Assembly (NCBI RefSeq): GCF_007997075.1
Contig: NZ_VORS01000003.1
Coordinates: 248,001-312,000, forward strand
Direction: 5' to 3'
Source of the DNA: Polaribacter sp. IC073
GTDB taxonomy: Bacteria; Bacteroidota; Bacteroidia; Flavobacteriales; Flavobacteriaceae
DNA length: 64,000 nt
Part shown: one piece after another, positions 1 through 64,000 of the stretch
Layout: every line of letters starts with the position of its first letter
Position numbering within the stretch: position 1 is the stretch's first letter
The notes under the pieces: generated by a model
Told to the model about the DNA's origin: nothing
The model's input: only the letters and a program-made list of their open reading frames with translations
Databases searched by the model: none
Program-made: the position numbers and the translations under genes

Positions 1-114
1 GGAATTATCCTTTTTGGTGTTTTAATGATGCTTGGAATTAAACTTTACAAAAAGATTCGTGAGAAGAAGTCTTGGGAAAAAGCCGAAAAAGAGGATCTAG
101 AAGAAAAAGAGTAA
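1..114 (+). CDS. C-terminal end of a membrane-anchored protein (partial)
   Basis: Frame 1 is open from the first base to a TAA at 112-114 and gives about 37 residues. They start with a hydrophobic stretch (GIILFGVLMMLGI) and end in a highly charged Lys/Glu tail. This looks like a last transmembrane helix followed by a short cytoplasmic tail. The rest of the gene lies to the left of the window, so the family cannot be named. The stop is followed by short direct repeats of a CAGTTTA-like word (about 116-146). Confidence 0.55.
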   Translation, partial: GIILFGVLMMLGIKLYKKIREKKSWEKAEKEDLEEKE

Positions 115-185
115 ACAGTTTACAGTTTACAGTGGCGGTTTACAGTGAGTAACTCTTACTAAAAACGGCTACTACAAACTAAAAT

Positions 186-803
186 TTAACTTCTTATACT
201 CTGCTCAAACGGAATTCTATTCACAATAGACCTACCAAGAGTCACTTCATCTGCATACTCTAATTCATCACCCACAGAAATTCCACGTGCAATTGTAGAC
301 GTAGTAATTTCAAATTTCTCTATTTGTTTAAAAATATAGAAATTAGTGGTATCACCTTCCATGGTAGAACTTAACGCAAAAATTAATTCTTTAATTTCTC
401 CGTTTCCAACTTTATTGACTAAAGATTCTATTTGTAAATTTTGAGGCCCAATTCCTTCAATAGGAGAAATTTTACCACCTAAAACATGGTACAATCCTTG
501 GTATTGAGAAGTGCTTTCAATTGCCATTACGTCTCTAATATCTTCTACAACACAAACAATATCTGCGTTTCTTCTAGGATTCTGACAAATATCACACAAT
601 AGCGTATCTGAAATATTATGGCATTTTTCACAGGTCTTAACGTCGTTTCTTAAATGCAACAAAGCTTCAGACAAATACTTTGTATGATCTGTTGGCTGCT
701 TCAATAAATGCAATACCAAACGCAACGCAGTTCGTTTACCAATTCCTGGCAAACGTGAAACTTCATTCACAGCATTTTCTAATAATTTCGATGAAAAATC
801 CAT
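186..803 (-). CDS. recR: Recombination mediator RecR
   Basis: RecR works with RecO (and RecF) to load RecA on gapped single-stranded DNA. The 205-residue product has the normal length and order of parts: a helix-hairpin-helix region at about 10-30 ([13 protein letters not shown]), a four-cysteine zinc site (C58, C61, C70, C73) and a Toprim domain from about residue 82 (VCVVEDIRD). The ATG at 803 directly precedes the conserved N-terminus. It stands alone on the minus strand, divergent from the symporter gene at 943. Confidence 0.96.
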
Positions 804-942
804 AACTGCAAATTTAAGTTATTATAGAGAAAAGAACATAGAAATTATAAAAAAGACTTATTTGCATTTCTCTTTTCTTTTCCCGCATTTCTATTCTGCA
901 AAAATCCTATATTCGTGCATCAAAAAATCATAAACCTAAAGA

Positions 943-2373
943 ATGCAACCTCTTCATATTATTATCTTAATTATTGCTTATTTTTCTGTTCTCATGTTAA
1001 TTTCTTACATCACAGGAAAATCTGCAGACAATAAAACTTTTTTTAAAGCAGACAATTCTTCACCCTGGTATTTGGTTGCTTTTGGTATGATTGGCGCATC
1101 TCTTTCTGGTGTTACTTTTATTTCTGTTCCTGGTTGGGTAGAAGGGCAAAATATGAGTTATTTTCAAATGGTTTTAGGGTATGTTGTTGGGTATGCCGTG
1201 ATTGGTTTGGTCTTACTTCCGCTCTATTATCGATTAAACTTAACATCTATCTATACTTATTTAGAAGATCGATTTGGCTCCTATTCTTATAAAACTGGTG
1301 CAAGTTTCTTTTTACTTTCGAGAACAATTGGTGCTGCTTTTAGACTCTTTTTAGTGGCAAATGTGTTGCAGTTATTATTATTTGATAGCTATGGCGTTCC
1401 GTTTTGGGTAACCGTTTCTATCACTATTTTATTAATTTGGCTATACACTTTTAAAGGAGGAATTAAAACCATTGTTTGGACAGATACATTACAAACCTTA
1501 TTTATGTTGATTGCTGTTGGCGTTTGTATTTATACAATTTCCGATGAACTAGAAATTAGCAATATCTTTTCTTACGTTGTAGACAGCGAATTGTCTAAAA
1601 CATTCTTTTTTGACGATGTAAATGCTGGTAATTATTTCTGGAAACGTTTTCTTGCAGGTGCTTTTGTTGCTATTGTTATGACAGGTTTAGACCAAGACAT
1701 GATGCAAAAAAACCTGACGTGTAGAAACTTAAAAGATGCGCAAAAAAATATGTTTTGGTTTACAATTGTGCTCGTAATCGTTAATTTTTTCTTTTTAGCT
1801 TTAGGCGTTTTATTAACAGATTATGCTCAGAAAAACGGAATAGACGCACATAAAGACGAACTTTTTCCAATAATTGCAACCAAAGGAACTTTAGGTTTGG
1901 CTACTGCTATTTTCTTTTTACTTGGTTTAATAGCAGCTGCATATTCAAGTGCAGATTCTGCTTTAACTTCTTTAACCACTTCTTTTAGTATCGATATTTT
2001 AGAGATTGATAAAAAGAAAGACAAAAAAGTGCAAGAGAAAATAAGGAAGAGAATCCATATCCTTTTCTCATTTATATTAATAGCAACTATTCTTGTTTTT
2101 AAATATTTTATTGCGGATGAAAGTGTTATTGCAAAAATATTTACGTTTGCTAATTATACCTACGGCCCTCTATTAGGTTTGTATGCTTTTGGCTTATTTA
2201 CCAAGATAAACGTAAAAGACAAAATGGTGCCTTTTATTTGTTTAGCTTCTCCGTTTCTTACGTATTTTGTAAATTATTTAGCTTTAGAACATGCTGGTTT
2301 CGATTTCGGGTTTTCACTACTAATATTAAACGGCTGTATCACCTTTTTTGGTTTGTATCTATTTAAGAAATAA
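943..2373 (+). CDS. Sodium:solute symporter (SSS family)
   Basis: This 476-residue polytopic inner-membrane protein has about a dozen hydrophobic helices. Family signatures seen are the N-terminal core (VAFGMIGASLSGVTFISVPG), the GLIAAAYSSADSALTSL segment near residue 330, which resembles the Na+-binding TM8 of SSS proteins, and a charged cytoplasmic loop (about 350-368). SSS members couple Na+ entry to uptake of sugars, amino acids, carboxylates or vitamins. The substrate cannot be read from sequence. It is monocistronic, 139 bp from the divergent recR. Confidence 0.9.
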   Translation: MQPLHIIILIIAYFSVLMLISYITGKSADNKTFFKADNSSPWYLVAFGMIGASLSGVTFISVPGWVEGQNMSYFQMVLGYVVGYAVIGLVLLPLYYRLNLTSIYTYLEDRFGSYSYKTGASFFLLSRTIGAAFRLFLVANVLQLLLFDSYGVPFWVTVSITILLIWLYTFKGGIKTIVWTDTLQTLFMLIAVGVCIYTISDELEISNIFSYVVDSELSKTFFFDDVNAGNYFWKRFLAGAFVAIVMTGLDQDMMQKNLTCRNLKDAQKNMFWFTIVLVIVNFFFLALGVLLTDYAQKNGIDAHKDELFPIIATKGTLGLATAIFFLLGLIAAAYSSADSALTSLTTSFSIDILEIDKKKDKKVQEKIRKRIHILFSFILIATILVFKYFIADESVIAKIFTFANYTYGPLLGLYAFGLFTKINVKDKMVPFICLASPFLTYFVNYLALEHAGFDFGFSLLILNGCITFFGLYLFKK

Positions 2374-2472
2374 TATGCTTCTTTTAAACTTTAATAATAG
2401 TATAAATGATTAAAGGTAAGCAAGTAAAAAACACAACACTATTAAAGTTAAACGATAAAAAATCTCATTAAA

Positions 2473-2799
2473 ATGAATTGGATCATATTAATAATTGCAG
2501 GACTTTTTGAAGTCGCTTTTGCTACGTGTTTAGGGAAAGCAAAAGAAGCCTCTGGTTCTGAAGCAACGTATTGGTATGTTGGTTTTTTAGTATGTTTAAC
2601 AATTAGCATGCTTTTGCTTGTAAAGGCAACCCAAGAATTACCAATTGGAACTGCGTATGCTGTTTGGACTGGAATTGGTGCGGTTGGAACTGTGTTGATA
2701 GGAATTTTTCTATTCAAAGAACCTGCGACTTTTTGGCGACTTTTTTTTATGACAACCTTAATCGCTTCTATTGTTGGCTTAAAAATAGTTTCAAACTAA
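2473..2799 (+). CDS. Small multidrug resistance (SMR) exporter, Gdx/SugE-like
   Basis: At 108 residues with four hydrophobic helices this is a full-length SMR protein, a dual-topology proton-coupled exporter. The conserved helix-1 glutamate is E13 (AGLFEVAFA). The segment PIGTAYAVWTGIGAVG in the third helix is closer to the SugE/Gdx guanidinium exporters than to EmrE (family knowledge), so guanidinium export is a reasonable guess. Helix 1 differs from typical Gdx, so a quaternary-amine exporter remains possible. No guanidine riboswitch was recognised in the 99 bp upstream. Confidence 0.85.
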   Translation: MNWIILIIAGLFEVAFATCLGKAKEASGSEATYWYVGFLVCLTISMLLLVKATQELPIGTAYAVWTGIGAVGTVLIGIFLFKEPATFWRLFFMTTLIASIVGLKIVSN

Positions 2800-2828
2800 A
2801 AGAAATAGAATCTGAATAAATACATTCC

Positions 2829-4016
2829 ATGAAAAAAACGATTTCTATTATTGGTGGCGGACCTTCATCCTTACTTTTAGCGGCTTTTTTAGATACCGAA
2901 AAATTTGATGTTATCATTTATGAAAAAAATAAAACAGCGGGTAGAAAATTTCTAGTTGCAGGAAAAGGTGGTTTTAATCTTACACATTCAGAACCAATTT
3001 TAGAGTTGATTCATAAATATACTCCAGCTACTTTTTTAAAAAACTGTTTGTCATGTTTTACAAATGACGATTTTAGAGATTGGTTAAAATCTATAGGAAT
3101 CCCTACCTATATAGGAAGTAGTAAAAGAGTATATCCAGAGGAAGGAATAAAACCAATTACTGTTTTAAATACAATTCTAAATCATTTAGAAAATAAAGGA
3201 GTTGTTTTTAAATACGAACATACATTTTCTAATTGGGATGCTAATAATAAGCTCATTATAAACAACAAAATTATTTCTTCTAATTATACTGTTTTTGCTT
3301 TCGGTGGCGGAAGCTGGAAAGTAACAGGTTCAGATGGAGGTTGGATTGAAAAATTTCAACAAAAAAATATTGAAACAATCCCGTTTGAAGCCTCTAATTG
3401 TGCTTTTAAAATTGATTGGAATCTTAATTTCATTAAAGAAAACGAAGGAAATCCTTTAAAAAATAGTACAATTTCTTGTGCTGACGTAACACAAAAAGGA
3501 GAGGCTGTAATTACCCGTTTCGGCTTGGAAGGAAATGCCATTTATGGCTTAAGTCCGCAAATTAGAGAACAATTAAAAGCACAAGAGAAAGCACTTATTT
3601 ACATCGATTTTAAACCCACGTTCACTTTAGATAAGGTGAGTTCAAAAATCACAAACTCTAGCTTTAAAAACACAACTCAAATATTAAAAAAAGAACTGAA
3701 GTTAAGCAACGTACAAATAGCCTTACTAAAAAGCTACCTTACAAAAGAAGCATATTTAAATGCCGAAATATTATCAAAAAATATTAAAAAATTTCCTTTA
3801 GAAATTAATGATTTAGGCATTCTAAATGAAGCGATATCTACTGTTGGTGGTATCAGTTTAAATGCTGTTGATGCTAATTTTGAACTCCATAAACTTCAAC
3901 ATCAATTTTGTATTGGAGAAATGTTAAATTGGGATGCGCCAACTGGTGGTTACCTACTGCAAGCTTGCGCGAGTTCTGGCGTTTATCTCGCAAAACATTT
4001 CAATGAAATTGAATAA
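2829..4016 (+). CDS. NAD(P)/FAD-dependent oxidoreductase (HI0933/BaiN-type, TIGR03862-like)
   Basis: The 395-residue protein opens with a Rossmann dinucleotide site (IIGGGPSSLLLAAFLD, about 6-21), followed by GRKFLVAGKGGFNLTHSE, the signature of the HI0933 flavoprotein family. The C-terminal part (VGGISLN, then GEMLNWDAPTGGYLLQ) closes the FAD domain as in that family. Members bind FAD; the physiological substrate is unknown for most. The gene follows the SMR gene by 29 bp and may be co-transcribed. No signal peptide is seen, so it is cytoplasmic. Confidence 0.88.
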   Translation: MKKTISIIGGGPSSLLLAAFLDTEKFDVIIYEKNKTAGRKFLVAGKGGFNLTHSEPILELIHKYTPATFLKNCLSCFTNDDFRDWLKSIGIPTYIGSSKRVYPEEGIKPITVLNTILNHLENKGVVFKYEHTFSNWDANNKLIINNKIISSNYTVFAFGGGSWKVTGSDGGWIEKFQQKNIETIPFEASNCAFKIDWNLNFIKENEGNPLKNSTISCADVTQKGEAVITRFGLEGNAIYGLSPQIREQLKAQEKALIYIDFKPTFTLDKVSSKITNSSFKNTTQILKKELKLSNVQIALLKSYLTKEAYLNAEILSKNIKKFPLEINDLGILNEAISTVGGISLNAVDANFELHKLQHQFCIGEMLNWDAPTGGYLLQACASSGVYLAKHFNEIE

Positions 4017-4084
4017 AAAACTACCTTTTAGTATGTTTATACTCTTAAAATATTCTGTATTTTTACTCTACACAAACAAACTAA

Positions 4085-4732
4085 ATGTCTAAAGACCTAT
4101 CAAATTATCGTAAATCTTACGAAAAACAAGAACTTTTAGAAAGCAATTGTCCGGAAAACCCAATGGAATTATTTCAAACTTGGTTTAGAAATGCAGATGA
4201 TTCTGAAATGGTAGATGAAACCAACGCCATGAATATTGCTACTATTGGTGCAGATGGTTTCCCTAAAAATAGAATCGTTTTATTAAAGAAATTTACTTGG
4301 GAAGGTTTTATTTTCTACACGAATTACAACTCAGAGAAAGGAAAAGCTATTGAAGACAATAATAACATTTGCTTGTCTTTCTTTTGGCCTGCTCTAGAAC
4401 AGCAAATTATTATTAAAGGAATTGCAGAAAAACAAGCAGAAAATTTATCTGATGGTTATTTTGAATCGAGACCAGACGGAAGCAAATTAGGCGCTTGGGC
4501 TTCTAACCAAAGTACTGTGGTTGCTTCTAGAAATGAATTGGAAGAAAGTTTAGCATCCTTTGAAAACGATTTTAGAGGAAAAGAAATTATAAGGCCAAAA
4601 CATTGGGGCGGTTATTTAGTGAAACCAATTTCTATCGAATTCTGGCAGGGGAGACCAAATAGATTACACGATAGAATTAGATATCATTTAGCTGAAGATT
4701 TTTCTTGGAAAATTGAACGATTAGCGCCATAA
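4085..4732 (+). CDS. pdxH: Pyridoxamine/pyridoxine 5'-phosphate oxidase
   Basis: PdxH oxidises PNP or PMP to pyridoxal 5'-phosphate using FMN and O2. The 215-residue protein has the normal length, FMN-binding segments (NRIVLLKKF; FFWPALEQQ; GAWASNQS) and the C-terminal family signature IEFWQGRPNRLHDR. The ATG at 4085 gives the usual N-terminus (LSNYRKSYEKQEL). It precedes the SixA-like gene by 35 bp on the same strand. Confidence 0.95.
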   Translation: MSKDLSNYRKSYEKQELLESNCPENPMELFQTWFRNADDSEMVDETNAMNIATIGADGFPKNRIVLLKKFTWEGFIFYTNYNSEKGKAIEDNNNICLSFFWPALEQQIIIKGIAEKQAENLSDGYFESRPDGSKLGAWASNQSTVVASRNELEESLASFENDFRGKEIIRPKHWGGYLVKPISIEFWQGRPNRLHDRIRYHLAEDFSWKIERLAP

Positions 4733-4767
4733 ATATTTATATTTACCCGATACAATTAAAAAATTAA

Positions 4768-5256
4768 ATGAAAACACTCTACATTGTTAGACATGCTAAA
4801 TCTTCTTGGGAATATAAAGGAATAGAAGATATTGACAGACCTTTAAAAAAGCGTGGTATTAAAGATGCTCATTTAATGTCTAAAGTTTTGTCTAAAAAAA
4901 TGGATAAACCAGATGTATTTATAACAAGTAGCGCTAACAGAGCACTACATACAGCTGTTATTTTTTGCGAAAACTTTGGTTTTCCGCATGCAAATCTTCA
5001 AATTAAAAGACAACTTTATAGTTTTAGTGATGGTTATTTGGTAAAAACCGTAAATGCTTTAGATGACGGATTTAGTTCTGCAATTATCTTTAGTCACGAT
5101 CATGGTATCAATACATTTGTGAATGAGTTTGGAAACAAACCTTTAGCACACGTGCCAACTTGTGGTGTTATTGCATTACAGTTTGAAGAAAAACACTGGA
5201 AAAACATCCGAAGAGGAAAAACTATTATGGTAGAATTTCCTAAAAACCATAAATAA
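4768..5256 (+). CDS. SixA-like histidine phosphatase
   Basis: The 162-residue protein begins with the phosphoglycerate-mutase-like catalytic motif LYIVRHAKSSWE, where H9 would be phosphorylated. The second catalytic His is probably in IFSHDHGIN. This matches the short SixA branch, which removes phosphate from phosphohistidine in signalling or sugar-transport proteins. The substrate here is unknown. It is followed after 6 bp by the Ppx/GppA gene, a pairing that suggests a joint phosphate or polyphosphate role (inference). Confidence 0.87.
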   Translation: MKTLYIVRHAKSSWEYKGIEDIDRPLKKRGIKDAHLMSKVLSKKMDKPDVFITSSANRALHTAVIFCENFGFPHANLQIKRQLYSFSDGYLVKTVNALDDGFSSAIIFSHDHGINTFVNEFGNKPLAHVPTCGVIALQFEEKHWKNIRRGKTIMVEFPKNHK

Positions 5257-5262
5257 AGTATT

Positions 5263-6162
5263 TTGTTAGAAATAAAAAAATTCGCGGCAATTGATATTGG
5301 TTCTAATGCAATTAGACTCCTCATTTCAAACGTAATTGTTTCTGAAGATAGAGAGCCTCAATTTAAAAAATCTTCCTTAGTGCGTGTGCCTATTCGTTTG
5401 GGTGCAGACGTATTTGTTAATGAAGGCATTATTAGTGATGCTAATATTACCAGAATGGTAAATGCCATGGAAGCTTTTAAATTATTAATGAATGTGCATG
5501 GTGTTGAAAAATACAAAGCCTGCGCAACTTCTGCAATGAGAGAAGCTTCAAATGGACTTGAAGTTACCGAAGAAATTTTATCTAAAACAGGTGTAAAAAT
5601 TGATGTTATTGGGGGTAAAGAAGAAGCTGCCATTATATCTTCTACCGATTTAAACGAATTAATAGAAGGTGATAATTCTTATTTATATGTAGACGTTGGT
5701 GGAGGAAGCACAGAATTTACTTTATTTTCTAAAGGAGAGATTATAAGTTCTAAATCTTTTAAAATGGGTACCGTTCGTCTTTTAAGCAATAAAAAATCTG
5801 TCAATAAAGAAATATTTGCGAACGTAGAAAAATGGATTAAAAAGAATACCAAAGATTTAAAAAGAGTTTCCTTAATTGGTTCTGGTGGAAACATTAACAA
5901 AATATTTAAAATGTCTGGTAGAGCAGAAGGAAAACCTATTTCTTTTATTTATCTAAATGCTCAATATCAATTTTTAAAGAACATGAGTTATGATGATAGA
6001 ATTTCTGAATTAAGTTTAAATCCCGATAGAGCAGACGTTATTATACCAGCTACTAAAATTTATTTATCGGCAATGAAATGGAGTGGCGCGAGAAAAATTT
6101 ATGTCCCTAAAATTGGTCTTTCAGACGGAATTATTAAGACTTTATATTACAATGCTTTATAA
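5263..6162 (+). CDS. Ppx/GppA exopolyphosphatase-family phosphatase
   Basis: The 299-residue protein has the ASKHA-type N-terminal phosphate site (AAIDIGSNAIRLLIS), a second phosphate loop (LYVDVGGGSTEFTLF) and the RLGADVF segment of the Ppx/GppA family. It lacks the long C-terminal HD-like region of E. coli Ppx, as short bacterial members do. The best start is a TTG at 5263; no upstream ATG fits the frame. It hydrolyses polyphosphate or pppGpp; which one cannot be told from sequence. Six bases separate it from the SixA-like gene. Confidence 0.9.
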   Translation: MLEIKKFAAIDIGSNAIRLLISNVIVSEDREPQFKKSSLVRVPIRLGADVFVNEGIISDANITRMVNAMEAFKLLMNVHGVEKYKACATSAMREASNGLEVTEEILSKTGVKIDVIGGKEEAAIISSTDLNELIEGDNSYLYVDVGGGSTEFTLFSKGEIISSKSFKMGTVRLLSNKKSVNKEIFANVEKWIKKNTKDLKRVSLIGSGGNINKIFKMSGRAEGKPISFIYLNAQYQFLKNMSYDDRISELSLNPDRADVIIPATKIYLSAMKWSGARKIYVPKIGLSDGIIKTLYYNAL

Positions 6163-6193
6163 CATTTTTATTGAACCAACTCCTTTTAATAAT

Positions 6194-7210
6194 TTATTTT
6201 AAATGATTGTTTACAAGCGAATTAAACACCTCACTCTCATTATTAAGAAAAGAAGTCTCAATTGGTAAATAAGATAAATTAGCTACAAGCTCCACCAACC
6301 TTACATAATCTTTTTCTGTAGTTAAAATTATTTTATTAGAAGATTTCATTCCATCAAATTTTGCTTTAATTTCTACGATTTCATTTTCTGAAAAGTGATG
6401 ATGATCTGCATATTTTAAATGCTGAAACTTTACCTGCAAACTTTCTAAATAATCTAATAACGGCGAAGGATTTGCTATTCCCGTAATTAATAAAACTTCA
6501 AAATCTTTTAATGCTGAAGTAGGAATTTCTAACGAACCTAAAACTTTATCAGCATATGCAATAGCCGTAAAAAAAACTTTTTTATTGAATATACTTAGTT
6601 TTAATTTTATAACGTCTTGTTCTTTTTTAGACAAATTATGAGGACATTTAGTAACCAAAATAACCTGTGCTCTATTAGCTCCTTGCCTACGCTCTCTTAA
6701 ATTTCCCGTTGGTAATAGAAAGTCGTCAACAAATAAATCATCATATTTAGTAAGTAAAATATAAAAACTTCCTTTTACTTTCCGATGTTGAAAAGCATCG
6801 TCTAATAAAATAACATCTGGTTTAATCTTAGAAATTAGCTTTGTAATACCTGCTACTCTATTTGCATCTACAGCAACATTTATATTCTTAAACTTATTAA
6901 AATATTGCATAGGTTCATCCCCTACATCTGCAGCAGCATGGGTCTTATTTAACAAAACAAAACCAGTTGTTTTTCTTTTGTAACCTCTACTTAAAACGGC
7001 TGTTTTATAAGTATCTTTTAATAACCGAATTAAATATTCTATTTGTGGTGTTTTTCCTGTTCCGCCAACACTTAAATTACCAACTATAATTACAGGAATT
7101 TTAAATGATGTTTCTTTAAAAACACCAATATTAAAAAACAAATTACGAATTCTAGTAACAAAGTCGTACAAAATTGCAAACGGAAAGAGTAAAAAACGAA
7201 GTACTTTCAT
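6194..7210 (-). CDS. lpxK: Tetraacyldisaccharide 4'-kinase
   Basis: LpxK phosphorylates the 4' position of the lipid A precursor at the cytoplasmic face of the inner membrane. The 338-residue protein has an N-terminal hydrophobic anchor (about 1-30), the P-loop GNLSVGGTGKTP (44-55), the VLSRGYKRKT segment typical of LpxK and DVILLDDAFQHRKV (catalytic Asp region). It converges with ppx and diverges from the Nif3 gene 53 bp away. Its presence confirms a Gram-negative lipid A outer membrane. Confidence 0.95.
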   Translation of the reverse strand: MKVLRFLLFPFAILYDFVTRIRNLFFNIGVFKETSFKIPVIIVGNLSVGGTGKTPQIEYLIRLLKDTYKTAVLSRGYKRKTTGFVLLNKTHAAADVGDEPMQYFNKFKNINVAVDANRVAGITKLISKIKPDVILLDDAFQHRKVKGSFYILLTKYDDLFVDDFLLPTGNLRERRQGANRAQVILVTKCPHNLSKKEQDVIKLKLSIFNKKVFFTAIAYADKVLGSLEIPTSALKDFEVLLITGIANPSPLLDYLESLQVKFQHLKYADHHHFSENEIVEIKAKFDGMKSSNKIILTTEKDYVRLVELVANLSYLPIETSFLNNESEVFNSLVNNHLK

Positions 7211-7263
7211 TGTGGTAAAAATACATTAAAAATGTTAACTTTGGTTTTAGAAAAGAAAATCGA

Positions 7264-8358
7264 ATGAAGATAAAAGAAGTAACAAATTATTTAGAAGAGT
7301 TGGCTCCTTTAAATTATGCTGAAGATTTTGATAATGTTGGTTTATTAGTAGGAAATTACGCTACAGAAGTCACGGGTGTACTGGTTGCCTTAGATACCTT
7401 AGAACAAACGGTAGAGGAAGCGATTGTTAAACATTGTAATTTAATCGTTAGTTTTCATCCGATTATTTTTGGCGGATTAAAAAAACTAAATGGCAATTCT
7501 TATGTAGAAAGAGTCGTTTTAAAAGCAATAAAAAATGACATTGCTATTTACGCTACACATACCGCATTAGACAACTCTAAAAATGGGGTTTCTGCAAAAA
7601 TGTGTGAAGTTCTTGGTTTAGAAAACACTAAAGTTTTAATTCCTAAAAAAGGAATCATAAAAAAGCTAACCACTTTTGTACCTACACAAAACGCCGAAGA
7701 ACTAAGAAATGCGCTTTTTACAGCAGGTGCGGGGAATATAGGCAATTATGACCAATGCTCCTTTAATATAATTGGTGAAGGGACTTTTAGAGGCAATGAA
7801 CATTCGAACCCTGTTATTGGAGAAAAAGGCAAATTGCATACAGAAAAAGAAACAAGAATTAGTGTTATTTTTGAAAGTAAAAACGAGGCTTCTATATTAA
7901 AAGCGCTAAAAGAACGGCATCCTTATGAAGAAGTTGCGTATGAATTAATTACCACAGAAAACGTACATCAAGATATTGGGTTGGGAATGATTGGCGAACT
8001 TCCGAAAGAAATGAATGAGAAAGATTTCTTACGCTTTCTAAAAGAAACCATGAAGACAGACTGTGTTCGTTATTCAGAACTGCTTCATAAAAAAATAAAA
8101 AAAGTCGCAGTTTTAGGCGGTTCTGGTAGTTTTGCCATTTCTAACTCAAAAAGAGCGGGTGCAGACGCATATGTGAGTGCAGATTTTAAATATCATGATT
8201 TTTTTAAGGCTGAAAAAAGCATCCTATTGGCAGATATTGGTCATTATGAGAGCGAACAGTTTACAAAAAACCTTTTGGTAGACTATCTTACGAAAAAATT
8301 TAGTAATTTTGCAGTCATTTTATCAGAAAAAAGTACAAATCCAATTTATTACATATAA
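7264..8358 (+). CDS. Nif3-like dinuclear metal centre hexameric protein
   Basis: The 364-residue product matches the Nif3/YqfO family: an N-terminal half with NYAEDFDNVGLLVG and SFHPIIFGGLKKL, the metal-binding ATHTALDN, an inserted PII/CutA-like domain (about 130-235), and the C-terminal GGSGSFAI plus metal ligands in LADIGHYESE. Homologues bind two metal ions and form hexameric toroids. They are often labelled GTP cyclohydrolase I type 2, a role that is not settled. It is followed after 2 bp by the coiled-coil gene at 8361, a pairing conserved in many Bacteroidota (recollection). Confidence 0.92.
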   Translation: MKIKEVTNYLEELAPLNYAEDFDNVGLLVGNYATEVTGVLVALDTLEQTVEEAIVKHCNLIVSFHPIIFGGLKKLNGNSYVERVVLKAIKNDIAIYATHTALDNSKNGVSAKMCEVLGLENTKVLIPKKGIIKKLTTFVPTQNAEELRNALFTAGAGNIGNYDQCSFNIIGEGTFRGNEHSNPVIGEKGKLHTEKETRISVIFESKNEASILKALKERHPYEEVAYELITTENVHQDIGLGMIGELPKEMNEKDFLRFLKETMKTDCVRYSELLHKKIKKVAVLGGSGSFAISNSKRAGADAYVSADFKYHDFFKAEKSILLADIGHYESEQFTKNLLVDYLTKKFSNFAVILSEKSTNPIYYI

Positions 8359-8360
8359 AC

Positions 8361-9134
8361 ATGGCAAAGAAGAAAGAAATTTCAGTAGAGCAAAAATTAA
8401 GAGCATTGTATGACCTACAATTAATAGACTCTAGAATTGATGAAATTAGAAACGTTAGAGGTGAATTGCCTTTAGAGGTTGAAGATTTAGAGGATGAAGT
8501 TGCCGGATTAAATACCCGTATTTCTAATTTAGCCGAAGATGCTGCTAATTTAGAAACAGAAATCAACAATAAAAAACAGGCAATCGAAGATTCTAAAGTT
8601 TTGATGACGAAATATGATGAGCAACAAAAAAATGTTAGAAATAACAGAGAATTTGACTCATTATCTAAAGAAATCGAATTTCAAGATTTAGAAATTCAAT
8701 TGGCTGAAAAAAGAATTAACGAGTACAAAGCTAAAATTGCTCAAAAAAATGAAGTTATTGACGGAACTAAAGAAAAATTAGAGAAGCAAGACAAGCATTT
8801 AGGTCATAAAAAAGCTGAGTTAGACGCAATTTTAAAAGAAACTGAAAAGGAAGAAAAACTTTTAGGAGAAAAATCTGAAGAGTTTGCGAAGACCTTAGAT
8901 GCACATTTATACGCTGCTTATACAAGAATTAGAACTAAAGTTAAAAATGGTTTGGCTGTAGTTGCTATTGAAAGAGGTGCTTCTGGAGGTTCTTACTTTA
9001 CAATACCACCGCAAGTTCAATTAGAAATTGCAAACAGAAAAAAGATAACAATTGACGAGCATAGTGGACGTATCTTAGTTGATGCTGCATTGGCTGAAGA
9101 GGAGAAAGAAAAAATGGATAAGTTATTTTCTTAA
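8361..9134 (+). CDS. C4-type zinc-ribbon family coiled-coil protein lacking its cysteines
   Basis: The 257-residue protein consists of a long coiled coil (about 10-175) and a C-terminal domain lined up with the zinc-ribbon domain of the COG1579 family. The family pattern around the ribbon is kept (GGSYFTIPPQ, then HSGRILVD), but the positions normally held by two CxxC pairs are Ala/Ser/Glu/His. The protein has no cysteine at all in this region, so it should not bind zinc in the usual way. It lies 2 bp after the Nif3-like gene and is followed by a strong terminator. Function unknown; a role in nucleic-acid handling has been suggested for the family. Confidence 0.85.
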   Translation: MAKKKEISVEQKLRALYDLQLIDSRIDEIRNVRGELPLEVEDLEDEVAGLNTRISNLAEDAANLETEINNKKQAIEDSKVLMTKYDEQQKNVRNNREFDSLSKEIEFQDLEIQLAEKRINEYKAKIAQKNEVIDGTKEKLEKQDKHLGHKKAELDAILKETEKEEKLLGEKSEEFAKTLDAHLYAAYTRIRTKVKNGLAVVAIERGASGGSYFTIPPQVQLEIANRKKITIDEHSGRILVDAALAEEEKEKMDKLFS

Positions 9135-9152
9135 TCTTTTACAATATTTCAT

Positions 9153-9188
9153 AAAAAAAACTCGAAGCTTAGCTTCGAGTTTTTTTTT
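9153..9188. terminator. Bidirectional intrinsic terminator
   Basis: The inverted repeat CTCGAAGC-tta-GCTTCGAG (9161-9179) is flanked by an A-run on the left and a T-run on the right. It sits between two converging genes (the coiled-coil gene at 8361 and the DUF349 gene at 9214), so it can end transcripts from both sides. Confidence 0.9.
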
Positions 9189-9213
9189 GTCTTTATTATT
9201 TTATCTGATACAA

Positions 9214-11133
9214 CTAGTACTCTAAACTCTTTATATATCTTAGTTTTTCTTTCCAGATATCTAAATCTTCTTTAAACTCTAGCACTCTATTCTTTACATT
9301 TACAACCAAAGGATTGTCTTCTTTTGCATTTGAGAAGAACCCAAGATTATTTTCTAATTGTTGCATTTCTCTTACAACTTCATCAATCTTTTTTCTAACA
9401 AATAACTCCTCAGAATCTAATTTTCTAAAGTCTTTATTAGCAACCAAACCATCTACAACATTTGCAAATTTTAGCATAGAAACCTCTTTCTTATCTAAAG
9501 ACAAGCTTTCTAACAATCTATCTATTTGCTTATTAAATTTACCTTCTAAATGCCTAACATTTCTAGGCAACTGTCCCATTTCTTGCCAAGTTTTAATCGC
9601 TTCTAAAACACTTTCTTTCGTATGTGCCTTTTCTTCCTTTAAACTTTCTATAAAAGCTTTTTTAGCATCTACCGTTTCTTGCTGCTCTTTACTAACCGCA
9701 TTTTTCTGATCATGGTACCTATCAAAATAAGAATTACATGCAGCTTTGAACTTTTTCCAAATATCATCAGAAAATTTTCTTGGTACATGTCCAATTTTTT
9801 TCCAATCCGATTGCACTTTCTTCATTGCTTCCGTTGCCACAACCCAATCTTCACTTTCTTTTAAAGATTCTGCCACCTCAATTAAAGCTTGTTTCTTTTT
9901 TAGATTCTCTTGCTGTTCGTTTTTTTCATCTTTATAAAAAAGATTTTTTGAATTATTAAACTTCTTTGTCGCAGCTTTAAATTTCTGCCAAACTTCTTCA
10001 CTTTTAGCGTACGGAAGTTTACCAATATTAAAATATTCTTGTCTTAACTTTTCAATATCGTTAATACTGTTTTGCCAATCTTTGTGGGTTTTATTTTTAG
10101 AAGTATCATAGCCGTCTAACTGCTCTATAACTATAAACTTTAAGTTTATAATTTCTTGATACTTAGACTTCATATCACGAAAATGCTCATGGCGCTTGTC
10201 GTGTATCTTTTTTGTTGCAGCACTAAATTTTTGCCAAACATCTTCCCTTACCTCTTTAGCAACCGGTCCAACATCTTCTTTCCATATTTTATGTAACTCT
10301 TGCAGCTCCTTGAAAGCTTCATTTACATCTGTAATTTCTGCTAAAGCTTCTGCTTTTGCAACAATTTTTAATTTCTCCTCTAAATTATTTTTAAAGTCTA
10401 AATCTCTAAAATCATTGCTTAAATGTAACAAATCATAGAAGCGCTCTACGTGATGGTGGTACGTTTTCCAAGTATCATTATAACGAGTTTTAGAAACGGC
10501 CCCTATGGAGCGCCAAGCATCTTGTAGAACTCTAAACTCTTTGTACATAGTGTTTGCGTCTGCATCTTCTATAAGGTTTTTTAGCTTTTCAATTACTTCG
10601 GTTCTTCTATCAAGATTGTCATTCATCTGCTTTTCTATAGCATTGTAATGCGCATCTCTTTGTTTTTTATAGTCTGATAGCAAGGTATTGTATTCTCCTT
10701 TTAAAGGATTTGAATACTGAAAATCGATTGTATTTCCTCCTTCAGCTAAAAAAACTTTTTTGTTTTCTGCTAATAAAGCACCAAACTTTGTATTAAAAGC
10801 GCTCTTAACAGCCTCTATTTGGTCTTTTATTTTATGAACAGGATTGTTGGATAATGTATTTTGTAATTCTTTAATTAATTCTTCTAAAGACAAAACAGTA
10901 TAATCTAAAACAGCAGTTTTCTCCTCTTTTACTTCATTTTTCTCTGCTTCTTCTGCGACAGAGTTTTCCATTTCTTCAATTGCTTTCGAAGTTTCATCTA
11001 CTTTTACAGCAACAACTGTTGGTGTTTCTTTAGGAACCTCCACTTTTTCTACTTTCGAATCTGGAGTTTCATGAACTACTTCTTCAATTTTTTCTACCGT
11101 TTTTTCAACGTTTCCTTCATTATTATCTAACAT
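9214..11133 (-). CDS. DUF349 repeat protein
   Basis: The 639-residue acidic protein starts with a low-complexity Glu/Lys/Val-rich region (about 1-90) and then carries about five DUF349 repeats. Each has a Trp-x(2-3)-G-x-(V/L)-P-type core, seen in AWRSIGAVSKTRYNDTW, IWKEDVGPVAKEVREDVW, EYFNIGKLPYAKSEEVW, DWKKIGHVPRKFSDDIW and a degenerate TWQEMGQLPRN. There is no signal peptide. Family members are mostly helical; their role is not established. It is transcribed in the same direction as aroE, 93 bp downstream of that gene. Confidence 0.88.
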   Translation of the reverse strand: MLDNNEGNVEKTVEKIEEVVHETPDSKVEKVEVPKETPTVVAVKVDETSKAIEEMENSVAEEAEKNEVKEEKTAVLDYTVLSLEELIKELQNTLSNNPVHKIKDQIEAVKSAFNTKFGALLAENKKVFLAEGGNTIDFQYSNPLKGEYNTLLSDYKKQRDAHYNAIEKQMNDNLDRRTEVIEKLKNLIEDADANTMYKEFRVLQDAWRSIGAVSKTRYNDTWKTYHHHVERFYDLLHLSNDFRDLDFKNNLEEKLKIVAKAEALAEITDVNEAFKELQELHKIWKEDVGPVAKEVREDVWQKFSAATKKIHDKRHEHFRDMKSKYQEIINLKFIVIEQLDGYDTSKNKTHKDWQNSINDIEKLRQEYFNIGKLPYAKSEEVWQKFKAATKKFNNSKNLFYKDEKNEQQENLKKKQALIEVAESLKESEDWVVATEAMKKVQSDWKKIGHVPRKFSDDIWKKFKAACNSYFDRYHDQKNAVSKEQQETVDAKKAFIESLKEEKAHTKESVLEAIKTWQEMGQLPRNVRHLEGKFNKQIDRLLESLSLDKKEVSMLKFANVVDGLVANKDFRKLDSEELFVRKKIDEVVREMQQLENNLGFFSNAKEDNPLVVNVKNRVLEFKEDLDIWKEKLRYIKSLEY

Positions 11134-11226
11134 ATCTACAATGTTTAAGTTCGTTTAATAATACACTATTATTATAGTTTATAAAGATACTCACAACTTA
11201 CTAGTTATACAAAAGTGGAGCAATAA

Positions 11227-11988
11227 TTATTTTTTGAATTTATTCCAAATTCTCCAAGATTCTTCCGCTTGCATTTCTAACATTTCATATCCGTTTTTAA
11301 TAGCGGCTCCTTTTTCTTTTCCTTTGGATAGAAATATAGAAATTGCTGGGTTGTAAATTAAGTCGAATAACAAGTGCTTGTCAGTTAAAAATTGATACGG
11401 AATATCTGGTGATAAATGCACATCTGGTGAAGTTCCCAAAGGCGTACAATTAACAATTACGTGGTATTTATTGATAACCTCTTCGGTTAAATCTTTGTAA
11501 GAAATTTCTTTTTTTCCTGAAGGATTTCTAGAAACAAATTTATATTTAATATCGTTCTTTTTAAGCGCATATGCAACTGCTTTAGAAGCACCCCCAGTTC
11601 CTAAAATTAAAGCATATCTATGATGTTTTTTTAAATACGGAAAAATAGAGTTTTCAAAACCTACAACATCTGTATTATACCCTTTTAAATTTCCTCTTTT
11701 TGTGAATTTAATGGTATTTACTGCACCAATTTCTTTTGCAGTTTTATCTAATTTATCTAAATATTTGATGACTTCTTCTTTATACGGTATGGTAACATTC
11801 ATTCCCACTAAAAATTTTTCATTCTTTACAAGAGACGGAAAGTCTGTTATTTCTTGAATATCAAAATTCTTATATACGTGTTTCTTTAAATCTAAAGCAT
11901 CAAATTTCTTAGAAAAATAGCCTCTAGAGAAAGAATAGGATATATTTTTTCCTAAAAGACCAAATACTTTATTTTTTTTTTCTTCCAT
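11227..11988 (-). CDS. aroE: Shikimate dehydrogenase
   Basis: AroE reduces 3-dehydroshikimate with NADPH in aromatic amino acid synthesis. The 253-residue protein shows the substrate-binding GMNVTIPYKEEV, the NADP-binding GTGGASKAVAYAL and the VNCTPLGTSP motif of the family. It is the last gene of a minus-strand unit with two DUF368 genes. Its start lies inside the 3' end of the upstream gene (20 bp overlap), so translation is probably coupled. Confidence 0.94.
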   Translation of the reverse strand: MEEKKNKVFGLLGKNISYSFSRGYFSKKFDALDLKKHVYKNFDIQEITDFPSLVKNEKFLVGMNVTIPYKEEVIKYLDKLDKTAKEIGAVNTIKFTKRGNLKGYNTDVVGFENSIFPYLKKHHRYALILGTGGASKAVAYALKKNDIKYKFVSRNPSGKKEISYKDLTEEVINKYHVIVNCTPLGTSPDVHLSPDIPYQFLTDKHLLFDLIYNPAISIFLSKGKEKGAAIKNGYEMLEMQAEESWRIWNKFKK

Positions 11989-12976
11989 AATAATCTATAA
12001 TTAAAATTAGAGCGATACCAAAAATGATGTAAAAAATAGCAAACCATGTTTCTGCTAATGAGAAATCTGGTATAAACCGATTGTAGTTTTCTATAATTTT
12101 ATTTCCGTTTTTATCTAAAGAGAATTTATCATTTTCTACTAAATACAATGCTTTTTTCCAAGGCCAAACAATTCCTAAAGAACCTGTAATAAAACCTATT
12201 ATCACAGCAGTTACAATAGTATTCCACCTTTTTAAAACATAGCCTAAAACATGGCTAATAGAAACCAACCCAAAAGCAGAACCTGCTGTAAAGACAGTAA
12301 TTATTTTAAGGTATCTAATTTTTTCTGGATGTTGTAAGATATCAAAATTACCTATAATTACATTAGCAACCACATAAAATAATTCATTTACAGAGTCTAC
12401 TAAAAGCAATACGTAATTCCCCATTAAAATAAGGATAAAGGATCCAGAAAGTCCGGGAAGCGTCATCCCAGAAACACCTATAATTCCGCAAATAAAAACA
12501 AACCAAAGATTGTCATTTTCTGCTGCTGGCGTTAAAAAACTGATTCCGACACCTACTGAGGCTCCAATAATTAATGAAACAATATTTGTGCTATTCCATT
12601 CGCCAAAACCTTTACCTATATAATAAATAGAGCCAATAATCATCCCAAAAAACCAACTCCAAACATAGAGTTCGTAATGTTTTAGGAAAAAATCTAAAAC
12701 TAAAGAAATGCTAAAGTAGCTAAAAATGCTTCCTCCCATAATCAATAGTAAAAACTGCCCATTTACATATCTATAAAAAATTTTAAATCGCCCGCTTATT
12801 AGCAATTTAAAAGCAATTATATTTATTTTTCTAAAAGAATAAATCAATTCTTCATAAAAACCAAAAACAAAAGAAACGGTTCCACCAGAAACACCAGGAA
12901 CTTTATTTGCAGCACCCATTGCCAATCCTTTTAAGAAAAGGTATAATCTCTGTAAAAAAGTTCTTTCTTTGTGCAT
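11969..12976 (-). CDS. DUF368 (PopT-type) membrane protein, second copy
   Basis: The 335-residue polytopic protein has the DUF368 hallmarks VPGVSGGTVSF near the N-terminus (KGLAMGAANKVPGVSGGT) and LPGLSGSFILI in the middle. These two inverted-repeat-like loops are typical of the family. DUF368 proteins were recently linked to recycling of undecaprenyl phosphate across the membrane (PopT; literature knowledge). The gene starts on the last base of its paralogue at 12976 and overlaps aroE by 20 bp. Confidence 0.88.
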   Translation of the reverse strand: MHKERTFLQRLYLFLKGLAMGAANKVPGVSGGTVSFVFGFYEELIYSFRKINIIAFKLLISGRFKIFYRYVNGQFLLLIMGGSIFSYFSISLVLDFFLKHYELYVWSWFFGMIIGSIYYIGKGFGEWNSTNIVSLIIGASVGVGISFLTPAAENDNLWFVFICGIIGVSGMTLPGLSGSFILILMGNYVLLLVDSVNELFYVVANVIIGNFDILQHPEKIRYLKIITVFTAGSAFGLVSISHVLGYVLKRWNTIVTAVIIGFITGSLGIVWPWKKALYLVENDKFSLDKNGNKIIENYNRFIPDFSLAETWFAIFYIIFGIALILIIDYYGRKKK

Positions 12977-13899
12977 TATTCTTTTTTAACCGCTAGTTTT
13001 TCCATCAATAAAATTAAACCAAAACCTACAACTGACAAAACTACTGCCATCATTAATTTAGGATCTCCTTCAAAAGAGAAAGGTGAAACACTTTGTTCTA
13101 ACAATGGTTTTGTAACACCATGACTATCTAAATACGTTGAAACGGTTTCTTTCCAAGGCCACACTTTATTTAGTGAGCCCAACATAATTCCTGTTAAAAC
13201 AATTAGCATTTCATTCTTATAGTTTGTAAAAAGCCATTTTAATAATTTTGAAAAGGATAGCAAACCAACAATTACACCTAAACCAATTGCACCAATTATT
13301 TTATAATCTTTATGAGTAATTGCTGTCATCACTATAGGATAAACACCAATTAGCAGTAAAATATAAGAACCAGAAATTCCTGGTAAAATCATGGCACAAG
13401 AAGCTATTGCTCCTGCAAAAATTAAAAAAAAATAATTAATTTCGCCCACGTTTGTAGACGGAATAACGGTAATTAGATAGCCAAACAAAATCCCTAAAAT
13501 AAATAAAAAGATAATTTTAGCACTCCACCTCTCAACCTGTTTGCCTATATAAATAATGCTTGCCAAAACCAATCCGAAGAAAAAAGACCATAATAAAACA
13601 GGTTCATTTTCTAACAACCATTTAATGGTTTTTGCCAAAGAAATAATACTGATAAAAACGCCTACAAAAAGTGCCAGTAGAAAAGAGCCGTTTACTTGTT
13701 TCCAAGCAGCTTTTATGCCTTCTGATTTTAATGTTTTTAACAGTTTAAAATTCACGTTACTTATAGATTCTAGCAGTTCTTCGTAGATTCCAGAAATAAA
13801 TGCAATTGTTCCGCCAGAAACGCCAGGAACAACATCTGCAGCTCCCATTGCCATTCCTTTCAATCCAATTACTATATAATCTTTTAAATTCCTTCCCAT
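12976..13899 (-). CDS. DUF368 (PopT-type) membrane protein, first copy
   Basis: The 307-residue polytopic inner-membrane protein carries KGMAMGAADVVPGVSGGTIAF and LPGISGSYILLL, the two conserved DUF368 loops. It is clearly paralogous to the adjacent 335-residue protein. Family knowledge points to translocation of the C55 isoprenoid carrier for cell-envelope polymers. The two genes abut (last/first base shared), so this looks like an old tandem duplication kept as a translationally coupled pair; they may form a heteromer (inference). Confidence 0.88.
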   Translation of the reverse strand: MGRNLKDYIVIGLKGMAMGAADVVPGVSGGTIAFISGIYEELLESISNVNFKLLKTLKSEGIKAAWKQVNGSFLLALFVGVFISIISLAKTIKWLLENEPVLLWSFFFGLVLASIIYIGKQVERWSAKIIFLFILGILFGYLITVIPSTNVGEINYFFLIFAGAIASCAMILPGISGSYILLLIGVYPIVMTAITHKDYKIIGAIGLGVIVGLLSFSKLLKWLFTNYKNEMLIVLTGIMLGSLNKVWPWKETVSTYLDSHGVTKPLLEQSVSPFSFEGDPKLMMAVVLSVVGFGLILLMEKLAVKKE

Positions 13900-13996
13900 T
13901 ATATTTCCTTATTTTTGTAAAAAACGAAGATAATAGAATTTGAAGAAAAAATAGAACGGTTTATTCTATTTGTATCTTTTATTAATAATAGACAAA

Positions 13997-14176
13997 ATGC
14001 CAAAAAAAGGAAAAGCAAAAAACACGTTAAATAAAGCAAAACACACCAAATTAATGAATCGAAAAATTAATAAGGTGAAGCTAGAAAAGCAACTAAATAA
14101 AGAACGTTTAAAAGCTATTATTAAAAAAGTGAACGAAGAGAAAGAGAATGAGAATGAGAATGAGAATGAACAATAA
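13997..14176 (+). CDS. Small basic protein with Glu-Asn repeat tail
   Basis: The 59-residue reading frame starts at ATG 13997 (an upstream in-frame TTG at 13970 is less likely). It is strongly basic, with KGKAKNTLNKAKHTK at the N-terminus and a predicted helix, and ends in four Glu-Asn pairs written by a GAGAAT tandem repeat. Its 3' end overlaps the start region of the SGNH hydrolase, so the two are probably translationally coupled. I do not recognise the family. Expression is plausible but unproven. Confidence 0.5.
   Translation: MPKKGKAKNTLNKAKHTKLMNRKINKVKLEKQLNKERLKAIIKKVNEEKENENENENEQ
14144..14167 (+). repeat. GAGAAT hexanucleotide tandem repeat (4 units)
   Basis: Four exact GAGAAT units lie where two reading frames overlap. 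In the upstream frame they encode Glu-Asn pairs. In the downstream frame they encode Met-Arg pairs and give four successive in-frame ATG codons (14148, 14154, 14160, 14166). A change in unit number would keep both frames, because the unit is six bases. Confidence 0.9.
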
Positions 14177-14939
14177 ATTAAAATATCTTTTAGGCACCCT
14201 TGTTTCACTGCCTTTATTGCCCTTTTTGTACGTTCAAGGAAAAAGTATTCGAGAAAAAGTACCCAAACTTCCAGAAGCAAAAGAACCAAAAGGTTTTGTA
14301 AATGGTAATTTTGATACAACTATAAATATACTTTCTATTGGAGAAAGTACCATTGCTGGTGTAGGAGTCGATTTTCATAAAAACGGATTTACAGGTGCTG
14401 TTGTAAATACACTTTCTACGGAATTAAAAAAGAATGTAAATTGGCGCGTTTATGCGAAAAGTGGTTATACGGTTGCTAAAATTTGTGAAAAAATTATTCC
14501 TAAGATTGAAGAAACTACGACCGATATTATTGTTGTAGGAATGGGAGCAAATGATGCTTTTACTTTAAATTCTCCTAAAAAATGGGGCTCCGATCTAGAA
14601 GAATTGATCACTTTATTACAGAATAAATTCCCTGGAACTCCTCTATTTTTTACAAGTATGCCTCCGATAAAAGAATTTCCTGCATTTACAAAACTGATAA
14701 AATTTGTAATTGGTAATTTGGTTGAGATTTTAGGAGAAAGGTTACAGGCAATAACTAAAAATAAAAAGAACGTTTTTTACAATAATGAAGTTATCTCGCT
14801 AGAAAAATGGAGTAAAAAACATACGTTGCCTAATAATAATTCTAAGATTTATTTTAGCGACGGCGTGCATCCATCAGAACTAACTTATAACATTTGGGGA
14901 AAAGAAATGGCGCTTTTTATTACCTCTAAAATTAGATAA
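14166..14939 (+). CDS. SGNH/GDSL-family hydrolase
   Basis: A membrane-anchored serine esterase or deacetylase. After a short charged start there is one N-terminal hydrophobic helix (LLGTLVSLPLLPFLYVQ), then SGNH blocks: the nucleophile block SIGESTIAGVG (Ser in GEST), GMGANDA (Asn block) and SDGVHPSE (Asp-x-x-His). The start is ambiguous because a GAGAAT repeat supplies in-frame ATGs at 14148, 14154, 14160 and 14166. I chose 14166 since MNNKLKYLL is a normal N-terminus. The substrate is unknown. It is followed after 20 bp by an amine oxidase. Confidence 0.85.
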   Translation: MNNKLKYLLGTLVSLPLLPFLYVQGKSIREKVPKLPEAKEPKGFVNGNFDTTINILSIGESTIAGVGVDFHKNGFTGAVVNTLSTELKKNVNWRVYAKSGYTVAKICEKIIPKIEETTTDIIVVGMGANDAFTLNSPKKWGSDLEELITLLQNKFPGTPLFFTSMPPIKEFPAFTKLIKFVIGNLVEILGERLQAITKNKKNVFYNNEVISLEKWSKKHTLPNNNSKIYFSDGVHPSELTYNIWGKEMALFITSKIR

Positions 14940-14959
14940 CAAAATTAAAATTTGACACA

Positions 14960-16015
14960 ATGAAGAAAAAAATAATTATTCTTGGTGGCGGAATTTCTGG
15001 CATCTATTTAGGATATCAATTAAAGAAAGCAGGATTTTCAATTACAATTTTAGAAGCTAACAATAGAATTGGCGGTAGAATTTACACCAAAAAAACGCAT
15101 GATACAAAGGTTGAATTGGGGGCAACTTGGCTTTGGAGATACAATGAAGAATTATTAAAAGTTTGTAAAGATTTAAATATTTCTTTGTTTGAGCAAAACA
15201 TGCATGGTGATGCTTTATTTGAAGCGACAAACACAGATATGCCTCAACGTTTTCAAGTGCCAAAAAATCAAGAAATTAGTTATCGAATTGTTGGAGGAAC
15301 GCTAACTCTTTTAGAAAGAATGACCAAATATTTTTCCAAAGATGAATTGCAACTCAATCAAAAAGTGCTTCAAATTAATGATGATAAAACTTCAATAGAA
15401 GTGATTACCGAAAAATCTGCATTTACTGCAGCTATTGTTATTTCTACAATTCCGCCTCAGTTATTAGTGAATTCTGTTTCTTTTTCTTCGAAATTAGATG
15501 CGAATCTTATCCAAATTGCTAATAATACGCATACGTGGATGAAAGATGCTATAAAATTTGCAATCGTTTATAAAACGCCTTTTTGGAAAGAAAAAGGGTT
15601 CTCTGGTGTTGGTTTTAGTAATGTGGGGCCGTTTACAGAAATGTATGAGCATACTAACTTCGAGAATAACCGTTTTGCTTTCATGGGGTTCTTACATGGA
15701 CCTTTAGCAAATGAATCCAAAGAAACAAGAGAAGAAAAAATAAGAAAACAACTCTTTAAGTTTTTCGGAGAAGATGGTATAAATTATCTTTCTTATGAAG
15801 AAAAGGTATGGAACAAAGAAGAATTCACTAGTTTTGAAAATGATAAATTTATCAATCCACATTTTAATAACGGACATTCTGTTTATCAACAAGAATTTTT
15901 AAAAGGTAAATTTATAATTGCAGGTTCAGAAACTTCACCAAGTTATGGTGGGTATATGGAAGGCGCAATTTATAGAGGAAATCAGATTGTGGAACAGTTG
16001 ATTAATAAATTTTAA
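14960..16015 (+). CDS. Flavin-containing amine oxidase family protein
   Basis: The 351-residue protein starts with an FAD-binding Rossmann motif (IILGGGISGIYLGYQL) followed by EANNRIGGRIYT, the GG-doublet signature of amine oxidases and related desaturases. It ends with the second FAD segment (AGSETSPSYGGYMEGAIYRG). No signal peptide. Substrate unknown; the family includes monoamine oxidases, polyamine oxidases and phytoene-desaturase-like proteins. Probably in one unit with the SGNH gene. Confidence 0.85.
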   Translation: MKKKIIILGGGISGIYLGYQLKKAGFSITILEANNRIGGRIYTKKTHDTKVELGATWLWRYNEELLKVCKDLNISLFEQNMHGDALFEATNTDMPQRFQVPKNQEISYRIVGGTLTLLERMTKYFSKDELQLNQKVLQINDDKTSIEVITEKSAFTAAIVISTIPPQLLVNSVSFSSKLDANLIQIANNTHTWMKDAIKFAIVYKTPFWKEKGFSGVGFSNVGPFTEMYEHTNFENNRFAFMGFLHGPLANESKETREEKIRKQLFKFFGEDGINYLSYEEKVWNKEEFTSFENDKFINPHFNNGHSVYQQEFLKGKFIIAGSETSPSYGGYMEGAIYRGNQIVEQLINKF

Positions 16016-16112
16016 GAACCTCTGCAACAAACGAATAACACCTTTCTCATCAAATTAAATAAAAGGGTAGAAAAGGTTTTGTCTGCGCTCGACCAGACAT
16101 CATAAAACAAAA

Positions 16113-16138
16113 AAATCTCAGGCTTTCACCTGAGATTT
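16113..16138. terminator. Bidirectional intrinsic terminator
   Basis: The inverted repeat AAATCTCAGG-ctttca-CCTGAGATTT lies between the amine oxidase gene and the converging DUF6952 gene, with A-rich and T-rich flanks. It can serve both strands. Confidence 0.85.
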
Positions 16139-16160
16139 TATATCTTATAATAGTTACTAT

Positions 16161-16418
16161 TTATTTGTCAATAGCACCTAAAACACGTTTCATAAAAGTA
16201 TTTAACGCTTCTTTTTTTGGCATGCCCTCTTTTACCATTTTATCAACTTCAAGTGCACCATACATGTTAGAAATTAACTCGCCAATAACGTCTAATTCGT
16301 CATCTTTTAAAGATTGAACTTCTGTTAAAGCTTCTAACGTTTCAATAGTTTCTAATAAGTAATCTTGATCGTTTTCTTCGATAAAATTAGTTAAGTGTTT
16401 TATTACAGGTAGTTTCAT
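16161..16418 (-). CDS. DUF6952 family small protein
   Basis: An 85-residue acidic, helical, cysteine-free protein. It resembles the DUF6952 family, which occurs next to thioredoxin and peroxiredoxin genes in Flavobacteriia (recollection, not searched). It follows the thioredoxin gene by 2 bp on the minus strand and so belongs to the peroxiredoxin-thioredoxin unit. A small accessory role in that redox system is an inference from position only. Confidence 0.7.
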   Translation of the reverse strand: MKLPVIKHLTNFIEENDQDYLLETIETLEALTEVQSLKDDELDVIGELISNMYGALEVDKMVKEGMPKKEALNTFMKRVLGAIDK

Positions 16419-16420
16419 GA

Positions 16421-16729
16421 TTAAGCAATTTCATTTACCAATTCCTTCAAAACATCAAATTTATTGGTTTGTGTTTGATTTTTCTTTTCTCCGTTTACAA
16501 AAATCGCAAAAGTTGGTAAGTTACTTACGTCTGCTAATTTTCTACTCTCAGGAAATTTTTCTGCATCAACAATTACAAATTTTACATTGTCTAATTCTGA
16601 AGCTAACTTTTTAAATTTAGGCTTCATAATTCTACAATTTCCACACCAAGTGGCAGAATATTGTACAATTACTTTATCATTTCCTTCTATAATTACTTGT
16701 AAATTATCTTCTGTTAATTCTTGTACCAT
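16421..16729 (-). CDS. Thioredoxin-like protein with a CGNC active site
   Basis: The 102-residue thioredoxin-fold protein has active-site cysteines at C29 and C32 in ATWCGNCRIMKP, so CGNC replaces the usual CGPC, which should shift its redox potential. The cis-Pro region is SNLPTFAIF. The start is at 16729 (MVQELTEDN); a longer in-frame version from 16783 would add 18 atypical residues. It lies between the peroxiredoxin gene (82 bp upstream) and the DUF6952 gene and is probably the electron donor of the peroxiredoxin. Confidence 0.88.
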   Translation of the reverse strand: MVQELTEDNLQVIIEGNDKVIVQYSATWCGNCRIMKPKFKKLASELDNVKFVIVDAEKFPESRKLADVSNLPTFAIFVNGEKKNQTQTNKFDVLKELVNEIA

Positions 16730-16752
16730 AGTTTTGTTTTTTTTTGAAAAGG

Positions 16753-16788
16753 AATTCGTGTTAAAATCCCCCAATTGTAACACGAATT
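16753..16788 (-). other. Inverted repeat between peroxiredoxin and thioredoxin genes
   Basis: AATTCGTGTT at 16753-16762 and AACACGAATT at 16779-16788 form a perfect 10-bp stem with a 16-nt loop. There is no clear U-run on the minus-strand RNA, so it is more likely a processing, attenuation or mRNA-stability element than a full terminator. Confidence 0.5.
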
Positions 16789-16811
16789 TTAGTCCTTCTT
16801 AATTATCTTTA

Positions 16812-17453
16812 TTAATTAGATGCTAAATACGCAGCAGTTCCTTTTGCATTGGGAGCCATTGCTTCTTTACCTTCTTCCCAGTTTGCAGGACATACTTCTC
16901 CGTGAGACTGTACGTGTGCATAGGCATCAATTAAACGTAAAAATTCGTTTACATTTCTACCTACTGGCATGTGATTAATTCCTTCATGAAAAACAGTTCC
17001 TTCTTCATCAATTAAATAAGTAGCTCTATAAGTTACATTATCTCCTTCTACTTGGATTGTTTGTGAAGCCTCATCAAAAGTTTCATTAGTAATATCTAAA
17101 ATACCTAAGATTGATGATAAGTTTCTGTTGCTATCTGCCAAAATTGGGTAGGTAACACCTTCAATTCCACCATTGTCTTTAGAACTACTTAACCATGCAA
17201 AATGAACTTCTGGTGTATCACAAGAAGCACCAATTACAATTGTATTTCTCTTTTCGAATTCTGCCAAAGCAGCTTGAAAAGCGTGTAATTCTGTAGGACA
17301 TACAAATGTAAAATCTTTTGGATACCAGAACAATAATACTTTCTTCTTGTTATTTATCGCTTCTTCTAATACGTTTAATTTAAACGTATCTCCCATGTCA
17401 TTCATTGCATCTACGTTTAAATCTGGAAATTTTTTACCAACTATTGTTGCCAT
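16812..17453 (-). CDS. Typical 2-Cys peroxiredoxin (AhpC/Prx1 class)
   Basis: Reduces H2O2, peroxynitrite and organic peroxides in the cytoplasm. The 213-residue protein has the peroxidatic cysteine C52 in DFTFVCPTE and the resolving cysteine near C188 in HGEVCPANW, both in the standard context. It heads a minus-strand unit with thioredoxin and DUF6952 and is divergent from katG, so the two peroxide-removing enzymes share a 299-bp control region. A TATCTTTG -7 box stands upstream at 17498-17505. Confidence 0.93.
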   Translation of the reverse strand: MATIVGKKFPDLNVDAMNDMGDTFKLNVLEEAINNKKKVLLFWYPKDFTFVCPTELHAFQAALAEFEKRNTIVIGASCDTPEVHFAWLSSSKDNGGIEGVTYPILADSNRNLSSILGILDITNETFDEASQTIQVEGDNVTYRATYLIDEEGTVFHEGINHMPVGRNVNEFLRLIDAYAHVQSHGEVCPANWEEGKEAMAPNAKGTAAYLASN

Positions 17454-17497
17454 TCTATATAAATTTTATAATTATTAATATGCTATTTTCTCTGCGG

Positions 17498-17529
17498 CAA
17501 AGATAGAACGGAAAGCAAAAAAAAAGCAA
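17498..17529 (-). promoter_or_regulatory. Candidate Bacteroidota-type promoter of the peroxiredoxin unit
   Basis: On the minus strand TATCTTTG (17498-17505) matches the TAnnTTTG -7 box. A TTG (17527-17529) lies 21 bp upstream, slightly longer than the usual 17-19 bp. This leaves a leader of about 40 nt before the ATG at 17453. Confidence 0.5.
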
Positions 17530-19945
<2,416 letters not shown>

Positions 19946-19962
19946 GTTACTTTATTTTGCAA

Positions 19963-19998
19963 AAAAAAAGAGATTACAACGTTGTAATCTCTTTTTTT
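19963..19998. terminator. Bidirectional intrinsic terminator
   Basis: A perfect inverted repeat GAGATTACAAC-GTTGTAATCTC with A-run and T-run flanks lies between the converging katG and trxB genes. Confidence 0.9.
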
Positions 19999-20020
19999 TT
20001 ACTTTTATTTTGATGAAAAA

Positions 20021-20968
20021 TTATTCTAAAGCACCTAGATATCGTTCTGCATCTAAAGCAGCCATACAACCTGTACCTGCAGCAGTCACAGCTTGTCTAT
20101 ATTCTTTATCTTGAATATCACCAGCAGCAAAAACTCCAGGTAAGTTCGTTTTTGTCGTTTTTCCTTTCGTAATCAAATACCCCGTTTCATCCATATCTAA
20201 AACACCTTTAAATAAATCTGAGTTTGGTGTATGTCCAATAGCAATAAAAACACCTGTTACAGCAATATCTGTAGTTTCTTTTGTCTGATTATTTATAGCC
20301 CTCACCCCTTCAACAACATTAGAACCTAAAACCTCATCGATTTCCATATTGTATAAAACTTCAATATTTTTAGTTTTATGAACCCTATGTTGCATTGCTT
20401 TAGAAGCTTTCATGTAGTCTTTACGAACCAAAACGGTAACTTTTCTACAAATATTAGATAAGTAAGTAGCTTCTTCTGCAGCAGTATCTCCTGCTCCAAC
20501 AACAACAACGTCTTGTCCTTTATAGAAAAAACCATCACAGGTTGCACAAGCAGAAACGCCACCTCCAATTAAACGTTGCTCACTTTCTATACCTAAATAT
20601 TTTGCAGTAGCTCCTGTAGAAATAATTATAGTTTCAGCTTCAATATGTTTGTTTTCATCCACAATAACTTTATGAACTCCACCAACTTTATCATTTAATT
20701 CTACTTTTGTAGCTAAGCCAAAGCGCACCTCTGTACCAAAACGCTCTGCTTGCTTTTTTAAATCTTCCATCATTGCAGTTCCGTCTGTACCGTCTGCATA
20801 ACCAGGAAAATTATCTACTTCTGTTGTGGTAGTTAATTGACCTCCCATTTGCATTCCTGTATACATTACAGGTTTCATATCTGCTCTCGCTGCATAAATT
20901 GCGGCAGTGTATCCTGCAGGACCAGAACCTATAATTAAACACTTTATTTTTTCTATTGTATCTGACAT
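20021..20968 (-). CDS. trxB: Thioredoxin-disulfide reductase
   Basis: Transfers electrons from NADPH through FAD to thioredoxin. The 315-residue protein has the FAD site IIGSGPAGYTAAIYAARA, the redox pair C141/C144 in SACATCDG, the NADPH motif VVGAGDTAAEEA and the C-terminal GVFAAGDIQD. It probably serves the nearby CGNC thioredoxin and peroxiredoxin. Transcribed alone on the minus strand and convergent with katG. Confidence 0.96.
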   Translation of the reverse strand: MSDTIEKIKCLIIGSGPAGYTAAIYAARADMKPVMYTGMQMGGQLTTTTEVDNFPGYADGTDGTAMMEDLKKQAERFGTEVRFGLATKVELNDKVGGVHKVIVDENKHIEAETIIISTGATAKYLGIESEQRLIGGGVSACATCDGFFYKGQDVVVVGAGDTAAEEATYLSNICRKVTVLVRKDYMKASKAMQHRVHKTKNIEVLYNMEIDEVLGSNVVEGVRAINNQTKETTDIAVTGVFIAIGHTPNSDLFKGVLDMDETGYLITKGKTTKTNLPGVFAAGDIQDKEYRQAVTAAGTGCMAALDAERYLGALE

Positions 20969-21101
20969 TTTTTCTTTAATTTATGGATAACAAAAATATT
21001 ATTTTTTAAACCTTTAAAGAACGAATGTTTATAAGTTTTTATAATGAAAACATAGTTAAATTAAATTAACAGCACCTATTGAATAATAATTACCAAATTG
21101 G

Positions 21102-21131
21102 TTGTTTCTTTCTAAAAAGAGTGTATCTTTG
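21102..21131 (+). promoter_or_regulatory. Bacteroidota-type promoter of tRNA-Pro
   Basis: TTG (21102-21104) and TATCTTTG (21124-21131) are spaced by 19 bp, an exact fit to the TTG / TAnnTTTG promoter of this phylum, and lie 25 bp upstream of the mature tRNA 5' end. Confidence 0.8.
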
Positions 21132-21156
21132 CAGTCCTTAAATGAGTAATCATTTT

Positions 21157-21234
21157 CGGGGTGTAGCGTAGCCCGGTCATCGCGCCTCGTTTGGGACGAG
21201 GAGGTCGCAGGTTCGAATCCTGCCACCCCGACCA
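21157..21234 (+). tRNA. tRNA-Pro (anticodon TGG)
   Basis: Cloverleaf: acceptor CGGGGTG pairs with CACCCCG. The anticodon stem CCTCG/CGAGG encloses the loop TTTGGGA with anticodon TGG, and the T arm has GGTTCGAATCC. Discriminator A is followed by an encoded CCA (21232-21234). A short terminator follows directly. Confidence 0.97.
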
Positions 21235-21242
21235 AAACTAAA

Positions 21243-21276
21243 AAAACCTTGATAAATTTTATCAAGGTTTTTTTTT
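21243..21276 (+). terminator. Intrinsic terminator after tRNA-Pro
   Basis: AACCTTGATAAA and its complement TTTATCAAGGTT face each other across a minimal loop and are followed by a run of T. It can also act on the converging lipoprotein gene at 21303. Confidence 0.85.
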
Positions 21277-21302
21277 GCTTTACAGAAGTATTACAACTCT
21301 TT

Positions 21303-22397
21303 TTATTTCGTCAGCATCTGTTTAGTAGCAACTGTCCTAAAGCCAATATGATCTGAACTTGAACTCGGCTCCATGCCCATTTTTGCAGAAATTCTAAAAC
21401 TTGCACAATAAGATTCATGGCATAAAAAAGAACCACTCTTCATAACATATTCTACTTGAGATGGATTGGAAGGCGTATAAGAAGCCTTTGCACCTGTTGG
21501 ATTGTTTAAGACCTCATTCGGATTTAAATTTTGATAATAATTTACATTGAATAAATCGGACGTAATTTCCCAAACATTACCCGCCATATCATACAAGCCA
21601 ATATTATTAGCCGGATATGATTTAATTGGAGAAATATATTCAAATCCGTCTTCCGAAAGATTTGTTACAGGAAATTGCCCTTGCCAAGTATTGGCATTTG
21701 CATTTAACTCTGCTTGATTATTTCCCCAAGTAAATGTATTATTTGTATTATTTCCTTGCGCGGCAGACTCCCACTCTGCTTCGGTTGGCAATCTTCTATT
21801 AGACCACTTGCAATAGGCCAAAGCATCATCAAAACTAATGTGAACGACAGGAAAATTATCTTTTCCATGTATAGAAGTTCCAGGTCCTTCTGGTTGTTTC
21901 CAGTTTGCACCAATCTTCCAAGTCCACCATTGTTGGTAGTTATTCATGGAAACTATTTTACCAGCATGTCTATTAAAAATTAAACTTCCGGGTTGTAAAA
22001 TCGAATCTGCTGGTTTGGGGGTATTTGCAGGTAAATCTTTTTTAATTTCATTCCAATCAATAGGTTTTTCAGCTGTTGTTATATAATTAGTTGCCGTTAC
22101 AAATTTTCTAAATTGTTTATTTGTAACTTCATGTACATCTATAAAAAAACCATCTACATACACTTCATGAGCTGGTTTTTCTCGCATCATTGCAAATTTA
22201 TCTCCTTCTTTAGCTCCCATTAAAAAAGCTTTAGATGCCACCCAAACCATCCCTTCAGGTGTTTTCACATTAACAACTTCTTTTATTGCCCTTGCTTTGT
22301 TCTCTTTAATTTTAGTTTCTTTCTTTTTATCACAAGAAATAAAGAGGATTAAAAAAACGAATTGCAGTACCAAAGGGAACTTATACTTAAAAGCCAT
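21303..22397 (-). CDS. Formylglycine-generating enzyme family lipoprotein
   Basis: The 364-residue protein has a lipoprotein signal (LQFVFLILFISC, lipid-modified C22) followed by an FGE-sulfatase (SUMF1) domain from about residue 48 (GMVWVASKAFLMGA) to the end. It keeps the two catalytic cysteines, C326 and C331, in SGSFLCHESYC, with the same spacing as copper-dependent formylglycine-generating enzymes, and the downstream GFRTV. Most SUMF1-fold gliding lipoproteins (GldJ, GldK) are a different branch. It may convert a Cys to formylglycine in exported sulfatases; no sulfatase gene lies in this window. Monocistronic. Confidence 0.85.
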   Translation of the reverse strand: MAFKYKFPLVLQFVFLILFISCDKKKETKIKENKARAIKEVVNVKTPEGMVWVASKAFLMGAKEGDKFAMMREKPAHEVYVDGFFIDVHEVTNKQFRKFVTATNYITTAEKPIDWNEIKKDLPANTPKPADSILQPGSLIFNRHAGKIVSMNNYQQWWTWKIGANWKQPEGPGTSIHGKDNFPVVHISFDDALAYCKWSNRRLPTEAEWESAAQGNNTNNTFTWGNNQAELNANANTWQGQFPVTNLSEDGFEYISPIKSYPANNIGLYDMAGNVWEITSDLFNVNYYQNLNPNEVLNNPTGAKASYTPSNPSQVEYVMKSGSFLCHESYCASFRISAKMGMEPSSSSDHIGFRTVATKQMLTK

Positions 22398-22550
22398 ATT
22401 TTAAAATTAAAATTACTTATTCACTTAAAATTTTTCTGTAAACTAGTTGCTAAATTACATTATGAATTGAAATAAAACCCTTATTTTTATTGGTATTTAT
22501 CATTCTAATTTTATTGAAATACTTCAGTGTGATTTATTTCTCATAATTTC

Positions 22551-22580
22551 TGTTTAATGAATAACTTGTTTCGTTAAACA
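22551..22580. promoter_or_regulatory. Candidate operator 1: TGTTTAA-N16-TTAAACA
   Basis: A 30-bp inverted repeat ahead of the TetR-family gene. Outer arms TGTTTAA / TTAAACA are perfect and extend to 10 of 11 matches (TGTTTAATGAA / TTCGTTAAACA) around an 8-bp centre. It covers the likely -33 element of the regulator's promoter, as an autorepressor site would. An element with the same arms and the same 16-bp spacing occurs at 31125-31154. Confidence 0.7.
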
Positions 22581-22592
22581 TTTGTATCTTTA
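22566..22592 (+). promoter_or_regulatory. Candidate promoter of the TetR-led operon
   Basis: TTG (22566-22568) and TATCTTTA (22585-22592) are spaced by 16 bp, near the TTG / TAnnTTTG consensus, and the ATG follows 17 bp later. The -33 element lies inside the inverted repeat 22551-22580. Confidence 0.5.
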
Positions 22593-22609
22593 CCTAAAAT
22601 TTAATAATT

Positions 22610-23263
22610 ATGGCTCGCAAGAAAAACATTACAAAAGACAATTTAATTTCTTGGTACATGGAGTTTGTGCTAGAAAATAATCATGATCCCAAATCTGTAT
22701 TCAGTTTCGCAAAAGAAAATAATTTTGAAGAAGCAGATTTTTATAAATTTTATGGTTCTTTTGAAGCTATAGAAGAATCTATATTTAGTGAGTTCTTCAA
22801 CAACACTATTAAGGTTTTAGCTAAAAGTGAAGAATACCCAGAATACGATGCAAGAAATAAGTTGTTAAGTTTTTACTTTACCTTCTTTGAAATGTTAACG
22901 GCTAACAGAAGTTATGTTGTGTACGCTATCAAAGAAAACGGAGATTTAAAAAACTTAAAATCTTTTAAACACCTAAAGCAAGACTATAAAACTTTTGTAA
23001 ATAACATCGGAATAGAGAAGATTGATCTAAATCAGGAGAAATTAGGCAAAATTCAAGATAAAACAATTCAAGAATCTTCTTGGTTACACTTGGTAATTAC
23101 GATGAAGTTTTGGTTGGATGACACCTCTCCTTCGTTTGAAAAAACAGATATTTTTATAGAAAAATCTATCAATGCTCGTTTCGATTTAATGGACATAAAA
23201 CCATTGAAAAGTATTATCGATTTTGGCAAATTTATTTTAAAAGAAAAAATTAACTTCAATTAA
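22610..23263 (+). CDS. TetR/AcrR-family transcriptional regulator
   Basis: The 217-residue protein has an N-terminal helical DNA-binding region of TetR type (about 5-60: ISWYMEFVLENN, DPKSVFSFAKENNFEEADFYKFYGSFEAIEESIF) and an all-helical C-terminal ligand-type domain with no recognisable ligand pocket. It is the first gene of a long same-strand block that runs into photolyase genes. The inverted repeat just upstream is a candidate autoregulatory site, also present before the second block at 31.1 kb. I infer that it controls the light/oxidative stress island. Confidence 0.82.
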   Translation: MARKKNITKDNLISWYMEFVLENNHDPKSVFSFAKENNFEEADFYKFYGSFEAIEESIFSEFFNNTIKVLAKSEEYPEYDARNKLLSFYFTFFEMLTANRSYVVYAIKENGDLKNLKSFKHLKQDYKTFVNNIGIEKIDLNQEKLGKIQDKTIQESSWLHLVITMKFWLDDTSPSFEKTDIFIEKSINARFDLMDIKPLKSIIDFGKFILKEKINFN

Positions 23264-23270
23264 AGAAGCG

Positions 23271-24575
23271 ATGAAAACAATAGACTCTATACCAACATCA
23301 AAAATACAAAGAGCCTCTAAGTTAGTAACAACTGGAGCTAAAATTGGTGTAAATTATTTAAAATATTATGGTGATAAGCTTACCAAAACAGAATTAGAAG
23401 CGAAAGCTCGATTGGATGAAAACAATGCAGAAGATATTTACGACGGTTTAAAAACATTAAAAGGTTCTGCACTTAAAGTTGCACAGATGCTTAGCATGGA
23501 AAAAAGCATTTTACCGAAAGCGTACGTAGAAAAATTTTCGCTTTCGCAATTTTCTGTACCACCACTTTCTCCTGCTTTAGTTACAAAAACTTTCAAAAGA
23601 TATTTTGGCAAAAATCCGAACGAAATATATGACAAATTTGATGCTGTTTCTGTAAACGCAGCAAGTATTGGTCAAGTTCACAAGGCCGAAAAAGACGGTA
23701 AAAAATTAGCCGTAAAAATTCAATACCCGGGTGTTGCAGATAGTATTGCTTCAGATTTATCTTTAGTAAAACCAATTGCAATTAAAATGTTTAATATTAG
23801 AGGAAAAGATTCTGATAAATATTTTGAAGAAGTTGAGAGTAAATTAGTTGAAGAAACAAATTATATTTTAGAGGTAGCACAAAGTAAGGAAATTGTAGCG
23901 GCTTGTAAACACATTCCGAATTTAAATTTCCCAGAGTATTATGCTGATTTATCTTCGGATAGAATTATTACAATGGACTGGATGAATGGTGTTCACTTAT
24001 CTGAATTCTCGACAAAAGACCCAGAAATATCTAATAAATTAGGACAAGCCCTGTGGGATTTCTATATGTTTCAAATGCATAAATTAAAAAAAGTCCATGC
24101 AGATCCGCATCCTGGAAACTTTTTGGTGTCACCAGAAAATGAATTGATTGTAATCGATTTTGGTTGTATGAAAACCATTCCAATGGAATTTTACACGCCT
24201 TATTTTGAATTGGCAAAACCAGAAAACATTTCTGACCCTGCACTTTTTGAAAAAAAATTATATGAATTAGAAATTTTAAGAGAAGATGATTCTAAGGAAG
24301 AGTTAGACTTTTTTAGAGCGATGTTTCATGAAATGTTAAGCCTTTTTACACAACCCTTACACCAAGAGTTTTTCGACTTTTCAGATGAAGATTTTTTTGG
24401 TAAAATTTCTGATCTAGGAAGCAAGTATGCAAAAAGCACCGAACTAAAAAACATGAATGGTAATAGAGGTTCTAAACACTTTATTTACATTAACAGAACG
24501 TTTTTTGGTTTGTTTAATTTAATGCACGATTTAAAAGCAAAGAATATAAAAATTAATAACTTTAAATCTCTATAA
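23271..24575 (+). CDS. ABC1/UbiB (AarF) family atypical kinase
   Basis: The 434-residue protein carries the ABC1 core: the family's KxGQ-type motif (here LKVAQML, with Ala for Gly), the Ala-rich loop NAASIGQVHKA, the ATP lysine in LAVKIQYPG, the catalytic segment HADPHPGNFLV and the metal-binding VIDFGCM. UbiB/ADCK proteins are ATPases that support quinone and isoprenoid lipid synthesis. No C-terminal membrane helix is obvious. It lies 7 bp after the TetR gene and overlaps the flavin reductase gene by 1 bp, so one operon is very likely. Confidence 0.9.
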   Translation: MKTIDSIPTSKIQRASKLVTTGAKIGVNYLKYYGDKLTKTELEAKARLDENNAEDIYDGLKTLKGSALKVAQMLSMEKSILPKAYVEKFSLSQFSVPPLSPALVTKTFKRYFGKNPNEIYDKFDAVSVNAASIGQVHKAEKDGKKLAVKIQYPGVADSIASDLSLVKPIAIKMFNIRGKDSDKYFEEVESKLVEETNYILEVAQSKEIVAACKHIPNLNFPEYYADLSSDRIITMDWMNGVHLSEFSTKDPEISNKLGQALWDFYMFQMHKLKKVHADPHPGNFLVSPENELIVIDFGCMKTIPMEFYTPYFELAKPENISDPALFEKKLYELEILREDDSKEELDFFRAMFHEMLSLFTQPLHQEFFDFSDEDFFGKISDLGSKYAKSTELKNMNGNRGSKHFIYINRTFFGLFNLMHDLKAKNIKINNFKSL

Positions 24576-25195
24576 TGGCACTTTTCACTTTTAAAGAGAT
24601 TGAAAATTTAGATAAGATTTATAAAATAAATCTTATTAATAGCTGCTCTGGTTTTAAGTCTGCAAATTTATTAGGCTCAATGTCTGAAGAAGGAATTGCA
24701 AATGTTGCGGTTTTTAGCTCGGTTACCCACTTAGGTTCTAATCCCCCAACTTTGGGTTTTATTTTACGCCCGACAACAGTTCCTAGAGACACCTATAAAA
24801 ACATAAAAGATGCTGGTGTATTTACCATAAACCATATTCATGAAGCTATAATTGATGATGCACATCATACATCAGCAAAATATCCAAAGGAAGTTTCAGA
24901 ATTTGATGTTACCAATTTAGAAGCAGTTTACAAAGGGGATTTCAAAGCTCCTTTTGTAAAAGATTCTCCCGTGCAAATGAGTATGAAATTTATAGAAGAA
25001 GTGTATGTTTCTTCAAACGATGTGATGCTAATTGTTGCTGAGATTCAAGAACTATATATTGATGACGCACTGCTAGAAAAAGATGGATTGATTAATTTAT
25101 CCAAAGGAAAAATAGCGACAATAAATGGTTTAGATACGTATGCGATTCCGAAATTTAAGAAACAACTTTCGTATCAGAGACCCAAAAAAATATAA
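24575..25195 (+). CDS. Flavin reductase family (FMN-binding split barrel) protein
   Basis: The 206-residue protein has the flavin-reductase-like fold: SCSGFKSANLLGSMSEEGIANVAVFSS near the N-terminus and LGFILRPTTVPRDTYKNI with GVFTINHIHE in the middle, which build the FMN site. It could supply reduced flavin to neighbouring flavoproteins, including the photolyases (inference). Its ATG overlaps the stop of the ABC1 gene (TAATG). Confidence 0.85.
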   Translation: MALFTFKEIENLDKIYKINLINSCSGFKSANLLGSMSEEGIANVAVFSSVTHLGSNPPTLGFILRPTTVPRDTYKNIKDAGVFTINHIHEAIIDDAHHTSAKYPKEVSEFDVTNLEAVYKGDFKAPFVKDSPVQMSMKFIEEVYVSSNDVMLIVAEIQELYIDDALLEKDGLINLSKGKIATINGLDTYAIPKFKKQLSYQRPKKI

Positions 25196-25204
25196 AAACT
25201 ACGT

Positions 25205-26626
25205 ATGAAAATTCTTGTAACAGGTGCTACTGGCTATATTGGTAAAAGATTAATACCGTTATTATTAAATGACGGCCACACAATTGTTTGCCCTGTTAGA
25301 GATAAGAAAAGGGTAGAAAGCTACTATAAAAATCAAAAAAATGTAACGTTAATAGAAGCAGACTTTCTAAATGAAAAGACTTTAAACGCCATTCCCAAAG
25401 ATATAGATGCTGCTTATTACTTAATTCATTCGATGTCTAATTCAGCTAAAGAATTTCATGCTTTAGAAGAAAAATGTGCTTTCAATTTTAAAAATTTTGC
25501 AGAAAAATCCGATGTAAAACAAGTTATTTATTTAAGCGGAATTACCAACGACACTAAACTTTCTAAACATTTATTATCTAGAAAAAACGTAGAAAAAGCC
25601 CTGGCATCAGAAAAATATGCGCTTACCACTTTTAAAGCAGGTATTATTGTTGGTTCTGGAAGTTCTTCATTTGAAATCATTAGAGATATTGTAGAAAAAT
25701 TGCCTGCAATGATCGCTCCCAAATGGCTAAATACAAAAACACAACCTTTGGCCATTAGAGATGTTTTGTCTTTTTTACACAGATCTTTAGCAAGAGAAGA
25801 ATTATACAATACTTCACATGATATTTTTGGCCCAGAAGTACTCACTTACAAAGAAATGCTTTTGCAGTTTGCAGATGTAAGAAAGTTAAAAAGATACATA
25901 CTTACAGTTCCCGTAATGACGCCGAAATTATCTTCTTACTGGTTGTACTTTGTTACCTCAACCTCCTATAAATTGGCGAGTACTTTGGTTAATTCTATGG
26001 GGGTGGAAGTTATTGGAGTAAAAAGTAACATCAATACACTGTTAGATGTAAAACCAATGTCTTACAAGAAAGCTGTAAAATTAGCTTTCAGAAAAATTGA
26101 ACAAAACAGCATTGTTTCTAGCTGGAAAGATTCTTATGTAAGTAGTGGAAAATTAAAGAATTACGTTCATGAATTTGTAAATGTTCCAGAATATGGTTGT
26201 TTTAAAGATTTTAAAAAGAGAAAAGTAAAAAACAGAGAGAAAGCTTTAGATAAGATTTGGGCAATTGGTGGTGAAACCGGTTGGTATTACGGTACTTTTT
26301 TATGGAAAATTCGTGGTTTTGTAGATCAATTTTTTGGTGGCGCAGGTTTGCGAAGAGGAAGAAGACACCCAACCGAATTAAATGCGGGTGATGCTTTAGA
26401 TTTTTGGCGCGTTATATATGCAGATAAAGAAAACGGGAAGCTCTTACTCTACGCAGAAATGGTTTTACCAGGAGAAGCTTGGTTAGAATTTAAAGTAGAA
26501 GACGGCACTATTTATCAAACAGCAACTTTTAGACCTCATGGTCTTGCAGGTAGATTGTATTGGTACTCGGTAATTCCGTTTCATTGGTTTGTTTTTAACG
26601 GAATGATCAACAACATTAATAAATAA
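25205..26626 (+). CDS. NAD(P)-binding epimerase-like protein with DUF2867 domain
   Basis: The 473-residue protein has an atypical short-chain dehydrogenase N-terminal half (Rossmann motif VTGATGYIGKRLIPLL, about 4-19; YLIHSMS) and a C-terminal DUF2867 domain from about residue 330 (GGETGWYYGTFLWKIRG; AEMVLPGEAWLEF). This two-domain form occurs in light-inducible and photolyase gene clusters of several bacteria (recollection). The reaction is unknown. It follows the flavin reductase gene by 9 bp. Confidence 0.87.
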   Translation: MKILVTGATGYIGKRLIPLLLNDGHTIVCPVRDKKRVESYYKNQKNVTLIEADFLNEKTLNAIPKDIDAAYYLIHSMSNSAKEFHALEEKCAFNFKNFAEKSDVKQVIYLSGITNDTKLSKHLLSRKNVEKALASEKYALTTFKAGIIVGSGSSSFEIIRDIVEKLPAMIAPKWLNTKTQPLAIRDVLSFLHRSLAREELYNTSHDIFGPEVLTYKEMLLQFADVRKLKRYILTVPVMTPKLSSYWLYFVTSTSYKLASTLVNSMGVEVIGVKSNINTLLDVKPMSYKKAVKLAFRKIEQNSIVSSWKDSYVSSGKLKNYVHEFVNVPEYGCFKDFKKRKVKNREKALDKIWAIGGETGWYYGTFLWKIRGFVDQFFGGAGLRRGRRHPTELNAGDALDFWRVIYADKENGKLLLYAEMVLPGEAWLEFKVEDGTIYQTATFRPHGLAGRLYWYSVIPFHWFVFNGMINNINK

Positions 26627-26655
26627 GAAAAGTCTCTCTTATCTTAAGTTAGAAG

Positions 26656-26799
26656 ATGCATAAAAAACAACAACTACCAGAAAAAATATGTCTTGTTTGC
26701 AACAAACCTTTTACATGGCGAAAAAAATGGCAAAAAAATTGGGAGAATGTTAAATATTGTAGTGAAAGATGCAGAAGAAACAAGACAACACAAGCTTAA
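26656..26799 (+). CDS. DUF2256 small zinc-finger-like protein
   Basis: A 47-residue reading frame starting at ATG 26656. It has two Cys pairs (ICLVCNKPF and YCSERCRR) and the central [12 protein letters not shown], which is the DUF2256 pattern. The four cysteines probably bind zinc. The frame overlaps the 5' end of the CRY-DASH gene by 31 bp in another frame, so translation is probably coupled. DUF2256 genes next to cryptochromes are a recurrent arrangement; the function is unknown. Confidence 0.87.
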
Positions 26800-28079
26800 T
26801 TTGGTTTCGTACTAATTTACGAGTACAAGACAACAACTCTTTAAAAAAAGCAATAGAACATCATTCTAAAGTAATTGCTGTTTATTTTTTTGACCCTAAA
26901 TTATTTAAAATTGATGTATTTGGTTTTCAGAAAACAGCAAAATTTAGAGCAAAATTTCTTATCGAAACAATTATCGATTTAAAAAATAATTTATCAAAAT
27001 TAAATATCACGCTCCTTACTTATTTTGAAAGTCCAGAAGAGAAAATTCATAAAATTTTTGATGAATTTTCTATCGATACCATCTACACTCAAAAAGAATG
27101 GACTCTAGAGGAAGTTTCTACTAATAATCTTGTAAAAAACACAGTTGCTAACAACGTTTCCTTTATTGAGGATTATGACCAGTTTTTATACCATCCTGAT
27201 TCAGTTTCTAAAGGTTTTTCTAAAATTCCGGATGTGTTTACGCTCTTCAGAAAAAAGTTAGAAAAAACAGTAAAAATTAAACCTGAAGTTTCCATACCCA
27301 AACAACTTTTAGATAATTTAATTAAAAATAATACAGAAGTTCCAACTTTAGAAGACCTCGGTTTTAAAAGTTTTGAAACTCATGCAAATACCGCATTCCC
27401 TTTTTCCGGCGGAGAAACAGCCGCTTTAGAACGCTTAAATGCTTATTTTTTTGAAACTAAGAAAGTTGCTTTCTACAAAAAAACAAGAAACGGCTTAGTT
27501 GGCATAGATTATAGTACAAAATTTTCGCCTTGGTTGGCTAACGGAAGTTTATCTGCGAAGACTATTTATTTTAAAATCAAGGAATTTGAAGCGGAGTTTG
27601 GTGCTAATCAATCTACTTATTGGGTGGTTTTTGAATTAATTTGGCGAGACTATTTTAAATATATTTCTTTAAAATACAATTCTAAAATTTTTGAAATCGG
27701 CGGAATTTTAGGTAAAAACTATACTTGGAATTATGACAAACAATTGATTCAGCAATGGATTGATGGAGAAACAAAAGACGATTTTGTAAATGCCAACATG
27801 ATAGAATTAAAAGAAACTGGCTGGATGAGCAACCGAGGAAGACAGAACGCAGCATCTTATTTTGCTAAAGAATTGTTGCTAGACTGGAGAATTGGTGCTG
27901 CCTATTTTGAGTCTCTTTTATTAGATTATGATGTGCATAGCAATTACGGAAATTGGATGTATGTTGCTGGTGTAGGAAATGACCCAAGAAATAGAAAATT
28001 CAACACAAAACTACAAGCAGATCGCTACGATACTAATTATAAGTTTAGAAAATTGTGGTTAGAAAAAAGACTCTTTTAA
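26769..28079 (+). CDS. Cryptochrome DASH
   Basis: The 436-residue flavoprotein has an N-terminal photolyase antenna domain ([17 protein letters not shown]) and a C-terminal FAD domain. The DASH branch is recognised by [17 protein letters not shown], where canonical photolyases have a VxAAPYFR-type segment, and by [17 protein letters not shown] repairs CPDs in single-stranded or looped DNA and may signal. It starts inside the DUF2256 gene and is followed after 1 bp by the Fe-S photolyase gene. Confidence 0.92.
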
Positions 28080-28080
28080 T

Positions 28081-29613
28081 ATGAAAAAACTACGCTTAAT
28101 TCTTGGTGATCAATTAAACAGCGAACATTCTTGGTTTTCAGAAACAGATGAAAACACCATATATTGTTTGTTTGAAATGCGTCAGGAAACAGATTATGTA
28201 ACACACCATATTCAAAAAATTGTTGGTTTTTTTGCTGCAATGAGAAACTTTGCAGCAGAATTAAAAAATAAAAAACATACGGTTGTTTATTTTCATATAA
28301 ATGATACTATCAACACCCAAAATCTAACAAAAAATTTATCGCTCTTAATTAAAGAGAATAACATACATACATTTGAATATTTATCTCCGGATGAATACCG
28401 CCTAGACAAGCAATTAAAAGATTTTTGTTCAGCTTTAAATATTGAATCTAACGTTTTTTCTACGGAACACTTTTATACCGAAAGAGACGATTTAAAAACT
28501 TTCTTTAAAGGAAAAAAACAATTTTTGATGGAGCATTTTTATCGTGATATGCGTAAAAAACATCAAATATTAATGGTTGATAAGCAACCCGAAGGTGGTA
28601 CATGGAATTATGATAAAAGCAATCGAAATAAATGGAAAGGCGACACATTAATTCCGCAAGAAATAAGTTTTGACAACGATGTTGAAAAGATTATTGCGGC
28701 TATTGAAAAAGCTGGGGTTAAATCTATCGGAAACATCCATCCTAAATATTTCGAATATCCAATTTCTAGAGAACAGTCTTTAGAACAATTAGATTATTTC
28801 TGTGAACATTTATTGGTTCATTTTGGCGATTATCAAGACGCAATGCATACAGATAAAATTTATCTTTACCACAGTAGAATTTCTTTTGCAATGAATACAA
28901 AAATGGTTTCTCCGAAAGAAATTATCGCAAAAGTTTTAAAAAAATATCGAGAACAAGAAGATGACATCCACATCTCTCAAGTAGAAGGTTTTATAAGACA
29001 AATTTTAGGCTGGCGCGAATATATGAGAGGCATGTATTGGATGTTAATGCCAGACTATAAAAAAGAAAACTTTCTCGAAAACACAAATAAACTACCAGCG
29101 TTTTTTTGGACAGGTAAAACAAAGATGAATTGTCTTAAAAATGCCATTAACAATTCACTAGACAATGGTTATGCGCATCACATTCAACGATTAATGATTA
29201 CTGGTAATTTTACACTGTTAACACAGATTCATCCAGATGAAATAGACGCATGGTATTTAGGCATTTATGTAGACGCCGTAGAATGGGTTCAATTACCAAA
29301 CACGCGTGGTATGAGTCAGTTTGCAGACGGAGGAAAAATTGCGACAAAGCCTTATGTTTCTAGTGGAAGTTATATTGGTAAAATGAGCAATTACTGTGAT
29401 GCCTGTGTCTATAAGAAAACAAAGAAATTCGAAGACAACGCGTGTCCTTTTAACACACTTTACTGGAACTTTTTAGACGAAAAAAAAGAAAAATTAGCAA
29501 ATAACTTCAGAATGAAAATGATGTATAGCTTATTAAACAAAATGTCTTCTGAAGATCGCCTAAAAATTAAAGAAAAAGCGAACCATATTATTAATAATTT
29601 AGATGAATACTAA
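28081..29613 (+). CDS. Iron-sulfur prokaryotic cryptochrome/(6-4) photolyase (FeS-BCP)
   Basis: The 510-residue protein belongs to the COG3046 branch of [4Fe-4S] photolyases. The four cluster ligands are in place: C351 (MNCLKNA), C439 and C442 (YCDAC) and C455 (ACPFN). The spacing is nearly the same as in Agrobacterium PhrB, which repairs (6-4) photoproducts and uses a ribolumazine antenna. The N-terminal LRLILGDQLN is typical of the family. It overlaps the next photolyase-family gene by 11 bp. Confidence 0.93.
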   Translation: MKKLRLILGDQLNSEHSWFSETDENTIYCLFEMRQETDYVTHHIQKIVGFFAAMRNFAAELKNKKHTVVYFHINDTINTQNLTKNLSLLIKENNIHTFEYLSPDEYRLDKQLKDFCSALNIESNVFSTEHFYTERDDLKTFFKGKKQFLMEHFYRDMRKKHQILMVDKQPEGGTWNYDKSNRNKWKGDTLIPQEISFDNDVEKIIAAIEKAGVKSIGNIHPKYFEYPISREQSLEQLDYFCEHLLVHFGDYQDAMHTDKIYLYHSRISFAMNTKMVSPKEIIAKVLKKYREQEDDIHISQVEGFIRQILGWREYMRGMYWMLMPDYKKENFLENTNKLPAFFWTGKTKMNCLKNAINNSLDNGYAHHIQRLMITGNFTLLTQIHPDEIDAWYLGIYVDAVEWVQLPNTRGMSQFADGGKIATKPYVSSGSYIGKMSNYCDACVYKKTKKFEDNACPFNTLYWNFLDEKKEKLANNFRMKMMYSLLNKMSSEDRLKIKEKANHIINNLDEY

Positions 29614-31093
29614 TAGAGAAGAAATACATGTTGTTTGGTTTAAAAGAGATTTGCGTTTGCAAGATAACGAGGCAATTTACAATGCCTTAAAAGCAAACAA
29701 GCGCGTACTTTTTTTATATGTTTTAGAAAACTCTTTAATAAAAGATGCCCATTACAACCAGCGCCATTGGAATTTTATAAAACAATCTTTAGTCGCTCTA
29801 AACACCGATTTAGAAAAGTACAATACCAAAATTCTTTGTGTAGAAACAGAAGTTGTAACGGCTTTCAATCAAATTTTTAATTCGTATAAAATTAATACTG
29901 TTTTTTCTCACCAAGAAACGGGTTTGTTAATTACCTATAATAGAGATAAAGAATTTACCAGATATTGCAGTAATAATTTGATGAATTGGGTTGAAAACAG
30001 TAATAACGGTGTTTTAAGAGGTTTGCCAAATAGAGAAGACTGGTTTGACAGATGGGATGATTATATGCACGCACCTCAGATTAAAAATCATTTGAATACT
30101 GATAAATTGCTTACAATTGATGAAATCAATCAACTCGAAAAAAATTTTAAGACAGTAGATTTAACTACAAATAATGACACCCTTTTTCAAAAAGGAGGTA
30201 CAAAAATGGCATGGAGGTATGCCCATACTTTTTTTAAAGACCGTCATGAAAAATATATGTTCAATATCTCTAAACCTCAACTAGCTAGAGAAAGCTGTAG
30301 CAGGTTGTCGCCCTATATTGCTTGGGGAAATATTTCTATTCGTCAAATTTTTCAAGAAGCAACAAAACATAAAACAATTGCCAATAAAAGACATTTAGAC
30401 GCTTTTATTTCTAGACTGCGTTGGCAAGCACATTTTATTCAGAAATTTGAAATGGAACACACCATGGAAAACGCAAGTATAAATAAAGGCTATCATAAAT
30501 TAAAGAAAGGCATTTCTTTAGAATACCAAAAAGCTTGGAAAGAAGGTGAAACTGGCTTTCCTTTAATAGACGCTTGTATGCGTTGCTTACAAGAAACGGG
30601 TTATCTAAATTTTAGAATGCGCGCCATGTTGGTTTCTTTCTTTACGCATATTTTATGGCAACCTTGGCAAGCAGCATCCCAACACTTATCTTCTCTTTTT
30701 TTAGATTTTGAACCAGGAATTCATTTTCCTCAGTTGCAAATGAATGCAGGCGAAACAGGAATAAATATTCTTAGAATTTACAATCCTGTAAAAAATAGCT
30801 TAGAACATGATAAAGAGGGTGTTTTCATAAAAAAATGGATTCCAGAGTTAGCACACCTAGCTACACCATTTGTGCACGAACCTTATTTAATGACCCCTTT
30901 AGATCAACAATTTAATAATTTTGAACTAGGTGTAGATTATCCAAATCCGATTGTAGCACTTAAAGTTGCGAGAAAAAAAGCGAGCGATACTTTATGGAAC
31001 TTAAAAAATAATTCTACCGTAAGAACAGAGAGTTCACGAATTTTAAAAAAACACACGCTATCTAACAGAAGCAAAATGACTAAAACAGAGTAA
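29603..31093 (+). CDS. Divergent photolyase/cryptochrome-family flavoprotein
   Basis: The 496-residue protein has a clear antenna-domain start (VVWFKRDLRLQDNEAIYNAL) and a photolyase FAD-domain core (ESCSRLSPYIAWGNISIRQIF; RLRWQAHFIQKFE). It departs from canonical photolyases near the flavin: where these have a SNxGNWQW-like stretch and AAPYFRIFNP, it has FPQLQMNAGETGINILRIYNP. By eye the N5-facing Asn and one Trp of the electron chain are missing, so it may be a sensor or a different repair enzyme. It overlaps the Fe-S photolyase gene and is the last gene of the first block. Confidence 0.85.
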   Translation: MNTNREEIHVVWFKRDLRLQDNEAIYNALKANKRVLFLYVLENSLIKDAHYNQRHWNFIKQSLVALNTDLEKYNTKILCVETEVVTAFNQIFNSYKINTVFSHQETGLLITYNRDKEFTRYCSNNLMNWVENSNNGVLRGLPNREDWFDRWDDYMHAPQIKNHLNTDKLLTIDEINQLEKNFKTVDLTTNNDTLFQKGGTKMAWRYAHTFFKDRHEKYMFNISKPQLARESCSRLSPYIAWGNISIRQIFQEATKHKTIANKRHLDAFISRLRWQAHFIQKFEMEHTMENASINKGYHKLKKGISLEYQKAWKEGETGFPLIDACMRCLQETGYLNFRMRAMLVSFFTHILWQPWQAASQHLSSLFLDFEPGIHFPQLQMNAGETGINILRIYNPVKNSLEHDKEGVFIKKWIPELAHLATPFVHEPYLMTPLDQQFNNFELGVDYPNPIVALKVARKKASDTLWNLKNNSTVRTESSRILKKHTLSNRSKMTKTE

Positions 31094-31124
31094 ACTGGGT
31101 CAATTTTGTTATTTTATTTATTTT

Positions 31125-31154
31125 TGTTTAACTTATTGAAAAAACACTTAAACA
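31125..31154. promoter_or_regulatory. Candidate operator 2: TGTTTAA-N16-TTAAACA
   Basis: A second 30-bp element with arms TGTTTAA (31125-31131) and TTAAACA (31148-31154) separated by exactly 16 bp, as at 22551-22580. It stands in the only sizeable gap of the light island, ahead of the second gene block. The central 16 bp are not shared, which points to the arms as the recognised part. Confidence 0.7.
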
Positions 31155-31169
31155 TAATTATATTTTTCG

Positions 31170-31177
31170 TACCTTTG
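31170..31177 (+). promoter_or_regulatory. Candidate -7 box of the second block
   Basis: TACCTTTG matches TAnnTTTG exactly. No TTG lies at 17-19 bp; instead the right arm of operator 2 is there. Transcription starting a few bases downstream would fall on or after the first possible ATG (31182), which favours the ATG at 31227 as the real start of the next gene. Confidence 0.55.
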
Positions 31178-31226
31178 GGTAATGATATTTAACACAACAA
31201 ATAAAAACAAAGATGCAGCAGCAACA

Positions 31227-31604
31227 ATGAATGATTTGTTAGGTGAACCCTACTCTTTTATTCAATCTATTAAAAAAGGAGGCACAGGTTCTAAAAGAAT
31301 GATAATAGAAGAGGTTAGCCATGGTTTTTTAACAGTGATGAATTCTATTTCAGATATTAATTATGGCAATATAGAGCTTAGAGAAAAAGGCATTATAGTT
31401 CACATCAATAAAGGCTTAAAAAATTATAGTTGGGCAATTCCTTACTATCAGCTGCACACATACAAAACGGCTGGTTTTAGTATTCATGCACAAGGAAACT
31501 TCGTAAGATTTAAAAACAATAACATGTTGAAAGATAATAAGAAGTTTCTCGATAAAATTATAGGTTTTAAAATAGAAAACGACAAAGAATATGACTTTCA
31601 ATAA
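31227..31604 (+). CDS. Uncharacterised protein of the light-response island
   Basis: I do not recognise this family. Counted from ATG 31227 it has 125 residues (MNDLLGEPYSFIQSI...). A longer version from ATG 31182 would add 15 residues but begins on the predicted transcription start. The sequence is mixed beta strands with aromatic residues (YSWAIPYYQLHTYK), soluble, without signal peptide or cysteine motif, and could form a small PH-like barrel (speculation). It overlaps the TIGR03643 gene by 14 bp and heads the second block. Confidence 0.7.
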   Translation: MNDLLGEPYSFIQSIKKGGTGSKRMIIEEVSHGFLTVMNSISDINYGNIELREKGIIVHINKGLKNYSWAIPYYQLHTYKTAGFSIHAQGNFVRFKNNNMLKDNKKFLDKIIGFKIENDKEYDFQ

Positions 31605-31881
31605 CACAAATCAACTAAATGGCATATCTATTGATAGAATAATAGAGATGGCTTGGGAAGACAGAACAACTTTTGAAGCAATTGAATTTCAATTTGGTTT
31701 AAAAGAGCAAGAAGTTATCAATTTAATGCGGAGAGAAATGAAACTTAAAAGTTTCAAAATGTGGCGAAAAAGAGTTCAAGGAAGAAAAACCAAGCACGAG
31801 AAGTTAAGGTCCTTCGAAAAAGGAAGGTTTAAATGCTCGAGACAAAAAGCAATATCAAGTAACGCAATAGCAAAAAGATAA
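31591..31881 (+). CDS. TIGR03643/DUF2805 family protein
   Basis: The 96-residue basic protein has the family core DRIIEMAWEDRTTFEAIEFQFGL, EVINLMRREMK, SFKMWRKRVQGRKTKH. It looks like a small helix-turn-helix-like DNA-binding module. The family often sits near photolyase or cryptochrome genes; its role is unknown. The C-terminal 30 residues, rich in Lys/Arg, are an extension past the conserved core. Its start lies inside the upstream gene. Confidence 0.86.
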   Translation: MTFNNTNQLNGISIDRIIEMAWEDRTTFEAIEFQFGLKEQEVINLMRREMKLKSFKMWRKRVQGRKTKHEKLRSFEKGRFKCSRQKAISSNAIAKR

Positions 31882-31888
31882 TAAAATA

Positions 31889-31926
31889 GTGCTTTGCTTA
31901 AAGATTTACGGTCTTTTAAGACAGCA
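31889..31926 (+). other. Imperfect hairpin between TIGR03643 gene and folE
   Basis: GTGCT / AGCAC and CTTAAAGA / TCTTTTAAG-like arms fold into a bulged stem of about 14 bp with a loop around 31904-31910. No T-run follows, so it is probably not a terminator; it could limit read-through or process the mRNA. It fills most of the 60-bp gap. Confidence 0.45.
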
Positions 31927-31941
31927 CAAAAATAAGATAGA

Positions 31942-32634
31942 ATGATTACAGACGCAATAGCAAAAGATACCCAAAATAAAATGACTGATTTTTCTAATCA
32001 AGAAATTGGTGATGATCATTTATTTACAGGTTTAAAAACACCTATGAAGGCAGACGCTTTTGTACTTTCTGACGAAGTTAAGAAAGAAAAAATTGCCACC
32101 TTATTTTCTGAAATAATGGATGTTATGGGATTAGATCTAACAGATGACTCTCTAAAAGGCACTCCGAAAAGGGTTGCAAAAATGTATATAGACGAGATTT
32201 TTTCTGGATTAAACCCTGCAAACAAACCTAGAGTTGCTTTGTTTGATAATAAATATCAATACAACCAAATGTTGGTTGAAAAGAACATTACGTTTTATTC
32301 TAATTGCGAGCATCATTTTGTTCCAATTATTGGAAAAGCACATGTAGCGTACATCTCTTCAGGAAAAGTAATTGGCTTGTCTAAGTTAAATAGAATTGTA
32401 CAATATTATGCAAAAAGGCCGCAAGTACAAGAACGTTTAACAAACCAAATAGCAGAAGAATTAAAAGCAATTTTAAATACAGACGACGTTGCTGTTATTA
32501 TAGACGCAAAACATTTGTGTGTATCTTCTAGAGGTATTAAAGATGATACCTCCTCTACTGTAACATCTTACTTTGGGGGCAAGTTTAACAGCCCAGAAAA
32601 AATAGTTGAACTACAAAACACATTAAACTATTAA
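31942..32634 (+). CDS. folE: GTP cyclohydrolase I
   Basis: FolE converts GTP to dihydroneopterin triphosphate, the first step to tetrahydrofolate. The 230-residue protein has the zinc-binding NCEHHFVPIIGKAHVAY with the second Cys in AKHLCVSSRGI, and the KLNRIVQYYAKRPQVQERLT segment. Position in a photolyase island suggests supply of pterin or folate for the MTHF antenna (inference). ATG 31942 gives a 13-residue lead (MITDAIAKDTQNK) before a second ATG at 31981. That lead repeats a GACGCAATAGCAAAA-like word found at the end of the TIGR03643 gene, so 31981 may be the original start. Confidence 0.93.
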   Translation: MITDAIAKDTQNKMTDFSNQEIGDDHLFTGLKTPMKADAFVLSDEVKKEKIATLFSEIMDVMGLDLTDDSLKGTPKRVAKMYIDEIFSGLNPANKPRVALFDNKYQYNQMLVEKNITFYSNCEHHFVPIIGKAHVAYISSGKVIGLSKLNRIVQYYAKRPQVQERLTNQIAEELKAILNTDDVAVIIDAKHLCVSSRGIKDDTSSTVTSYFGGKFNSPEKIVELQNTLNY

Positions 32635-32637
32635 GTT

Positions 32638-32862
32638 ATGAAATTAATTGACAAAGCATTAGAGTTTGAAACTAGAAAAAAAAGATTCCCAACAACCAGC
32701 GACCGTATTATGGCAGCTAGAGAAGCAAAGGATTTAATTCTAAGTTTAAACGAAGTATATAAGGAAAATAAAGATGCTAAAATTATGGACATCATGAAAC
32801 GACTAACCGTAATTAAACAAAGAATCGAAAGACGTTTGAAAGGAAAGCCGCTAACGTCTTAA
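32638..32862 (+). CDS. Small helical protein, paralogue 1
   Basis: A 74-residue charged, all-helical, cytoplasmic protein, 3 bp after folE. It is clearly paralogous to the next gene: both share an (E)FExRKxxFxTTSDRIxAxRExKxLIL pattern, a LNEVYK segment, an MKRLTxxKQxIExRLKG segment and the same length. I do not recognise the family. No signal peptide or metal motif. The gene pair is inside the light-response block. Confidence 0.75.
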   Translation: MKLIDKALEFETRKKRFPTTSDRIMAAREAKDLILSLNEVYKENKDAKIMDIMKRLTVIKQRIERRLKGKPLTS

Positions 32863-32943
32863 TAAAAAACACACATTTATATTGAATATCTAAGTTTTAT
32901 AATTACATTGGTAAAATTATAAAATAAAGACAAGTCAAATAGA

Positions 32944-33159
32944 ATGAATTTATTAGAAAGAGCCGAAGAATTTGAACATAGAAAGTTCTCATTTAAGACA
33001 ACAAGTGATAGAATTGTAGCATCTAGAGAAGTGAAAGCACTTATCTTAGAACTAAACGAAGTATACAAAATAGAAAAAGATCTAGAAATAATGGATCAAA
33101 TGAAGCGCTTAACAGCTGTAAAGCAGAAAATTGAAAAGCGCTTGAAAGGAAGACCTTAA
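32944..33159 (+). CDS. Small helical protein, paralogue 2
   Basis: A 71-residue paralogue of the preceding gene, 81 bp further on (MNLLERAEEFEHRKFSF; TTSDRIVASREVKALILELNEVYK split over the helices; KRLKGRP at the end). It is followed after 6 bp by a short-chain dehydrogenase gene. The AT-rich 81-bp gap has no operator-like repeat. The pair is a local duplication that has diverged well but kept length and pattern, so both are probably functional. Confidence 0.75.
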   Translation: MNLLERAEEFEHRKFSFKTTSDRIVASREVKALILELNEVYKIEKDLEIMDQMKRLTAVKQKIEKRLKGRP

Positions 33160-33165
33160 AAGCAT

Positions 33166-33849
33166 ATGAGAAAAATAGTAATAGTTGGAGGAAGCAAAGG
33201 AATAGGACAAGCAATTGTTAAATCTTTAATTGAAGAAAATATAGTTGTAAACATTAGTAGATCAGCTCCTTTGCAGCCTCACGCTAATCTAACTCATTAT
33301 AATTGTGACATCCTTACAGATGACTTACCAGAAATAGAGGCAGTAGATACTTTAATTTATTGCCCTGGAAGCATTAATTTAAAACCAATTTCGAGACTAA
33401 AGTTAAACGATTTTAGAGAAGATTTTGAAATAAATGTTGTTGGAGCAGTAAAAACAATTCAACAATATTTACCGAAGTTAAAAAACGGAGAAAACCCTTC
33501 TATTTTATTATTTAGTACGGTTGCAGCCAAACTAGGTATGCCTTATCATGCAAGTGTTGCTGCAGCAAAATCTGCCGTAGAGGGTTTAACAAAATCTTTA
33601 GGCGCAGAATTAGCACCAACAATTCGCGTAAATGCAATTGCACCAACTGTTACAGAAACAGACTTGGCATCTAAGCTTCTAAGGAATGAAAAAATGATAG
33701 AAAATATCACAGAACGTCATCCACTTAAAAAGTTTCTAAAACCACATGAAGTTGCAGACTTAGCAACTTTTCTTATCTCTGAAAAAGCAAATTCAATCTC
33801 TGGTCAAATTTTCGAACTTGATTGTGGAATTGTAAGTTTCAAAATCTAA
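33166..33849 (+). CDS. Short-chain dehydrogenase/reductase
   Basis: The 227-residue classical SDR has the cofactor motif VGGSKGIGQAIV (about 6-17), NAG-equivalent YCPGS, and a catalytic Ser and Tyr-x-x-x-Lys-like region: LLFSTVAAKLGMPYHASVAAAKSAVEG, where the usual YxxSK is altered to YHASVAAAKSA. The loss of the simple YxxxK spacing means activity is uncertain. SDRs of this kind occur in light-inducible clusters of other bacteria (recollection). It is followed after 4 bp by the glutathione peroxidase gene. Confidence 0.85.
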   Translation: MRKIVIVGGSKGIGQAIVKSLIEENIVVNISRSAPLQPHANLTHYNCDILTDDLPEIEAVDTLIYCPGSINLKPISRLKLNDFREDFEINVVGAVKTIQQYLPKLKNGENPSILLFSTVAAKLGMPYHASVAAAKSAVEGLTKSLGAELAPTIRVNAIAPTVTETDLASKLLRNEKMIENITERHPLKKFLKPHEVADLATFLISEKANSISGQIFELDCGIVSFKI

Positions 33850-33853
33850 AAAA

Positions 33854-34327
33854 ATGACAGACATCTATAAAATCAATATCAATAGCTTACAAAATAAAGC
33901 TATTGACTTATCCGAGTACAAAAATAAATATATTCTTTTTGTTAATGTAGCTTCTAAATGTGGCTTTACATCGCAATACAAAGAATTAGAAGAATTGTAC
34001 CAAACACACAAAGAAAACTTAATGATTATTGGTTCTCCTTGCAACCAGTTCGGTAGCCAAGAACCCGGAACCTCAGAAGATATTGCAGCTTTTTGTAAAG
34101 TAAACTTTGGCGTCTCTTTTATAATGACAGAAAAAATTGATGTAAAAGGAATCAATCAACATCCATTATATACTTGGTTAACAGATAAAAGTTTAAATGA
34201 CAAAAAAAGTTCTACAGTAAAATGGAACTTTCAAAAGTACCTGGTTTCTCCTGATGGAAAGTTAATAGATTATTACTTTTCAATTACAAAACCATCAAGC
34301 TCAAAAATTACAAAATATTTAATATAA
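33854..34327 (+). CDS. Glutathione peroxidase-family thiol peroxidase
   Basis: The 157-residue protein has the catalytic C36 in NVASKCGFTSQYKELEELY, the Gln of the tetrad in GSPCNQFGSQEPG and the Trp/Asn pair in VKWNFQKYLV. It uses Cys, not Sec. Bacterial members usually take electrons from thioredoxin and reduce H2O2 and lipid peroxides. Its place in the photolyase island fits defence against photo-generated peroxides. Confidence 0.92.
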   Translation: MTDIYKININSLQNKAIDLSEYKNKYILFVNVASKCGFTSQYKELEELYQTHKENLMIIGSPCNQFGSQEPGTSEDIAAFCKVNFGVSFIMTEKIDVKGINQHPLYTWLTDKSLNDKKSSTVKWNFQKYLVSPDGKLIDYYFSITKPSSSKITKYLI

Positions 34328-34332
34328 AACTT

Positions 34333-34506
34333 ATGTTCGGATTATTTAAAAAGAAGTCTGAAGTTGATAAACTTCAAGAAAAATACAAAAAAGTGATGGA
34401 AGAGGCATACAAACTTCAATCTATCAATAGAACAGATAGCGACTCTAAATACAAAGAAGCAGACGATATCTTAAACCAAATTGACACCTTAAAGGAAAAG
34501 GAGTAA
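34333..34506 (+). CDS. Lacal_2735-type small coiled protein
   Basis: A 57-residue reading frame from ATG 34333 (MFGLFKKKSEVDKLQEKYKK at the start, DTLKEKE at the end). It matches the Lacal_2735 family of short, charged, helical proteins known in Flavobacteriaceae (recollection). It fits tightly between the glutathione peroxidase (5 bp) and tspO (2 bp) genes, which supports it as a real gene. Function unknown. Confidence 0.8.
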   Translation: MFGLFKKKSEVDKLQEKYKKVMEEAYKLQSINRTDSDSKYKEADDILNQIDTLKEKE

Positions 34507-34508
34507 AT

Positions 34509-34970
34509 ATGAAACAACTAAAACTTACCATACTCTTTCTAGTTATCAACTTTGGAGGTTTGGCAATTGGCAGTTGGTTTATGAATAACGGGCCGCTTTC
34601 TGATTGGTACACAAACCTAAATAAAGCTCCTTGGACACCACCAGGTATTGTATTTGGTATTGCATGGACATTGATTATGATTTGCTTTTCTATTTATTTA
34701 GGAAAACTTTTTAGCCAGGAAAATACGCAAAAAAACAAACTAATCTTTCTGTTTCAATTTGTGTTAAATGTAAGCTGGAATTTTATCTTCTTCAATCAAC
34801 ATTTGGTTTTGTTTGGGCTGTTTACCATTGTACTGTTAACATCTCTCCTTTTTATTTACTACTTTAAACGAAGTGATAAAGTAAATAATTACAAGTATTT
34901 ATTGCTGCCTTATATGATTTGGTTGTGTATTGCAACTTCTTTAAATCTTTATATATTAGTCCATAATTAA
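34509..34970 (+). CDS. tspO: TspO/MBR family membrane protein
   Basis: The 153-residue protein with five hydrophobic helices has the TspO pattern: LAIGSWFMNNGPLSDWYTNLNKAPWTPPG split over helix 1 and the loop, GIAWTLIMICFSIYLG, and FVLNVSWNFIFFN. TspO binds tetrapyrroles such as protoporphyrin IX and helps degrade them in light, and it regulates pigment genes in Rhodobacter (literature). In this island it may remove photosensitising porphyrins. It is followed after 1 bp by the SRPBCC gene. Confidence 0.93.
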   Translation: MKQLKLTILFLVINFGGLAIGSWFMNNGPLSDWYTNLNKAPWTPPGIVFGIAWTLIMICFSIYLGKLFSQENTQKNKLIFLFQFVLNVSWNFIFFNQHLVLFGLFTIVLLTSLLFIYYFKRSDKVNNYKYLLLPYMIWLCIATSLNLYILVHN

Positions 34971-34971
34971 A

Positions 34972-35439
34972 ATGAAAATATACACGCTTCACAAAAAACA
35001 ACAATTACCAATTTCTTTAGATGAAGCTTGGGAGTTTTTATCCAACCCAAGAAATTTAAAAAAAATTACGCCAGATTACATGAGTTTCGACATCGTGTCT
35101 AAGATAGACAGACCGCTATACACTGGCCAAATTATTCAATATATTGTAACACCTCTTTTAGGTATTAAGACAAAGTGGGTTTCTGAAATTACACATATAG
35201 AAGAAAATAAATACTTTGTAGACGAGCAAATGTATGGTCCTTATGCACTTTGGCATCACAAGCATTTTATAAAAGAAATTGATGGTGGTGTAGAACTGGA
35301 AGACATTATCGATTATAAGGTTCCCTTAGGAATACTTGGTCAAATAGTGCATCCTTTTTTAGTGAAACCAAAATTAGAAGAAATTTTTGGTTATAGACAG
35401 AAAAAACTAATTGAACTTTTTGGCGCGTATAAAAAATGA
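34972..35439 (+). CDS. SRPBCC (START-like) family protein
   Basis: The 155-residue cytoplasmic protein matches the SRPBCC fold of ligand-binding proteins annotated as cell division inhibitor-like: LPISLDEAWEFLSNPRNLKKITPDYMSF at the N-terminus, YALWHHKHFIKEIDGGVELEDIIDY in the middle and FGYRQKKL at the end. It likely binds a hydrophobic ligand. SRPBCC genes beside photolyase and tspO genes recur in light-inducible clusters (recollection). It overlaps the photolyase gene by 4 bp (ATGA). Confidence 0.86.
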   Translation: MKIYTLHKKQQLPISLDEAWEFLSNPRNLKKITPDYMSFDIVSKIDRPLYTGQIIQYIVTPLLGIKTKWVSEITHIEENKYFVDEQMYGPYALWHHKHFIKEIDGGVELEDIIDYKVPLGILGQIVHPFLVKPKLEEIFGYRQKKLIELFGAYKK

Positions 35440-36740
35440 AAAAGACAGTAAATATTTTTTGGTTTAGAAGAGATCTAAGATTAGATGACAATGTAGGATT
35501 TTACAATGCCTTAAAAAGTAACACCCCTGTTCTACCTCTTTTTATTTTTGATGAAGAAATACTAAAAAAACTATCGAAAGATGATGCTAGAGTTACTTTT
35601 ATACATGCTACATTGCAAAAAATGCGTGTTATTTTAAAAGAAGAACACAAAAGTAGTCTTGCGATGTTTCATGGAAATCCAAAAGAAATTTATGCTCAAT
35701 TAATAAAAGAATACAACATAGAAACTGTTTTTACAAATAGAGACTATGAGCCTTATGCAAAGGAAAGAGATGAAGGAATTGAGCAATTATTAAATGAAAA
35801 TAATATTGAATTTAAAACATTTAAAGATCAAGTAATTTTTGAAAAGAATGAAGTTGTAAAAAAAGACGGACTACCGTATGTGGTTTACACCCCTTTTATG
35901 AAGGTTTGGAAAGAGAAATTTAAAACCACTCACTTAAACTTTCACTACACAAGTTCATTTTTAAAAAACTTGGTAAAAACCAAAGAATTACCAAATCTAA
36001 GTTTGACTGATATTGGCTTCACAAAATCCAATCAAAAAATAGAAGCTTACACCGTTTCGCCATCACTTATTCAAAATTACGAAGACACCCGTAACTTTCC
36101 GGCACAAGACACCACCTCTAAATTGGGTCCACATTTACGTTTTGGAACTGTTAGCATTCGTAAAATGGTAGAAAAAGCAATTTCTGAAGAAAACGAAATT
36201 TTTTGGCAAGAATTAATCTGGAGAGAGTTTTTCATGCAAATTCTTTGGCATTTTCCTCATACATCTCAACAATCTTTCAAAGCCAAATACGACAGAATTG
36301 AGTGGAGAAATAATGAAGGCGAGTTTAATAAATGGTGCAACGGAGAAACAGGCTATCCTTTTGTTGATGCAGGAATGCGCCAGTTAAATCAAACTGGTTT
36401 TATGCATAACAGGGTTAGAATGCTTGTAGGCAGTTTTTTATGCAAGCACTTATTAATAGATTGGCGCTGGGGAGAAGCCTATTTTGCAGAAAAACTGCAC
36501 GATTATGAAATGGCAAGTAACGTTGGTAATTGGCAATGGGTTGCTGGTTCTGGTGTGGACGCTGCACCTTATTTTAGAATTTTTAATCCAACCACTCAAA
36601 TTAAAAAATTCGACAAAGATTTAGAATACCTTAACAAATGGGTTCCAGATTTTCAAGAACTCACCTACCCTAATGAAATGGTAGACCATAGAGAAGCAAG
36701 AGAAAGATGCTTGCAAGTATACAAGGAAGCTTTAAATTAA
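35436..36740 (+). CDS. phrB: Class I CPD photolyase
   Basis: Repairs cyclobutane pyrimidine dimers with blue light through FADH-. The 434-residue protein has the antenna domain (NIFWFRRDLRLDDNVGFYNAL) and a canonical FAD domain: GPHLRFGTVSIRKM, LIWREFFMQILWHFP, MASNVGNWQWVAGSG with the N5-facing Asn and electron-chain Trp, and DAAPYFRIFNP. It is the last gene of the second block; its ATG overlaps the SRPBCC stop. This is the most orthodox of the four family members here. Confidence 0.95.
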   Translation: MKKTVNIFWFRRDLRLDDNVGFYNALKSNTPVLPLFIFDEEILKKLSKDDARVTFIHATLQKMRVILKEEHKSSLAMFHGNPKEIYAQLIKEYNIETVFTNRDYEPYAKERDEGIEQLLNENNIEFKTFKDQVIFEKNEVVKKDGLPYVVYTPFMKVWKEKFKTTHLNFHYTSSFLKNLVKTKELPNLSLTDIGFTKSNQKIEAYTVSPSLIQNYEDTRNFPAQDTTSKLGPHLRFGTVSIRKMVEKAISEENEIFWQELIWREFFMQILWHFPHTSQQSFKAKYDRIEWRNNEGEFNKWCNGETGYPFVDAGMRQLNQTGFMHNRVRMLVGSFLCKHLLIDWRWGEAYFAEKLHDYEMASNVGNWQWVAGSGVDAAPYFRIFNPTTQIKKFDKDLEYLNKWVPDFQELTYPNEMVDHREARERCLQVYKEALN

Positions 36741-36879
36741 TAAAAGGTCTAGTTCTCTTATTATACTCAATAAAAACAACAAATACCAGAAGTTTACGTT
36801 ATACATATACAAGTTAGAAAAATTACAATTAGGTGATTTTCTACCGATCTTATGTTCTTATGTTCTTATTTCTTGACGA

Positions 36880-36911
36880 AAAAAGCTTCGATTTTAAGTG
36901 AAGCTTTTTTT
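36880..36911 (+). terminator. Intrinsic terminator after the light-response island
   Basis: AAAAAGCTTC (36880-36889) pairs with GAAGCTTTTT (36900-36909) across a 10-nt loop and runs into more T. It lies 139 bp after the phrB stop. The gap before it has a doubled TTATGTTC word and no reading frame of note. Confidence 0.8.
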
Positions 36912-36934
36912 ATGAAAAAAAAATCATTTTTAGT

Positions 36935-36965
36935 TTGGCTGTCTTCTTATTTTGTGTTTAATTTG
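36935..36965 (+). promoter_or_regulatory. Candidate promoter of tRNA-Thr
   Basis: TTG (36935-36937) and TTAATTTG (36958-36965; one mismatch to TAnnTTTG) are separated by 20 bp, 16 bp before the tRNA. Weaker than the tRNA-Pro promoter. Confidence 0.4.
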
Positions 36966-36981
36966 CGCACCGAAAACAAAA

Positions 36982-37055
36982 GCCGATGTAGCTCAGCTGG
37001 CTAGAGCAGCTGATTTGTAATCAGCAGGTCGTGGGTTCGAGTCCCTCCATCGGCT
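36982..37055 (+). tRNA. tRNA-Thr (anticodon TGT)
   Basis: Acceptor GCCGATG pairs with CATCGGC. The anticodon stem GCTGA/TCAGC encloses the loop TTTGTAA with anticodon TGT, and the T arm has GGTTCGAGTCC. Discriminator T. The CCA end is not encoded, unlike in the tRNA-Pro of this window. Confidence 0.97.
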
Positions 37056-37064
37056 CAATTTCTT

Positions 37065-37097
37065 AAAAGTCTCAAAATTAATTTTTTGAGACTTTTT
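37065..37097 (+). terminator. Intrinsic terminator after tRNA-Thr
   Basis: A 13-bp perfect inverted repeat, AAAAGTCTCAAAA / TTTTGAGACTTTT, with a 6-nt loop and a T-rich end directly downstream of the tRNA. Confidence 0.88.
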
Positions 37098-37223
37098 TAT
37101 TGGTATCAAACAGAAAAGTTCTTTACCAATTCTTTCTTTTATATCCACCAAAACACCTACAAAAAGTAGTCTAAATTGGTTATATTGCCGTACATCATTC
37201 CTTATGATTAAAAATAAATAATT

Positions 37224-38225
37224 ATGAAACTTAAAGTTGGTTTATTAGGTGGTGGTTCTTGGGGGACTACTGTTGCTTCATTAACTGCAAAAAATAGCGA
37301 AACAACTCTTTGGGCAAGAAATGCAGCAACAGTAAAAGAGATAAATGAACTTAATTCTAACACAAAATACTTACCAAACGGCAAACTTCATAAAGGTTTA
37401 AAAGCTTCAAACTCTATAAAAGAAACGGTAGAAAATGCAGATGTAATTGTTATGGGAATACCGTCACAACACTTTAGAGCCGTTTTATTGGAAGCAAAGC
37501 CATACATAAGACCTTGGGTTCCTATTGTTAGTTTAGCAAAAGGATTAGAAACTGCAACCAAAATGAGAATGACAGAAATAATTGAAGAGATTATGCCTGG
37601 GCATCCTGCAGGAGTTCTTACAGGACCTAATCTTGCCAAAGAAATTATTTCTGGTAAAGCCGCAGCAGCTGTAATTTCTATGGTTGATAAAACCATTGCA
37701 AAAAAACTACAAACTGTTTTTAGTTCTGGCTTATTTCGAGTGTATACAAATACAGATGTAACTGGAAGTGAATTAGGCGGAGCTTTAAAAAATGTAATGG
37801 CAATTGCATGCGGAATGGGAGATGGCGCCAATGCAGGAGACAATACACGTTCTGCTTTAATTACAAGAGGTCTTTCTGAACTCACACGTTTAGGAACAGC
37901 AATGGGTGGAAAAAACAGAACTTTTGCCGGTTTAACTGGTTTAGGAGATTTAGTCGCTACCTGTTCTAGTTCTAAAAGTAGAAACCACCATGTTGGCTTT
38001 GAACTAGGTAAAGGAAAAAAACTAGAAACTATTATAGGCAATATGAATGAAGTTGCAGAAGGTGTAAAAACAACTAAAGTAGTGGTACAATTAGCTGAAG
38101 ATTATAATGTTGACATGCCTATTACAAGAGAAGTTTACAAAGTTCTCTATGAAGGAAGTACTGTATTTAATGCTTTTAAAAATTTAATTACTCACGAGGT
38201 AGGTTCTGAAAAAGAACCCGGATAG
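37224..38225 (+). CDS. gpsA: NAD(P)H-dependent glycerol-3-phosphate dehydrogenase
   Basis: GpsA reduces dihydroxyacetone phosphate to sn-glycerol 3-phosphate for phospholipid synthesis. The 333-residue protein has the nucleotide motif GLLGGGSWGTTVASL, the substrate-site LTGPNLAKEII and GSELGGALKNVMAIACGM with the catalytic Lys. Normal length; 71 bp before udk on the same strand. Confidence 0.96.
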   Translation: MKLKVGLLGGGSWGTTVASLTAKNSETTLWARNAATVKEINELNSNTKYLPNGKLHKGLKASNSIKETVENADVIVMGIPSQHFRAVLLEAKPYIRPWVPIVSLAKGLETATKMRMTEIIEEIMPGHPAGVLTGPNLAKEIISGKAAAAVISMVDKTIAKKLQTVFSSGLFRVYTNTDVTGSELGGALKNVMAIACGMGDGANAGDNTRSALITRGLSELTRLGTAMGGKNRTFAGLTGLGDLVATCSSSKSRNHHVGFELGKGKKLETIIGNMNEVAEGVKTTKVVVQLAEDYNVDMPITREVYKVLYEGSTVFNAFKNLITHEVGSEKEPG

Positions 38226-38295
38226 TCTTTAAATTTACATTTTTATAATATCTTTACTCATTTATGCGAATTTTTTATCAAAATTATATTTTTTT

Positions 38296-38901
38296 ATGTT
38301 AATTATTGGAATTGCGGGAGGAACGGGAAGTGGAAAAACAACCGTTGTAAATCAAATTATTAAACAATTACCAACGGATGAAGTTTGTGTAATTTCTCAA
38401 GACTCTTATTATAATGCAACAGATAATTTGCCTTATGAAGAAAGAGCCAAAATTAATTTTGATCATCCAAGAGCGATCGATTTTGAATTACTGATAAAGC
38501 ATTTAAAAGTTTTAAAATCTGGAAAAGCAATCAACCAGCCAGTATATTCTTTTGTAACTCATAACAGAACAAAAGATACGGTAAAAACACACCCAAGAAA
38601 AGTAGTGATTGTTGAAGGAATTTTAATTTTTAATAATAAAGAATTAAGAGATTTATTTGATATTAAAATATTTGTGCATGCAGAAACAGATGAACGCTTA
38701 ATTAGAAGATTAAAAAGAGACATTTCTGAAAGAGGAAGAGATATAGATGAAGTTTTAAACAGGTATCAAACAACCTTAAAACCAATGCATCAACAATTTA
38801 TAGAGCCAACAAAGAATTTTGCAGATTTAATTATACCTAATGACAGGTTTAACACCGTTGCCATAGATATTGTTAGAACTGTTATTAATGAACGTTTGTA
38901 A
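38296..38901 (+). CDS. udk: Uridine kinase
   Basis: Phosphorylates uridine and cytidine in pyrimidine salvage. The 201-residue protein has the P-loop GIAGGTGSGKTTV, the DSYY motif (SQDSYYNATDNLPYEERAK split), the FDHPRAIDFELL substrate segment and the RRLKRDISERGRD lid. Start ATG 38296. It is followed after 2 bp by the DivIC/FtsB-like gene, an order conserved in Flavobacteriaceae. Confidence 0.95.
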   Translation: MLIIGIAGGTGSGKTTVVNQIIKQLPTDEVCVISQDSYYNATDNLPYEERAKINFDHPRAIDFELLIKHLKVLKSGKAINQPVYSFVTHNRTKDTVKTHPRKVVIVEGILIFNNKELRDLFDIKIFVHAETDERLIRRLKRDISERGRDIDEVLNRYQTTLKPMHQQFIEPTKNFADLIIPNDRFNTVAIDIVRTVINERL

Positions 38902-38903
38902 GC

Positions 38904-39218
38904 ATGTCTTTTAACAACCTAAAAAATAATAGCGTCTTTAAAATTTTAACAAATATTTTTGTCTTAATTTTTATTCCATTTTTAATATGGATGTTATTTT
39001 TTGATGACAACTCTTATCTAATTCATAGAAAATTTAACCAAGAAATAGAAGATCTAGAAAATACCATTTCTTTTTATAAAATTAAAATTAAAGAAGACCA
39101 AGCTACTATTAAAAAGTTAGATGATTCTCTACAATTAGAACGTTTTGCAAGAGAACAGTATTTAATGAAAAAAGAAAACGAAGATATTTATATTATAGAA
39201 TTTGATACCATAAAATAA
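38904..39218 (+). CDS. FtsB/DivIC-like septum formation protein
   Basis: The 104-residue bitopic protein has a short cytoplasmic N-terminus, one transmembrane helix (about 14-31, FVLIFIPFLIWMLFF) and a periplasmic coiled coil (about 42-80), followed by FAREQYLMKKENEDIYIIEF, the C-terminal signature of FtsB/DivIC. It would act with FtsL and FtsQ at the divisome. Its stop overlaps the ATG of the next gene by one base (TAATG). Confidence 0.88.
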   Translation: MSFNNLKNNSVFKILTNIFVLIFIPFLIWMLFFDDNSYLIHRKFNQEIEDLENTISFYKIKIKEDQATIKKLDDSLQLERFAREQYLMKKENEDIYIIEFDTIK

Positions 39219-40570
39219 TGAGTAAATTTCTGTTTAGTGAATTTGAAGGAACAACACCAACTGCTTGGAAACAAAAAATTCAAGTAGACTTAAAAGGTGC
39301 TGACTATAATGAAACACTATTATGGACAACGAATGAGGGAATTACTGTAAAACCTTTTTACACCAAAGATGATAGAACCCATAACAAAATAAAAGTTCCA
39401 AAAAAGGCTTTTAAAATTTGTCAGACCATAATTATTTCTGATGAAAAGAGCGCGAACACTTTAACTACAGATGCTTTGAACAGAGGCGCAACTGCAATTC
39501 AATTCATAGCAAAAAAGAAATTTGATTATACCATTCTATTAGACACAATAGATCTAACCTCTTTAACCATATACTTTAAATTTGAGTTTTTAGATGATGA
39601 GTTTATCAGTAAACTATCAAAATACATAAACTCTAATACGTGCTTTTTTCAAATAGATATTTTAGGAAATCTTGCCGAAGTTGGCAATTGGTTTGTCAAT
39701 TTAAAAGAAGATTATAGAAAATTAGAAAACATAGTAGCAGCTGCAGAAAACTCCATTTCTGTTTCAGGAGATTTATACCAAAATGCGGGTGCTAATATGG
39801 TGCAGCAATTGGCATACACACTAGCCCATGCGAATGAATACTTAAATCATTTTGGTGCAGAAAATGCACCTAAAATTCACTTTCAATTTTCTGTAGGAAG
39901 TAATTATTTTCATGAGATAGCAAAATTAAATGCTTTTCGCCTTTTATGGGACGCCCTCTTAAAGGAATATGGTGTTAAAGATCTTGAAGCGCATCTTTTT
40001 GTGCAACCTTCTGCAAGAAATAAAACGATTTACGATTATAATGTAAATATGTTAAGAACTACTTCTGAATGTATGAGTGCTATTTTAGGCGGCTCAAACA
40101 CAGTTGCTAATATTTCTTATGATAAGATCTATGCAGAGAGCACCGATTTTGGCGAACGAATTTCTAGAAATCAACTCTTAATATTGCAACAAGAAAGTGG
40201 TTTTAAAAAGGCACAAAACATTGCTGAAGGAAGTTATTATATAGAATCTCTTACAGAGCAAATGGCAGAAAAAGCCTTAATTATATTCAAACAGATCGAA
40301 AAAGGTGGTGGCTTCTTAAAACAATTAAAAGAAGGCAACATTCAAAGAAAAATAAAAGAAAACACGGCAAAGGAAGAAGAACAATTTCATAAAAATGAAT
40401 TGATCTTATTAGGTACTAATTTACAACCTAATAAAGAAAATTTCATGAAAGAAAGCTTAGAATTAGATCCTTTTGTTAAGCAAAGAAATATAAAAACATT
40501 ATTTCCACCGATCAATAGAAAACGTCTGTCTGAAAATATTGAAAAGCAAAGGTTAAAGAATGAAAGTTAA
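39218..40570 (+). CDS. mutA: Methylmalonyl-CoA mutase, small (beta) subunit
   Basis: Non-catalytic partner of MutB in the interconversion of succinyl-CoA and methylmalonyl-CoA. The 450-residue protein has the TIM-barrel part (LFSEFEGTTPTAWKQKIQVDLKGADYNETL; HFQFSVGSNYFHEIAKLNAFRLLWDAL; VNMLRTTSECMSAILGG) but ends without the C-terminal B12-like domain found in the longer actinobacterial MutA. B12 ligands are absent, as expected for the small subunit. Separated from mutB by one small gene. Confidence 0.92.
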   Translation: MSKFLFSEFEGTTPTAWKQKIQVDLKGADYNETLLWTTNEGITVKPFYTKDDRTHNKIKVPKKAFKICQTIIISDEKSANTLTTDALNRGATAIQFIAKKKFDYTILLDTIDLTSLTIYFKFEFLDDEFISKLSKYINSNTCFFQIDILGNLAEVGNWFVNLKEDYRKLENIVAAAENSISVSGDLYQNAGANMVQQLAYTLAHANEYLNHFGAENAPKIHFQFSVGSNYFHEIAKLNAFRLLWDALLKEYGVKDLEAHLFVQPSARNKTIYDYNVNMLRTTSECMSAILGGSNTVANISYDKIYAESTDFGERISRNQLLILQQESGFKKAQNIAEGSYYIESLTEQMAEKALIIFKQIEKGGGFLKQLKEGNIQRKIKENTAKEEEQFHKNELILLGTNLQPNKENFMKESLELDPFVKQRNIKTLFPPINRKRLSENIEKQRLKNES

Positions 40571-40589
40571 TTTATACTAAATAGATAAC

Positions 40590-40910
40590 GTGGTTAAAAC
40601 TCATGAGATTATAGCGTATCAGAAAAAACAGGAAGAGTTAAAAAAAGAAACCAAAAAAATTAAAGAGACAACACCTAGTTATATAGTAGGCTTTGTTTTT
40701 ATAATGTTCTTAACTGTTTTTGCAATAGAAAGTAAAGTATACAGCTACTTTGGTGGAACTCTAAATTTCATCTCAGTTAGCGTATTATTTACGCTATTTA
40801 CTGGTCTGCTCTATTTTTATGTGAGTCAAAAAAGAATTAAAGAGAAAAAAAAATTATCTAAAGATATTCAGTCAAAATTATATCATTTAATGAAACTAGA
40901 AAATGAGTAG
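40590..40910 (+). CDS. Small two-helix membrane protein between mutA and mutB
   Basis: A 106-residue reading frame with a GTG start at 40590. It has a charged N-terminal helix (about 8-28), two hydrophobic helices ([18 protein letters not shown] and [19 protein letters not shown]) and a charged C-terminus. It overlaps mutB by 8 bp, so coupling to mutB translation is likely. I do not recognise a function. A link to the mutase is positional only. Confidence 0.72.
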
Positions 40911-42966
40911 AAAATCTATAGAAAACATATCACTTTCTAATAAGAACAAAACGTCAAAAGAATCATTTCTTCATGAAGATTTTGTTGCAGGAATTGCACC
41001 CAATTTAAGGGGACCATATGCTACAATGTACGTTAGAAGACCTTGGACCATTAGACAATATGCAGGTTTTTCTACTGCACAAGAAAGCAATGCCTTTTAC
41101 AAAAGAAACTTAGAAGCGGGTCAAAAAGGTCTTTCTGTTGCTTTTGATTTGGCAACGCATAGAGGTTATGATTCAGATCATGAACGTGTGCAGGGAGATG
41201 TGGGTAAAGCGGGTGTTGCTATAGATTCTGTGGAAGACATGAAGGTTTTGTTTGATGAAATTCCGTTAGACAAAATGTCTGTTTCTATGACTATGAATGG
41301 TGCAGTTTTACCCATTTTAGCTTTTTATATTGTTGCTGCAGAAGAGCAAGGTGTTTCTCTAAAAGAGCTTTCAGGTACTATTCAAAATGATATTTTAAAG
41401 GAGTTTATGGTACGAAACACGTACATTTATCCTCCTGCTCCTTCTATGAAAATTATTGCCGATATTTTTAAATATACCAGTAGTAAAATGCCTAAATTTA
41501 ATTCGATTTCTATTTCTGGTTATCACATGCAAGAAGCAGGTGCAACTGCAGAAATTGAATTGGCATACACACTTGCAGACGGTTTAGAATATCTAAAAAA
41601 GGGAATTGATGCAGGAATGGATATTGATTCTTTTGCACCAAGATTGTCTTTTTTTTGGGCCATAGGAATGAATCATTTTACAGAAATCGCAAAATTGAGG
41701 GCCGCAAGAATGCTGTGGGCTAAAATTGTAAAAAAATTCAATCCAAAAAATCAAAAATCTTTAGCTTTAAGAACACATTCGCAAACAAGTGGTTGGTCTT
41801 TAACAGCACAAGATCCTTTTAACAATGTTGCAAGAACAACCATTGAAGCCATGGCTGCTGCTTTTGGTGGTACCCAAAGTTTGCACACAAATGCGCTAGA
41901 TGAAGCAATTGCTTTGCCTACAGATTTTTCTGCAAGAATTGCCAGAAATACACAAATTTACTTGCAAGAAGAAACGCATATAACTAAAACAGTAGATCCT
42001 TGGGCAGGAAGTTATCAATTAGAAAAGCTAACGGAAGATATTGCGAATAAAGCCTGGGAACTGATGCAAGAGGTTGCCGAATTAGGTGGAATGACAAAAG
42101 CAATTGAAAAAGGAATTCCGAAAATGAGAATTGAAGAAGCTGCTGCAAAAAAACAAGCAAAGATAGATAGCGGTCAAGATATTATTGTTGGAGTAAATAA
42201 ATATCAACTAGAAAAAGAAGATCCTTTACATATTTTAGAAGTTGACAATGAAGCGGTTCGCAATTCTCAAATTGAAAGATTGCATGCATTAAAAACGAAT
42301 AGAAATAATACGGAAGTGCAAAAATCTTTAACCGCTTTAACAAAAGCAGCAAAATCTGGCAAAGAGAATTTATTAGACTTGGCTGTAGAAGCAGCAAGAA
42401 ACAGAGCCACTTTAGGTGAAATATCTGATGCTCTCGAAGTTGAATTTGGCAGACATAAAGCCGTTCATAAAACCATATCTGGCGTGTACAGTAAAGAAAT
42501 AAAGGAAGACCCATTATTTAAAAAAGCAAAGGATTTAGCAAACGACTTTGCTAAATTAGAAGGAAGACGTCCAAGAATTATGATCGCAAAGTTAGGGCAA
42601 GATGGTCATGACAGAGGTGCAAAAGTAGTTGCAACAGGATATGCAGATTTAGGCTTTGATGTAGATATTGGGCCACTTTTTCAAACTCCTATAGAAGCAA
42701 CAAAACAAGCTGTAGAAAATGACGTTCATATTCTAGGAATTTCTTCTTTAGCTGCAGGGCATAAAACATTAGTTCCGCAAGTTATTGCAGCTTTAAAAGA
42801 ATACGATAGAGAAGATATTATGGTAATTGTTGGTGGCGTTATTCCTGCACAAGATTATCAATTTTTATTTGATGCAGGCGCTGTTGGTGTTTTTGGTCCT
42901 GGAACAAAAATTGCACAAGCTGCCATAGATATGTTAACGATCTTAATTGATAGTGTTGTAGAATAA
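40903..42966 (+). CDS. mutB: Methylmalonyl-CoA mutase, catalytic (alpha) subunit
   Basis: Adenosylcobalamin-dependent isomerase linking propionate/odd-chain metabolism to succinyl-CoA. The 687-residue protein has the TIM barrel ([20 protein letters not shown] with the substrate-site Tyr/Arg) and a C-terminal B12 domain from about 550 with the DxHxxG ligand motif [12 protein letters not shown], where H569 coordinates cobalt. Full length. It closes the unit that starts at gpsA/udk and is followed by a very strong hairpin. Confidence 0.97.
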
Positions 42967-42978
42967 TTTCTCAACTAT

Positions 42979-43020
42979 TTCTGTAAAGAGAAACTTCTAT
43001 GCAAGTTTCTCTTTACAGAA
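42979..43020. terminator. Strong bidirectional terminator
   Basis: An 18-bp perfect inverted repeat (42979-42996 with 43003-43020; arm core CTGTAAAGAGAAACTT) around a 6-nt loop, between mutB and the converging small gene at 43025. A T-run (43028-43036) follows on the plus strand. Confidence 0.88.
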
Positions 43021-43024
43021 TAGA

Positions 43025-43372
43025 TTACTTTTTTTTATTATGAAACATAATATTTTCAGATTCTGAGAAGTTTTCTTCAGGAATTTTGTTGAAAAATTCC
43101 AATGTTTCCGTCTCATTTGTATTTCCATAAGGCATTAAAATTGTTCCTTTCGTTCCATCTTTGGTTTCGATAACATATAATATAGACATGTCGGAGGGAT
43201 TGCTATCTCCTTCGTATCTATGTTTTGCAACTACTTTAATTCCGAATGGTGTGTACCCAATATCAGATTCGTTTTCAATTAAAATATCATTTCGAACTCT
43301 ATAACTATTTGTATAGCCTTCCGCTTCATATTTTCTTATAAAATCTAATTCGTTTGTGCTTTCGTTGTTCAT
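43025..43372 (-). CDS. Uncharacterised small protein
   Basis: Read from ATG 43372 it has 115 residues (MNNESTNELDFIRKYEAEGY...). A longer version from 43462 would add 30 residues that look like non-coding translation. The core YRYEGDSNPSDMSILYVIETKDGTKGTILMPYG-like pattern (in pieces: HRYEGDSNPSDMSILYVIE; GTKGTILMPYG) resembles short Bacteroidota proteins often mislabelled phosphoribosylpyrophosphate synthetase (recollection). It is too short for that enzyme. Soluble, no cysteines. Function unknown. Confidence 0.65.
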   Translation of the reverse strand: MNNESTNELDFIRKYEAEGYTNSYRVRNDILIENESDIGYTPFGIKVVAKHRYEGDSNPSDMSILYVIETKDGTKGTILMPYGNTNETETLEFFNKIPEENFSESENIMFHNKKK

Positions 43373-43519
43373 AATGTGAGTTTTAAATTCAATACAATCT
43401 ACCCTTATTATTCCTTCTGTTTTGTCGCTATCGATGTTAATACGGACGCAAATAGAACGCACTTCTTATTTGAGTTAACTTTTAGCTTATTAACGATAAT
43501 CTTAAGTGTTATAATTACC

Positions 43520-43527
43520 TAACTTTG
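43520..43527 (+). promoter_or_regulatory. Candidate -7 box before the GH3 gene
   Basis: TAACTTTG matches TAnnTTTG exactly and lies 18 bp before the ATG at 43546. A matching TTG at 17-19 bp is not present. It overlaps a TTG codon (43525) that could otherwise be read as an upstream start, which favours ATG 43546. Confidence 0.45.
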
Positions 43528-43545
43528 TTAAAAAACAATAAGATC

Positions 43546-45069
43546 ATGGCTATTTTAGGAAATATCATCAAAGGAATTATCAATTTAACAGATACGCTTT
43601 CTTCAGAAACAAATCATATAGAAGCACAGAAAGAGGTTTTAAAAGACTTATTAGAATCTGCAAAGGACACTCAGTTTGGTGAAGCTTATCATTTTAAAAC
43701 AACGCTTCTTAGTGATGATCTGCAATCTTCTTTTGCAAAGGAAGTTCCTTATTTTGATTATAATTCACTTCATGAAAAATGGTGGTGCAAAATTCATAAT
43801 GGAGAAGAAAATGTTACTTGGGCTGGCAATCCTTCTTATTTTGCTTTAAGCTCTGGAACAACAGGAAAAACGAGTAAAAAGATTCCTGTAACAGATGAAA
43901 TGATTGCTGCCATTAGAAGTTCTGGTATCAAACAAGTTACTTCATTAAATAATTTTGATTTGCCTGCAGATTTTTTCGAAAAAGATATTATGATGTTGGG
44001 AAGTTCTACAGATCTTGCTGAGAAAGACGATCATTTAGAAGGAGAAATTAGCGGAATTAGCGCAAGTAACATTCCTTTTTGGTTTAAAGGATATTATAAA
44101 CCTGGTGAGGAAATTTCAAAAATTGAAGATTGGGACGAACGTGTACAACACATTGCAGAAAATGCCAAAACGTGGGACATTGGCGCTTTAAGCGGAATTC
44201 CTGCTTGGATAGAATTGATGATGCAGAAAGTTATTGAATTCCATAATTTAGAGAATATTCATGAAATTTGGCCAAATTTAAAAGTCTACACTTCTGGTGG
44301 TGTTGCTTTTGGACCTTATGAAAAAAGCTTCAAAGCACTTTTGGGTAAATCCGTAACTGTAATTGATACCTATTTAGCCTCTGAAGGGTACATTGCTACG
44401 CAGGTAAGACCAGAAACAGACGCCATGCAATTAAATACCAAAAATGGTATTTATTTTGAATTTGTTCCAATGAACCCCGATTATATAAAGGAAGATGGTT
44501 CTATCAAACAAAATGCACCTTCATTAACACTAGAACAAGTAAAAACCAATACAGATTATATTTTAATTATAAGTACCGTTAGTGGTGCTTGGAGATATTT
44601 GATTGGAGATACAATTGAATTCACGGATGTAGAAAGAGCCGAAATTAAAATTACAGGACGTACAAAATTCTTTTTAAACACCGTTGGTTCTCAATTATCT
44701 GTCAATAAAATGGATGATGCCATTAGACATCTAGAAGAAAAATTTTCTACCCAAATTACAGAATACACCATTTGTGCAAAAAGATTTGATGATGGTGAGT
44801 TTTATCACTCTTGGTATTTAGGGTCAGAAATGAAGGAAACTAATGAAAGCATTATAACAGCATTAGATACTTTTCTTAAAGAGGCTAATAAAAATTATAA
44901 AGTTGCTAGGAGTAAAGCTTTAAAAGGCGTAAAAGTTACTGTAATTCCTGTTGAAAAATTCCATGATTGGAATGATAGTAACAAGAAAAAAGGCGGTCAA
45001 GTAAAAATGGAACGCGTGATGAAAGAGGATAAATTTGCAGATTGGGAAGATTTTGTAAATAAAAAGTAG
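43546..45069 (+). CDS. GH3-family acyl-adenylate-forming protein
   Basis: The 507-residue protein resembles the GH3 (auxin-responsive) branch of the ANL superfamily, which links carboxylic acids to amino acids or amines. Seen are a phosphate-loop-like FALSSGTTGKTSKKIPVTDEM, the ATP-site YLASEGYIATQ, and the hinge/C-terminal region WRYLIGDTIEF, KITGRTKFFLNTVG. The substrate in bacteria is unknown. Start ATG 43546, giving MAILGNIIKG. Stands alone between terminators. Confidence 0.87.
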   Translation: MAILGNIIKGIINLTDTLSSETNHIEAQKEVLKDLLESAKDTQFGEAYHFKTTLLSDDLQSSFAKEVPYFDYNSLHEKWWCKIHNGEENVTWAGNPSYFALSSGTTGKTSKKIPVTDEMIAAIRSSGIKQVTSLNNFDLPADFFEKDIMMLGSSTDLAEKDDHLEGEISGISASNIPFWFKGYYKPGEEISKIEDWDERVQHIAENAKTWDIGALSGIPAWIELMMQKVIEFHNLENIHEIWPNLKVYTSGGVAFGPYEKSFKALLGKSVTVIDTYLASEGYIATQVRPETDAMQLNTKNGIYFEFVPMNPDYIKEDGSIKQNAPSLTLEQVKTNTDYILIISTVSGAWRYLIGDTIEFTDVERAEIKITGRTKFFLNTVGSQLSVNKMDDAIRHLEEKFSTQITEYTICAKRFDDGEFYHSWYLGSEMKETNESIITALDTFLKEANKNYKVARSKALKGVKVTVIPVEKFHDWNDSNKKKGGQVKMERVMKEDKFADWEDFVNKK

Positions 45070-45152
45070 AAAACTGAAATAAGGCATAGGTTGCAAGGTA
45101 AAAAATCATGAGGATACGATGTTCTAATTATTTTAATGTACAAGCCCATATA

Positions 45153-45179
45153 AACCGCCTTTAAAATAAGTCGGTTTTT
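45153..45179 (+). terminator. Probable terminator after the GH3 gene
   Basis: AACCG-c-CTT pairs with AAG-t-CGGTT (one internal mismatch) and is followed by a short T-run. The remainder of the 212-bp gap before 45282 is AT-rich and has no recognisable gene. Confidence 0.6.
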
Positions 45180-45281
45180 GTGTTAAAGTTATTTTCTCCT
45201 ATACTAATAATTATCAGTTCTTGTAAATTACATGACTACTCGTTACTTAAAAAATCAATCTAAAAACAACACTAGCAAGCT

Positions 45282-46544
45282 ATGTCTTTCGAACGCACAT
45301 TAGAGAAATTAAAAATCTTAGCAGATGCAGCAAAATATGATGTTTCTTGTTCTTCTAGTGGAAGTAACCGAAGCAACAAAGAGAAAGGCTTAGGTAATGC
45401 TACCGGAATGGGAATTTGCCATTCCTACACAGAAGATGGGCGCTGTGTTTCTTTGCTAAAAATTTTACTGACAAATCACTGTATTTTTGATTGTGCTTAT
45501 TGTGTTACCAGAAAAAGTAATGACGTTAAACGAGCGGCTTTTAAAGTTCAAGAAGTGGTAGCGTTAACGATTAATTTTTATAGAAGAAACTATATTGAAG
45601 GCTTATTCTTGAGTTCCGGGATTTTTAAAAGTGCAGATTATACCATGGAACGTTTGGTGGCTGTGGCAAAAAAACTGCGTTTAGAAGAAAATTTTAATGG
45701 CTACATTCATTTAAAATCAATTCCAGGTGCTTCTGATGAATTAATGAGAGAAGCTGGTTTGTATGCAGATAGATTGAGTGTGAATATTGAAATCCCTACT
45801 AAGAGTGGCTTAAAATTGTTAGCGCCAGATAAAAAATTCGAAGACTTCATAAAGCCTATGGAAAAGGTAAAGAATGAAATTATACAATACAAGGCAGAAA
45901 AAAAGATTCTAAAAAGCACGCCAAAATATGCGCCAGCAGGTCAAAGCACCCAAATGATTGTTGGTGCTAGCGGAGAAAATGACTTTCAAATCTTAAAAAC
46001 GTCAGAATATTATTATAAAAAATACAATTTAAAAAGAGTTTATTTTTCTGGTTATGTACCTATAAGTCACGACAGCCGTTTGCCTAAAATTGGTAGCGAT
46101 GTACCTATGTTAAGAGAGAATAGGCTGTATCAATCAGATTGGTTAACCCGTTTTTATGGCTTTCAAACGAATGAAATTGTAAACTTAAATCATCAAAATT
46201 TAGATTTAGACATCGATCCAAAATTAAGTTGGGCGTTAAGAAACATGCATGAATTTCCTGTGGATGTTAATACAGCAGATAAAAGAATGTTGGCAAGAAT
46301 ACCAGGCGTTGGTATGAAATCTGTTTCAAAGATTTTGATGGCGAGAAAATACCGAAGATTAAATTGGGAACATTTAAAGAAGATAGGAATCGCTTTTAAC
46401 AGAGCTCAATATTTTTTAGTGTGTGATAGCAATCTATTTGAAAGAAGAGATTTAACTGCTGATAAAATAAAAGCTTTTATAATGAAAAACTCAACGAGCA
46501 AATATGATACTTTATTAGGTCCGCAGTTAAATTTATTTGAATAA
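45282..46544 (+). CDS. Putative DNA modification/repair radical SAM protein
   Basis: The 420-residue protein belongs to the TIGR03916-type family. A radical SAM cluster motif C-x3-C-x2-C is present in NHCIFDCAYCVTRKS, and a C-terminal helix-hairpin-helix DNA-binding segment in VNTADKRMLARIPGVGMKSVSKI. Radical SAM chemistry on DNA bases is inferred from the domains; the substrate lesion is unknown. It is directly followed (0 bp) by the TIGR03915 partner, the standard pairing of these families. Confidence 0.9.
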   Translation: MSFERTLEKLKILADAAKYDVSCSSSGSNRSNKEKGLGNATGMGICHSYTEDGRCVSLLKILLTNHCIFDCAYCVTRKSNDVKRAAFKVQEVVALTINFYRRNYIEGLFLSSGIFKSADYTMERLVAVAKKLRLEENFNGYIHLKSIPGASDELMREAGLYADRLSVNIEIPTKSGLKLLAPDKKFEDFIKPMEKVKNEIIQYKAEKKILKSTPKYAPAGQSTQMIVGASGENDFQILKTSEYYYKKYNLKRVYFSGYVPISHDSRLPKIGSDVPMLRENRLYQSDWLTRFYGFQTNEIVNLNHQNLDLDIDPKLSWALRNMHEFPVDVNTADKRMLARIPGVGMKSVSKILMARKYRRLNWEHLKKIGIAFNRAQYFLVCDSNLFERRDLTADKIKAFIMKNSTSKYDTLLGPQLNLFE

Positions 46545-47321
46545 ATGATAGAAAAAACATTAATTTACGATGGTTCTTTCGAAGGTTTTTTGAGTTGTGT
46601 TTTTTATGTCTTTGAATATAAATTACAAAATGTTTCCATTCAGAGTGAATTTGTTGTTCAAAATGGCTTGTTTTCTGAAAATGAAAAAATTACAACTGAT
46701 AAAGAAAAATCAGATAGAGTCTGGAAACGATTAAAGGAAAAGACATCTAGTATCGCTTCCACTAAAATTTATTACGCCTTTTTAAGTGAACAAATTGGTG
46801 TTGAAAATATCCTGCTAGATCACCTTCAATATATTTTCAAAAATAAACAAAAAGTGGATACTGATTTCACACACGCTAGTATTTTAAAAACATCTCAAAT
46901 AGCAAAAATTGTAAGTAGAGAGAAGCATAGAATGGAAGCCTTTGTGCGTTTTAAACTTACAAAGGATAAAATTTACTTTGCTAATATTGAACCCGACTTT
47001 AATGTATTGCCATTAATTTCTAAACATTTTAGAAGTAGATATGCAGACCAAAAATGGGTGATTTATGACACCAAAAGGGCTTATGCATTATTTTATGATT
47101 TAAAAAAAGTAGCAATTGTAAATATGGATTTTCCTACAAATTTTAATTTTACAAAAACAGATGACCATTTTTTTGCTGCTGAAGAATTTGAATTTCAGAA
47201 ATTATGGAAAGATTATTTTAATAGTACAAACATTAAAGAACGAAAGAATATGAAATTACATGTTAAGCATGTTCCAAAACGGTATTGGAAATATTTGAGT
47301 GAAAAGCAACCAAATTTTTAA
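46545..47321 (+). CDS. TIGR03915/DUF4130 family putative DNA repair protein
   Basis: The 258-residue protein has the DUF4130 core (SKIVSREKHRMEAFVRFKL-type stretch: IVSREKHRMEAFVRFKLTK; EPDFNVLPLISKHFRSRYADQKWVIYDTKRAYALFYD) and a typical start LIYDGSFEGFLSCVFYVFE. In other bacteria the domain is found alone or fused to a uracil-DNA glycosylase-like domain; here the fusion is absent. It starts immediately after the radical SAM stop, so the two form one unit. Confidence 0.88.
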   Translation: MIEKTLIYDGSFEGFLSCVFYVFEYKLQNVSIQSEFVVQNGLFSENEKITTDKEKSDRVWKRLKEKTSSIASTKIYYAFLSEQIGVENILLDHLQYIFKNKQKVDTDFTHASILKTSQIAKIVSREKHRMEAFVRFKLTKDKIYFANIEPDFNVLPLISKHFRSRYADQKWVIYDTKRAYALFYDLKKVAIVNMDFPTNFNFTKTDDHFFAAEEFEFQKLWKDYFNSTNIKERKNMKLHVKHVPKRYWKYLSEKQPNF

Positions 47322-47709
47322 TTAATAGTTACGTACAAAACCTGCTGTCTTCAATTTAATTCATCATCCAAAGTATTCTTACTATTCCATTTTACTCATC
47401 TGACTAAAATTAGTGACTTTTTTTCATCAAAATAAGTCATAGAACTCAACATGTAAGTATTTTAATACTTATTGTTTTTTTACATGGCTTAACCTATTTG
47501 CATAGAAAAACAAGAAGATAGATTACAAAACTAAATTTATCTTTTCTTTTCTATAATATTTTAAATTCATTTACTAAATGAATATTCAAGATTCTAATCC
47601 TTTTAAAATTAACAGACTTTTAAGTACAACTATAAAATGCACAATTAAAAAATGGTTAACTTCGAAAAGAAGATTTTTAAAAAAATTAATCCTTAAAAAA
47701 TTATAAAAA
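47322..47709. other. AT-rich intergenic region with no clear gene
   Basis: This 388-bp gap contains a small palindrome (AAGTATTTTAATACTT near 47456-47471) followed by a T-run, which may end the upstream unit. A 42-codon frame (47578-47706), very Lys-rich (MNIQDSNPFKINRLL at its start), ends 3 bp before the next gene. It could be a leader peptide or chance. I see no promoter with both boxes. Confidence 0.4.
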
Positions 47710-49359
47710 ATGAAAACTTCAGACATTATTATACAAGCCTTAGAAAATGAAGGAGTAGACTATATATTTGGTTTGCCTGGTGAAGAAAATTTAGACGTTT
47801 TAGAATCCATAAGAAAATCAGATAAAATACAATTAATTTTAACTAGACACGAGCAAGGAGCTGGTTTTATGGCCGCAACTTATGGCAGATTAACAGGAAA
47901 ACCAGGTGTTTGTATGTCTACATTAGGACCCGGTGCTACAAATTTAATGACGCCAGCCGCCTATGCACAATTAGGTGCAATGCCCATGGTAATGCTCACT
48001 GGTCAAAAACCAATCAAAGAAAGTAAGCAAGGAAAGTTTCAGATTGTAGATATTTTAGAAATGATGCAACCGCTTACAAAATTTTCGAAACAAATTACCT
48101 ACGGTAAAAATGCAAGTGCATTGATAAGAGAAGCATTTAGAGTTTCGCAAGAAGAGAGACCTGGGGGTGTTCACTTAGAAATTCCCGAAGATGTCTCTAA
48201 AGAAATGGTAGAAAACCCACACTTCTTTGAAATAGTGAGCTCTAAAATTCCTTCTGCAAATACAGCATCTATTCTTGAAGCGAAAGAAATGATATTATCT
48301 GCAAAACAACCCCTATTATTAATTGGTGCTGGTGCCAACAGAAAAAGAGCAAGTGAAGCGTTGACCAAGTTTGTAGATGAATTAGGAATTCCGTTTTTTA
48401 ATACCCAAATGGGCAAAGGAATTATCGATGAAAGACATCCACTTTACTTAGGAACAGCTGCACTTTCTTCTAATGATTTTTTACACGAAGCCATTGAGGA
48501 AGCAGATTTAATTATAAATGTTGGTCATGATACGATAGAAAAACCTCCATTTATTATGAATGCTGCTGATAAAAGAAAGGTCATTCACATGAACTTTTTT
48601 GCTGCAGAAATTCATGAAGTTTATTTTCCGCAGTTAAATGTTATTGGAGATATTGCTACAAGTATTCACAAGCTAACAGAAAAATTAAAGCCGAATGCTA
48701 AAAAATGGAACATTAATTTTTTCTTAAAAGTAAAAGAGAATGTTTTAAGCCATTTATCGAAGTACGAAGAAGACAATCGTTTTCCTATTCTACCCCAACG
48801 ATTGGTTAAAATAACCAGAAATATCTTGCCAGAAGATGGCATTGTAACTTTAGACAACGGAATCTATAAAATTTGGTTTGCGAGGAATTTTCCAGCCTAT
48901 GCGCAAAACACCTTACTATTAGACAACGCTTTGGCAACAATGGGCGCAGGATTTCCTTCTGCAATTATGGCAAAAGAATTGTACCCAAATAAAAAAGTGA
49001 TTTCTGTAAATGGAGATGGTGGTTTTATGATGAATTCGCAAGAATTAGAAACTGCCGTTAGAATGCATTTAGATTTGGTTGTTATTATTTTAAATGACAA
49101 CGCTTACGGTATGATTGAATGGAAACAAGAAGGAGAAGGATTTCCTAAATTTGGCTTGGAATATAACAATCCGGATTTTGTGAAGTATGCAGAAAGTTTT
49201 GGCGCTGTTGGTCATCGGCCAGAATCGGTGCAAGAATTTGAAAAAACATTAACTAAAACATTAAATTCAAAAGGAGTACATATTATTGATTTGGCAGTAG
49301 ATTATTCGTTGAATCACAAAATTTTAAATGTATTACTAGAAGAAAACTCAAAAAAATAA
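47710..49359 (+). CDS. ThDP-dependent enzyme annotated acetolactate synthase; candidate 2-oxoglutarate decarboxylase
   Basis: The 549-residue protein has all parts of a ThDP enzyme: the PYR domain with the catalytic Glu in LTRHEQGAGFMA, a central nucleotide-like domain (LLLIGAGANRKRASEAL) and the PP domain with the metal/ThDP motif NGDGGFMMNSQELET...NDNAYG. Sequence-wise it resembles catabolic acetolactate synthase. There is no regulatory subunit or other ilv gene beside it. Instead the succinate-semialdehyde dehydrogenase gene follows with 0 bp between, the layout of the cyanobacterial 2-oxoglutarate decarboxylase/SSADH pair. Confidence 0.85.
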   Translation: MKTSDIIIQALENEGVDYIFGLPGEENLDVLESIRKSDKIQLILTRHEQGAGFMAATYGRLTGKPGVCMSTLGPGATNLMTPAAYAQLGAMPMVMLTGQKPIKESKQGKFQIVDILEMMQPLTKFSKQITYGKNASALIREAFRVSQEERPGGVHLEIPEDVSKEMVENPHFFEIVSSKIPSANTASILEAKEMILSAKQPLLLIGAGANRKRASEALTKFVDELGIPFFNTQMGKGIIDERHPLYLGTAALSSNDFLHEAIEEADLIINVGHDTIEKPPFIMNAADKRKVIHMNFFAAEIHEVYFPQLNVIGDIATSIHKLTEKLKPNAKKWNINFFLKVKENVLSHLSKYEEDNRFPILPQRLVKITRNILPEDGIVTLDNGIYKIWFARNFPAYAQNTLLLDNALATMGAGFPSAIMAKELYPNKKVISVNGDGGFMMNSQELETAVRMHLDLVVIILNDNAYGMIEWKQEGEGFPKFGLEYNNPDFVKYAESFGAVGHRPESVQEFEKTLTKTLNSKGVHIIDLAVDYSLNHKILNVLLEENSKK

Positions 49360-50730
49360 ATGATGCAAACAACAACCAGTATAAATCCTGCCACGGAAGA
49401 AGAAATTGCAAGTTACAATCGAATTTCTGCAGAAACAGCAAAAGAAAAAATTGCAAAAGCTAATGAGACTTATAACGTTTGGAAAAAAACAAGTTTTAAA
49501 GAACGCTCTAAGTTAATGCTTAAACTTGCGGATGTTTTTGATGAAAATAAAGAGAAATATGCACAATTGGTTACGCAAGAAATGGGAAAGGTTATTGGTC
49601 AGTCTCGTGGTGAAATAGATAAATGCGCACTAATTTGTAGGTATTATGCAGAGAATATTGATAAATTAATGGCTGATAAAATAGTAGAAACGGAAGCTAG
49701 CAAAAGCTATGTTACGTTTCAGCCGCTAGGAGTAACTTTGGCGGTAATGCCTTGGAATTTTCCTTTCTATCAAGTAATTCGTTTTGCTGCACCCGCAGTA
49801 ATGACAGGAAATACAGGTGTGTTAAAACATGCCTCAAATGTACAAGGTTGTGCTTTTGCTTTAGAAGATGCTTTTAAAGAAGCTGGCTTTCCTGATGGTG
49901 TTTTCACTAACTTAAACGTAGCTTCAGATAATATTAAAGCAATTATAGAAGATAAAAATATTGTTGCCGTTACTTTAACAGGTAGTGAACCTGCAGGACG
50001 TTCGGTTGCTAAAATTGCTGGAGAAAACTTAAAAAAGACCGTTTTAGAATTAGGAGGAAGCGATGCCTACATTATTTTAGAAGATGCCGATTTAGAAAAA
50101 GCGACAGATTTAGCAACTTATGGTAGGTTGCAAAATAACGGCCAAACATGCATTGCTGCAAAACGTTTTATTGTTTTAGAAGAAATTTATGACGAATTTC
50201 TGAAACTATTCACAAAGAAAATGAAAGCAGCAAAAATGGGAACGCCAACAAGCAAAGATGCATATTATGGTCCCATGGCACGTGTAGATTTGCGTAATGA
50301 AATTCATCAGCAAGTAGAAAAAACCGTAAAACAAGGAGGTAAGTTAATTTTAGGAGGAAAAATACCTGATCTAAAAGGGGCTTATTATCCTGCAACAATT
50401 CTGGCAGACTTAAAACCTGGAATGACTGCCTTTGACGAGGAACTTTTTGGCCCTGTTGCTTCTGTGATTAAAGCAAAAGACGAAAATGAAGCAATTGCAC
50501 TTGCAAACAACTCTACTTTTGGTTTGGGTTCTGGTGTACTTACTAACAATTCTAAAAGAGGTGAAAAAATTGCACTGCAATTAGAGGCAGGAAATAGCTT
50601 TGTAAATAAATTAGTTGCTTCTGACCCAAGGTTGCCTTTTGGCGGAATTAAAAATAGTGGTTACGGTAGAGAACTTTCTAGTTACGGAATTAGAGAGTTT
50701 GTAAACACAAAATCTATTTGGATCGATTAA
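49360..50730 (+). CDS. NAD(P)-dependent succinate-semialdehyde dehydrogenase
   Basis: The 456-residue aldehyde dehydrogenase has the cofactor region MPWNFPFYQVIRFAAPA, VTLTGSEPAGRSVA, the general base Glu in LELGGSDAY and the catalytic C264 in NNGQTCIAAKRF. ITS closest functional group by pattern is the SSADH (GabD/Sad) class. Two ATGs (49360, 49363) are possible. It starts right after the ThDP enzyme's stop, so the two should be made together, consistent with consumption of an aldehyde produced by the first enzyme. Confidence 0.9.
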   Translation: MMQTTTSINPATEEEIASYNRISAETAKEKIAKANETYNVWKKTSFKERSKLMLKLADVFDENKEKYAQLVTQEMGKVIGQSRGEIDKCALICRYYAENIDKLMADKIVETEASKSYVTFQPLGVTLAVMPWNFPFYQVIRFAAPAVMTGNTGVLKHASNVQGCAFALEDAFKEAGFPDGVFTNLNVASDNIKAIIEDKNIVAVTLTGSEPAGRSVAKIAGENLKKTVLELGGSDAYIILEDADLEKATDLATYGRLQNNGQTCIAAKRFIVLEEIYDEFLKLFTKKMKAAKMGTPTSKDAYYGPMARVDLRNEIHQQVEKTVKQGGKLILGGKIPDLKGAYYPATILADLKPGMTAFDEELFGPVASVIKAKDENEAIALANNSTFGLGSGVLTNNSKRGEKIALQLEAGNSFVNKLVASDPRLPFGGIKNSGYGRELSSYGIREFVNTKSIWID

Positions 50731-50755
50731 GTTTAAAGAGTTCTACAGTAAAAAG

Positions 50756-50786
50756 AAAACCTTCGCTACAAAGTGAAGGTTTTTTA
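50756..50786. terminator. Bidirectional intrinsic terminator
   Basis: AAAACCTTC (50756-50764) pairs with GAAGGTTTT (50775-50783) across a 10-nt loop, T-run following, between the aldehyde dehydrogenase gene and the converging metallopeptidase-like gene. Confidence 0.87.
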
Positions 50787-50803
50787 TTGTTCTGTTTAAA
50801 GTT

Positions 50804-51379
50804 TTACTGAATCTTCTCTAAATTTTCTGCCAATTTATTTCGGTCTTCCACCAACACCATAATTTCTTCTGGTGATAAATAATACCTTTTAATTCTATTT
50901 TTATAAACTTCAGAAATAGCCGCATTGTTTAAAATAAAATCTTTTGTTTTTAAGATGTAATCTTCCATTTTATGTTTTACAGCAAAACTATCTGCCGCTC
51001 TTTCTGCTTCCACTATATGGTTGTCTGAAAACAGGTATTTAATTCCGAACCAAATTAAATTCAATTTACTTCTCCCTTGATAATCCATAATATGCCCCAA
51101 TTCATGACCAATCCAACCAATAAAGATATCGTCGGGAATATCTCTTGTAGAAAATTCTTTGTCAGAAATTTTAAACTTTTCACTAATTAATATTAGAAAC
51201 TTTCTATTTTTTTTCAATTTAAAAAAACTATCAAAAGTTGGTCTCGCTTGCATTGTAGATTTTTTAATGTTTTTTTTAAATTTAAATTCAATTGGTATCT
51301 TTTTTAGCTGCGGATAGTAATTTAACGCAGTTTTCACTTGTTGTTTTATCGTTTTTGGAATTATATGGTATTTAGACAT
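50804..51379 (-). CDS. Putative cytoplasmic zinc metallopeptidase-like protein
   Basis: The 191-residue protein carries a gluzincin-type site: HELGH in WIGHELGHIMDYQG and, about 45 residues later, ERAADSFAVKH (ExxxD), which together are the zinc ligands of M48-like peptidases. There is no signal peptide or transmembrane helix, unusual for M48 relatives, so it would act in the cytoplasm. The rest is Lys-rich and of unknown family. Divergent from ccsBA. Confidence 0.72.
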   Translation of the reverse strand: MSKYHIIPKTIKQQVKTALNYYPQLKKIPIEFKFKKNIKKSTMQARPTFDSFFKLKKNRKFLILISEKFKISDKEFSTRDIPDDIFIGWIGHELGHIMDYQGRSKLNLIWFGIKYLFSDNHIVEAERAADSFAVKHKMEDYILKTKDFILNNAAISEVYKNRIKRYYLSPEEIMVLVEDRNKLAENLEKIQ

Positions 51380-51452
51380 AAAATTGTGATTTTTTTAAAA
51401 CTTTAATACATAAATATACTGCTATCTAGAAGTTCATTTGTGCTTTTATGCT

Positions 51453-51460
51453 TAAATTTG
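51453..51460 (+). promoter_or_regulatory. Candidate -7 box before ccsBA
   Basis: TAAATTTG matches TAnnTTTG, 28 bp before the ATG at 51489. No TTG at the normal distance (the nearest, 51438-51440, is too close), so confidence is limited. Confidence 0.4.
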
Positions 51461-51488
51461 TAACTCTTTTAAAAAGCACTTCAAAAGG

Positions 51489-54400
51489 ATGAAAAAAATA
51501 TTCAGTTTCCTCTACTCTACTCGTTTAATGGCATTTTTATTTATCGTTTTTGCCACAGCCATGGCAATTGCCACATTTATAGAAAACGATTTTGGCACAC
51601 AAACTTCTAAAGCACTTGTTTACAATGCTTGGTGGTTCGAAGCAATTATGGCTTTATTTGTAATTAATTTCTTCGGAAACATTTTTAGATACAAATTGTA
51701 TCGAAAAGAAAAATGGCCCGTTTTAATGTTTCATACTTCTTTTTTATTAGTTTTAATAGGTGCAGGAATCACACGTTATGTTGGTTATGAAGGCATTATG
51801 CTAATTGAAGAAGGAGAAACTACAAACAAATTCTTATCTGAAACTACGTATCTAAACGCAGTTATAGACGATGGTAATTCTCAAAAGCCAGAAGTAAATG
51901 CGCCTATAATGCTTTCTGCTTGGGGTACAAATTCTTGGTCTTACTCAGATAGTTTTAAAACAAAAGACAGCGATATCGATTTTAAATTTGACTTAGTTTC
52001 TTATATTCCTTGGGCAGAAAAGAAGTTGATTGAAGATGATAATGGTGTAGAACACTTGTTTTTTGTAGAATCTTCAGAAGGAACACGTCATGAGCATTGG
52101 ATTAAGAAAGGAACCATCCAAAACATTCATGGTATTTTAATTGGTTTTGAGGCAGAGAATGAAAATGCTTCAATCAATTTTACAAATAAAAGTGGTGCTT
52201 TGAGAATGACCTCTAAAGAAGAAGGAGATTGGTTTCGAATGGCAGATCAAAAGAAAGGGAAAATTGAAAAAGATTCCTTACAAGATTTTAAATATTTAAC
52301 GCTTCATACTATTGGCGACATGCAATTTGTAATTCCGAAACCTGCAGAGAAAGGAATTATGAAAACGATGAGTGGCGAAAAAAACGCTGAAGTACAAGAC
52401 GTTATTGTGGTAGATATTACTGCAAATAATGAAACTGAAAGAGTAGAATTAAAAGGAGGACAATTTAACTCTGGTGGTTCTAAAGAAGTAAAAGTTGGTG
52501 GTTTAAACTTTAGGGTTTTATATGGCGCTAAAATATTAGAAACTCCTTTTAGTATAAAATTAAATGACTTTCAGTTAGAGAAATACCCAGGTTCGGAAAG
52601 TGCTGCAGCTTACGCAAGTGAAATAACCGTTATCGACCCCAAAGAAACTTTTGATTATAAAATTTTTATGAATCATATATTAGATCACAGAGGTTATAAA
52701 TTTTTTCAGGCTAGTTATGATTTGTCTGACGGGAAAGAGGAGACACACCTTTCTGTAAATCATGATTTTCTAGGAACGTTTGTTACCTATTTAGGTTACT
52801 CTTTATTATACACTGGTTTAATTTGCATTCTTTTCGCAAAAAACACCCGTTTCGATAGTTTGAAAAAAGGGTTGACTAAAATTAGAAAAAGAAAGATGAC
52901 ACTATCTATTGTTGCTACGTTGCTTTTATCAAGTTTTACTTTTGCACAACATGGTAATAATCATCAACCAAATAAAATCACCACGCATCAAATAGACTCC
53001 ATCTTACAAGCTAATATGGTCGATGCTAAACATGCAGAAAGCTTTAATAAGTTGGTCATTCAGGATGCTGGAGGTAGAATGAAACCTGCACATACTTTTG
53101 CGTCTGAATTGGTTAGAAAAGTAAGTCAGACAGAAAAGTTTAAAGACATGGAACCTAGCCAGGTTTTATTATCTATCATAGAAAATCCTAGACTTTGGTT
53201 TGAAGTTCCTGTAATTTATTTGGAAGAAAAAAACACCGAAATTAGAGCGTTTATTGGTGTTGCAGATACAGCTAAATATGCTGCTTTATCAGATTTTATT
53301 ACTCCGATGGGTGTGTATAAAATAAAAGAAAAAGTTGCTGAAGCACAAAAGAAAAAAGTGCAAGATAAGTTTGAAAAAGACTTGATTAAAATTGATAAAA
53401 GAATTGGTTTGCTTTACAGTGCAATTGGTGGTGGAATTTTAAAAATCTATCCAATTCCGGGAGATGAAAACAACAAGTGGGTTTCGCAGCCAGAAACCTC
53501 AACAGCAAATTTTAAAGGAACAGACTCTGTTTTTGTGAGACAATCTTTGCCTGTTTACATTCAATTTTTACAGAAAGGTAAAAAAACGGGTGATTATACA
53601 GACGCGAATAAAATTTTAGACGGAATTAAAAAGTTTCAACAAAAATTTGGAGCAGCCGTAATTCCTTCAGAAAAGAAAATAGATTTAGAAATTTCTTATA
53701 ATAAAATACAGCCTTTTCAAAGATTGGCGAAGTACTATGGTTTTGCAAGTTTATTTTTAATCATTTTTGTGATCTGGCAAATTTTCAATTCAAAAAAATG
53801 GATTAGCACCGTTGTAAAAGTAGTTGTTGCTGTTGTTATTGGATTGTTCATTTTTCATACACTAGGTTTGGTTTCTCGCTGGTATATTAGTGGAAATGCA
53901 CCTTGGAGTAATGCGTATGAATCTATTATTTACGTTGCTTGGGCAACCATGTTATTTGGACTTTTCTTCGGAAGAAAATCTGCACTAACACTTACGGCAA
54001 CCACCTTTTTAACAGCTATTATTTTAGCATTTGCACATCAAAACTGGTTAGATCCAGAAATTGCAAACCTACAACCTGTTTTAAATTCTTGGTGGCTTTT
54101 GGTACATGTTTCTATTATTGTTGCTAGTTATGGGCCTTTTTCTTTAGGAATGATTTTAGGTATATTCGCACTCTTTTTAATGGCATTTACCAATGAAAAG
54201 AATAAAAAGAAAATGGATTTAAACATTAAAGAAATTACCATTATTAATGAAATGGCAATTACTATTGGTTTAATTATGTTAACTATTGGTAACTTTTTAG
54301 GCGGAATGTGGGCAAATGAAAGCTGGGGACGTTATTGGGGTTGGGATCCTAAGGAAACTTGGGCATTAATTTCTATTATGGTGTATGCTTTTGTGTTACA

Positions 54401-54635
54401 CATGCGTTTAATTCCTGGTTTGCGTGGTAGATTTACATTCAATTTGTGGTCTATAATTGCGTATGCTTCTATTATGATGACGTATTTTGGGGTAAACTTC
54501 TACTTGTCTGGTCTGCATTCTTACGCCAGTGGAGATCGAGTTATTACACCAACTTCAATTTATTATTCTGTTGGTTTTGTTGCCATTTTAGGAACATTTG
54601 CTTTTATAAAATATAAAAAATATTATAAAAAATAA
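51489..54635 (+). CDS. ccsA: Cytochrome c biogenesis protein, ResB-CcsA fusion (CcsBA)
   Basis: A 1048-residue fused system II cytochrome c synthetase that moves haem across the membrane and ligates it to apocytochromes. The N-terminal ResB/CcsB part (about 1-455) has its membrane helices near residues 10-30, 45-70, 78-92 and about 430-450. A periplasmic stretch follows. The C-terminal CcsA part (about 760-1048) has many helices and the WWD-type haem motif WGRYWGWDPKETWALI. Between the halves is a signal-peptide-like helix (TLSIVATLLLSSFTFAQ, about 474-491) that starts the large middle periplasmic domain. Monocistronic. Confidence 0.95.
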   Translation: MKKIFSFLYSTRLMAFLFIVFATAMAIATFIENDFGTQTSKALVYNAWWFEAIMALFVINFFGNIFRYKLYRKEKWPVLMFHTSFLLVLIGAGITRYVGYEGIMLIEEGETTNKFLSETTYLNAVIDDGNSQKPEVNAPIMLSAWGTNSWSYSDSFKTKDSDIDFKFDLVSYIPWAEKKLIEDDNGVEHLFFVESSEGTRHEHWIKKGTIQNIHGILIGFEAENENASINFTNKSGALRMTSKEEGDWFRMADQKKGKIEKDSLQDFKYLTLHTIGDMQFVIPKPAEKGIMKTMSGEKNAEVQDVIVVDITANNETERVELKGGQFNSGGSKEVKVGGLNFRVLYGAKILETPFSIKLNDFQLEKYPGSESAAAYASEITVIDPKETFDYKIFMNHILDHRGYKFFQASYDLSDGKEETHLSVNHDFLGTFVTYLGYSLLYTGLICILFAKNTRFDSLKKGLTKIRKRKMTLSIVATLLLSSFTFAQHGNNHQPNKITTHQIDSILQANMVDAKHAESFNKLVIQDAGGRMKPAHTFASELVRKVSQTEKFKDMEPSQVLLSIIENPRLWFEVPVIYLEEKNTEIRAFIGVADTAKYAALSDFITPMGVYKIKEKVAEAQKKKVQDKFEKDLIKIDKRIGLLYSAIGGGILKIYPIPGDENNKWVSQPETSTANFKGTDSVFVRQSLPVYIQFLQKGKKTGDYTDANKILDGIKKFQQKFGAAVIPSEKKIDLEISYNKIQPFQRLAKYYGFASLFLIIFVIWQIFNSKKWISTVVKVVVAVVIGLFIFHTLGLVSRWYISGNAPWSNAYESIIYVAWATMLFGLFFGRKSALTLTATTFLTAIILAFAHQNWLDPEIANLQPVLNSWWLLVHVSIIVASYGPFSLGMILGIFALFLMAFTNEKNKKKMDLNIKEITIINEMAITIGLIMLTIGNFLGGMWANESWGRYWGWDPKETWALISIMVYAFVLHMRLIPGLRGRFTFNLWSIIAYASIMMTYFGVNFYLSGLHSYASGDRVITPTSIYYSVGFVAILGTFAFIKYKKYYKK

Positions 54636-54673
54636 TTTAATGAGAAGTCACTAAATATTTTCATAAGAAAATG

Positions 54674-54681
54674 TATTTTTG
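54674..54681 (+). promoter_or_regulatory. Candidate -7 box before the TPR-like gene
   Basis: TATTTTTG matches TAnnTTTG, 60 bp before the ATG at 54742; no TTG at 17-19 bp. A short CTCGA/TCGAG palindrome lies between it and the gene (54707-54722). Confidence 0.4.
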
Positions 54682-54741
54682 CTCCTCGAAAATCAATTAT
54701 AACTTCTCGATTTTACTCGAGATCACAAAAGAAAACAATGT

Positions 54742-55257
54742 ATGTTTCATAAAAATATAAAATTAATTTTAGCCGGTTTAATTTCTGTTTGGGCAGTCTA
54801 TCAATTTACCCTAGGGAACATTATGAACGGGATTTCTATCTTAGTACTTGCTGGACTTTTTATTTTATTCTACTTTAAGAATGAATTTATTTTATTGGCA
54901 TTTTTACAGTTGCGTAGACAAAATTTTGCAGGAACTAAAAAGTGGTTGGATTATATTAAAAACCCTGAAGCGGCTCTAATTGTAAAGCAACAAGGATATT
55001 TTAATTACTTACATGGTATTATGTTGAGCCAAACAAACATGACACAAGCAGAGAAATATTTGCGTAAAGCCGTAAAATTAGGTTTGGCAATGGATCATGA
55101 TTTGGCCATGGCAAAATTACAGTTAGCAGGAATTTCAATGACTAAAAGACGCAAACGTGAAGCGACCAACTTAATGGCAGAAGCTAAGAAATTAGACAAG
55201 CACGGTATGTTAAAAGAGCAAATGCAACAAATGAAACAACAAATGAAAAAGATCTAA
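54742..55257 (+). CDS. Membrane-anchored TPR-like protein
   Basis: The 171-residue protein has two N-terminal hydrophobic helices (about 7-24 and 28-46) and a C-terminal helical-repeat part that looks like TPR motifs (YFNYLHGIMLSQTNMTQAEKYLRKAVKLG; DLAMAKLQLAGISMTKRRKREATNLMAEAKKL in pieces), ending in a Gln/Met/Lys tail. It resembles short Bacteroidota proteins of unknown function. Its 3' two-thirds was copied in the adjacent tandem duplication, where the copy has decayed. Confidence 0.75.
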   Translation: MFHKNIKLILAGLISVWAVYQFTLGNIMNGISILVLAGLFILFYFKNEFILLAFLQLRRQNFAGTKKWLDYIKNPEAALIVKQQGYFNYLHGIMLSQTNMTQAEKYLRKAVKLGLAMDHDLAMAKLQLAGISMTKRRKREATNLMAEAKKLDKHGMLKEQMQQMKQQMKKI

Positions 55258-55281
55258 ATAGATACGCTTTATTAAAAAATA

Positions 55282-55318
55282 AAAAAATCCGATGAAATTA
55301 ATTTTCATCGGATTTTTT
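55282..55318. terminator. Bidirectional terminator, unit 1
   Basis: A 16-bp perfect inverted repeat (AAAAAATCCGATGAAA / TTTCATCGGATTTTTT) around a 5-nt loop, placed between the TPR-like gene and the LysM gene fragment on the other strand. Confidence 0.88.
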
Positions 55319-55335
55319 ATTTCTAAAAGTATGTT

Positions 55336-55672
55336 CTTCTAATTGATTCTTGTTAACGTTAAATCTGGGTTGTATCTAACAATGAACAACCCTTTGTGAT
55401 CGGTTGTTTTAAAAAACGTATCCGAAGAATCGAACTTACTTTCTACGCTGTAAAAATCCCCATCATCAAAAGTAGCTTTCAAACTTTTTTCCAGAAGCTA
55501 ACCGAGTTCAAACATCATACAATATCAAAACCTTTTTGTTGCATAATAAGAAGGTAATGCGCCGTTTTTAGCCAGTTATTTACGGTTAAAGTCCATTGCT
55601 TTAAAAGCATCTTCTCTAATATTTTTACCACTAATATATGTAAAACTTAACTGCGAAAATTTTCCATTAGGC
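55336..55672 (-). pseudogene. Orphan 3' fragment of the LysM/periplasmic-binding lipoprotein gene
   Basis: This minus-strand stretch repeats the last 110 or so codons of the gene at 56199-57833. It has no start region and carries indels, for example around 55480-55520, where CTTTTTTCCAG replaces CTTTTACCAG and following bases are scrambled, plus many substitutions. It cannot encode a working protein. It arose as the left-hand copy in the tandem duplication. Confidence 0.85.
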
Positions 55673-56116
55673 ACCCTTAGAAATAATATAACAGAATTTC
55701 TATCTTAGTACTCGCTGGACTTTTTATTTTATTCTACTTTAAGCATGAGTTTATTTTATTGGTATTTTTACAGTTGCGTAGACAAAGTTTTGCAGGAACT
55801 AAAAAGTGATTGGATGCTATTAAAAACCCTGAAGCGGCTCTAATTGTAAAGCAACAAGGATATTTTAATTATTTACACGGTATTATGTTCAGTCAAAAAG
55901 CATGACACAAGCGGAGAAATGTTTGCGTAAAGCCGCAAAATTAGGTTTGTCAATGGATCTTAATTTGGCAATGGCAGAATTACAGTTGGCAGGAATTGTA
56001 ATGACTAAAAGACGCAAACGTGAAGGGATTAACTTAAACAAGCTAAGAAATTAAACAAGCTAGGTATGTCAATAGAGCAAATGTAACAAATGAAGCAACA
56101 ACCAGAAAAAATCTAA
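55673..56116 (+). pseudogene. Orphan 3' fragment of the TPR-like gene
   Basis: Repeats codons from about residue 23 to the end of the gene at 54742. Decay is visible: a TGG to TGA nonsense change (AAAAAGTGATTGG near 55801-55813), a one-base deletion before CATGACACAAGC (about 55900), a four-base loss near 56035 and a CAA to TAA change near 56085. The first helix and start codon are missing. Confidence 0.87.
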
Positions 56117-56141
56117 AGAGATACACTTTATTAAAACATAA

Positions 56142-56178
56142 AAAAAATCCGGCGAAATTAATTTTCATCGGATTTTTT
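56142..56178. terminator. Terminator, unit 2 (weakened copy)
   Basis: Same hairpin as at 55282-55318 but with the left arm changed from CCGATG to CCGGCG, so one pair becomes a wobble and one a mismatch. The right arm is unchanged. It still stands just after the intact LysM gene (minus strand). Confidence 0.75.
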
Positions 56179-56198
56179 ATTTCTAAAAGTATGTTCTT

Positions 56199-57833
56199 CT
56201 AATTGATTCTTGTTAACGTTAAATCTGGATTGTATCTAACAATGAACAAGCCTTTGTTATCGGTTGTTTTAAAAAGCGTATCCGAATAATCGAACTTACT
56301 TTCTACCCTGTAAGAATACCCATCATCAAAAGTAGCTTTCAAGCTTTTACCAGATGCTAAACGCACTAAAATATCATACGTAATATCAAAACCTTTTGTT
56401 GCATAATAAGAAGGCAATGCGCCGTTTTTAGCAAGATATTTACTGTTAAAGTCCATTGCTTTAAAAGAATCTTCTCTAATATATTCATCACTAACATACG
56501 TAAAACTTAACTGCGCAAGTTTTCCATTATCAATCTTGTCAAAAGCACTTGTTTTATCAAAAGTAAAAACACGAACAGTTGTATTTTCTGGCAAACTAAT
56601 TAAGCTATTAATAGCACTTGCTACAATAACATTATCACTTGTTGTCATCACCACAATATTTTTCATATTGGGTTTTAAAACATTGATGAATTTTTCTTTC
56701 TTAATATACCCCTCTTTCGGTGTTATAAGATGAATACTGTTTATAGAATCGTGAGATTTAAGGATTGTTCTAATTTTACTAGAATTATAATTAGAGTCTG
56801 CTTTACCATCTCCAACGATTACAATATTACCATCTTGAAAATTTTCTTCGATATATGCTAATAATTTATCTCTAAACAAATCTTTATTTGGCGCCGTTTT
56901 AATAATTCTTTTTGAAGTAAACTTAGACTGATTTTTAGAATACACAGGAAAAACAATTGGTGTATTTACTTTGTCTGCTAAAAATGCTATTTCTTCAAAA
57001 TACAGAGGGCCAATAATAACATCGTTCTCTTTTAAATTATTATCTGCTACAATTGCATTCATTTTAGTGCTTTTTCCTCCAGTATCAAAAACATCAATAT
57101 CTAATGCTACGCCTTGTTTTCGAAGCGAATCTATTGCTATTTCTGCCCCCAGGTAAAAATCGGTGACTATGTTTGCTAATTTACTGTTTCCAAAGATTTC
57201 ATTGCTTGAAAGCGTATCTAGTTCAGAAGTTCTAAAAGGAAGCATAATTGCAGCTTTAATAGAAATCCCTTCTTCAATTTCATCTGCATACAGAAAATCA
57301 TCCTCTTCTATAACATCTTCTATCGGCATTATTTTTATGAGTTGCCCTAGCTTTAAACCTTCAGATAATTCTGGGTTTAGAACAATTAAATCTGCTCTTG
57401 ATACGTTATAAAATCTTGTCAAGCTAAAAAAAGTGTCTCCTTTTTTAACTTCATGAATCTTAAAATATTTTTCTAATTCTTCAATTAAAAGATTTCTTTG
57501 TTTTTCTTTTTCAGAAAGGATAACAGTCTCAGCATCTTCTTTTACAGTAGTAGCATCTGACGCAATATCTTGGTCTTTAATGCTATTTTCTTGATTCGTA
57601 ACACCTTTTTTCATTTCCTTGTTAGGAACGATAATTACGGTATTTGCCTCCGGATTTTTACTTACATCTGGGTTTAGACGCAGTAAATCTTTGGTATTCA
57701 TGTCCAATTTCTTGGCAATGACACGCATCGATTCTCCTTCTTTAACCTTATACTGAACGTATTTTTTTTGTTGACCGCAAGAAACGGTAAACGTTAGAAT
57801 ACACAGAAAAACAAAAAATTTAAGATGTTTCAT
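56199..57833 (-). CDS. LysM-domain lipoprotein with periplasmic-binding-type domain
   Basis: Read from ATG 57833 it has 544 residues: a lipoprotein signal (FFVFLCILTFTVSC), a first LysM domain (YKVKEGESMRVIAKKL), a spacer, a second LysM (HEVKKGDTFFSLTRFYNVSRAD in pieces) and, from about 190 on, a type 1 periplasmic-binding fold (AAIMLPFRTSELD; NDVIIGPLYFEEIAFLA). It probably binds peptidoglycan and a small ligand in the periplasm. A longer start at 57848 would overlap guaA and spoil the signal peptide. It follows guaA by 5 bp. Confidence 0.88.
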   Translation of the reverse strand: MKHLKFFVFLCILTFTVSCGQQKKYVQYKVKEGESMRVIAKKLDMNTKDLLRLNPDVSKNPEANTVIIVPNKEMKKGVTNQENSIKDQDIASDATTVKEDAETVILSEKEKQRNLLIEELEKYFKIHEVKKGDTFFSLTRFYNVSRADLIVLNPELSEGLKLGQLIKIMPIEDVIEEDDFLYADEIEEGISIKAAIMLPFRTSELDTLSSNEIFGNSKLANIVTDFYLGAEIAIDSLRKQGVALDIDVFDTGGKSTKMNAIVADNNLKENDVIIGPLYFEEIAFLADKVNTPIVFPVYSKNQSKFTSKRIIKTAPNKDLFRDKLLAYIEENFQDGNIVIVGDGKADSNYNSSKIRTILKSHDSINSIHLITPKEGYIKKEKFINVLKPNMKNIVVMTTSDNVIVASAINSLISLPENTTVRVFTFDKTSAFDKIDNGKLAQLSFTYVSDEYIREDSFKAMDFNSKYLAKNGALPSYYATKGFDITYDILVRLASGKSLKATFDDGYSYRVESKFDYSDTLFKTTDNKGLFIVRYNPDLTLTRIN

Positions 57834-57838
57834 ATACT

Positions 57839-59374
57839 TTATTCCCATTCTATAGTTGCAGGCGGTTTAGAACTAATGTCATACACTACTCTATTAACGC
57901 CTTTTACTTGATTTATTATTTTATTTGACACTTTTTGTAAAAATTCATACGGTAAATTCACCCAATCTGCCGTCATACCATCGGTACTTTCTACTGCCCT
58001 TAAAGCAACTACTTTTTCGTAAGTTCTTTCGTCTCCCATGACTCCAACAGAATTTACAGGCAATAACATTGCCCCTGCTTGCCAAACTTTATCGTACAAG
58101 CCATCTTCTTTTAATCCGTTTATAAAAACAGCATCTACCTCTTGTAAAATACGCACTTTTTCTGCGGTAATGTCTCCCAATATACGAATTCCTAAACCAG
58201 GCCCAGGAAACGGGTGACGCCCTAATAACTCTGCATCAATTCCCATAGAAGCACCTACTCTTCTTACTTCGTCTTTAAAAATCATGCGCAAAGGTTCTAC
58301 AATTTTTAATTTCATATAAGCCGGCAAACCTCCCACATTATGATGACTTTTAATGGTTGCAGACGGTCCTCCGTTTACAGATACAGACTCAATTACATCC
58401 GGGTAGATGGTTCCTTGCGCTAACCAAGTTACATTCTTTATTTTATTTGCTTCATCATCAAAAACTTCTATAAATGAGTTTCCAATTGCCTTTCTTTTCT
58501 TTTCAGGATCTGTCAAACCTTCTAAAGCTGTTAAAAAACGTTCAGAGGCATCCACACCTTTAACGTTTAATCCCATTCCTTCGTATTGCGTTAAAACACT
58601 TTCGAACTCATTTTTACGTAACAAACCATTATTTACAAAAATACAATATAGGTTTTTACCAATTGCTTTGTGTAATAAAACAGCTGCAACAGTAGAGTCT
58701 ACTCCTCCAGAAAGCCCTAGAACTACTTTGTCACTTCCTACTTTTTCTTGAATTGCTGCAACGGTACTTTCTACGAAAGAATCTGGCGTCCAAGTTTGTG
58801 CTACGCCTGCAATTTTTACTAAGAAATTCTCTAATAACTGTTTACCATCTTTAGAATGATACACTTCTGGGTGAAACTGAATTGCATAGGTGTCTTCACC
58901 TTTAATTTTATAAGCGGCATTTTCAACGTCTTTTGTGCTTGCTAACAATTCTCCGTTTGTTGGCAATTCTTTTATCGTATCCGAATGACTCATCCAAACT
59001 TGACTTCCTTCTGAAATATTTTCAAAGAAAGTTTCGTTATTTTTTATGAATGATAAATTTGCTCTACCATATTCTCTCGTGTTAGAAGGTGCTACTTTTC
59101 CTCCAGAAAAATGGGCTAAATATTGTGCGCCATAACAAACCGCTAACAGGGGCTTTTTTCCTCTGATAGCAGATAAATCTGGATGTAAAACATTTTCTCC
59201 TCTTACTGAGTTTGGACTCCCAGATAAGATAATGGCTTTAAATTCTGATTGATTTTTTGGCGGATGGTTGTATGGATGAATTTCACAGTAAATGTTTAAT
59301 TCTCTAACTCTTCTTGCAATTAGTTGTGTGTATTGCGATCCGAAATCTAAAATAAGTACGTTGTGTTGTTGCAT
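57839..59374 (-). CDS. guaA: GMP synthase (glutamine-hydrolysing)
   Basis: Converts XMP to GMP with glutamine and ATP. The 511-residue protein (from ATG 59374) has the class I amidotransferase domain with catalytic Cys in [13 protein letters not shown] and His/Glu in QFHPEVYHS, the PP-loop [14 protein letters not shown], and the C-terminal dimerisation domain (KPPATIEWE end). An upstream ATG at 59389 is also in frame but lies inside the promoter -7 box region, so 59374 is preferred. The LysM lipoprotein gene follows after 5 bp. Confidence 0.96.
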
Positions 59375-59377
59375 GCG

Positions 59378-59406
59378 CAAAAATACCATTTCAGATTAAA
59401 TTTCAA
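59378..59406 (-). promoter_or_regulatory. Bacteroidota-type promoter of guaA
   Basis: On the minus strand TTG (59404-59406) and TATTTTTG (59378-59385) are 18 bp apart, an exact fit to TTG / TAnnTTTG. The ATG at 59374 begins 4 bases after the -7 box, so the transcript should be leaderless or nearly so. Confidence 0.72.
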
Positions 59407-59539
59407 ATGCTGAAATGAATATTTTTTATCATAAATTTTGAATCCTCACATTACCTAGAATTCACTGAAAAAGGTTTCTTGTCTTTATTGATTGATGAAA
59501 TAGGGATACTACAAAGCTAGTCGTTTTGTTTTTTTGATA

Positions 59540-59991
59540 AAAACTCCAACAAACTCCGTTTGACATTGTAAATACTGATTGATACTTGGCGTCTAATTAG
59601 AAAAAAAGGTTCGTTCTTTATTCTTTTTTCTAGTTTCTTACTTCTAAAGCCTTAGAAGAACCACATAGAGAACATAGCGAGTTGTTACTTTGATTTCAAC
59701 TTGAAAAACTTCAACAAGCCCCATTTGACATTGTAAATACTGATTGATACTTGGCGTCTAATTAGAAAAAAAAGTTCGTTCTTTATTCTTTTTTCTAGTT
59801 TCTTACTTCTAAAGCCTTAGAAGAACCACATAGAGAACATAGCGAGTTGTTACTTTGATTTCAACTTGAAAAACTTCAACAAGTCCCATTTGACATTGTA
59901 AATACTGATTGATACTTGGCGTCTAATTAGAAAAAAAAGTTCGTTCTTTATTCTTTTTTCTAGTTTCTTACTTCTAAAGTCTTAGAGGAAC
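59540..59991. repeat. 165-bp tandem repeat, about 2.7 copies
   Basis: The word TTGACATTGTAAATACTGAT recurs at 59560, 59725 and 59890, exactly 165 bp apart, inside near-identical units that also share TTGGCGTCTAATTAG, TTCGTTCTTTATTC and CTTACTTCTAAAG. Copy 1 differs a little at its left edge, and copy 3 stops after CTTAGAGGAAC. No long reading frame crosses the units on either strand, and no transposase or terminal inverted repeat is seen. Confidence 0.92.
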
Positions 59992-60221
59992 ATCAGTGAA
60001 AATAGGTGAAATCCGTATCAAAAAAAACTTTACAAATCTCTGGTAATAACATCTGTGAGATTGTTAGACTGTACCGTACCTTTTTAATTGCACAACAATG
60101 TTTACAATCAATTGCACTGTTTTTTAAATAAAGAGATTGCTTCATCAAGCAGAAAGCGCTTGATTTGCAAGGACCAACCTAAAGAGAACCGCTACAAATC
60201 TCTGTAAAACAAATCACTTTC
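59992..60221. other. Intergenic DNA downstream of the KAS III-like gene
   Basis: This stretch has no credible reading frame. An ACAAATCTCTG word occurs twice (about 60031 and 60196), and a GCTT-rich hairpin-like stretch (CATCAAGCAGAAAGCGCTTGAT, in part palindromic: ATCAAGC / GCTTGAT, 60144-60174) may serve as terminator of the minus-strand gene at 60222, though without a clear U-run. Confidence 0.4.
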
Positions 60222-61286
60222 CTAAAATCGGTACACAATCGCGTTGATATTCATACCGGCACCAACAGAAGCTAAAATAGCAACATCTCCTTTTTTTACT
60301 TCCTGATTTTCAATATTTCCTTTTAGAACTAAATCTAATAAAGTAGGCACAGTAGCCACAGAACTATTTCCTAGTTTATGAATGCTCATTGGCATGACAC
60401 CTTCTGGAACTTGCTTTTTAAACAATCTATAGAAACGTTTTACAATCGCTTCATCCATTTTTTCATTTGCTTGATGTATAAAAATTTTCTTAACATCGTC
60501 TATATCCAATCCGCTTTTATCTAACGCTGTTTTCATTGCCGCGGGAACATTGGTAATGGCAAATTCATAAATTTTTCTACCGTACATTTTTATGTAACGT
60601 ACATTATCATCTTCCTCTTTGTTAAAAGATTTTCCGAAATGTAAAAAATAAGCTTCTTCTTTTGCAAAAGTTTGTGCTGCATGACTAATAATACCAGCTT
60701 CTTGTGTTGTTGTTTCTTCAACAATACAAGCGCCCGCACCATCACTATAAATCATCGAATCTCTATCGTGTTTATCTACAATTCGAGACAAGGTTTCTGC
60801 ACCAATTACCAAACATTTTTTTGCGATTCCTGCTTTTATAAAGGCTTGTGCCTGAATTACACCTTGTATCCAACCTGGGCAACCAAAAAGGATGTCGTAA
60901 GCAACACAATTAGGATTTTCAATTCCTAGTTTATGTTTAACTCTAGTTGCTAAACTTGGTAACATGTCTCCTTGAATACCTCCTTGTTGTATGTCTCCAA
61001 AATTATGGGCAAGAATAATATAATCTAATTCTTCTACATTTAAGTTTGCATCTTTAATTGCTTTTTCTGCAGCAAAAAAGGCCAAATCAGATGCTTTGTA
61101 TGCTGGTTTCGCATACCTTCTTTCTTCAATACCAGTAATGTCTTTAAACTTACTTATTATCACCTCGTTTCCCGATGGAAAACCACTACCATCTTCATTT
61201 AGAAAATCTGTTTCTAAAAAATCTTTATTCTCTTTTTTAATTGATGGAATAAAACTTCCTGTTCCTGTAATTTTTGATGAAATCAT
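60222..61286 (-). CDS. 3-oxoacyl-ACP synthase III-like (KAS III) protein
   Basis: The 354-residue thiolase-fold protein has the catalytic C136 in DILFGCPGWIQGV, the His in FIHQANEKMDEA and the Asn in KLGNSSVATVPTLLDL, so the Cys-His-Asn triad is complete. The inserted EDGSGFPSGNE segment near residue 35 and LAHNFGDIQQGG differ from house-keeping FabH, so it may be a secondary KAS III that starts fatty acid or aryl-polyene-like chains. The substrate is not inferable. It stands alone on the minus strand. Confidence 0.87.
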   Translation of the reverse strand: MISSKITGTGSFIPSIKKENKDFLETDFLNEDGSGFPSGNEVIISKFKDITGIEERRYAKPAYKASDLAFFAAEKAIKDANLNVEELDYIILAHNFGDIQQGGIQGDMLPSLATRVKHKLGIENPNCVAYDILFGCPGWIQGVIQAQAFIKAGIAKKCLVIGAETLSRIVDKHDRDSMIYSDGAGACIVEETTTQEAGIISHAAQTFAKEEAYFLHFGKSFNKEEDDNVRYIKMYGRKIYEFAITNVPAAMKTALDKSGLDIDDVKKIFIHQANEKMDEAIVKRFYRLFKKQVPEGVMPMSIHKLGNSSVATVPTLLDLVLKGNIENQEVKKGDVAILASVGAGMNINAIVYRF

Positions 61287-61411
61287 GAGTTTCTGATACT
61301 TTTTTAATTGCTAAAATCCTTGTAATTTACAAAATCAGCATTTTAAAGGATGCTAATTTTAAGGCTAAAAAATGATATTCAATAAACACTTTTTCAATTC
61401 TAATAAAATAA

Positions 61412-61795
61412 TTATTTAGAATATAAATTCATTTTAAGCTGCATAACCGTAGCTATTGAGGTTGCCCTGTTTTTCATTCTTTCGGAAGTTTCACCTTCAA
61501 AATAGGCGTCAATTGTTTGAAATAAATACGACGTCCAAATTGCAAAATGTGCTTTTTCAAACTTCACAAAAGCATTTTTATCCAAATGTTTTTGCATCGT
61601 ATTATTTTTATAAGTTGTGGTGTCAAATAAAATATCATTCCAAAAATCTGAAATAACTTCTAGGTGCGCTTCTAAATGATTTTGAGCTACGATATCTTCA
61701 AAAAACGGCCGCATTTTTTCATCCGCCAATAACAACTTATAAAATCCAGACATTATAAACTTAATATCTTTTCTTGAAGAAATGTCTTGTTTCAA
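61412..61795 (-). CDS. Group III truncated haemoglobin
   Basis: The 127-residue protein has the 2-on-2 globin pattern of group III: IKFIMSGFYKLLLADEKMRPFF, DFWNDILFDTTTYKNNTM and the proximal His in KFEKAHFAIWTSYL. Family members bind O2 or NO and are linked to microaerobic or nitrosative stress. It stands alone, 97 bp upstream of cdd's stop on the same strand. Confidence 0.9.
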   Translation of the reverse strand: MKQDISSRKDIKFIMSGFYKLLLADEKMRPFFEDIVAQNHLEAHLEVISDFWNDILFDTTTYKNNTMQKHLDKNAFVKFEKAHFAIWTSYLFQTIDAYFEGETSERMKNRATSIATVMQLKMNLYSK

Positions 61796-61892
61796 TAGTG
61801 TTTGGTTTTTAAATATTTAAAAGCTTTTTGCTCTCTTTTAAGCACAATTCCTTTAGAGATTGCCACGTCTCACTTCCTCTTAATGACAATTA

Positions 61893-62375
61893 TTATAAAT
61901 AAGAACTGTCGAAAGAAAAAGGCAATAAAGAAAGTAAAGACGCTGTTTTTACAACTTCCCCCACTTCTCCCATAAAAATAAGCGGAAAAGGTTGCTTTTG
62001 TTTGATTTCATATTCAGATAACGATTGTCTACAAGCACCGCAAGGACCAATCGGTTTGTCTACTTTGGTTGTGGTAGAACTTGCAGAAATTGCTAATTTC
62101 ATTATTTTTACCCCAGGATAGGTTGCTCCTGCATAAAAAACAGCCACTCTTTCTGCACACAAACCAGAAGGATACGCTGCATTTTCTTGATTATTCCCCA
62201 AAACTATTTCTCCGTTTTCTAACAATAATGCTGCACCAACATGAAACTTAGAATACGGTGCGTACGCTTTTTCCCTAGCCTCCACTGCTTTGTGCATCAG
62301 CATTTTATCTTCTGTAGGCAATTCGTTGATATCTTTATATAGTGTTGCTGAAGCAGCTATTTTAATTTCTTTCAT
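61893..62375 (-). CDS. cdd: Cytidine deaminase
   Basis: Deaminates cytidine and deoxycytidine in pyrimidine salvage. Read from ATG 62375 the protein has 160 residues, with the zinc site NAAYPSGLCAERVAVF (Cys and catalytic Glu) and GPCGACRQSL (two Cys). The N-terminal FHVGAALLLENG is typical. The longer start at 62390 adds a non-conserved MTFYI. It lies downstream of porV, an order (porU-porV-cdd) known from Flavobacteriaceae. Confidence 0.94.
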   Translation of the reverse strand: MKEIKIAASATLYKDINELPTEDKMLMHKAVEAREKAYAPYSKFHVGAALLLENGEIVLGNNQENAAYPSGLCAERVAVFYAGATYPGVKIMKLAISASSTTTKVDKPIGPCGACRQSLSEYEIKQKQPFPLIFMGEVGEVVKTASLLSLLPFSFDSSYL

Positions 62376-62453
62376 AATGTAAAAGGTCAAAAAAAGCAGC
62401 CTAAATTGACTGCTTTGAATAGTGTTCTAAAATTACTAAAAAAAAACGATTTT

Positions 62454-63575
62454 TTAATAGTCTTGGTAAATTTCACCCAAATCAAAAGATAAAGAAAAAC
62501 GCAAAGAATTTTCTAACGGATTATTTACATCCGAAGCATTTATTAAATACGACAAATCGATATTTAAAGCGTTGGTTTTAAAACCACCACCTAACGTAAA
62601 ATACTGTCTGTTTCCTTTTTCTTCACTTTCATGAAAGTATCCTGTTCTTAATGCAAACGCATTGTTGTATAAATATTCTGCACCTAAAGCATAGGTAACT
62701 TCCTTCATTTCTTCACTAAAACCTCCTGGTGCATCTCCAAAAGAACTAAAAATTCCGTTGATCCAACCTTGTTCATTATCAGCATCATTTACAGAAGGTA
62801 CTAATAATTTTGTGAATTCTAAAGTGGTAGAAATGGTATTATAATCATCTAAAATAAAATCGAAGCCACCCCCTAACTTTAAATTCGTGGGTATAAAATC
62901 TTCTTGCCCTGGCGTGTAAGATACTTTCGGACCAATATTGGCAATATTAAATCCTAATCGGTACTTCCCATTAAAGTTCCCATAATTTTCTTCTAAAGAT
63001 TGGTAATACCCAGAAACGTCTACAGCAAAAGAATTAATTGGCTGTAAAGAATTTCCTTCTGTACCATTAAAAGCCAAATTAGAACGGATGTATTTTAGCG
63101 AAACTCCCATTGCAAAAGTTTCGCTTAATCTTAAAGAATAAGAACCTGTGGCTACTAATTCATTTGGGTTTATAGCTCCCTTTGAGTTCCCTTTATTATC
63201 TGTTAAGTCTATTTGACCTAAAGAAAAGTATTTAAAATCGGCACCCCAAGCTGCGTTTTCACTAAATCGGTTAATGTAAGAACCACTTCCTATAAAAATA
63301 TCATCTGTTAAATTACGCAACCAAGGTGAATAGGTGATTCCTGTTAAAATCTGCCTGTTACTAAATGCAATTTTTGCAGGATTGTGAAACAACGAAAATG
63401 CATCTGCACTTGTAGCCACACCAATATCTCCCATACCACCAGCTCTTGCATCTGGTACAATTAATAAGAAGGGTGTTGCCGTTGTAATGCCGCCCGTTTG
63501 CTGCGTGTCTGTTTGTGCAGCCACTTTAACAATTGCGAAAGCACTTAGTAATAAATAGAGTCCTAATTTCTTCAT
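62454..63575 (-). CDS. porV: Type IX secretion system outer-membrane protein PorV
   Basis: PorV shuttles cargo proteins from the SprA translocon to the PorU attachment complex. The 373-residue protein has a signal peptide (LGLYLLLSAFAIVKVAAQ), the typical start TPFLLIVPDARAGGMGDIGVATSADAFS in pieces, HNPAKIAF, and a beta-barrel body that ends in an aromatic strand (FSLSFDLGEIYQDY). It follows porU by 47 bp on the minus strand and precedes cdd. Confidence 0.95.
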   Translation of the reverse strand: MKKLGLYLLLSAFAIVKVAAQTDTQQTGGITTATPFLLIVPDARAGGMGDIGVATSADAFSLFHNPAKIAFSNRQILTGITYSPWLRNLTDDIFIGSGSYINRFSENAAWGADFKYFSLGQIDLTDNKGNSKGAINPNELVATGSYSLRLSETFAMGVSLKYIRSNLAFNGTEGNSLQPINSFAVDVSGYYQSLEENYGNFNGKYRLGFNIANIGPKVSYTPGQEDFIPTNLKLGGGFDFILDDYNTISTTLEFTKLLVPSVNDADNEQGWINGIFSSFGDAPGGFSEEMKEVTYALGAEYLYNNAFALRTGYFHESEEKGNRQYFTLGGGFKTNALNIDLSYLINASDVNNPLENSLRFSLSFDLGEIYQDY

Positions 63576-63622
63576 TTCTTTCTTCTGTATTGAATCTTAT
63601 TCTTAATGCAAATATCTACTTT

Positions 63623-64000
63623 TTATTGAAGTATTACTAATTTCTCATACTTCTCTGAAACCAAATTGCTTGTAGTTGCTTTTACTCTTAGCTTATATAC
63701 ATACACTCCTTTTCCTATTTTATGTCCAAAATCATCGAAACCATTCCACGCAATGTTTCGAGATAGATTGCCTGTTGTTTGTACCGTTTTATTGATGGTC
63801 TTTACCAATTTACCCGCAACCGTAAATATTTGAACTTGCACCTCTAAAGGCTCATTTGGCTTGTTGTGATTGAACCAAAACTCGGTGTAATTTACAAAAG
63901 GATTCGGATAATTTAAAACATTTTCTAAATTTAAAATGGCATCACTCACAACCACAAAACTTAACGTTGTTTCCGAAGAGTTATTATACGTGTCCCAAGC
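63623..64000 (-). CDS. porU: Type IX secretion sortase PorU, C-terminal part (partial)
   Basis: The frame enters from the right edge of the window and runs to the stop at 63623-63625, giving about 125 residues. The visible part is a beta-rich FlgD-like C-terminal domain (NYPNPFVNYTEFWFNH; FTVAGKLVKTI; GFDDFGHKIGKGVYVYKLRV). Together with the adjacent porV this fits PorU, the gingipain-like protease that cleaves the C-terminal signal of T9SS cargo. The protease domain lies outside the window, so the call rests on context and the C-terminus. Confidence 0.85.
   Translation of the reverse strand, partial: AWDTYNNSSETTLSFVVVSDAILNLENVLNYPNPFVNYTEFWFNHNKPNEPLEVQVQIFTVAGKLVKTINKTVQTTGNLSRNIAWNGFDDFGHKIGKGVYVYKLRVKATTSNLVSEKYEKLVILQ

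Follow-up and report, generated by a model that had tools for sequence, protein, structure and literature searches.

Two gene blocks of a light-repair island in Polaribacter sp. IC073 are headed by inverted repeats with the same arms, which raises the question of which protein reads them. Within the window, by which we mean the whole 64-kb stretch of DNA analyzed, TGTTTAA-N16-TTAAACA matches exactly at 22551 and 31125 alone, and none of 100 dinucleotide shuffles yielded a match. The preliminary description had reported both sites, their 7-bp arms and their N16 spacing, and all of these proved exact. The first site stops 29 bp short of the start codon of a TetR-like gene (22610), and the second precedes a 140-aa ORF (hyp140), which has no Pfam or NCBIfam match. 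The features are collected in Table 1 together with putative -7 boxes, for which the Flavobacterium consensus is given as TAnnTTTG (PMC9723704).

Table 1. Predicted operator sites, candidate promoter boxes and genes of the island (positions in the window)
Feature	Position	Strand	Basis or remark
Operator site 1, TGTTTAA-N16-TTAAACA	22551..22580	.	Promoter of TetR-like/ABC1/photolyase block; exact match
Putative -7 box TATCTTTA	22585..22592	+	4 bp after site 1; sequence
TetR_C_23 protein, TetR fold, COQ9-like resemblance	22610..23263	+	PF17931 only; AF2 model
ABC1/UbiB-type kinase	23271..24575	+	PF03109
Flavin reductase-like protein	24575..25195	+	PF01613
SDR + DUF2867 protein	25205..26626	+	PF13460, PF11066
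DASH-type cryptochrome	26769..28079	+	TIGR02765 above cut-off
Photolyase-related protein (DPRP)	28081..29613	+	PF04244
Photolyase/cryptochrome	29603..31093	+	PF03441, PF00875
Operator site 2, TGTTTAA-N16-TTAAACA	31125..31154	.	Heads second block; exact match
Putative -7 box TATATTTT	31159..31166	+	4 bp after site 2; sequence
Second candidate -7 box near site 2, TACCTTTG	31170-31177	+	
hyp140, first gene of block 2	31182..31604	+	Operator upstream in relatives too
DUF2805/TIGR03643 protein	31591..31881	+	Profile matches
GTP cyclohydrolase I (FolE)	31942..32634	+	PF01227
SDR oxidoreductase	33166..33849	+	PF13561
Glutathione peroxidase	33854..34327	+	PF00255
TspO	34509..34970	+	PF03073
SRPBCC-like protein	34972..35439	+	Named by reading; no Pfam match
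Photolyase	35436..36740	+	PF03441, PF00875

Two products of the second block also have homologues near the motif elsewhere: those of the SDR oxidoreductase (33166..33849) have an operator of their own in two other genomes, and those of the SRPBCC-like protein adjoin four other operator sites.

The 3.76-Mb genome holds five exact sites vs none for a reversed-pattern control. With up to two mismatches the motif was not enriched (141 matches vs 155 for the control); therefore, only near-exact sites are informative. The five one-mismatch sites of this genome (L006-L010) were left out of the target count. One of the latter, L009, precedes an SDR gene, a gene with which no relative's site is labeled. 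The scan of related Flavobacteriaceae that the preliminary description had proposed returned 326 exact sites in 120 same-family genomes vs 14 for the reversed control, and sites recur before homologues of the island genes. In 250 loci (2.02 Mb, nearly all retrieved by protein similarity), inverted arms were counted 209 times at N16, 5 times at N17, and 0-2 times at each other spacing from 4 to 32, and the same arms as direct repeats (arm TTAAACA alone examined) 0-3 times per spacing. The centers vary from genome to genome, showing a T-rich/A-rich tendency only. A survey of 238 genomes of the phylum gave motif matches in 24 of the 26 that belong to the family, in none of 3 others from the same order, in 16 of 30 from the same class, and in 6 of the remaining 179.

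The sites also lie at conserved positions. Seventy of 80 named relatives carry an exact operator at the TetR-like promoter, as do 24 of 30 loci in an overlapping set that includes the IC073 genome; 3 of these 30 loci are without a near-exact site, one (G084) despite a CarH-like protein of the Ile type described below. Exact sites upstream of hyp140 number 41 in the same 80 relatives and mostly lie some 8.5 kb farther downstream, as in IC073. A TAnnTTT box starts 4-5 bp past the operator at the TetR-like promoter in 65 of the 70 relatives and at the hyp140 promoter in 35 of the 41. Recurrent targets are the TetR/ABC1/photolyase block, the hyp140/folE block, crtI, fasciclin, and proteorhodopsin. 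The low GC content of the window (32%) and the lack of enrichment at two mismatches are what one would expect of chance AT-rich palindromes, an explanation that the counts against the control, the preference for N16, and the constant location in 70 of 80 relatives already refute, leaving it a vanishingly small probability. Judged by its sequence conservation, the pair is a genuine operator, presumably bound by a regulator, and the earlier proposal that it heads both gene blocks is borne out at the same promoters in relatives.

The preliminary description had further supposed that the regulator acts in place of LitR/CarH photoreceptors. This part was not sustained, as the genome does encode a CarH/LitR-like protein (MerR + B12-binding) on a different contig (C48, about 18468-19385). 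Its gene has an operator copy of its own, since one of the five exact sites separates it from a crtI-like gene. The protein matches PF13411, PF00376, and PF02607, all above cut-off, and aligns with CarH 5c8d (phmmer E 4.3e-12, residues 15-231). It scores 67.2 bits against the NCBIfam CarH equivalog NF052513, whose cut-off of 400 is not reached, and is therefore named CarH/LitR-like here. Apart from this protein, B12-binding_2 matches a single ORF in the genome, of 891 aa. Equivalents of all four AdoCbl residues of CarH, W131, E141, H142, and H177 (PMC11796333), are found in the IC073 protein; among 95 such proteins, the Trp, the Glu, and the H177 equivalent are present in all 95 and the H142 equivalent in 82, being replaced in the other 13. 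An adenosyltransferase gene is also present. Downstream of carH come the crtI-like gene (a Pfam Amino_oxidase match, called crtI by reading) and a gene of the phytoene-synthase family (PF00494), and a CrtI homologue lies within 260 bp downstream of carH in 76 of 87 loci with an Ile/Met-type protein. An operator occurs at the carH locus itself in 59 of these 87 loci, either exact and just downstream (37 loci, 36 of them before a CrtI homologue) or looser at the carH start (38 loci, a count made without a chance control). The operator arm TTAAACA contains TAAACA, which is the CarH half-site core TnnACA.

The distribution of the motif follows this gene. Among the 120 genomes, the motif was found in 86 of 87 with an Ile/Met-type CarH vs 4 of 33 others, the latter comprising 1 of 7 Lys-type genomes, 2 of 24 without a CarH match, and 1 of 2 remaining ones (an Ala-type CarH with no sites and a CarH with its DBD cut off with five). 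The exceptions are G079 (6 sites, no CarH match; 81% complete, 610 contigs), G003 (1 site, no CarH match; 80% complete), and G020 (Ile-type CarH, no site).

These data also bear on the TetR-family protein, which the preliminary description had named as the binder of both sites and regulator of the island. In its favor, its gene comes immediately after site 1, the motif stands at its promoter in the 70 relatives counted above, and genomes with the gene tend to have the motif (Fisher p 2e-8), although this correlation is confounded by CarH. Five N-terminal positions of the protein are different in the two Lys-type Cellulophaga, which may point to covariation there, although two sequences say little. 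Against it, the motif is kept in 17 of 17 genomes with an Ile/Met-type CarH and no TetR-gene match and is present in only 1 of 6 with the TetR gene but without an Ile/Met-type CarH (absent in the other 5), so that the TetR gene is neither needed nor enough for the motif; sites also occur at carH, fasciclin, and rhodopsin genes. The protein has no match to the Pfam TetR_N HTH, PF17931 (TetR_C_23) being its only match at E <= 0.01, and across 80 proteins the HTH region and the putative recognition helix carry mean net charges of -4.1 and -2.05, respectively. We rejected the TetR-family protein as the binder on its distribution and acidic HTH, and consider such a role very improbable.

The TetR_C_23 protein is more probably a predicted product of the regulon, a COQ9-like partner of the ABC1 kinase. 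Its AF2 model (pLDDT 88.3) has a TetR fold (3c07_A, Z 15.6, rmsd 3.1, 187 aligned), and human COQ9 matches it at Z 13.2 (rmsd 6.2, 198 aligned), close to other TetR proteins. No fold match to the model was better than TetR/COQ9, a result that we did not weigh as evidence. Like COQ9, the protein combines a TetR fold with a gene adjoining an ABC1 (COQ8-type) kinase; unlike COQ9, it stays below the cut-off of the COQ9 model TIGR02396 (20.6 bits vs 74.55).

The operator letters change with the CarH recognition helix. In genomes where this helix has Lys for Ile, the operator tends to TGTCTAA-N16-TTAGACA, and orthologous positions carry these arms or close variants of them. At the TetR promoter of six Lys-type genomes, both arms are changed in four (G038, both Cellulophaga, and G040 with N17) and one arm in G066, and G014 has no such site; the sole exact TGTTTAA site of Lys-type G028 falls within coding sequence. 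When the residue was predicted from the operator, the two Cellulophaga had Lys and nine other genomes Ile, and the diverged but Ile-type proteins of G025 and G007 go with a retained TGTTTAA. The Lys-type arm TTAGACA contains TAGACA, which also fits TnnACA. Genome-wide, TGTCNAA-N16-TTNGACA is weak (14 matches in the 7 Lys-type genomes, 33 in the 113 others, and 76 for the commoner reversed control), and we therefore rely on positions at orthologous promoters. A single genome, G072, accounts for 17 of the 76 control matches. A single origin of the Lys type fits the data (support 61/91); the switch may thus have happened just once.

We consider it highly likely, from comparative sequence data, that the CarH/LitR-like MerR protein encoded beside crtI-crtB uses the 30-bp inverted repeats as its operators, with dark repression by the AdoCbl form that is relieved by light. 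In the dark, the AdoCbl-loaded protein would sit on both 7-bp arms and overlie promoter elements, so that the two island blocks and the crtI, fasciclin, and CHRD genes would not be transcribed. On illumination, the Co-C bond would break and the protein would come off, inducing all of these targets together. From the sites, their conserved promoter location, the way they track the CarH-like gene, the co-variation of helix and operator, and the conserved cobalamin residues, we infer direct binding, repression, and dependence on AdoCbl and light. At the island promoters the TAnnTTT box follows the operator after 4-5 bp, but at most crtI sites it falls inside the operator; such a variable location is easier to reconcile with occlusion than with activation from a fixed position.

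All of this evidence is correlative, and another factor co-inherited with the CarH-like gene, be it a regulator or a sigma factor, might read the motif; a sigma-70-family gene (ECF-like) does adjoin carH in IC073. That operator letters change with the CarH helix residue, that the arms carry the TnnACA core, that sites lie at carH itself, and that their location relative to the TAnnTTT box varies, unlike that of a promoter element, makes this quite unlikely. It is unlikely, too, that the CarH-like protein binds independently of B12, as CarA does, or as an activating MerR without light control. The inverted operator is nearer to the CarA inverted repeats than to the CarH repeats (PMC9304148), and the H142 equivalent is replaced in the 13 proteins noted above; yet the other three cobalamin residues are invariant, the IC073 protein has all four, many targets are light-damage genes, and activation by spacer twisting is hard to square with the variable distance to the TAnnTTT box.

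The proposed CarH/LitR-like repressor resembles several described systems. CarH of Thermus, Bacillus megaterium, and Myxococcus is an AdoCbl-dependent, light-sensitive MerR repressor of crt genes and shares the MerR and B12-binding domains, the W/E/H/H residues, the crtI neighbor, the TnnACA core, and an operator over the promoter. Its known operators are tandem 11-bp direct repeats (PMC9304148, PMC8156234), unlike the inverted 7-bp arms at N16 seen here, and the IC073 protein differs in its wider predicted targets (photolyases, the folE block, fasciclin, and rhodopsin) and low NCBIfam CarH score. Class II LitR of Pseudomonas (PplR/PmlR) is likewise a LitR/CarH-family repressor, with phrB, cryB, folE, and SDR under light; it differs in its sites (TGTACA-N12-TGTACA), in acting with LOV proteins, in its gammaproteobacterial hosts, and in having no rhodopsin among its targets as described in that account (PMC9758184). 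CarA of Myxococcus xanthus binds inverted repeats near -35 (PMC9304148) but is B12-independent and paired with CarS, whereas the cobalamin residues are conserved here. MliR, a MerR-like regulator of Bizionia, is described as being without an effector domain (PMC9478572) and is a different protein. For light-induced carotenoids, the text available of PMC7064467 names Myxococcus and Thermus alone as clarified and reports light-induced Chryseobacterium with no mechanism given; PMC11417400 and PMC12627116 served as background only. In the open-access literature searched, we found no description of a light-control mechanism in Flavobacteriaceae.

Proteorhodopsin promoters extend the picture. Among 69 rhodopsin loci, 67 were long enough to read, and 38 of the 67 have an operator at one mismatch or fewer, with 0.06 expected (22 exact, 16 with one mismatch, 7 with two, 8 with three, and 14 with four or five). 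The TAnnTTT box lies inside the operator at 17 of the 38 sites, and a TAnnTTTG box was not found at 20. The best site at the IC073 rhodopsin promoter has three mismatches, and rhodopsin control is therefore not claimed for this strain. For many rhodopsin-bearing family members, we lean slightly toward a reading in which one B12 photoreceptor directly controls the proton pump, photolyases, carotenoids, and fasciclin, so that phototrophy and photoprotection would belong to a single light regulon. The operator would be a new, inverted type for CarH, with a sequence that depends mostly on a single position of the recognition helix (Ile to Lys, T to C). To our knowledge, the light control of proteorhodopsin is an open question, which these sites make directly testable.

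Together, these data name a candidate photoreceptor, operator, and regulon for Flavobacteriaceae and propose a specificity code in which Ile pairs with TGTTTAA and Lys with TGTCTAA. A B12 light sensor appears to switch on DNA-repair, pigment, and proton-pump genes together in many flavobacteria, which would tie DNA repair, pigments, and light harvesting to the supply of vitamin B12.

Both copies of the predicted operator TGTTTAA-N16-TTAAACA reported for the window in the preliminary description are exact, and the window holds no further copy. Scanning all 50 contigs of the genome (3.76 Mb) returned five exact sites and none for a reversed-pattern control. Across 120 genomes of the same family (Flavobacteriaceae, one per genus), we counted 326 exact sites, whereas the reversed pattern gave 14; the exact motif was present in 90 genomes. 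Two small, similar ORFs lie in tandem 3' of folE; neither has a Pfam match.

Exact operators and other features (window positions, or contigs C## of IC073 and loci L###)
Feature	Position	Context
Site 1	22551-22580	Upstream of TetR-like gene
Site 2	31125-31154	Upstream of 140-aa ORF (hyp140) heading DUF2805-folE and the remainder of block 2
Third exact site	C48:18416	Between crtI-like gene and MerR + B12-binding_2 gene
Fourth exact site	C44:337936	Upstream of CHRD-domain gene
Fifth exact site	C48:216862	Upstream of fasciclin gene
TetR-like and ABC1 kinase genes	22610-24575	Adjoining genes
74-aa ORF	32638-32862	3' of folE
71-aa ORF	32944-33159	3' of folE
Perfect 18-bp palindrome ATGTTTTAGCTAAAACAT	C41; L019, about 15485-15541	Between blh and rhodopsin
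G066 C-form site a		Upstream of fasciclin gene (name by reading)
G066 C-form site b		Upstream of 6-pyruvoyl-tetrahydropterin-synthase-like gene, then folE (names by reading)
G066 C-form site c		Upstream of CIA30-like gene, then SDR gene (names by reading)
Arg/Ser at H142 equivalent	L174, L175, L177, L178, L180, L186, L188, L190, L191, L193-L195, L197	CarH-like proteins

The operator had been tentatively assigned to the TetR protein, acting in place of a LitR/CarH-type photoreceptor. The latter part of that proposal is not supported in the genome as a whole, as a MerR + B12-binding_2 (CarH-like) gene adjoins an exact site on contig C48. The only other B12-binding_2 protein is an 891-aa ORF on C46, whose size would suit MetH. 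The CarH-like protein aligns with Thermus CarH (5c8d) at E 4.3e-12 and retains all four AdoCbl positions (W, E, H, and H, as given in the accessible part of PMC11796333). An adenosyltransferase gene was found in the genome, making a supply of AdoCbl plausible. The H142 equivalent is Arg or Ser in 13 of 95 CarH-like proteins, whose genomes nonetheless keep the operator; B12-independent or altered photochemistry is possible in these proteins.

Searches of the 120 genomes gave 96 matches to the CarH-like protein and 76 to the TetR protein. We typed genomes by the recognition-helix residue just before the invariant Trp (position 34 in the IC073 protein), readable in 95 proteins. The motif occurs in 86/87 Ile/Met-type genomes, 1/7 Lys-type genomes, and 2/24 genomes without a CarH match; the Ala-type genome has no site, and one genome whose CarH DNA-binding domain is truncated by a contig end has five. 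Fisher tests, both ignoring relatedness, gave p = 2e-22 for Ile/Met-type CarH and 2e-8 for TetR. Of the Ile/Met genomes, 69 of the 70 that have TetR carry the motif, as do all 17 that lack TetR, but among the others the motif occurred in only one of six with TetR (and 3/27 without), which argues against the TetR gene as the regulator. One genome (G059; L058 and L200; one contig, 99% complete) retains the TetR/ABC1 genes and has no CarH-like match or exact operator.

The TetR-like protein, 88% identical to its Polaribacter sp. BM10 homologue, matches the TetR_C_23 profile alone, with COQ9 below threshold. Its structural model (pLDDT 88.3) matches TetR proteins (Z 15.6 for 3c07) as well as human COQ9 (Z 13.2), and its HTH region is acidic on average across 80 relatives. 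We infer that it is a COQ9-like product of the regulon; next to the ABC1 kinase, it appears to form a COQ9/COQ8-type pair instead of being a regulator placed beside its target.

The N16 spacer between the arms is strict. At the island promoters, a TAnnTTT box begins 4-5 bp past the operator at 65/70 TetR and 35/41 hyp140 sites. At 37 exact sites 3' of carH, the first TAnnTTTG lies within the operator (28), abuts the left arm (5), or was not found (4); four of the five abutting cases have another box inside the operator, judged by eye. At 38 rhodopsin sites, it lies within the operator (17) or beyond it (1), or was not found (20). These positions are compatible with polymerase occlusion; an activator of the MerR type would require its box in one fixed place. 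At carH starts (L022-L051), a half-site TGTTTAA often stands N16 upstream of ATGAACA or TTGAACA; these half-sites, counted without a shuffle control, would make autoregulation possible.

We surveyed the neighbors of 66 exact sites in other genomes, selected from the motif-scan output and deliberately excluding most carH and TetR sites. Recurring types adjoin 52 sites: fasciclin (16), hyp140 (8), crtI (5), SRPBCC (4), GLPGLI-like (4), SDR_DUF2867 (3), TetR (3), HtpG (3), DUF6435-like (2), a second SDR (2), rhodopsin (1), and flavin reductase (1), the GLPGLI-like, HtpG, DUF6435-like, and rhodopsin labels having been seeded from members of this set; 14 sites have none of these. Genes for HtpG (Hsp90) adjoin the operator in several genomes (L102, L225, L229, and L241). 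In a separate test of rhodopsin, which occurs in 69/299 genomes, 22 of the 67 readable upstream regions contain an exact operator and 16 contain one with a single mismatch, whereas dinucleotide shuffles predict 0.06. IC073 itself has only a degenerate operator with three mismatches between blh and rhodopsin, an interval that also holds a perfect palindrome (see table).

Known CarH operators, as described in the accessible parts of PMC9304148 and PMC8156234, are tandem 11-bp direct repeats with a TnnACA core. The arms found here share that core but are inverted; the likeness to CarH is therefore one of half-site, and the arrangement differs. In Pseudomonas, LitR is known to control photolyase, cryB, and folE genes (accessible part of PMC9758184), whereas for a flavobacterial CarH operator, its regulon, or rhodopsin control we found no precedent in the open PMC literature, as far as its text was accessible.

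Several Lys-type genomes carry TGTCTAA-N16-TTAGACA (C-form), or a near form, at orthologous promoters. The strict C-form has seven matches in the 120 genomes, five in three Lys-type genomes (three of them in G066) and two elsewhere. It is also present in two Cellulophaga among 80 named relatives retrieved via the TetR protein. The CarH residue, looked up after the operator reading in 12 of these relatives, is Lys in both Cellulophaga and Ile in nine others, with one lacking a match. The nine Lys-type sequences in a 99-protein tree are compatible with a single origin (support 61/91, recovered in 58% of bootstrap trees), near the Ile-type protein of G025 (exact placement uncertain) and the long branch of the Ile-type protein of G007. 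The Ile-to-Lys operator switch may therefore have been a single event, with several promoters changing along with it.
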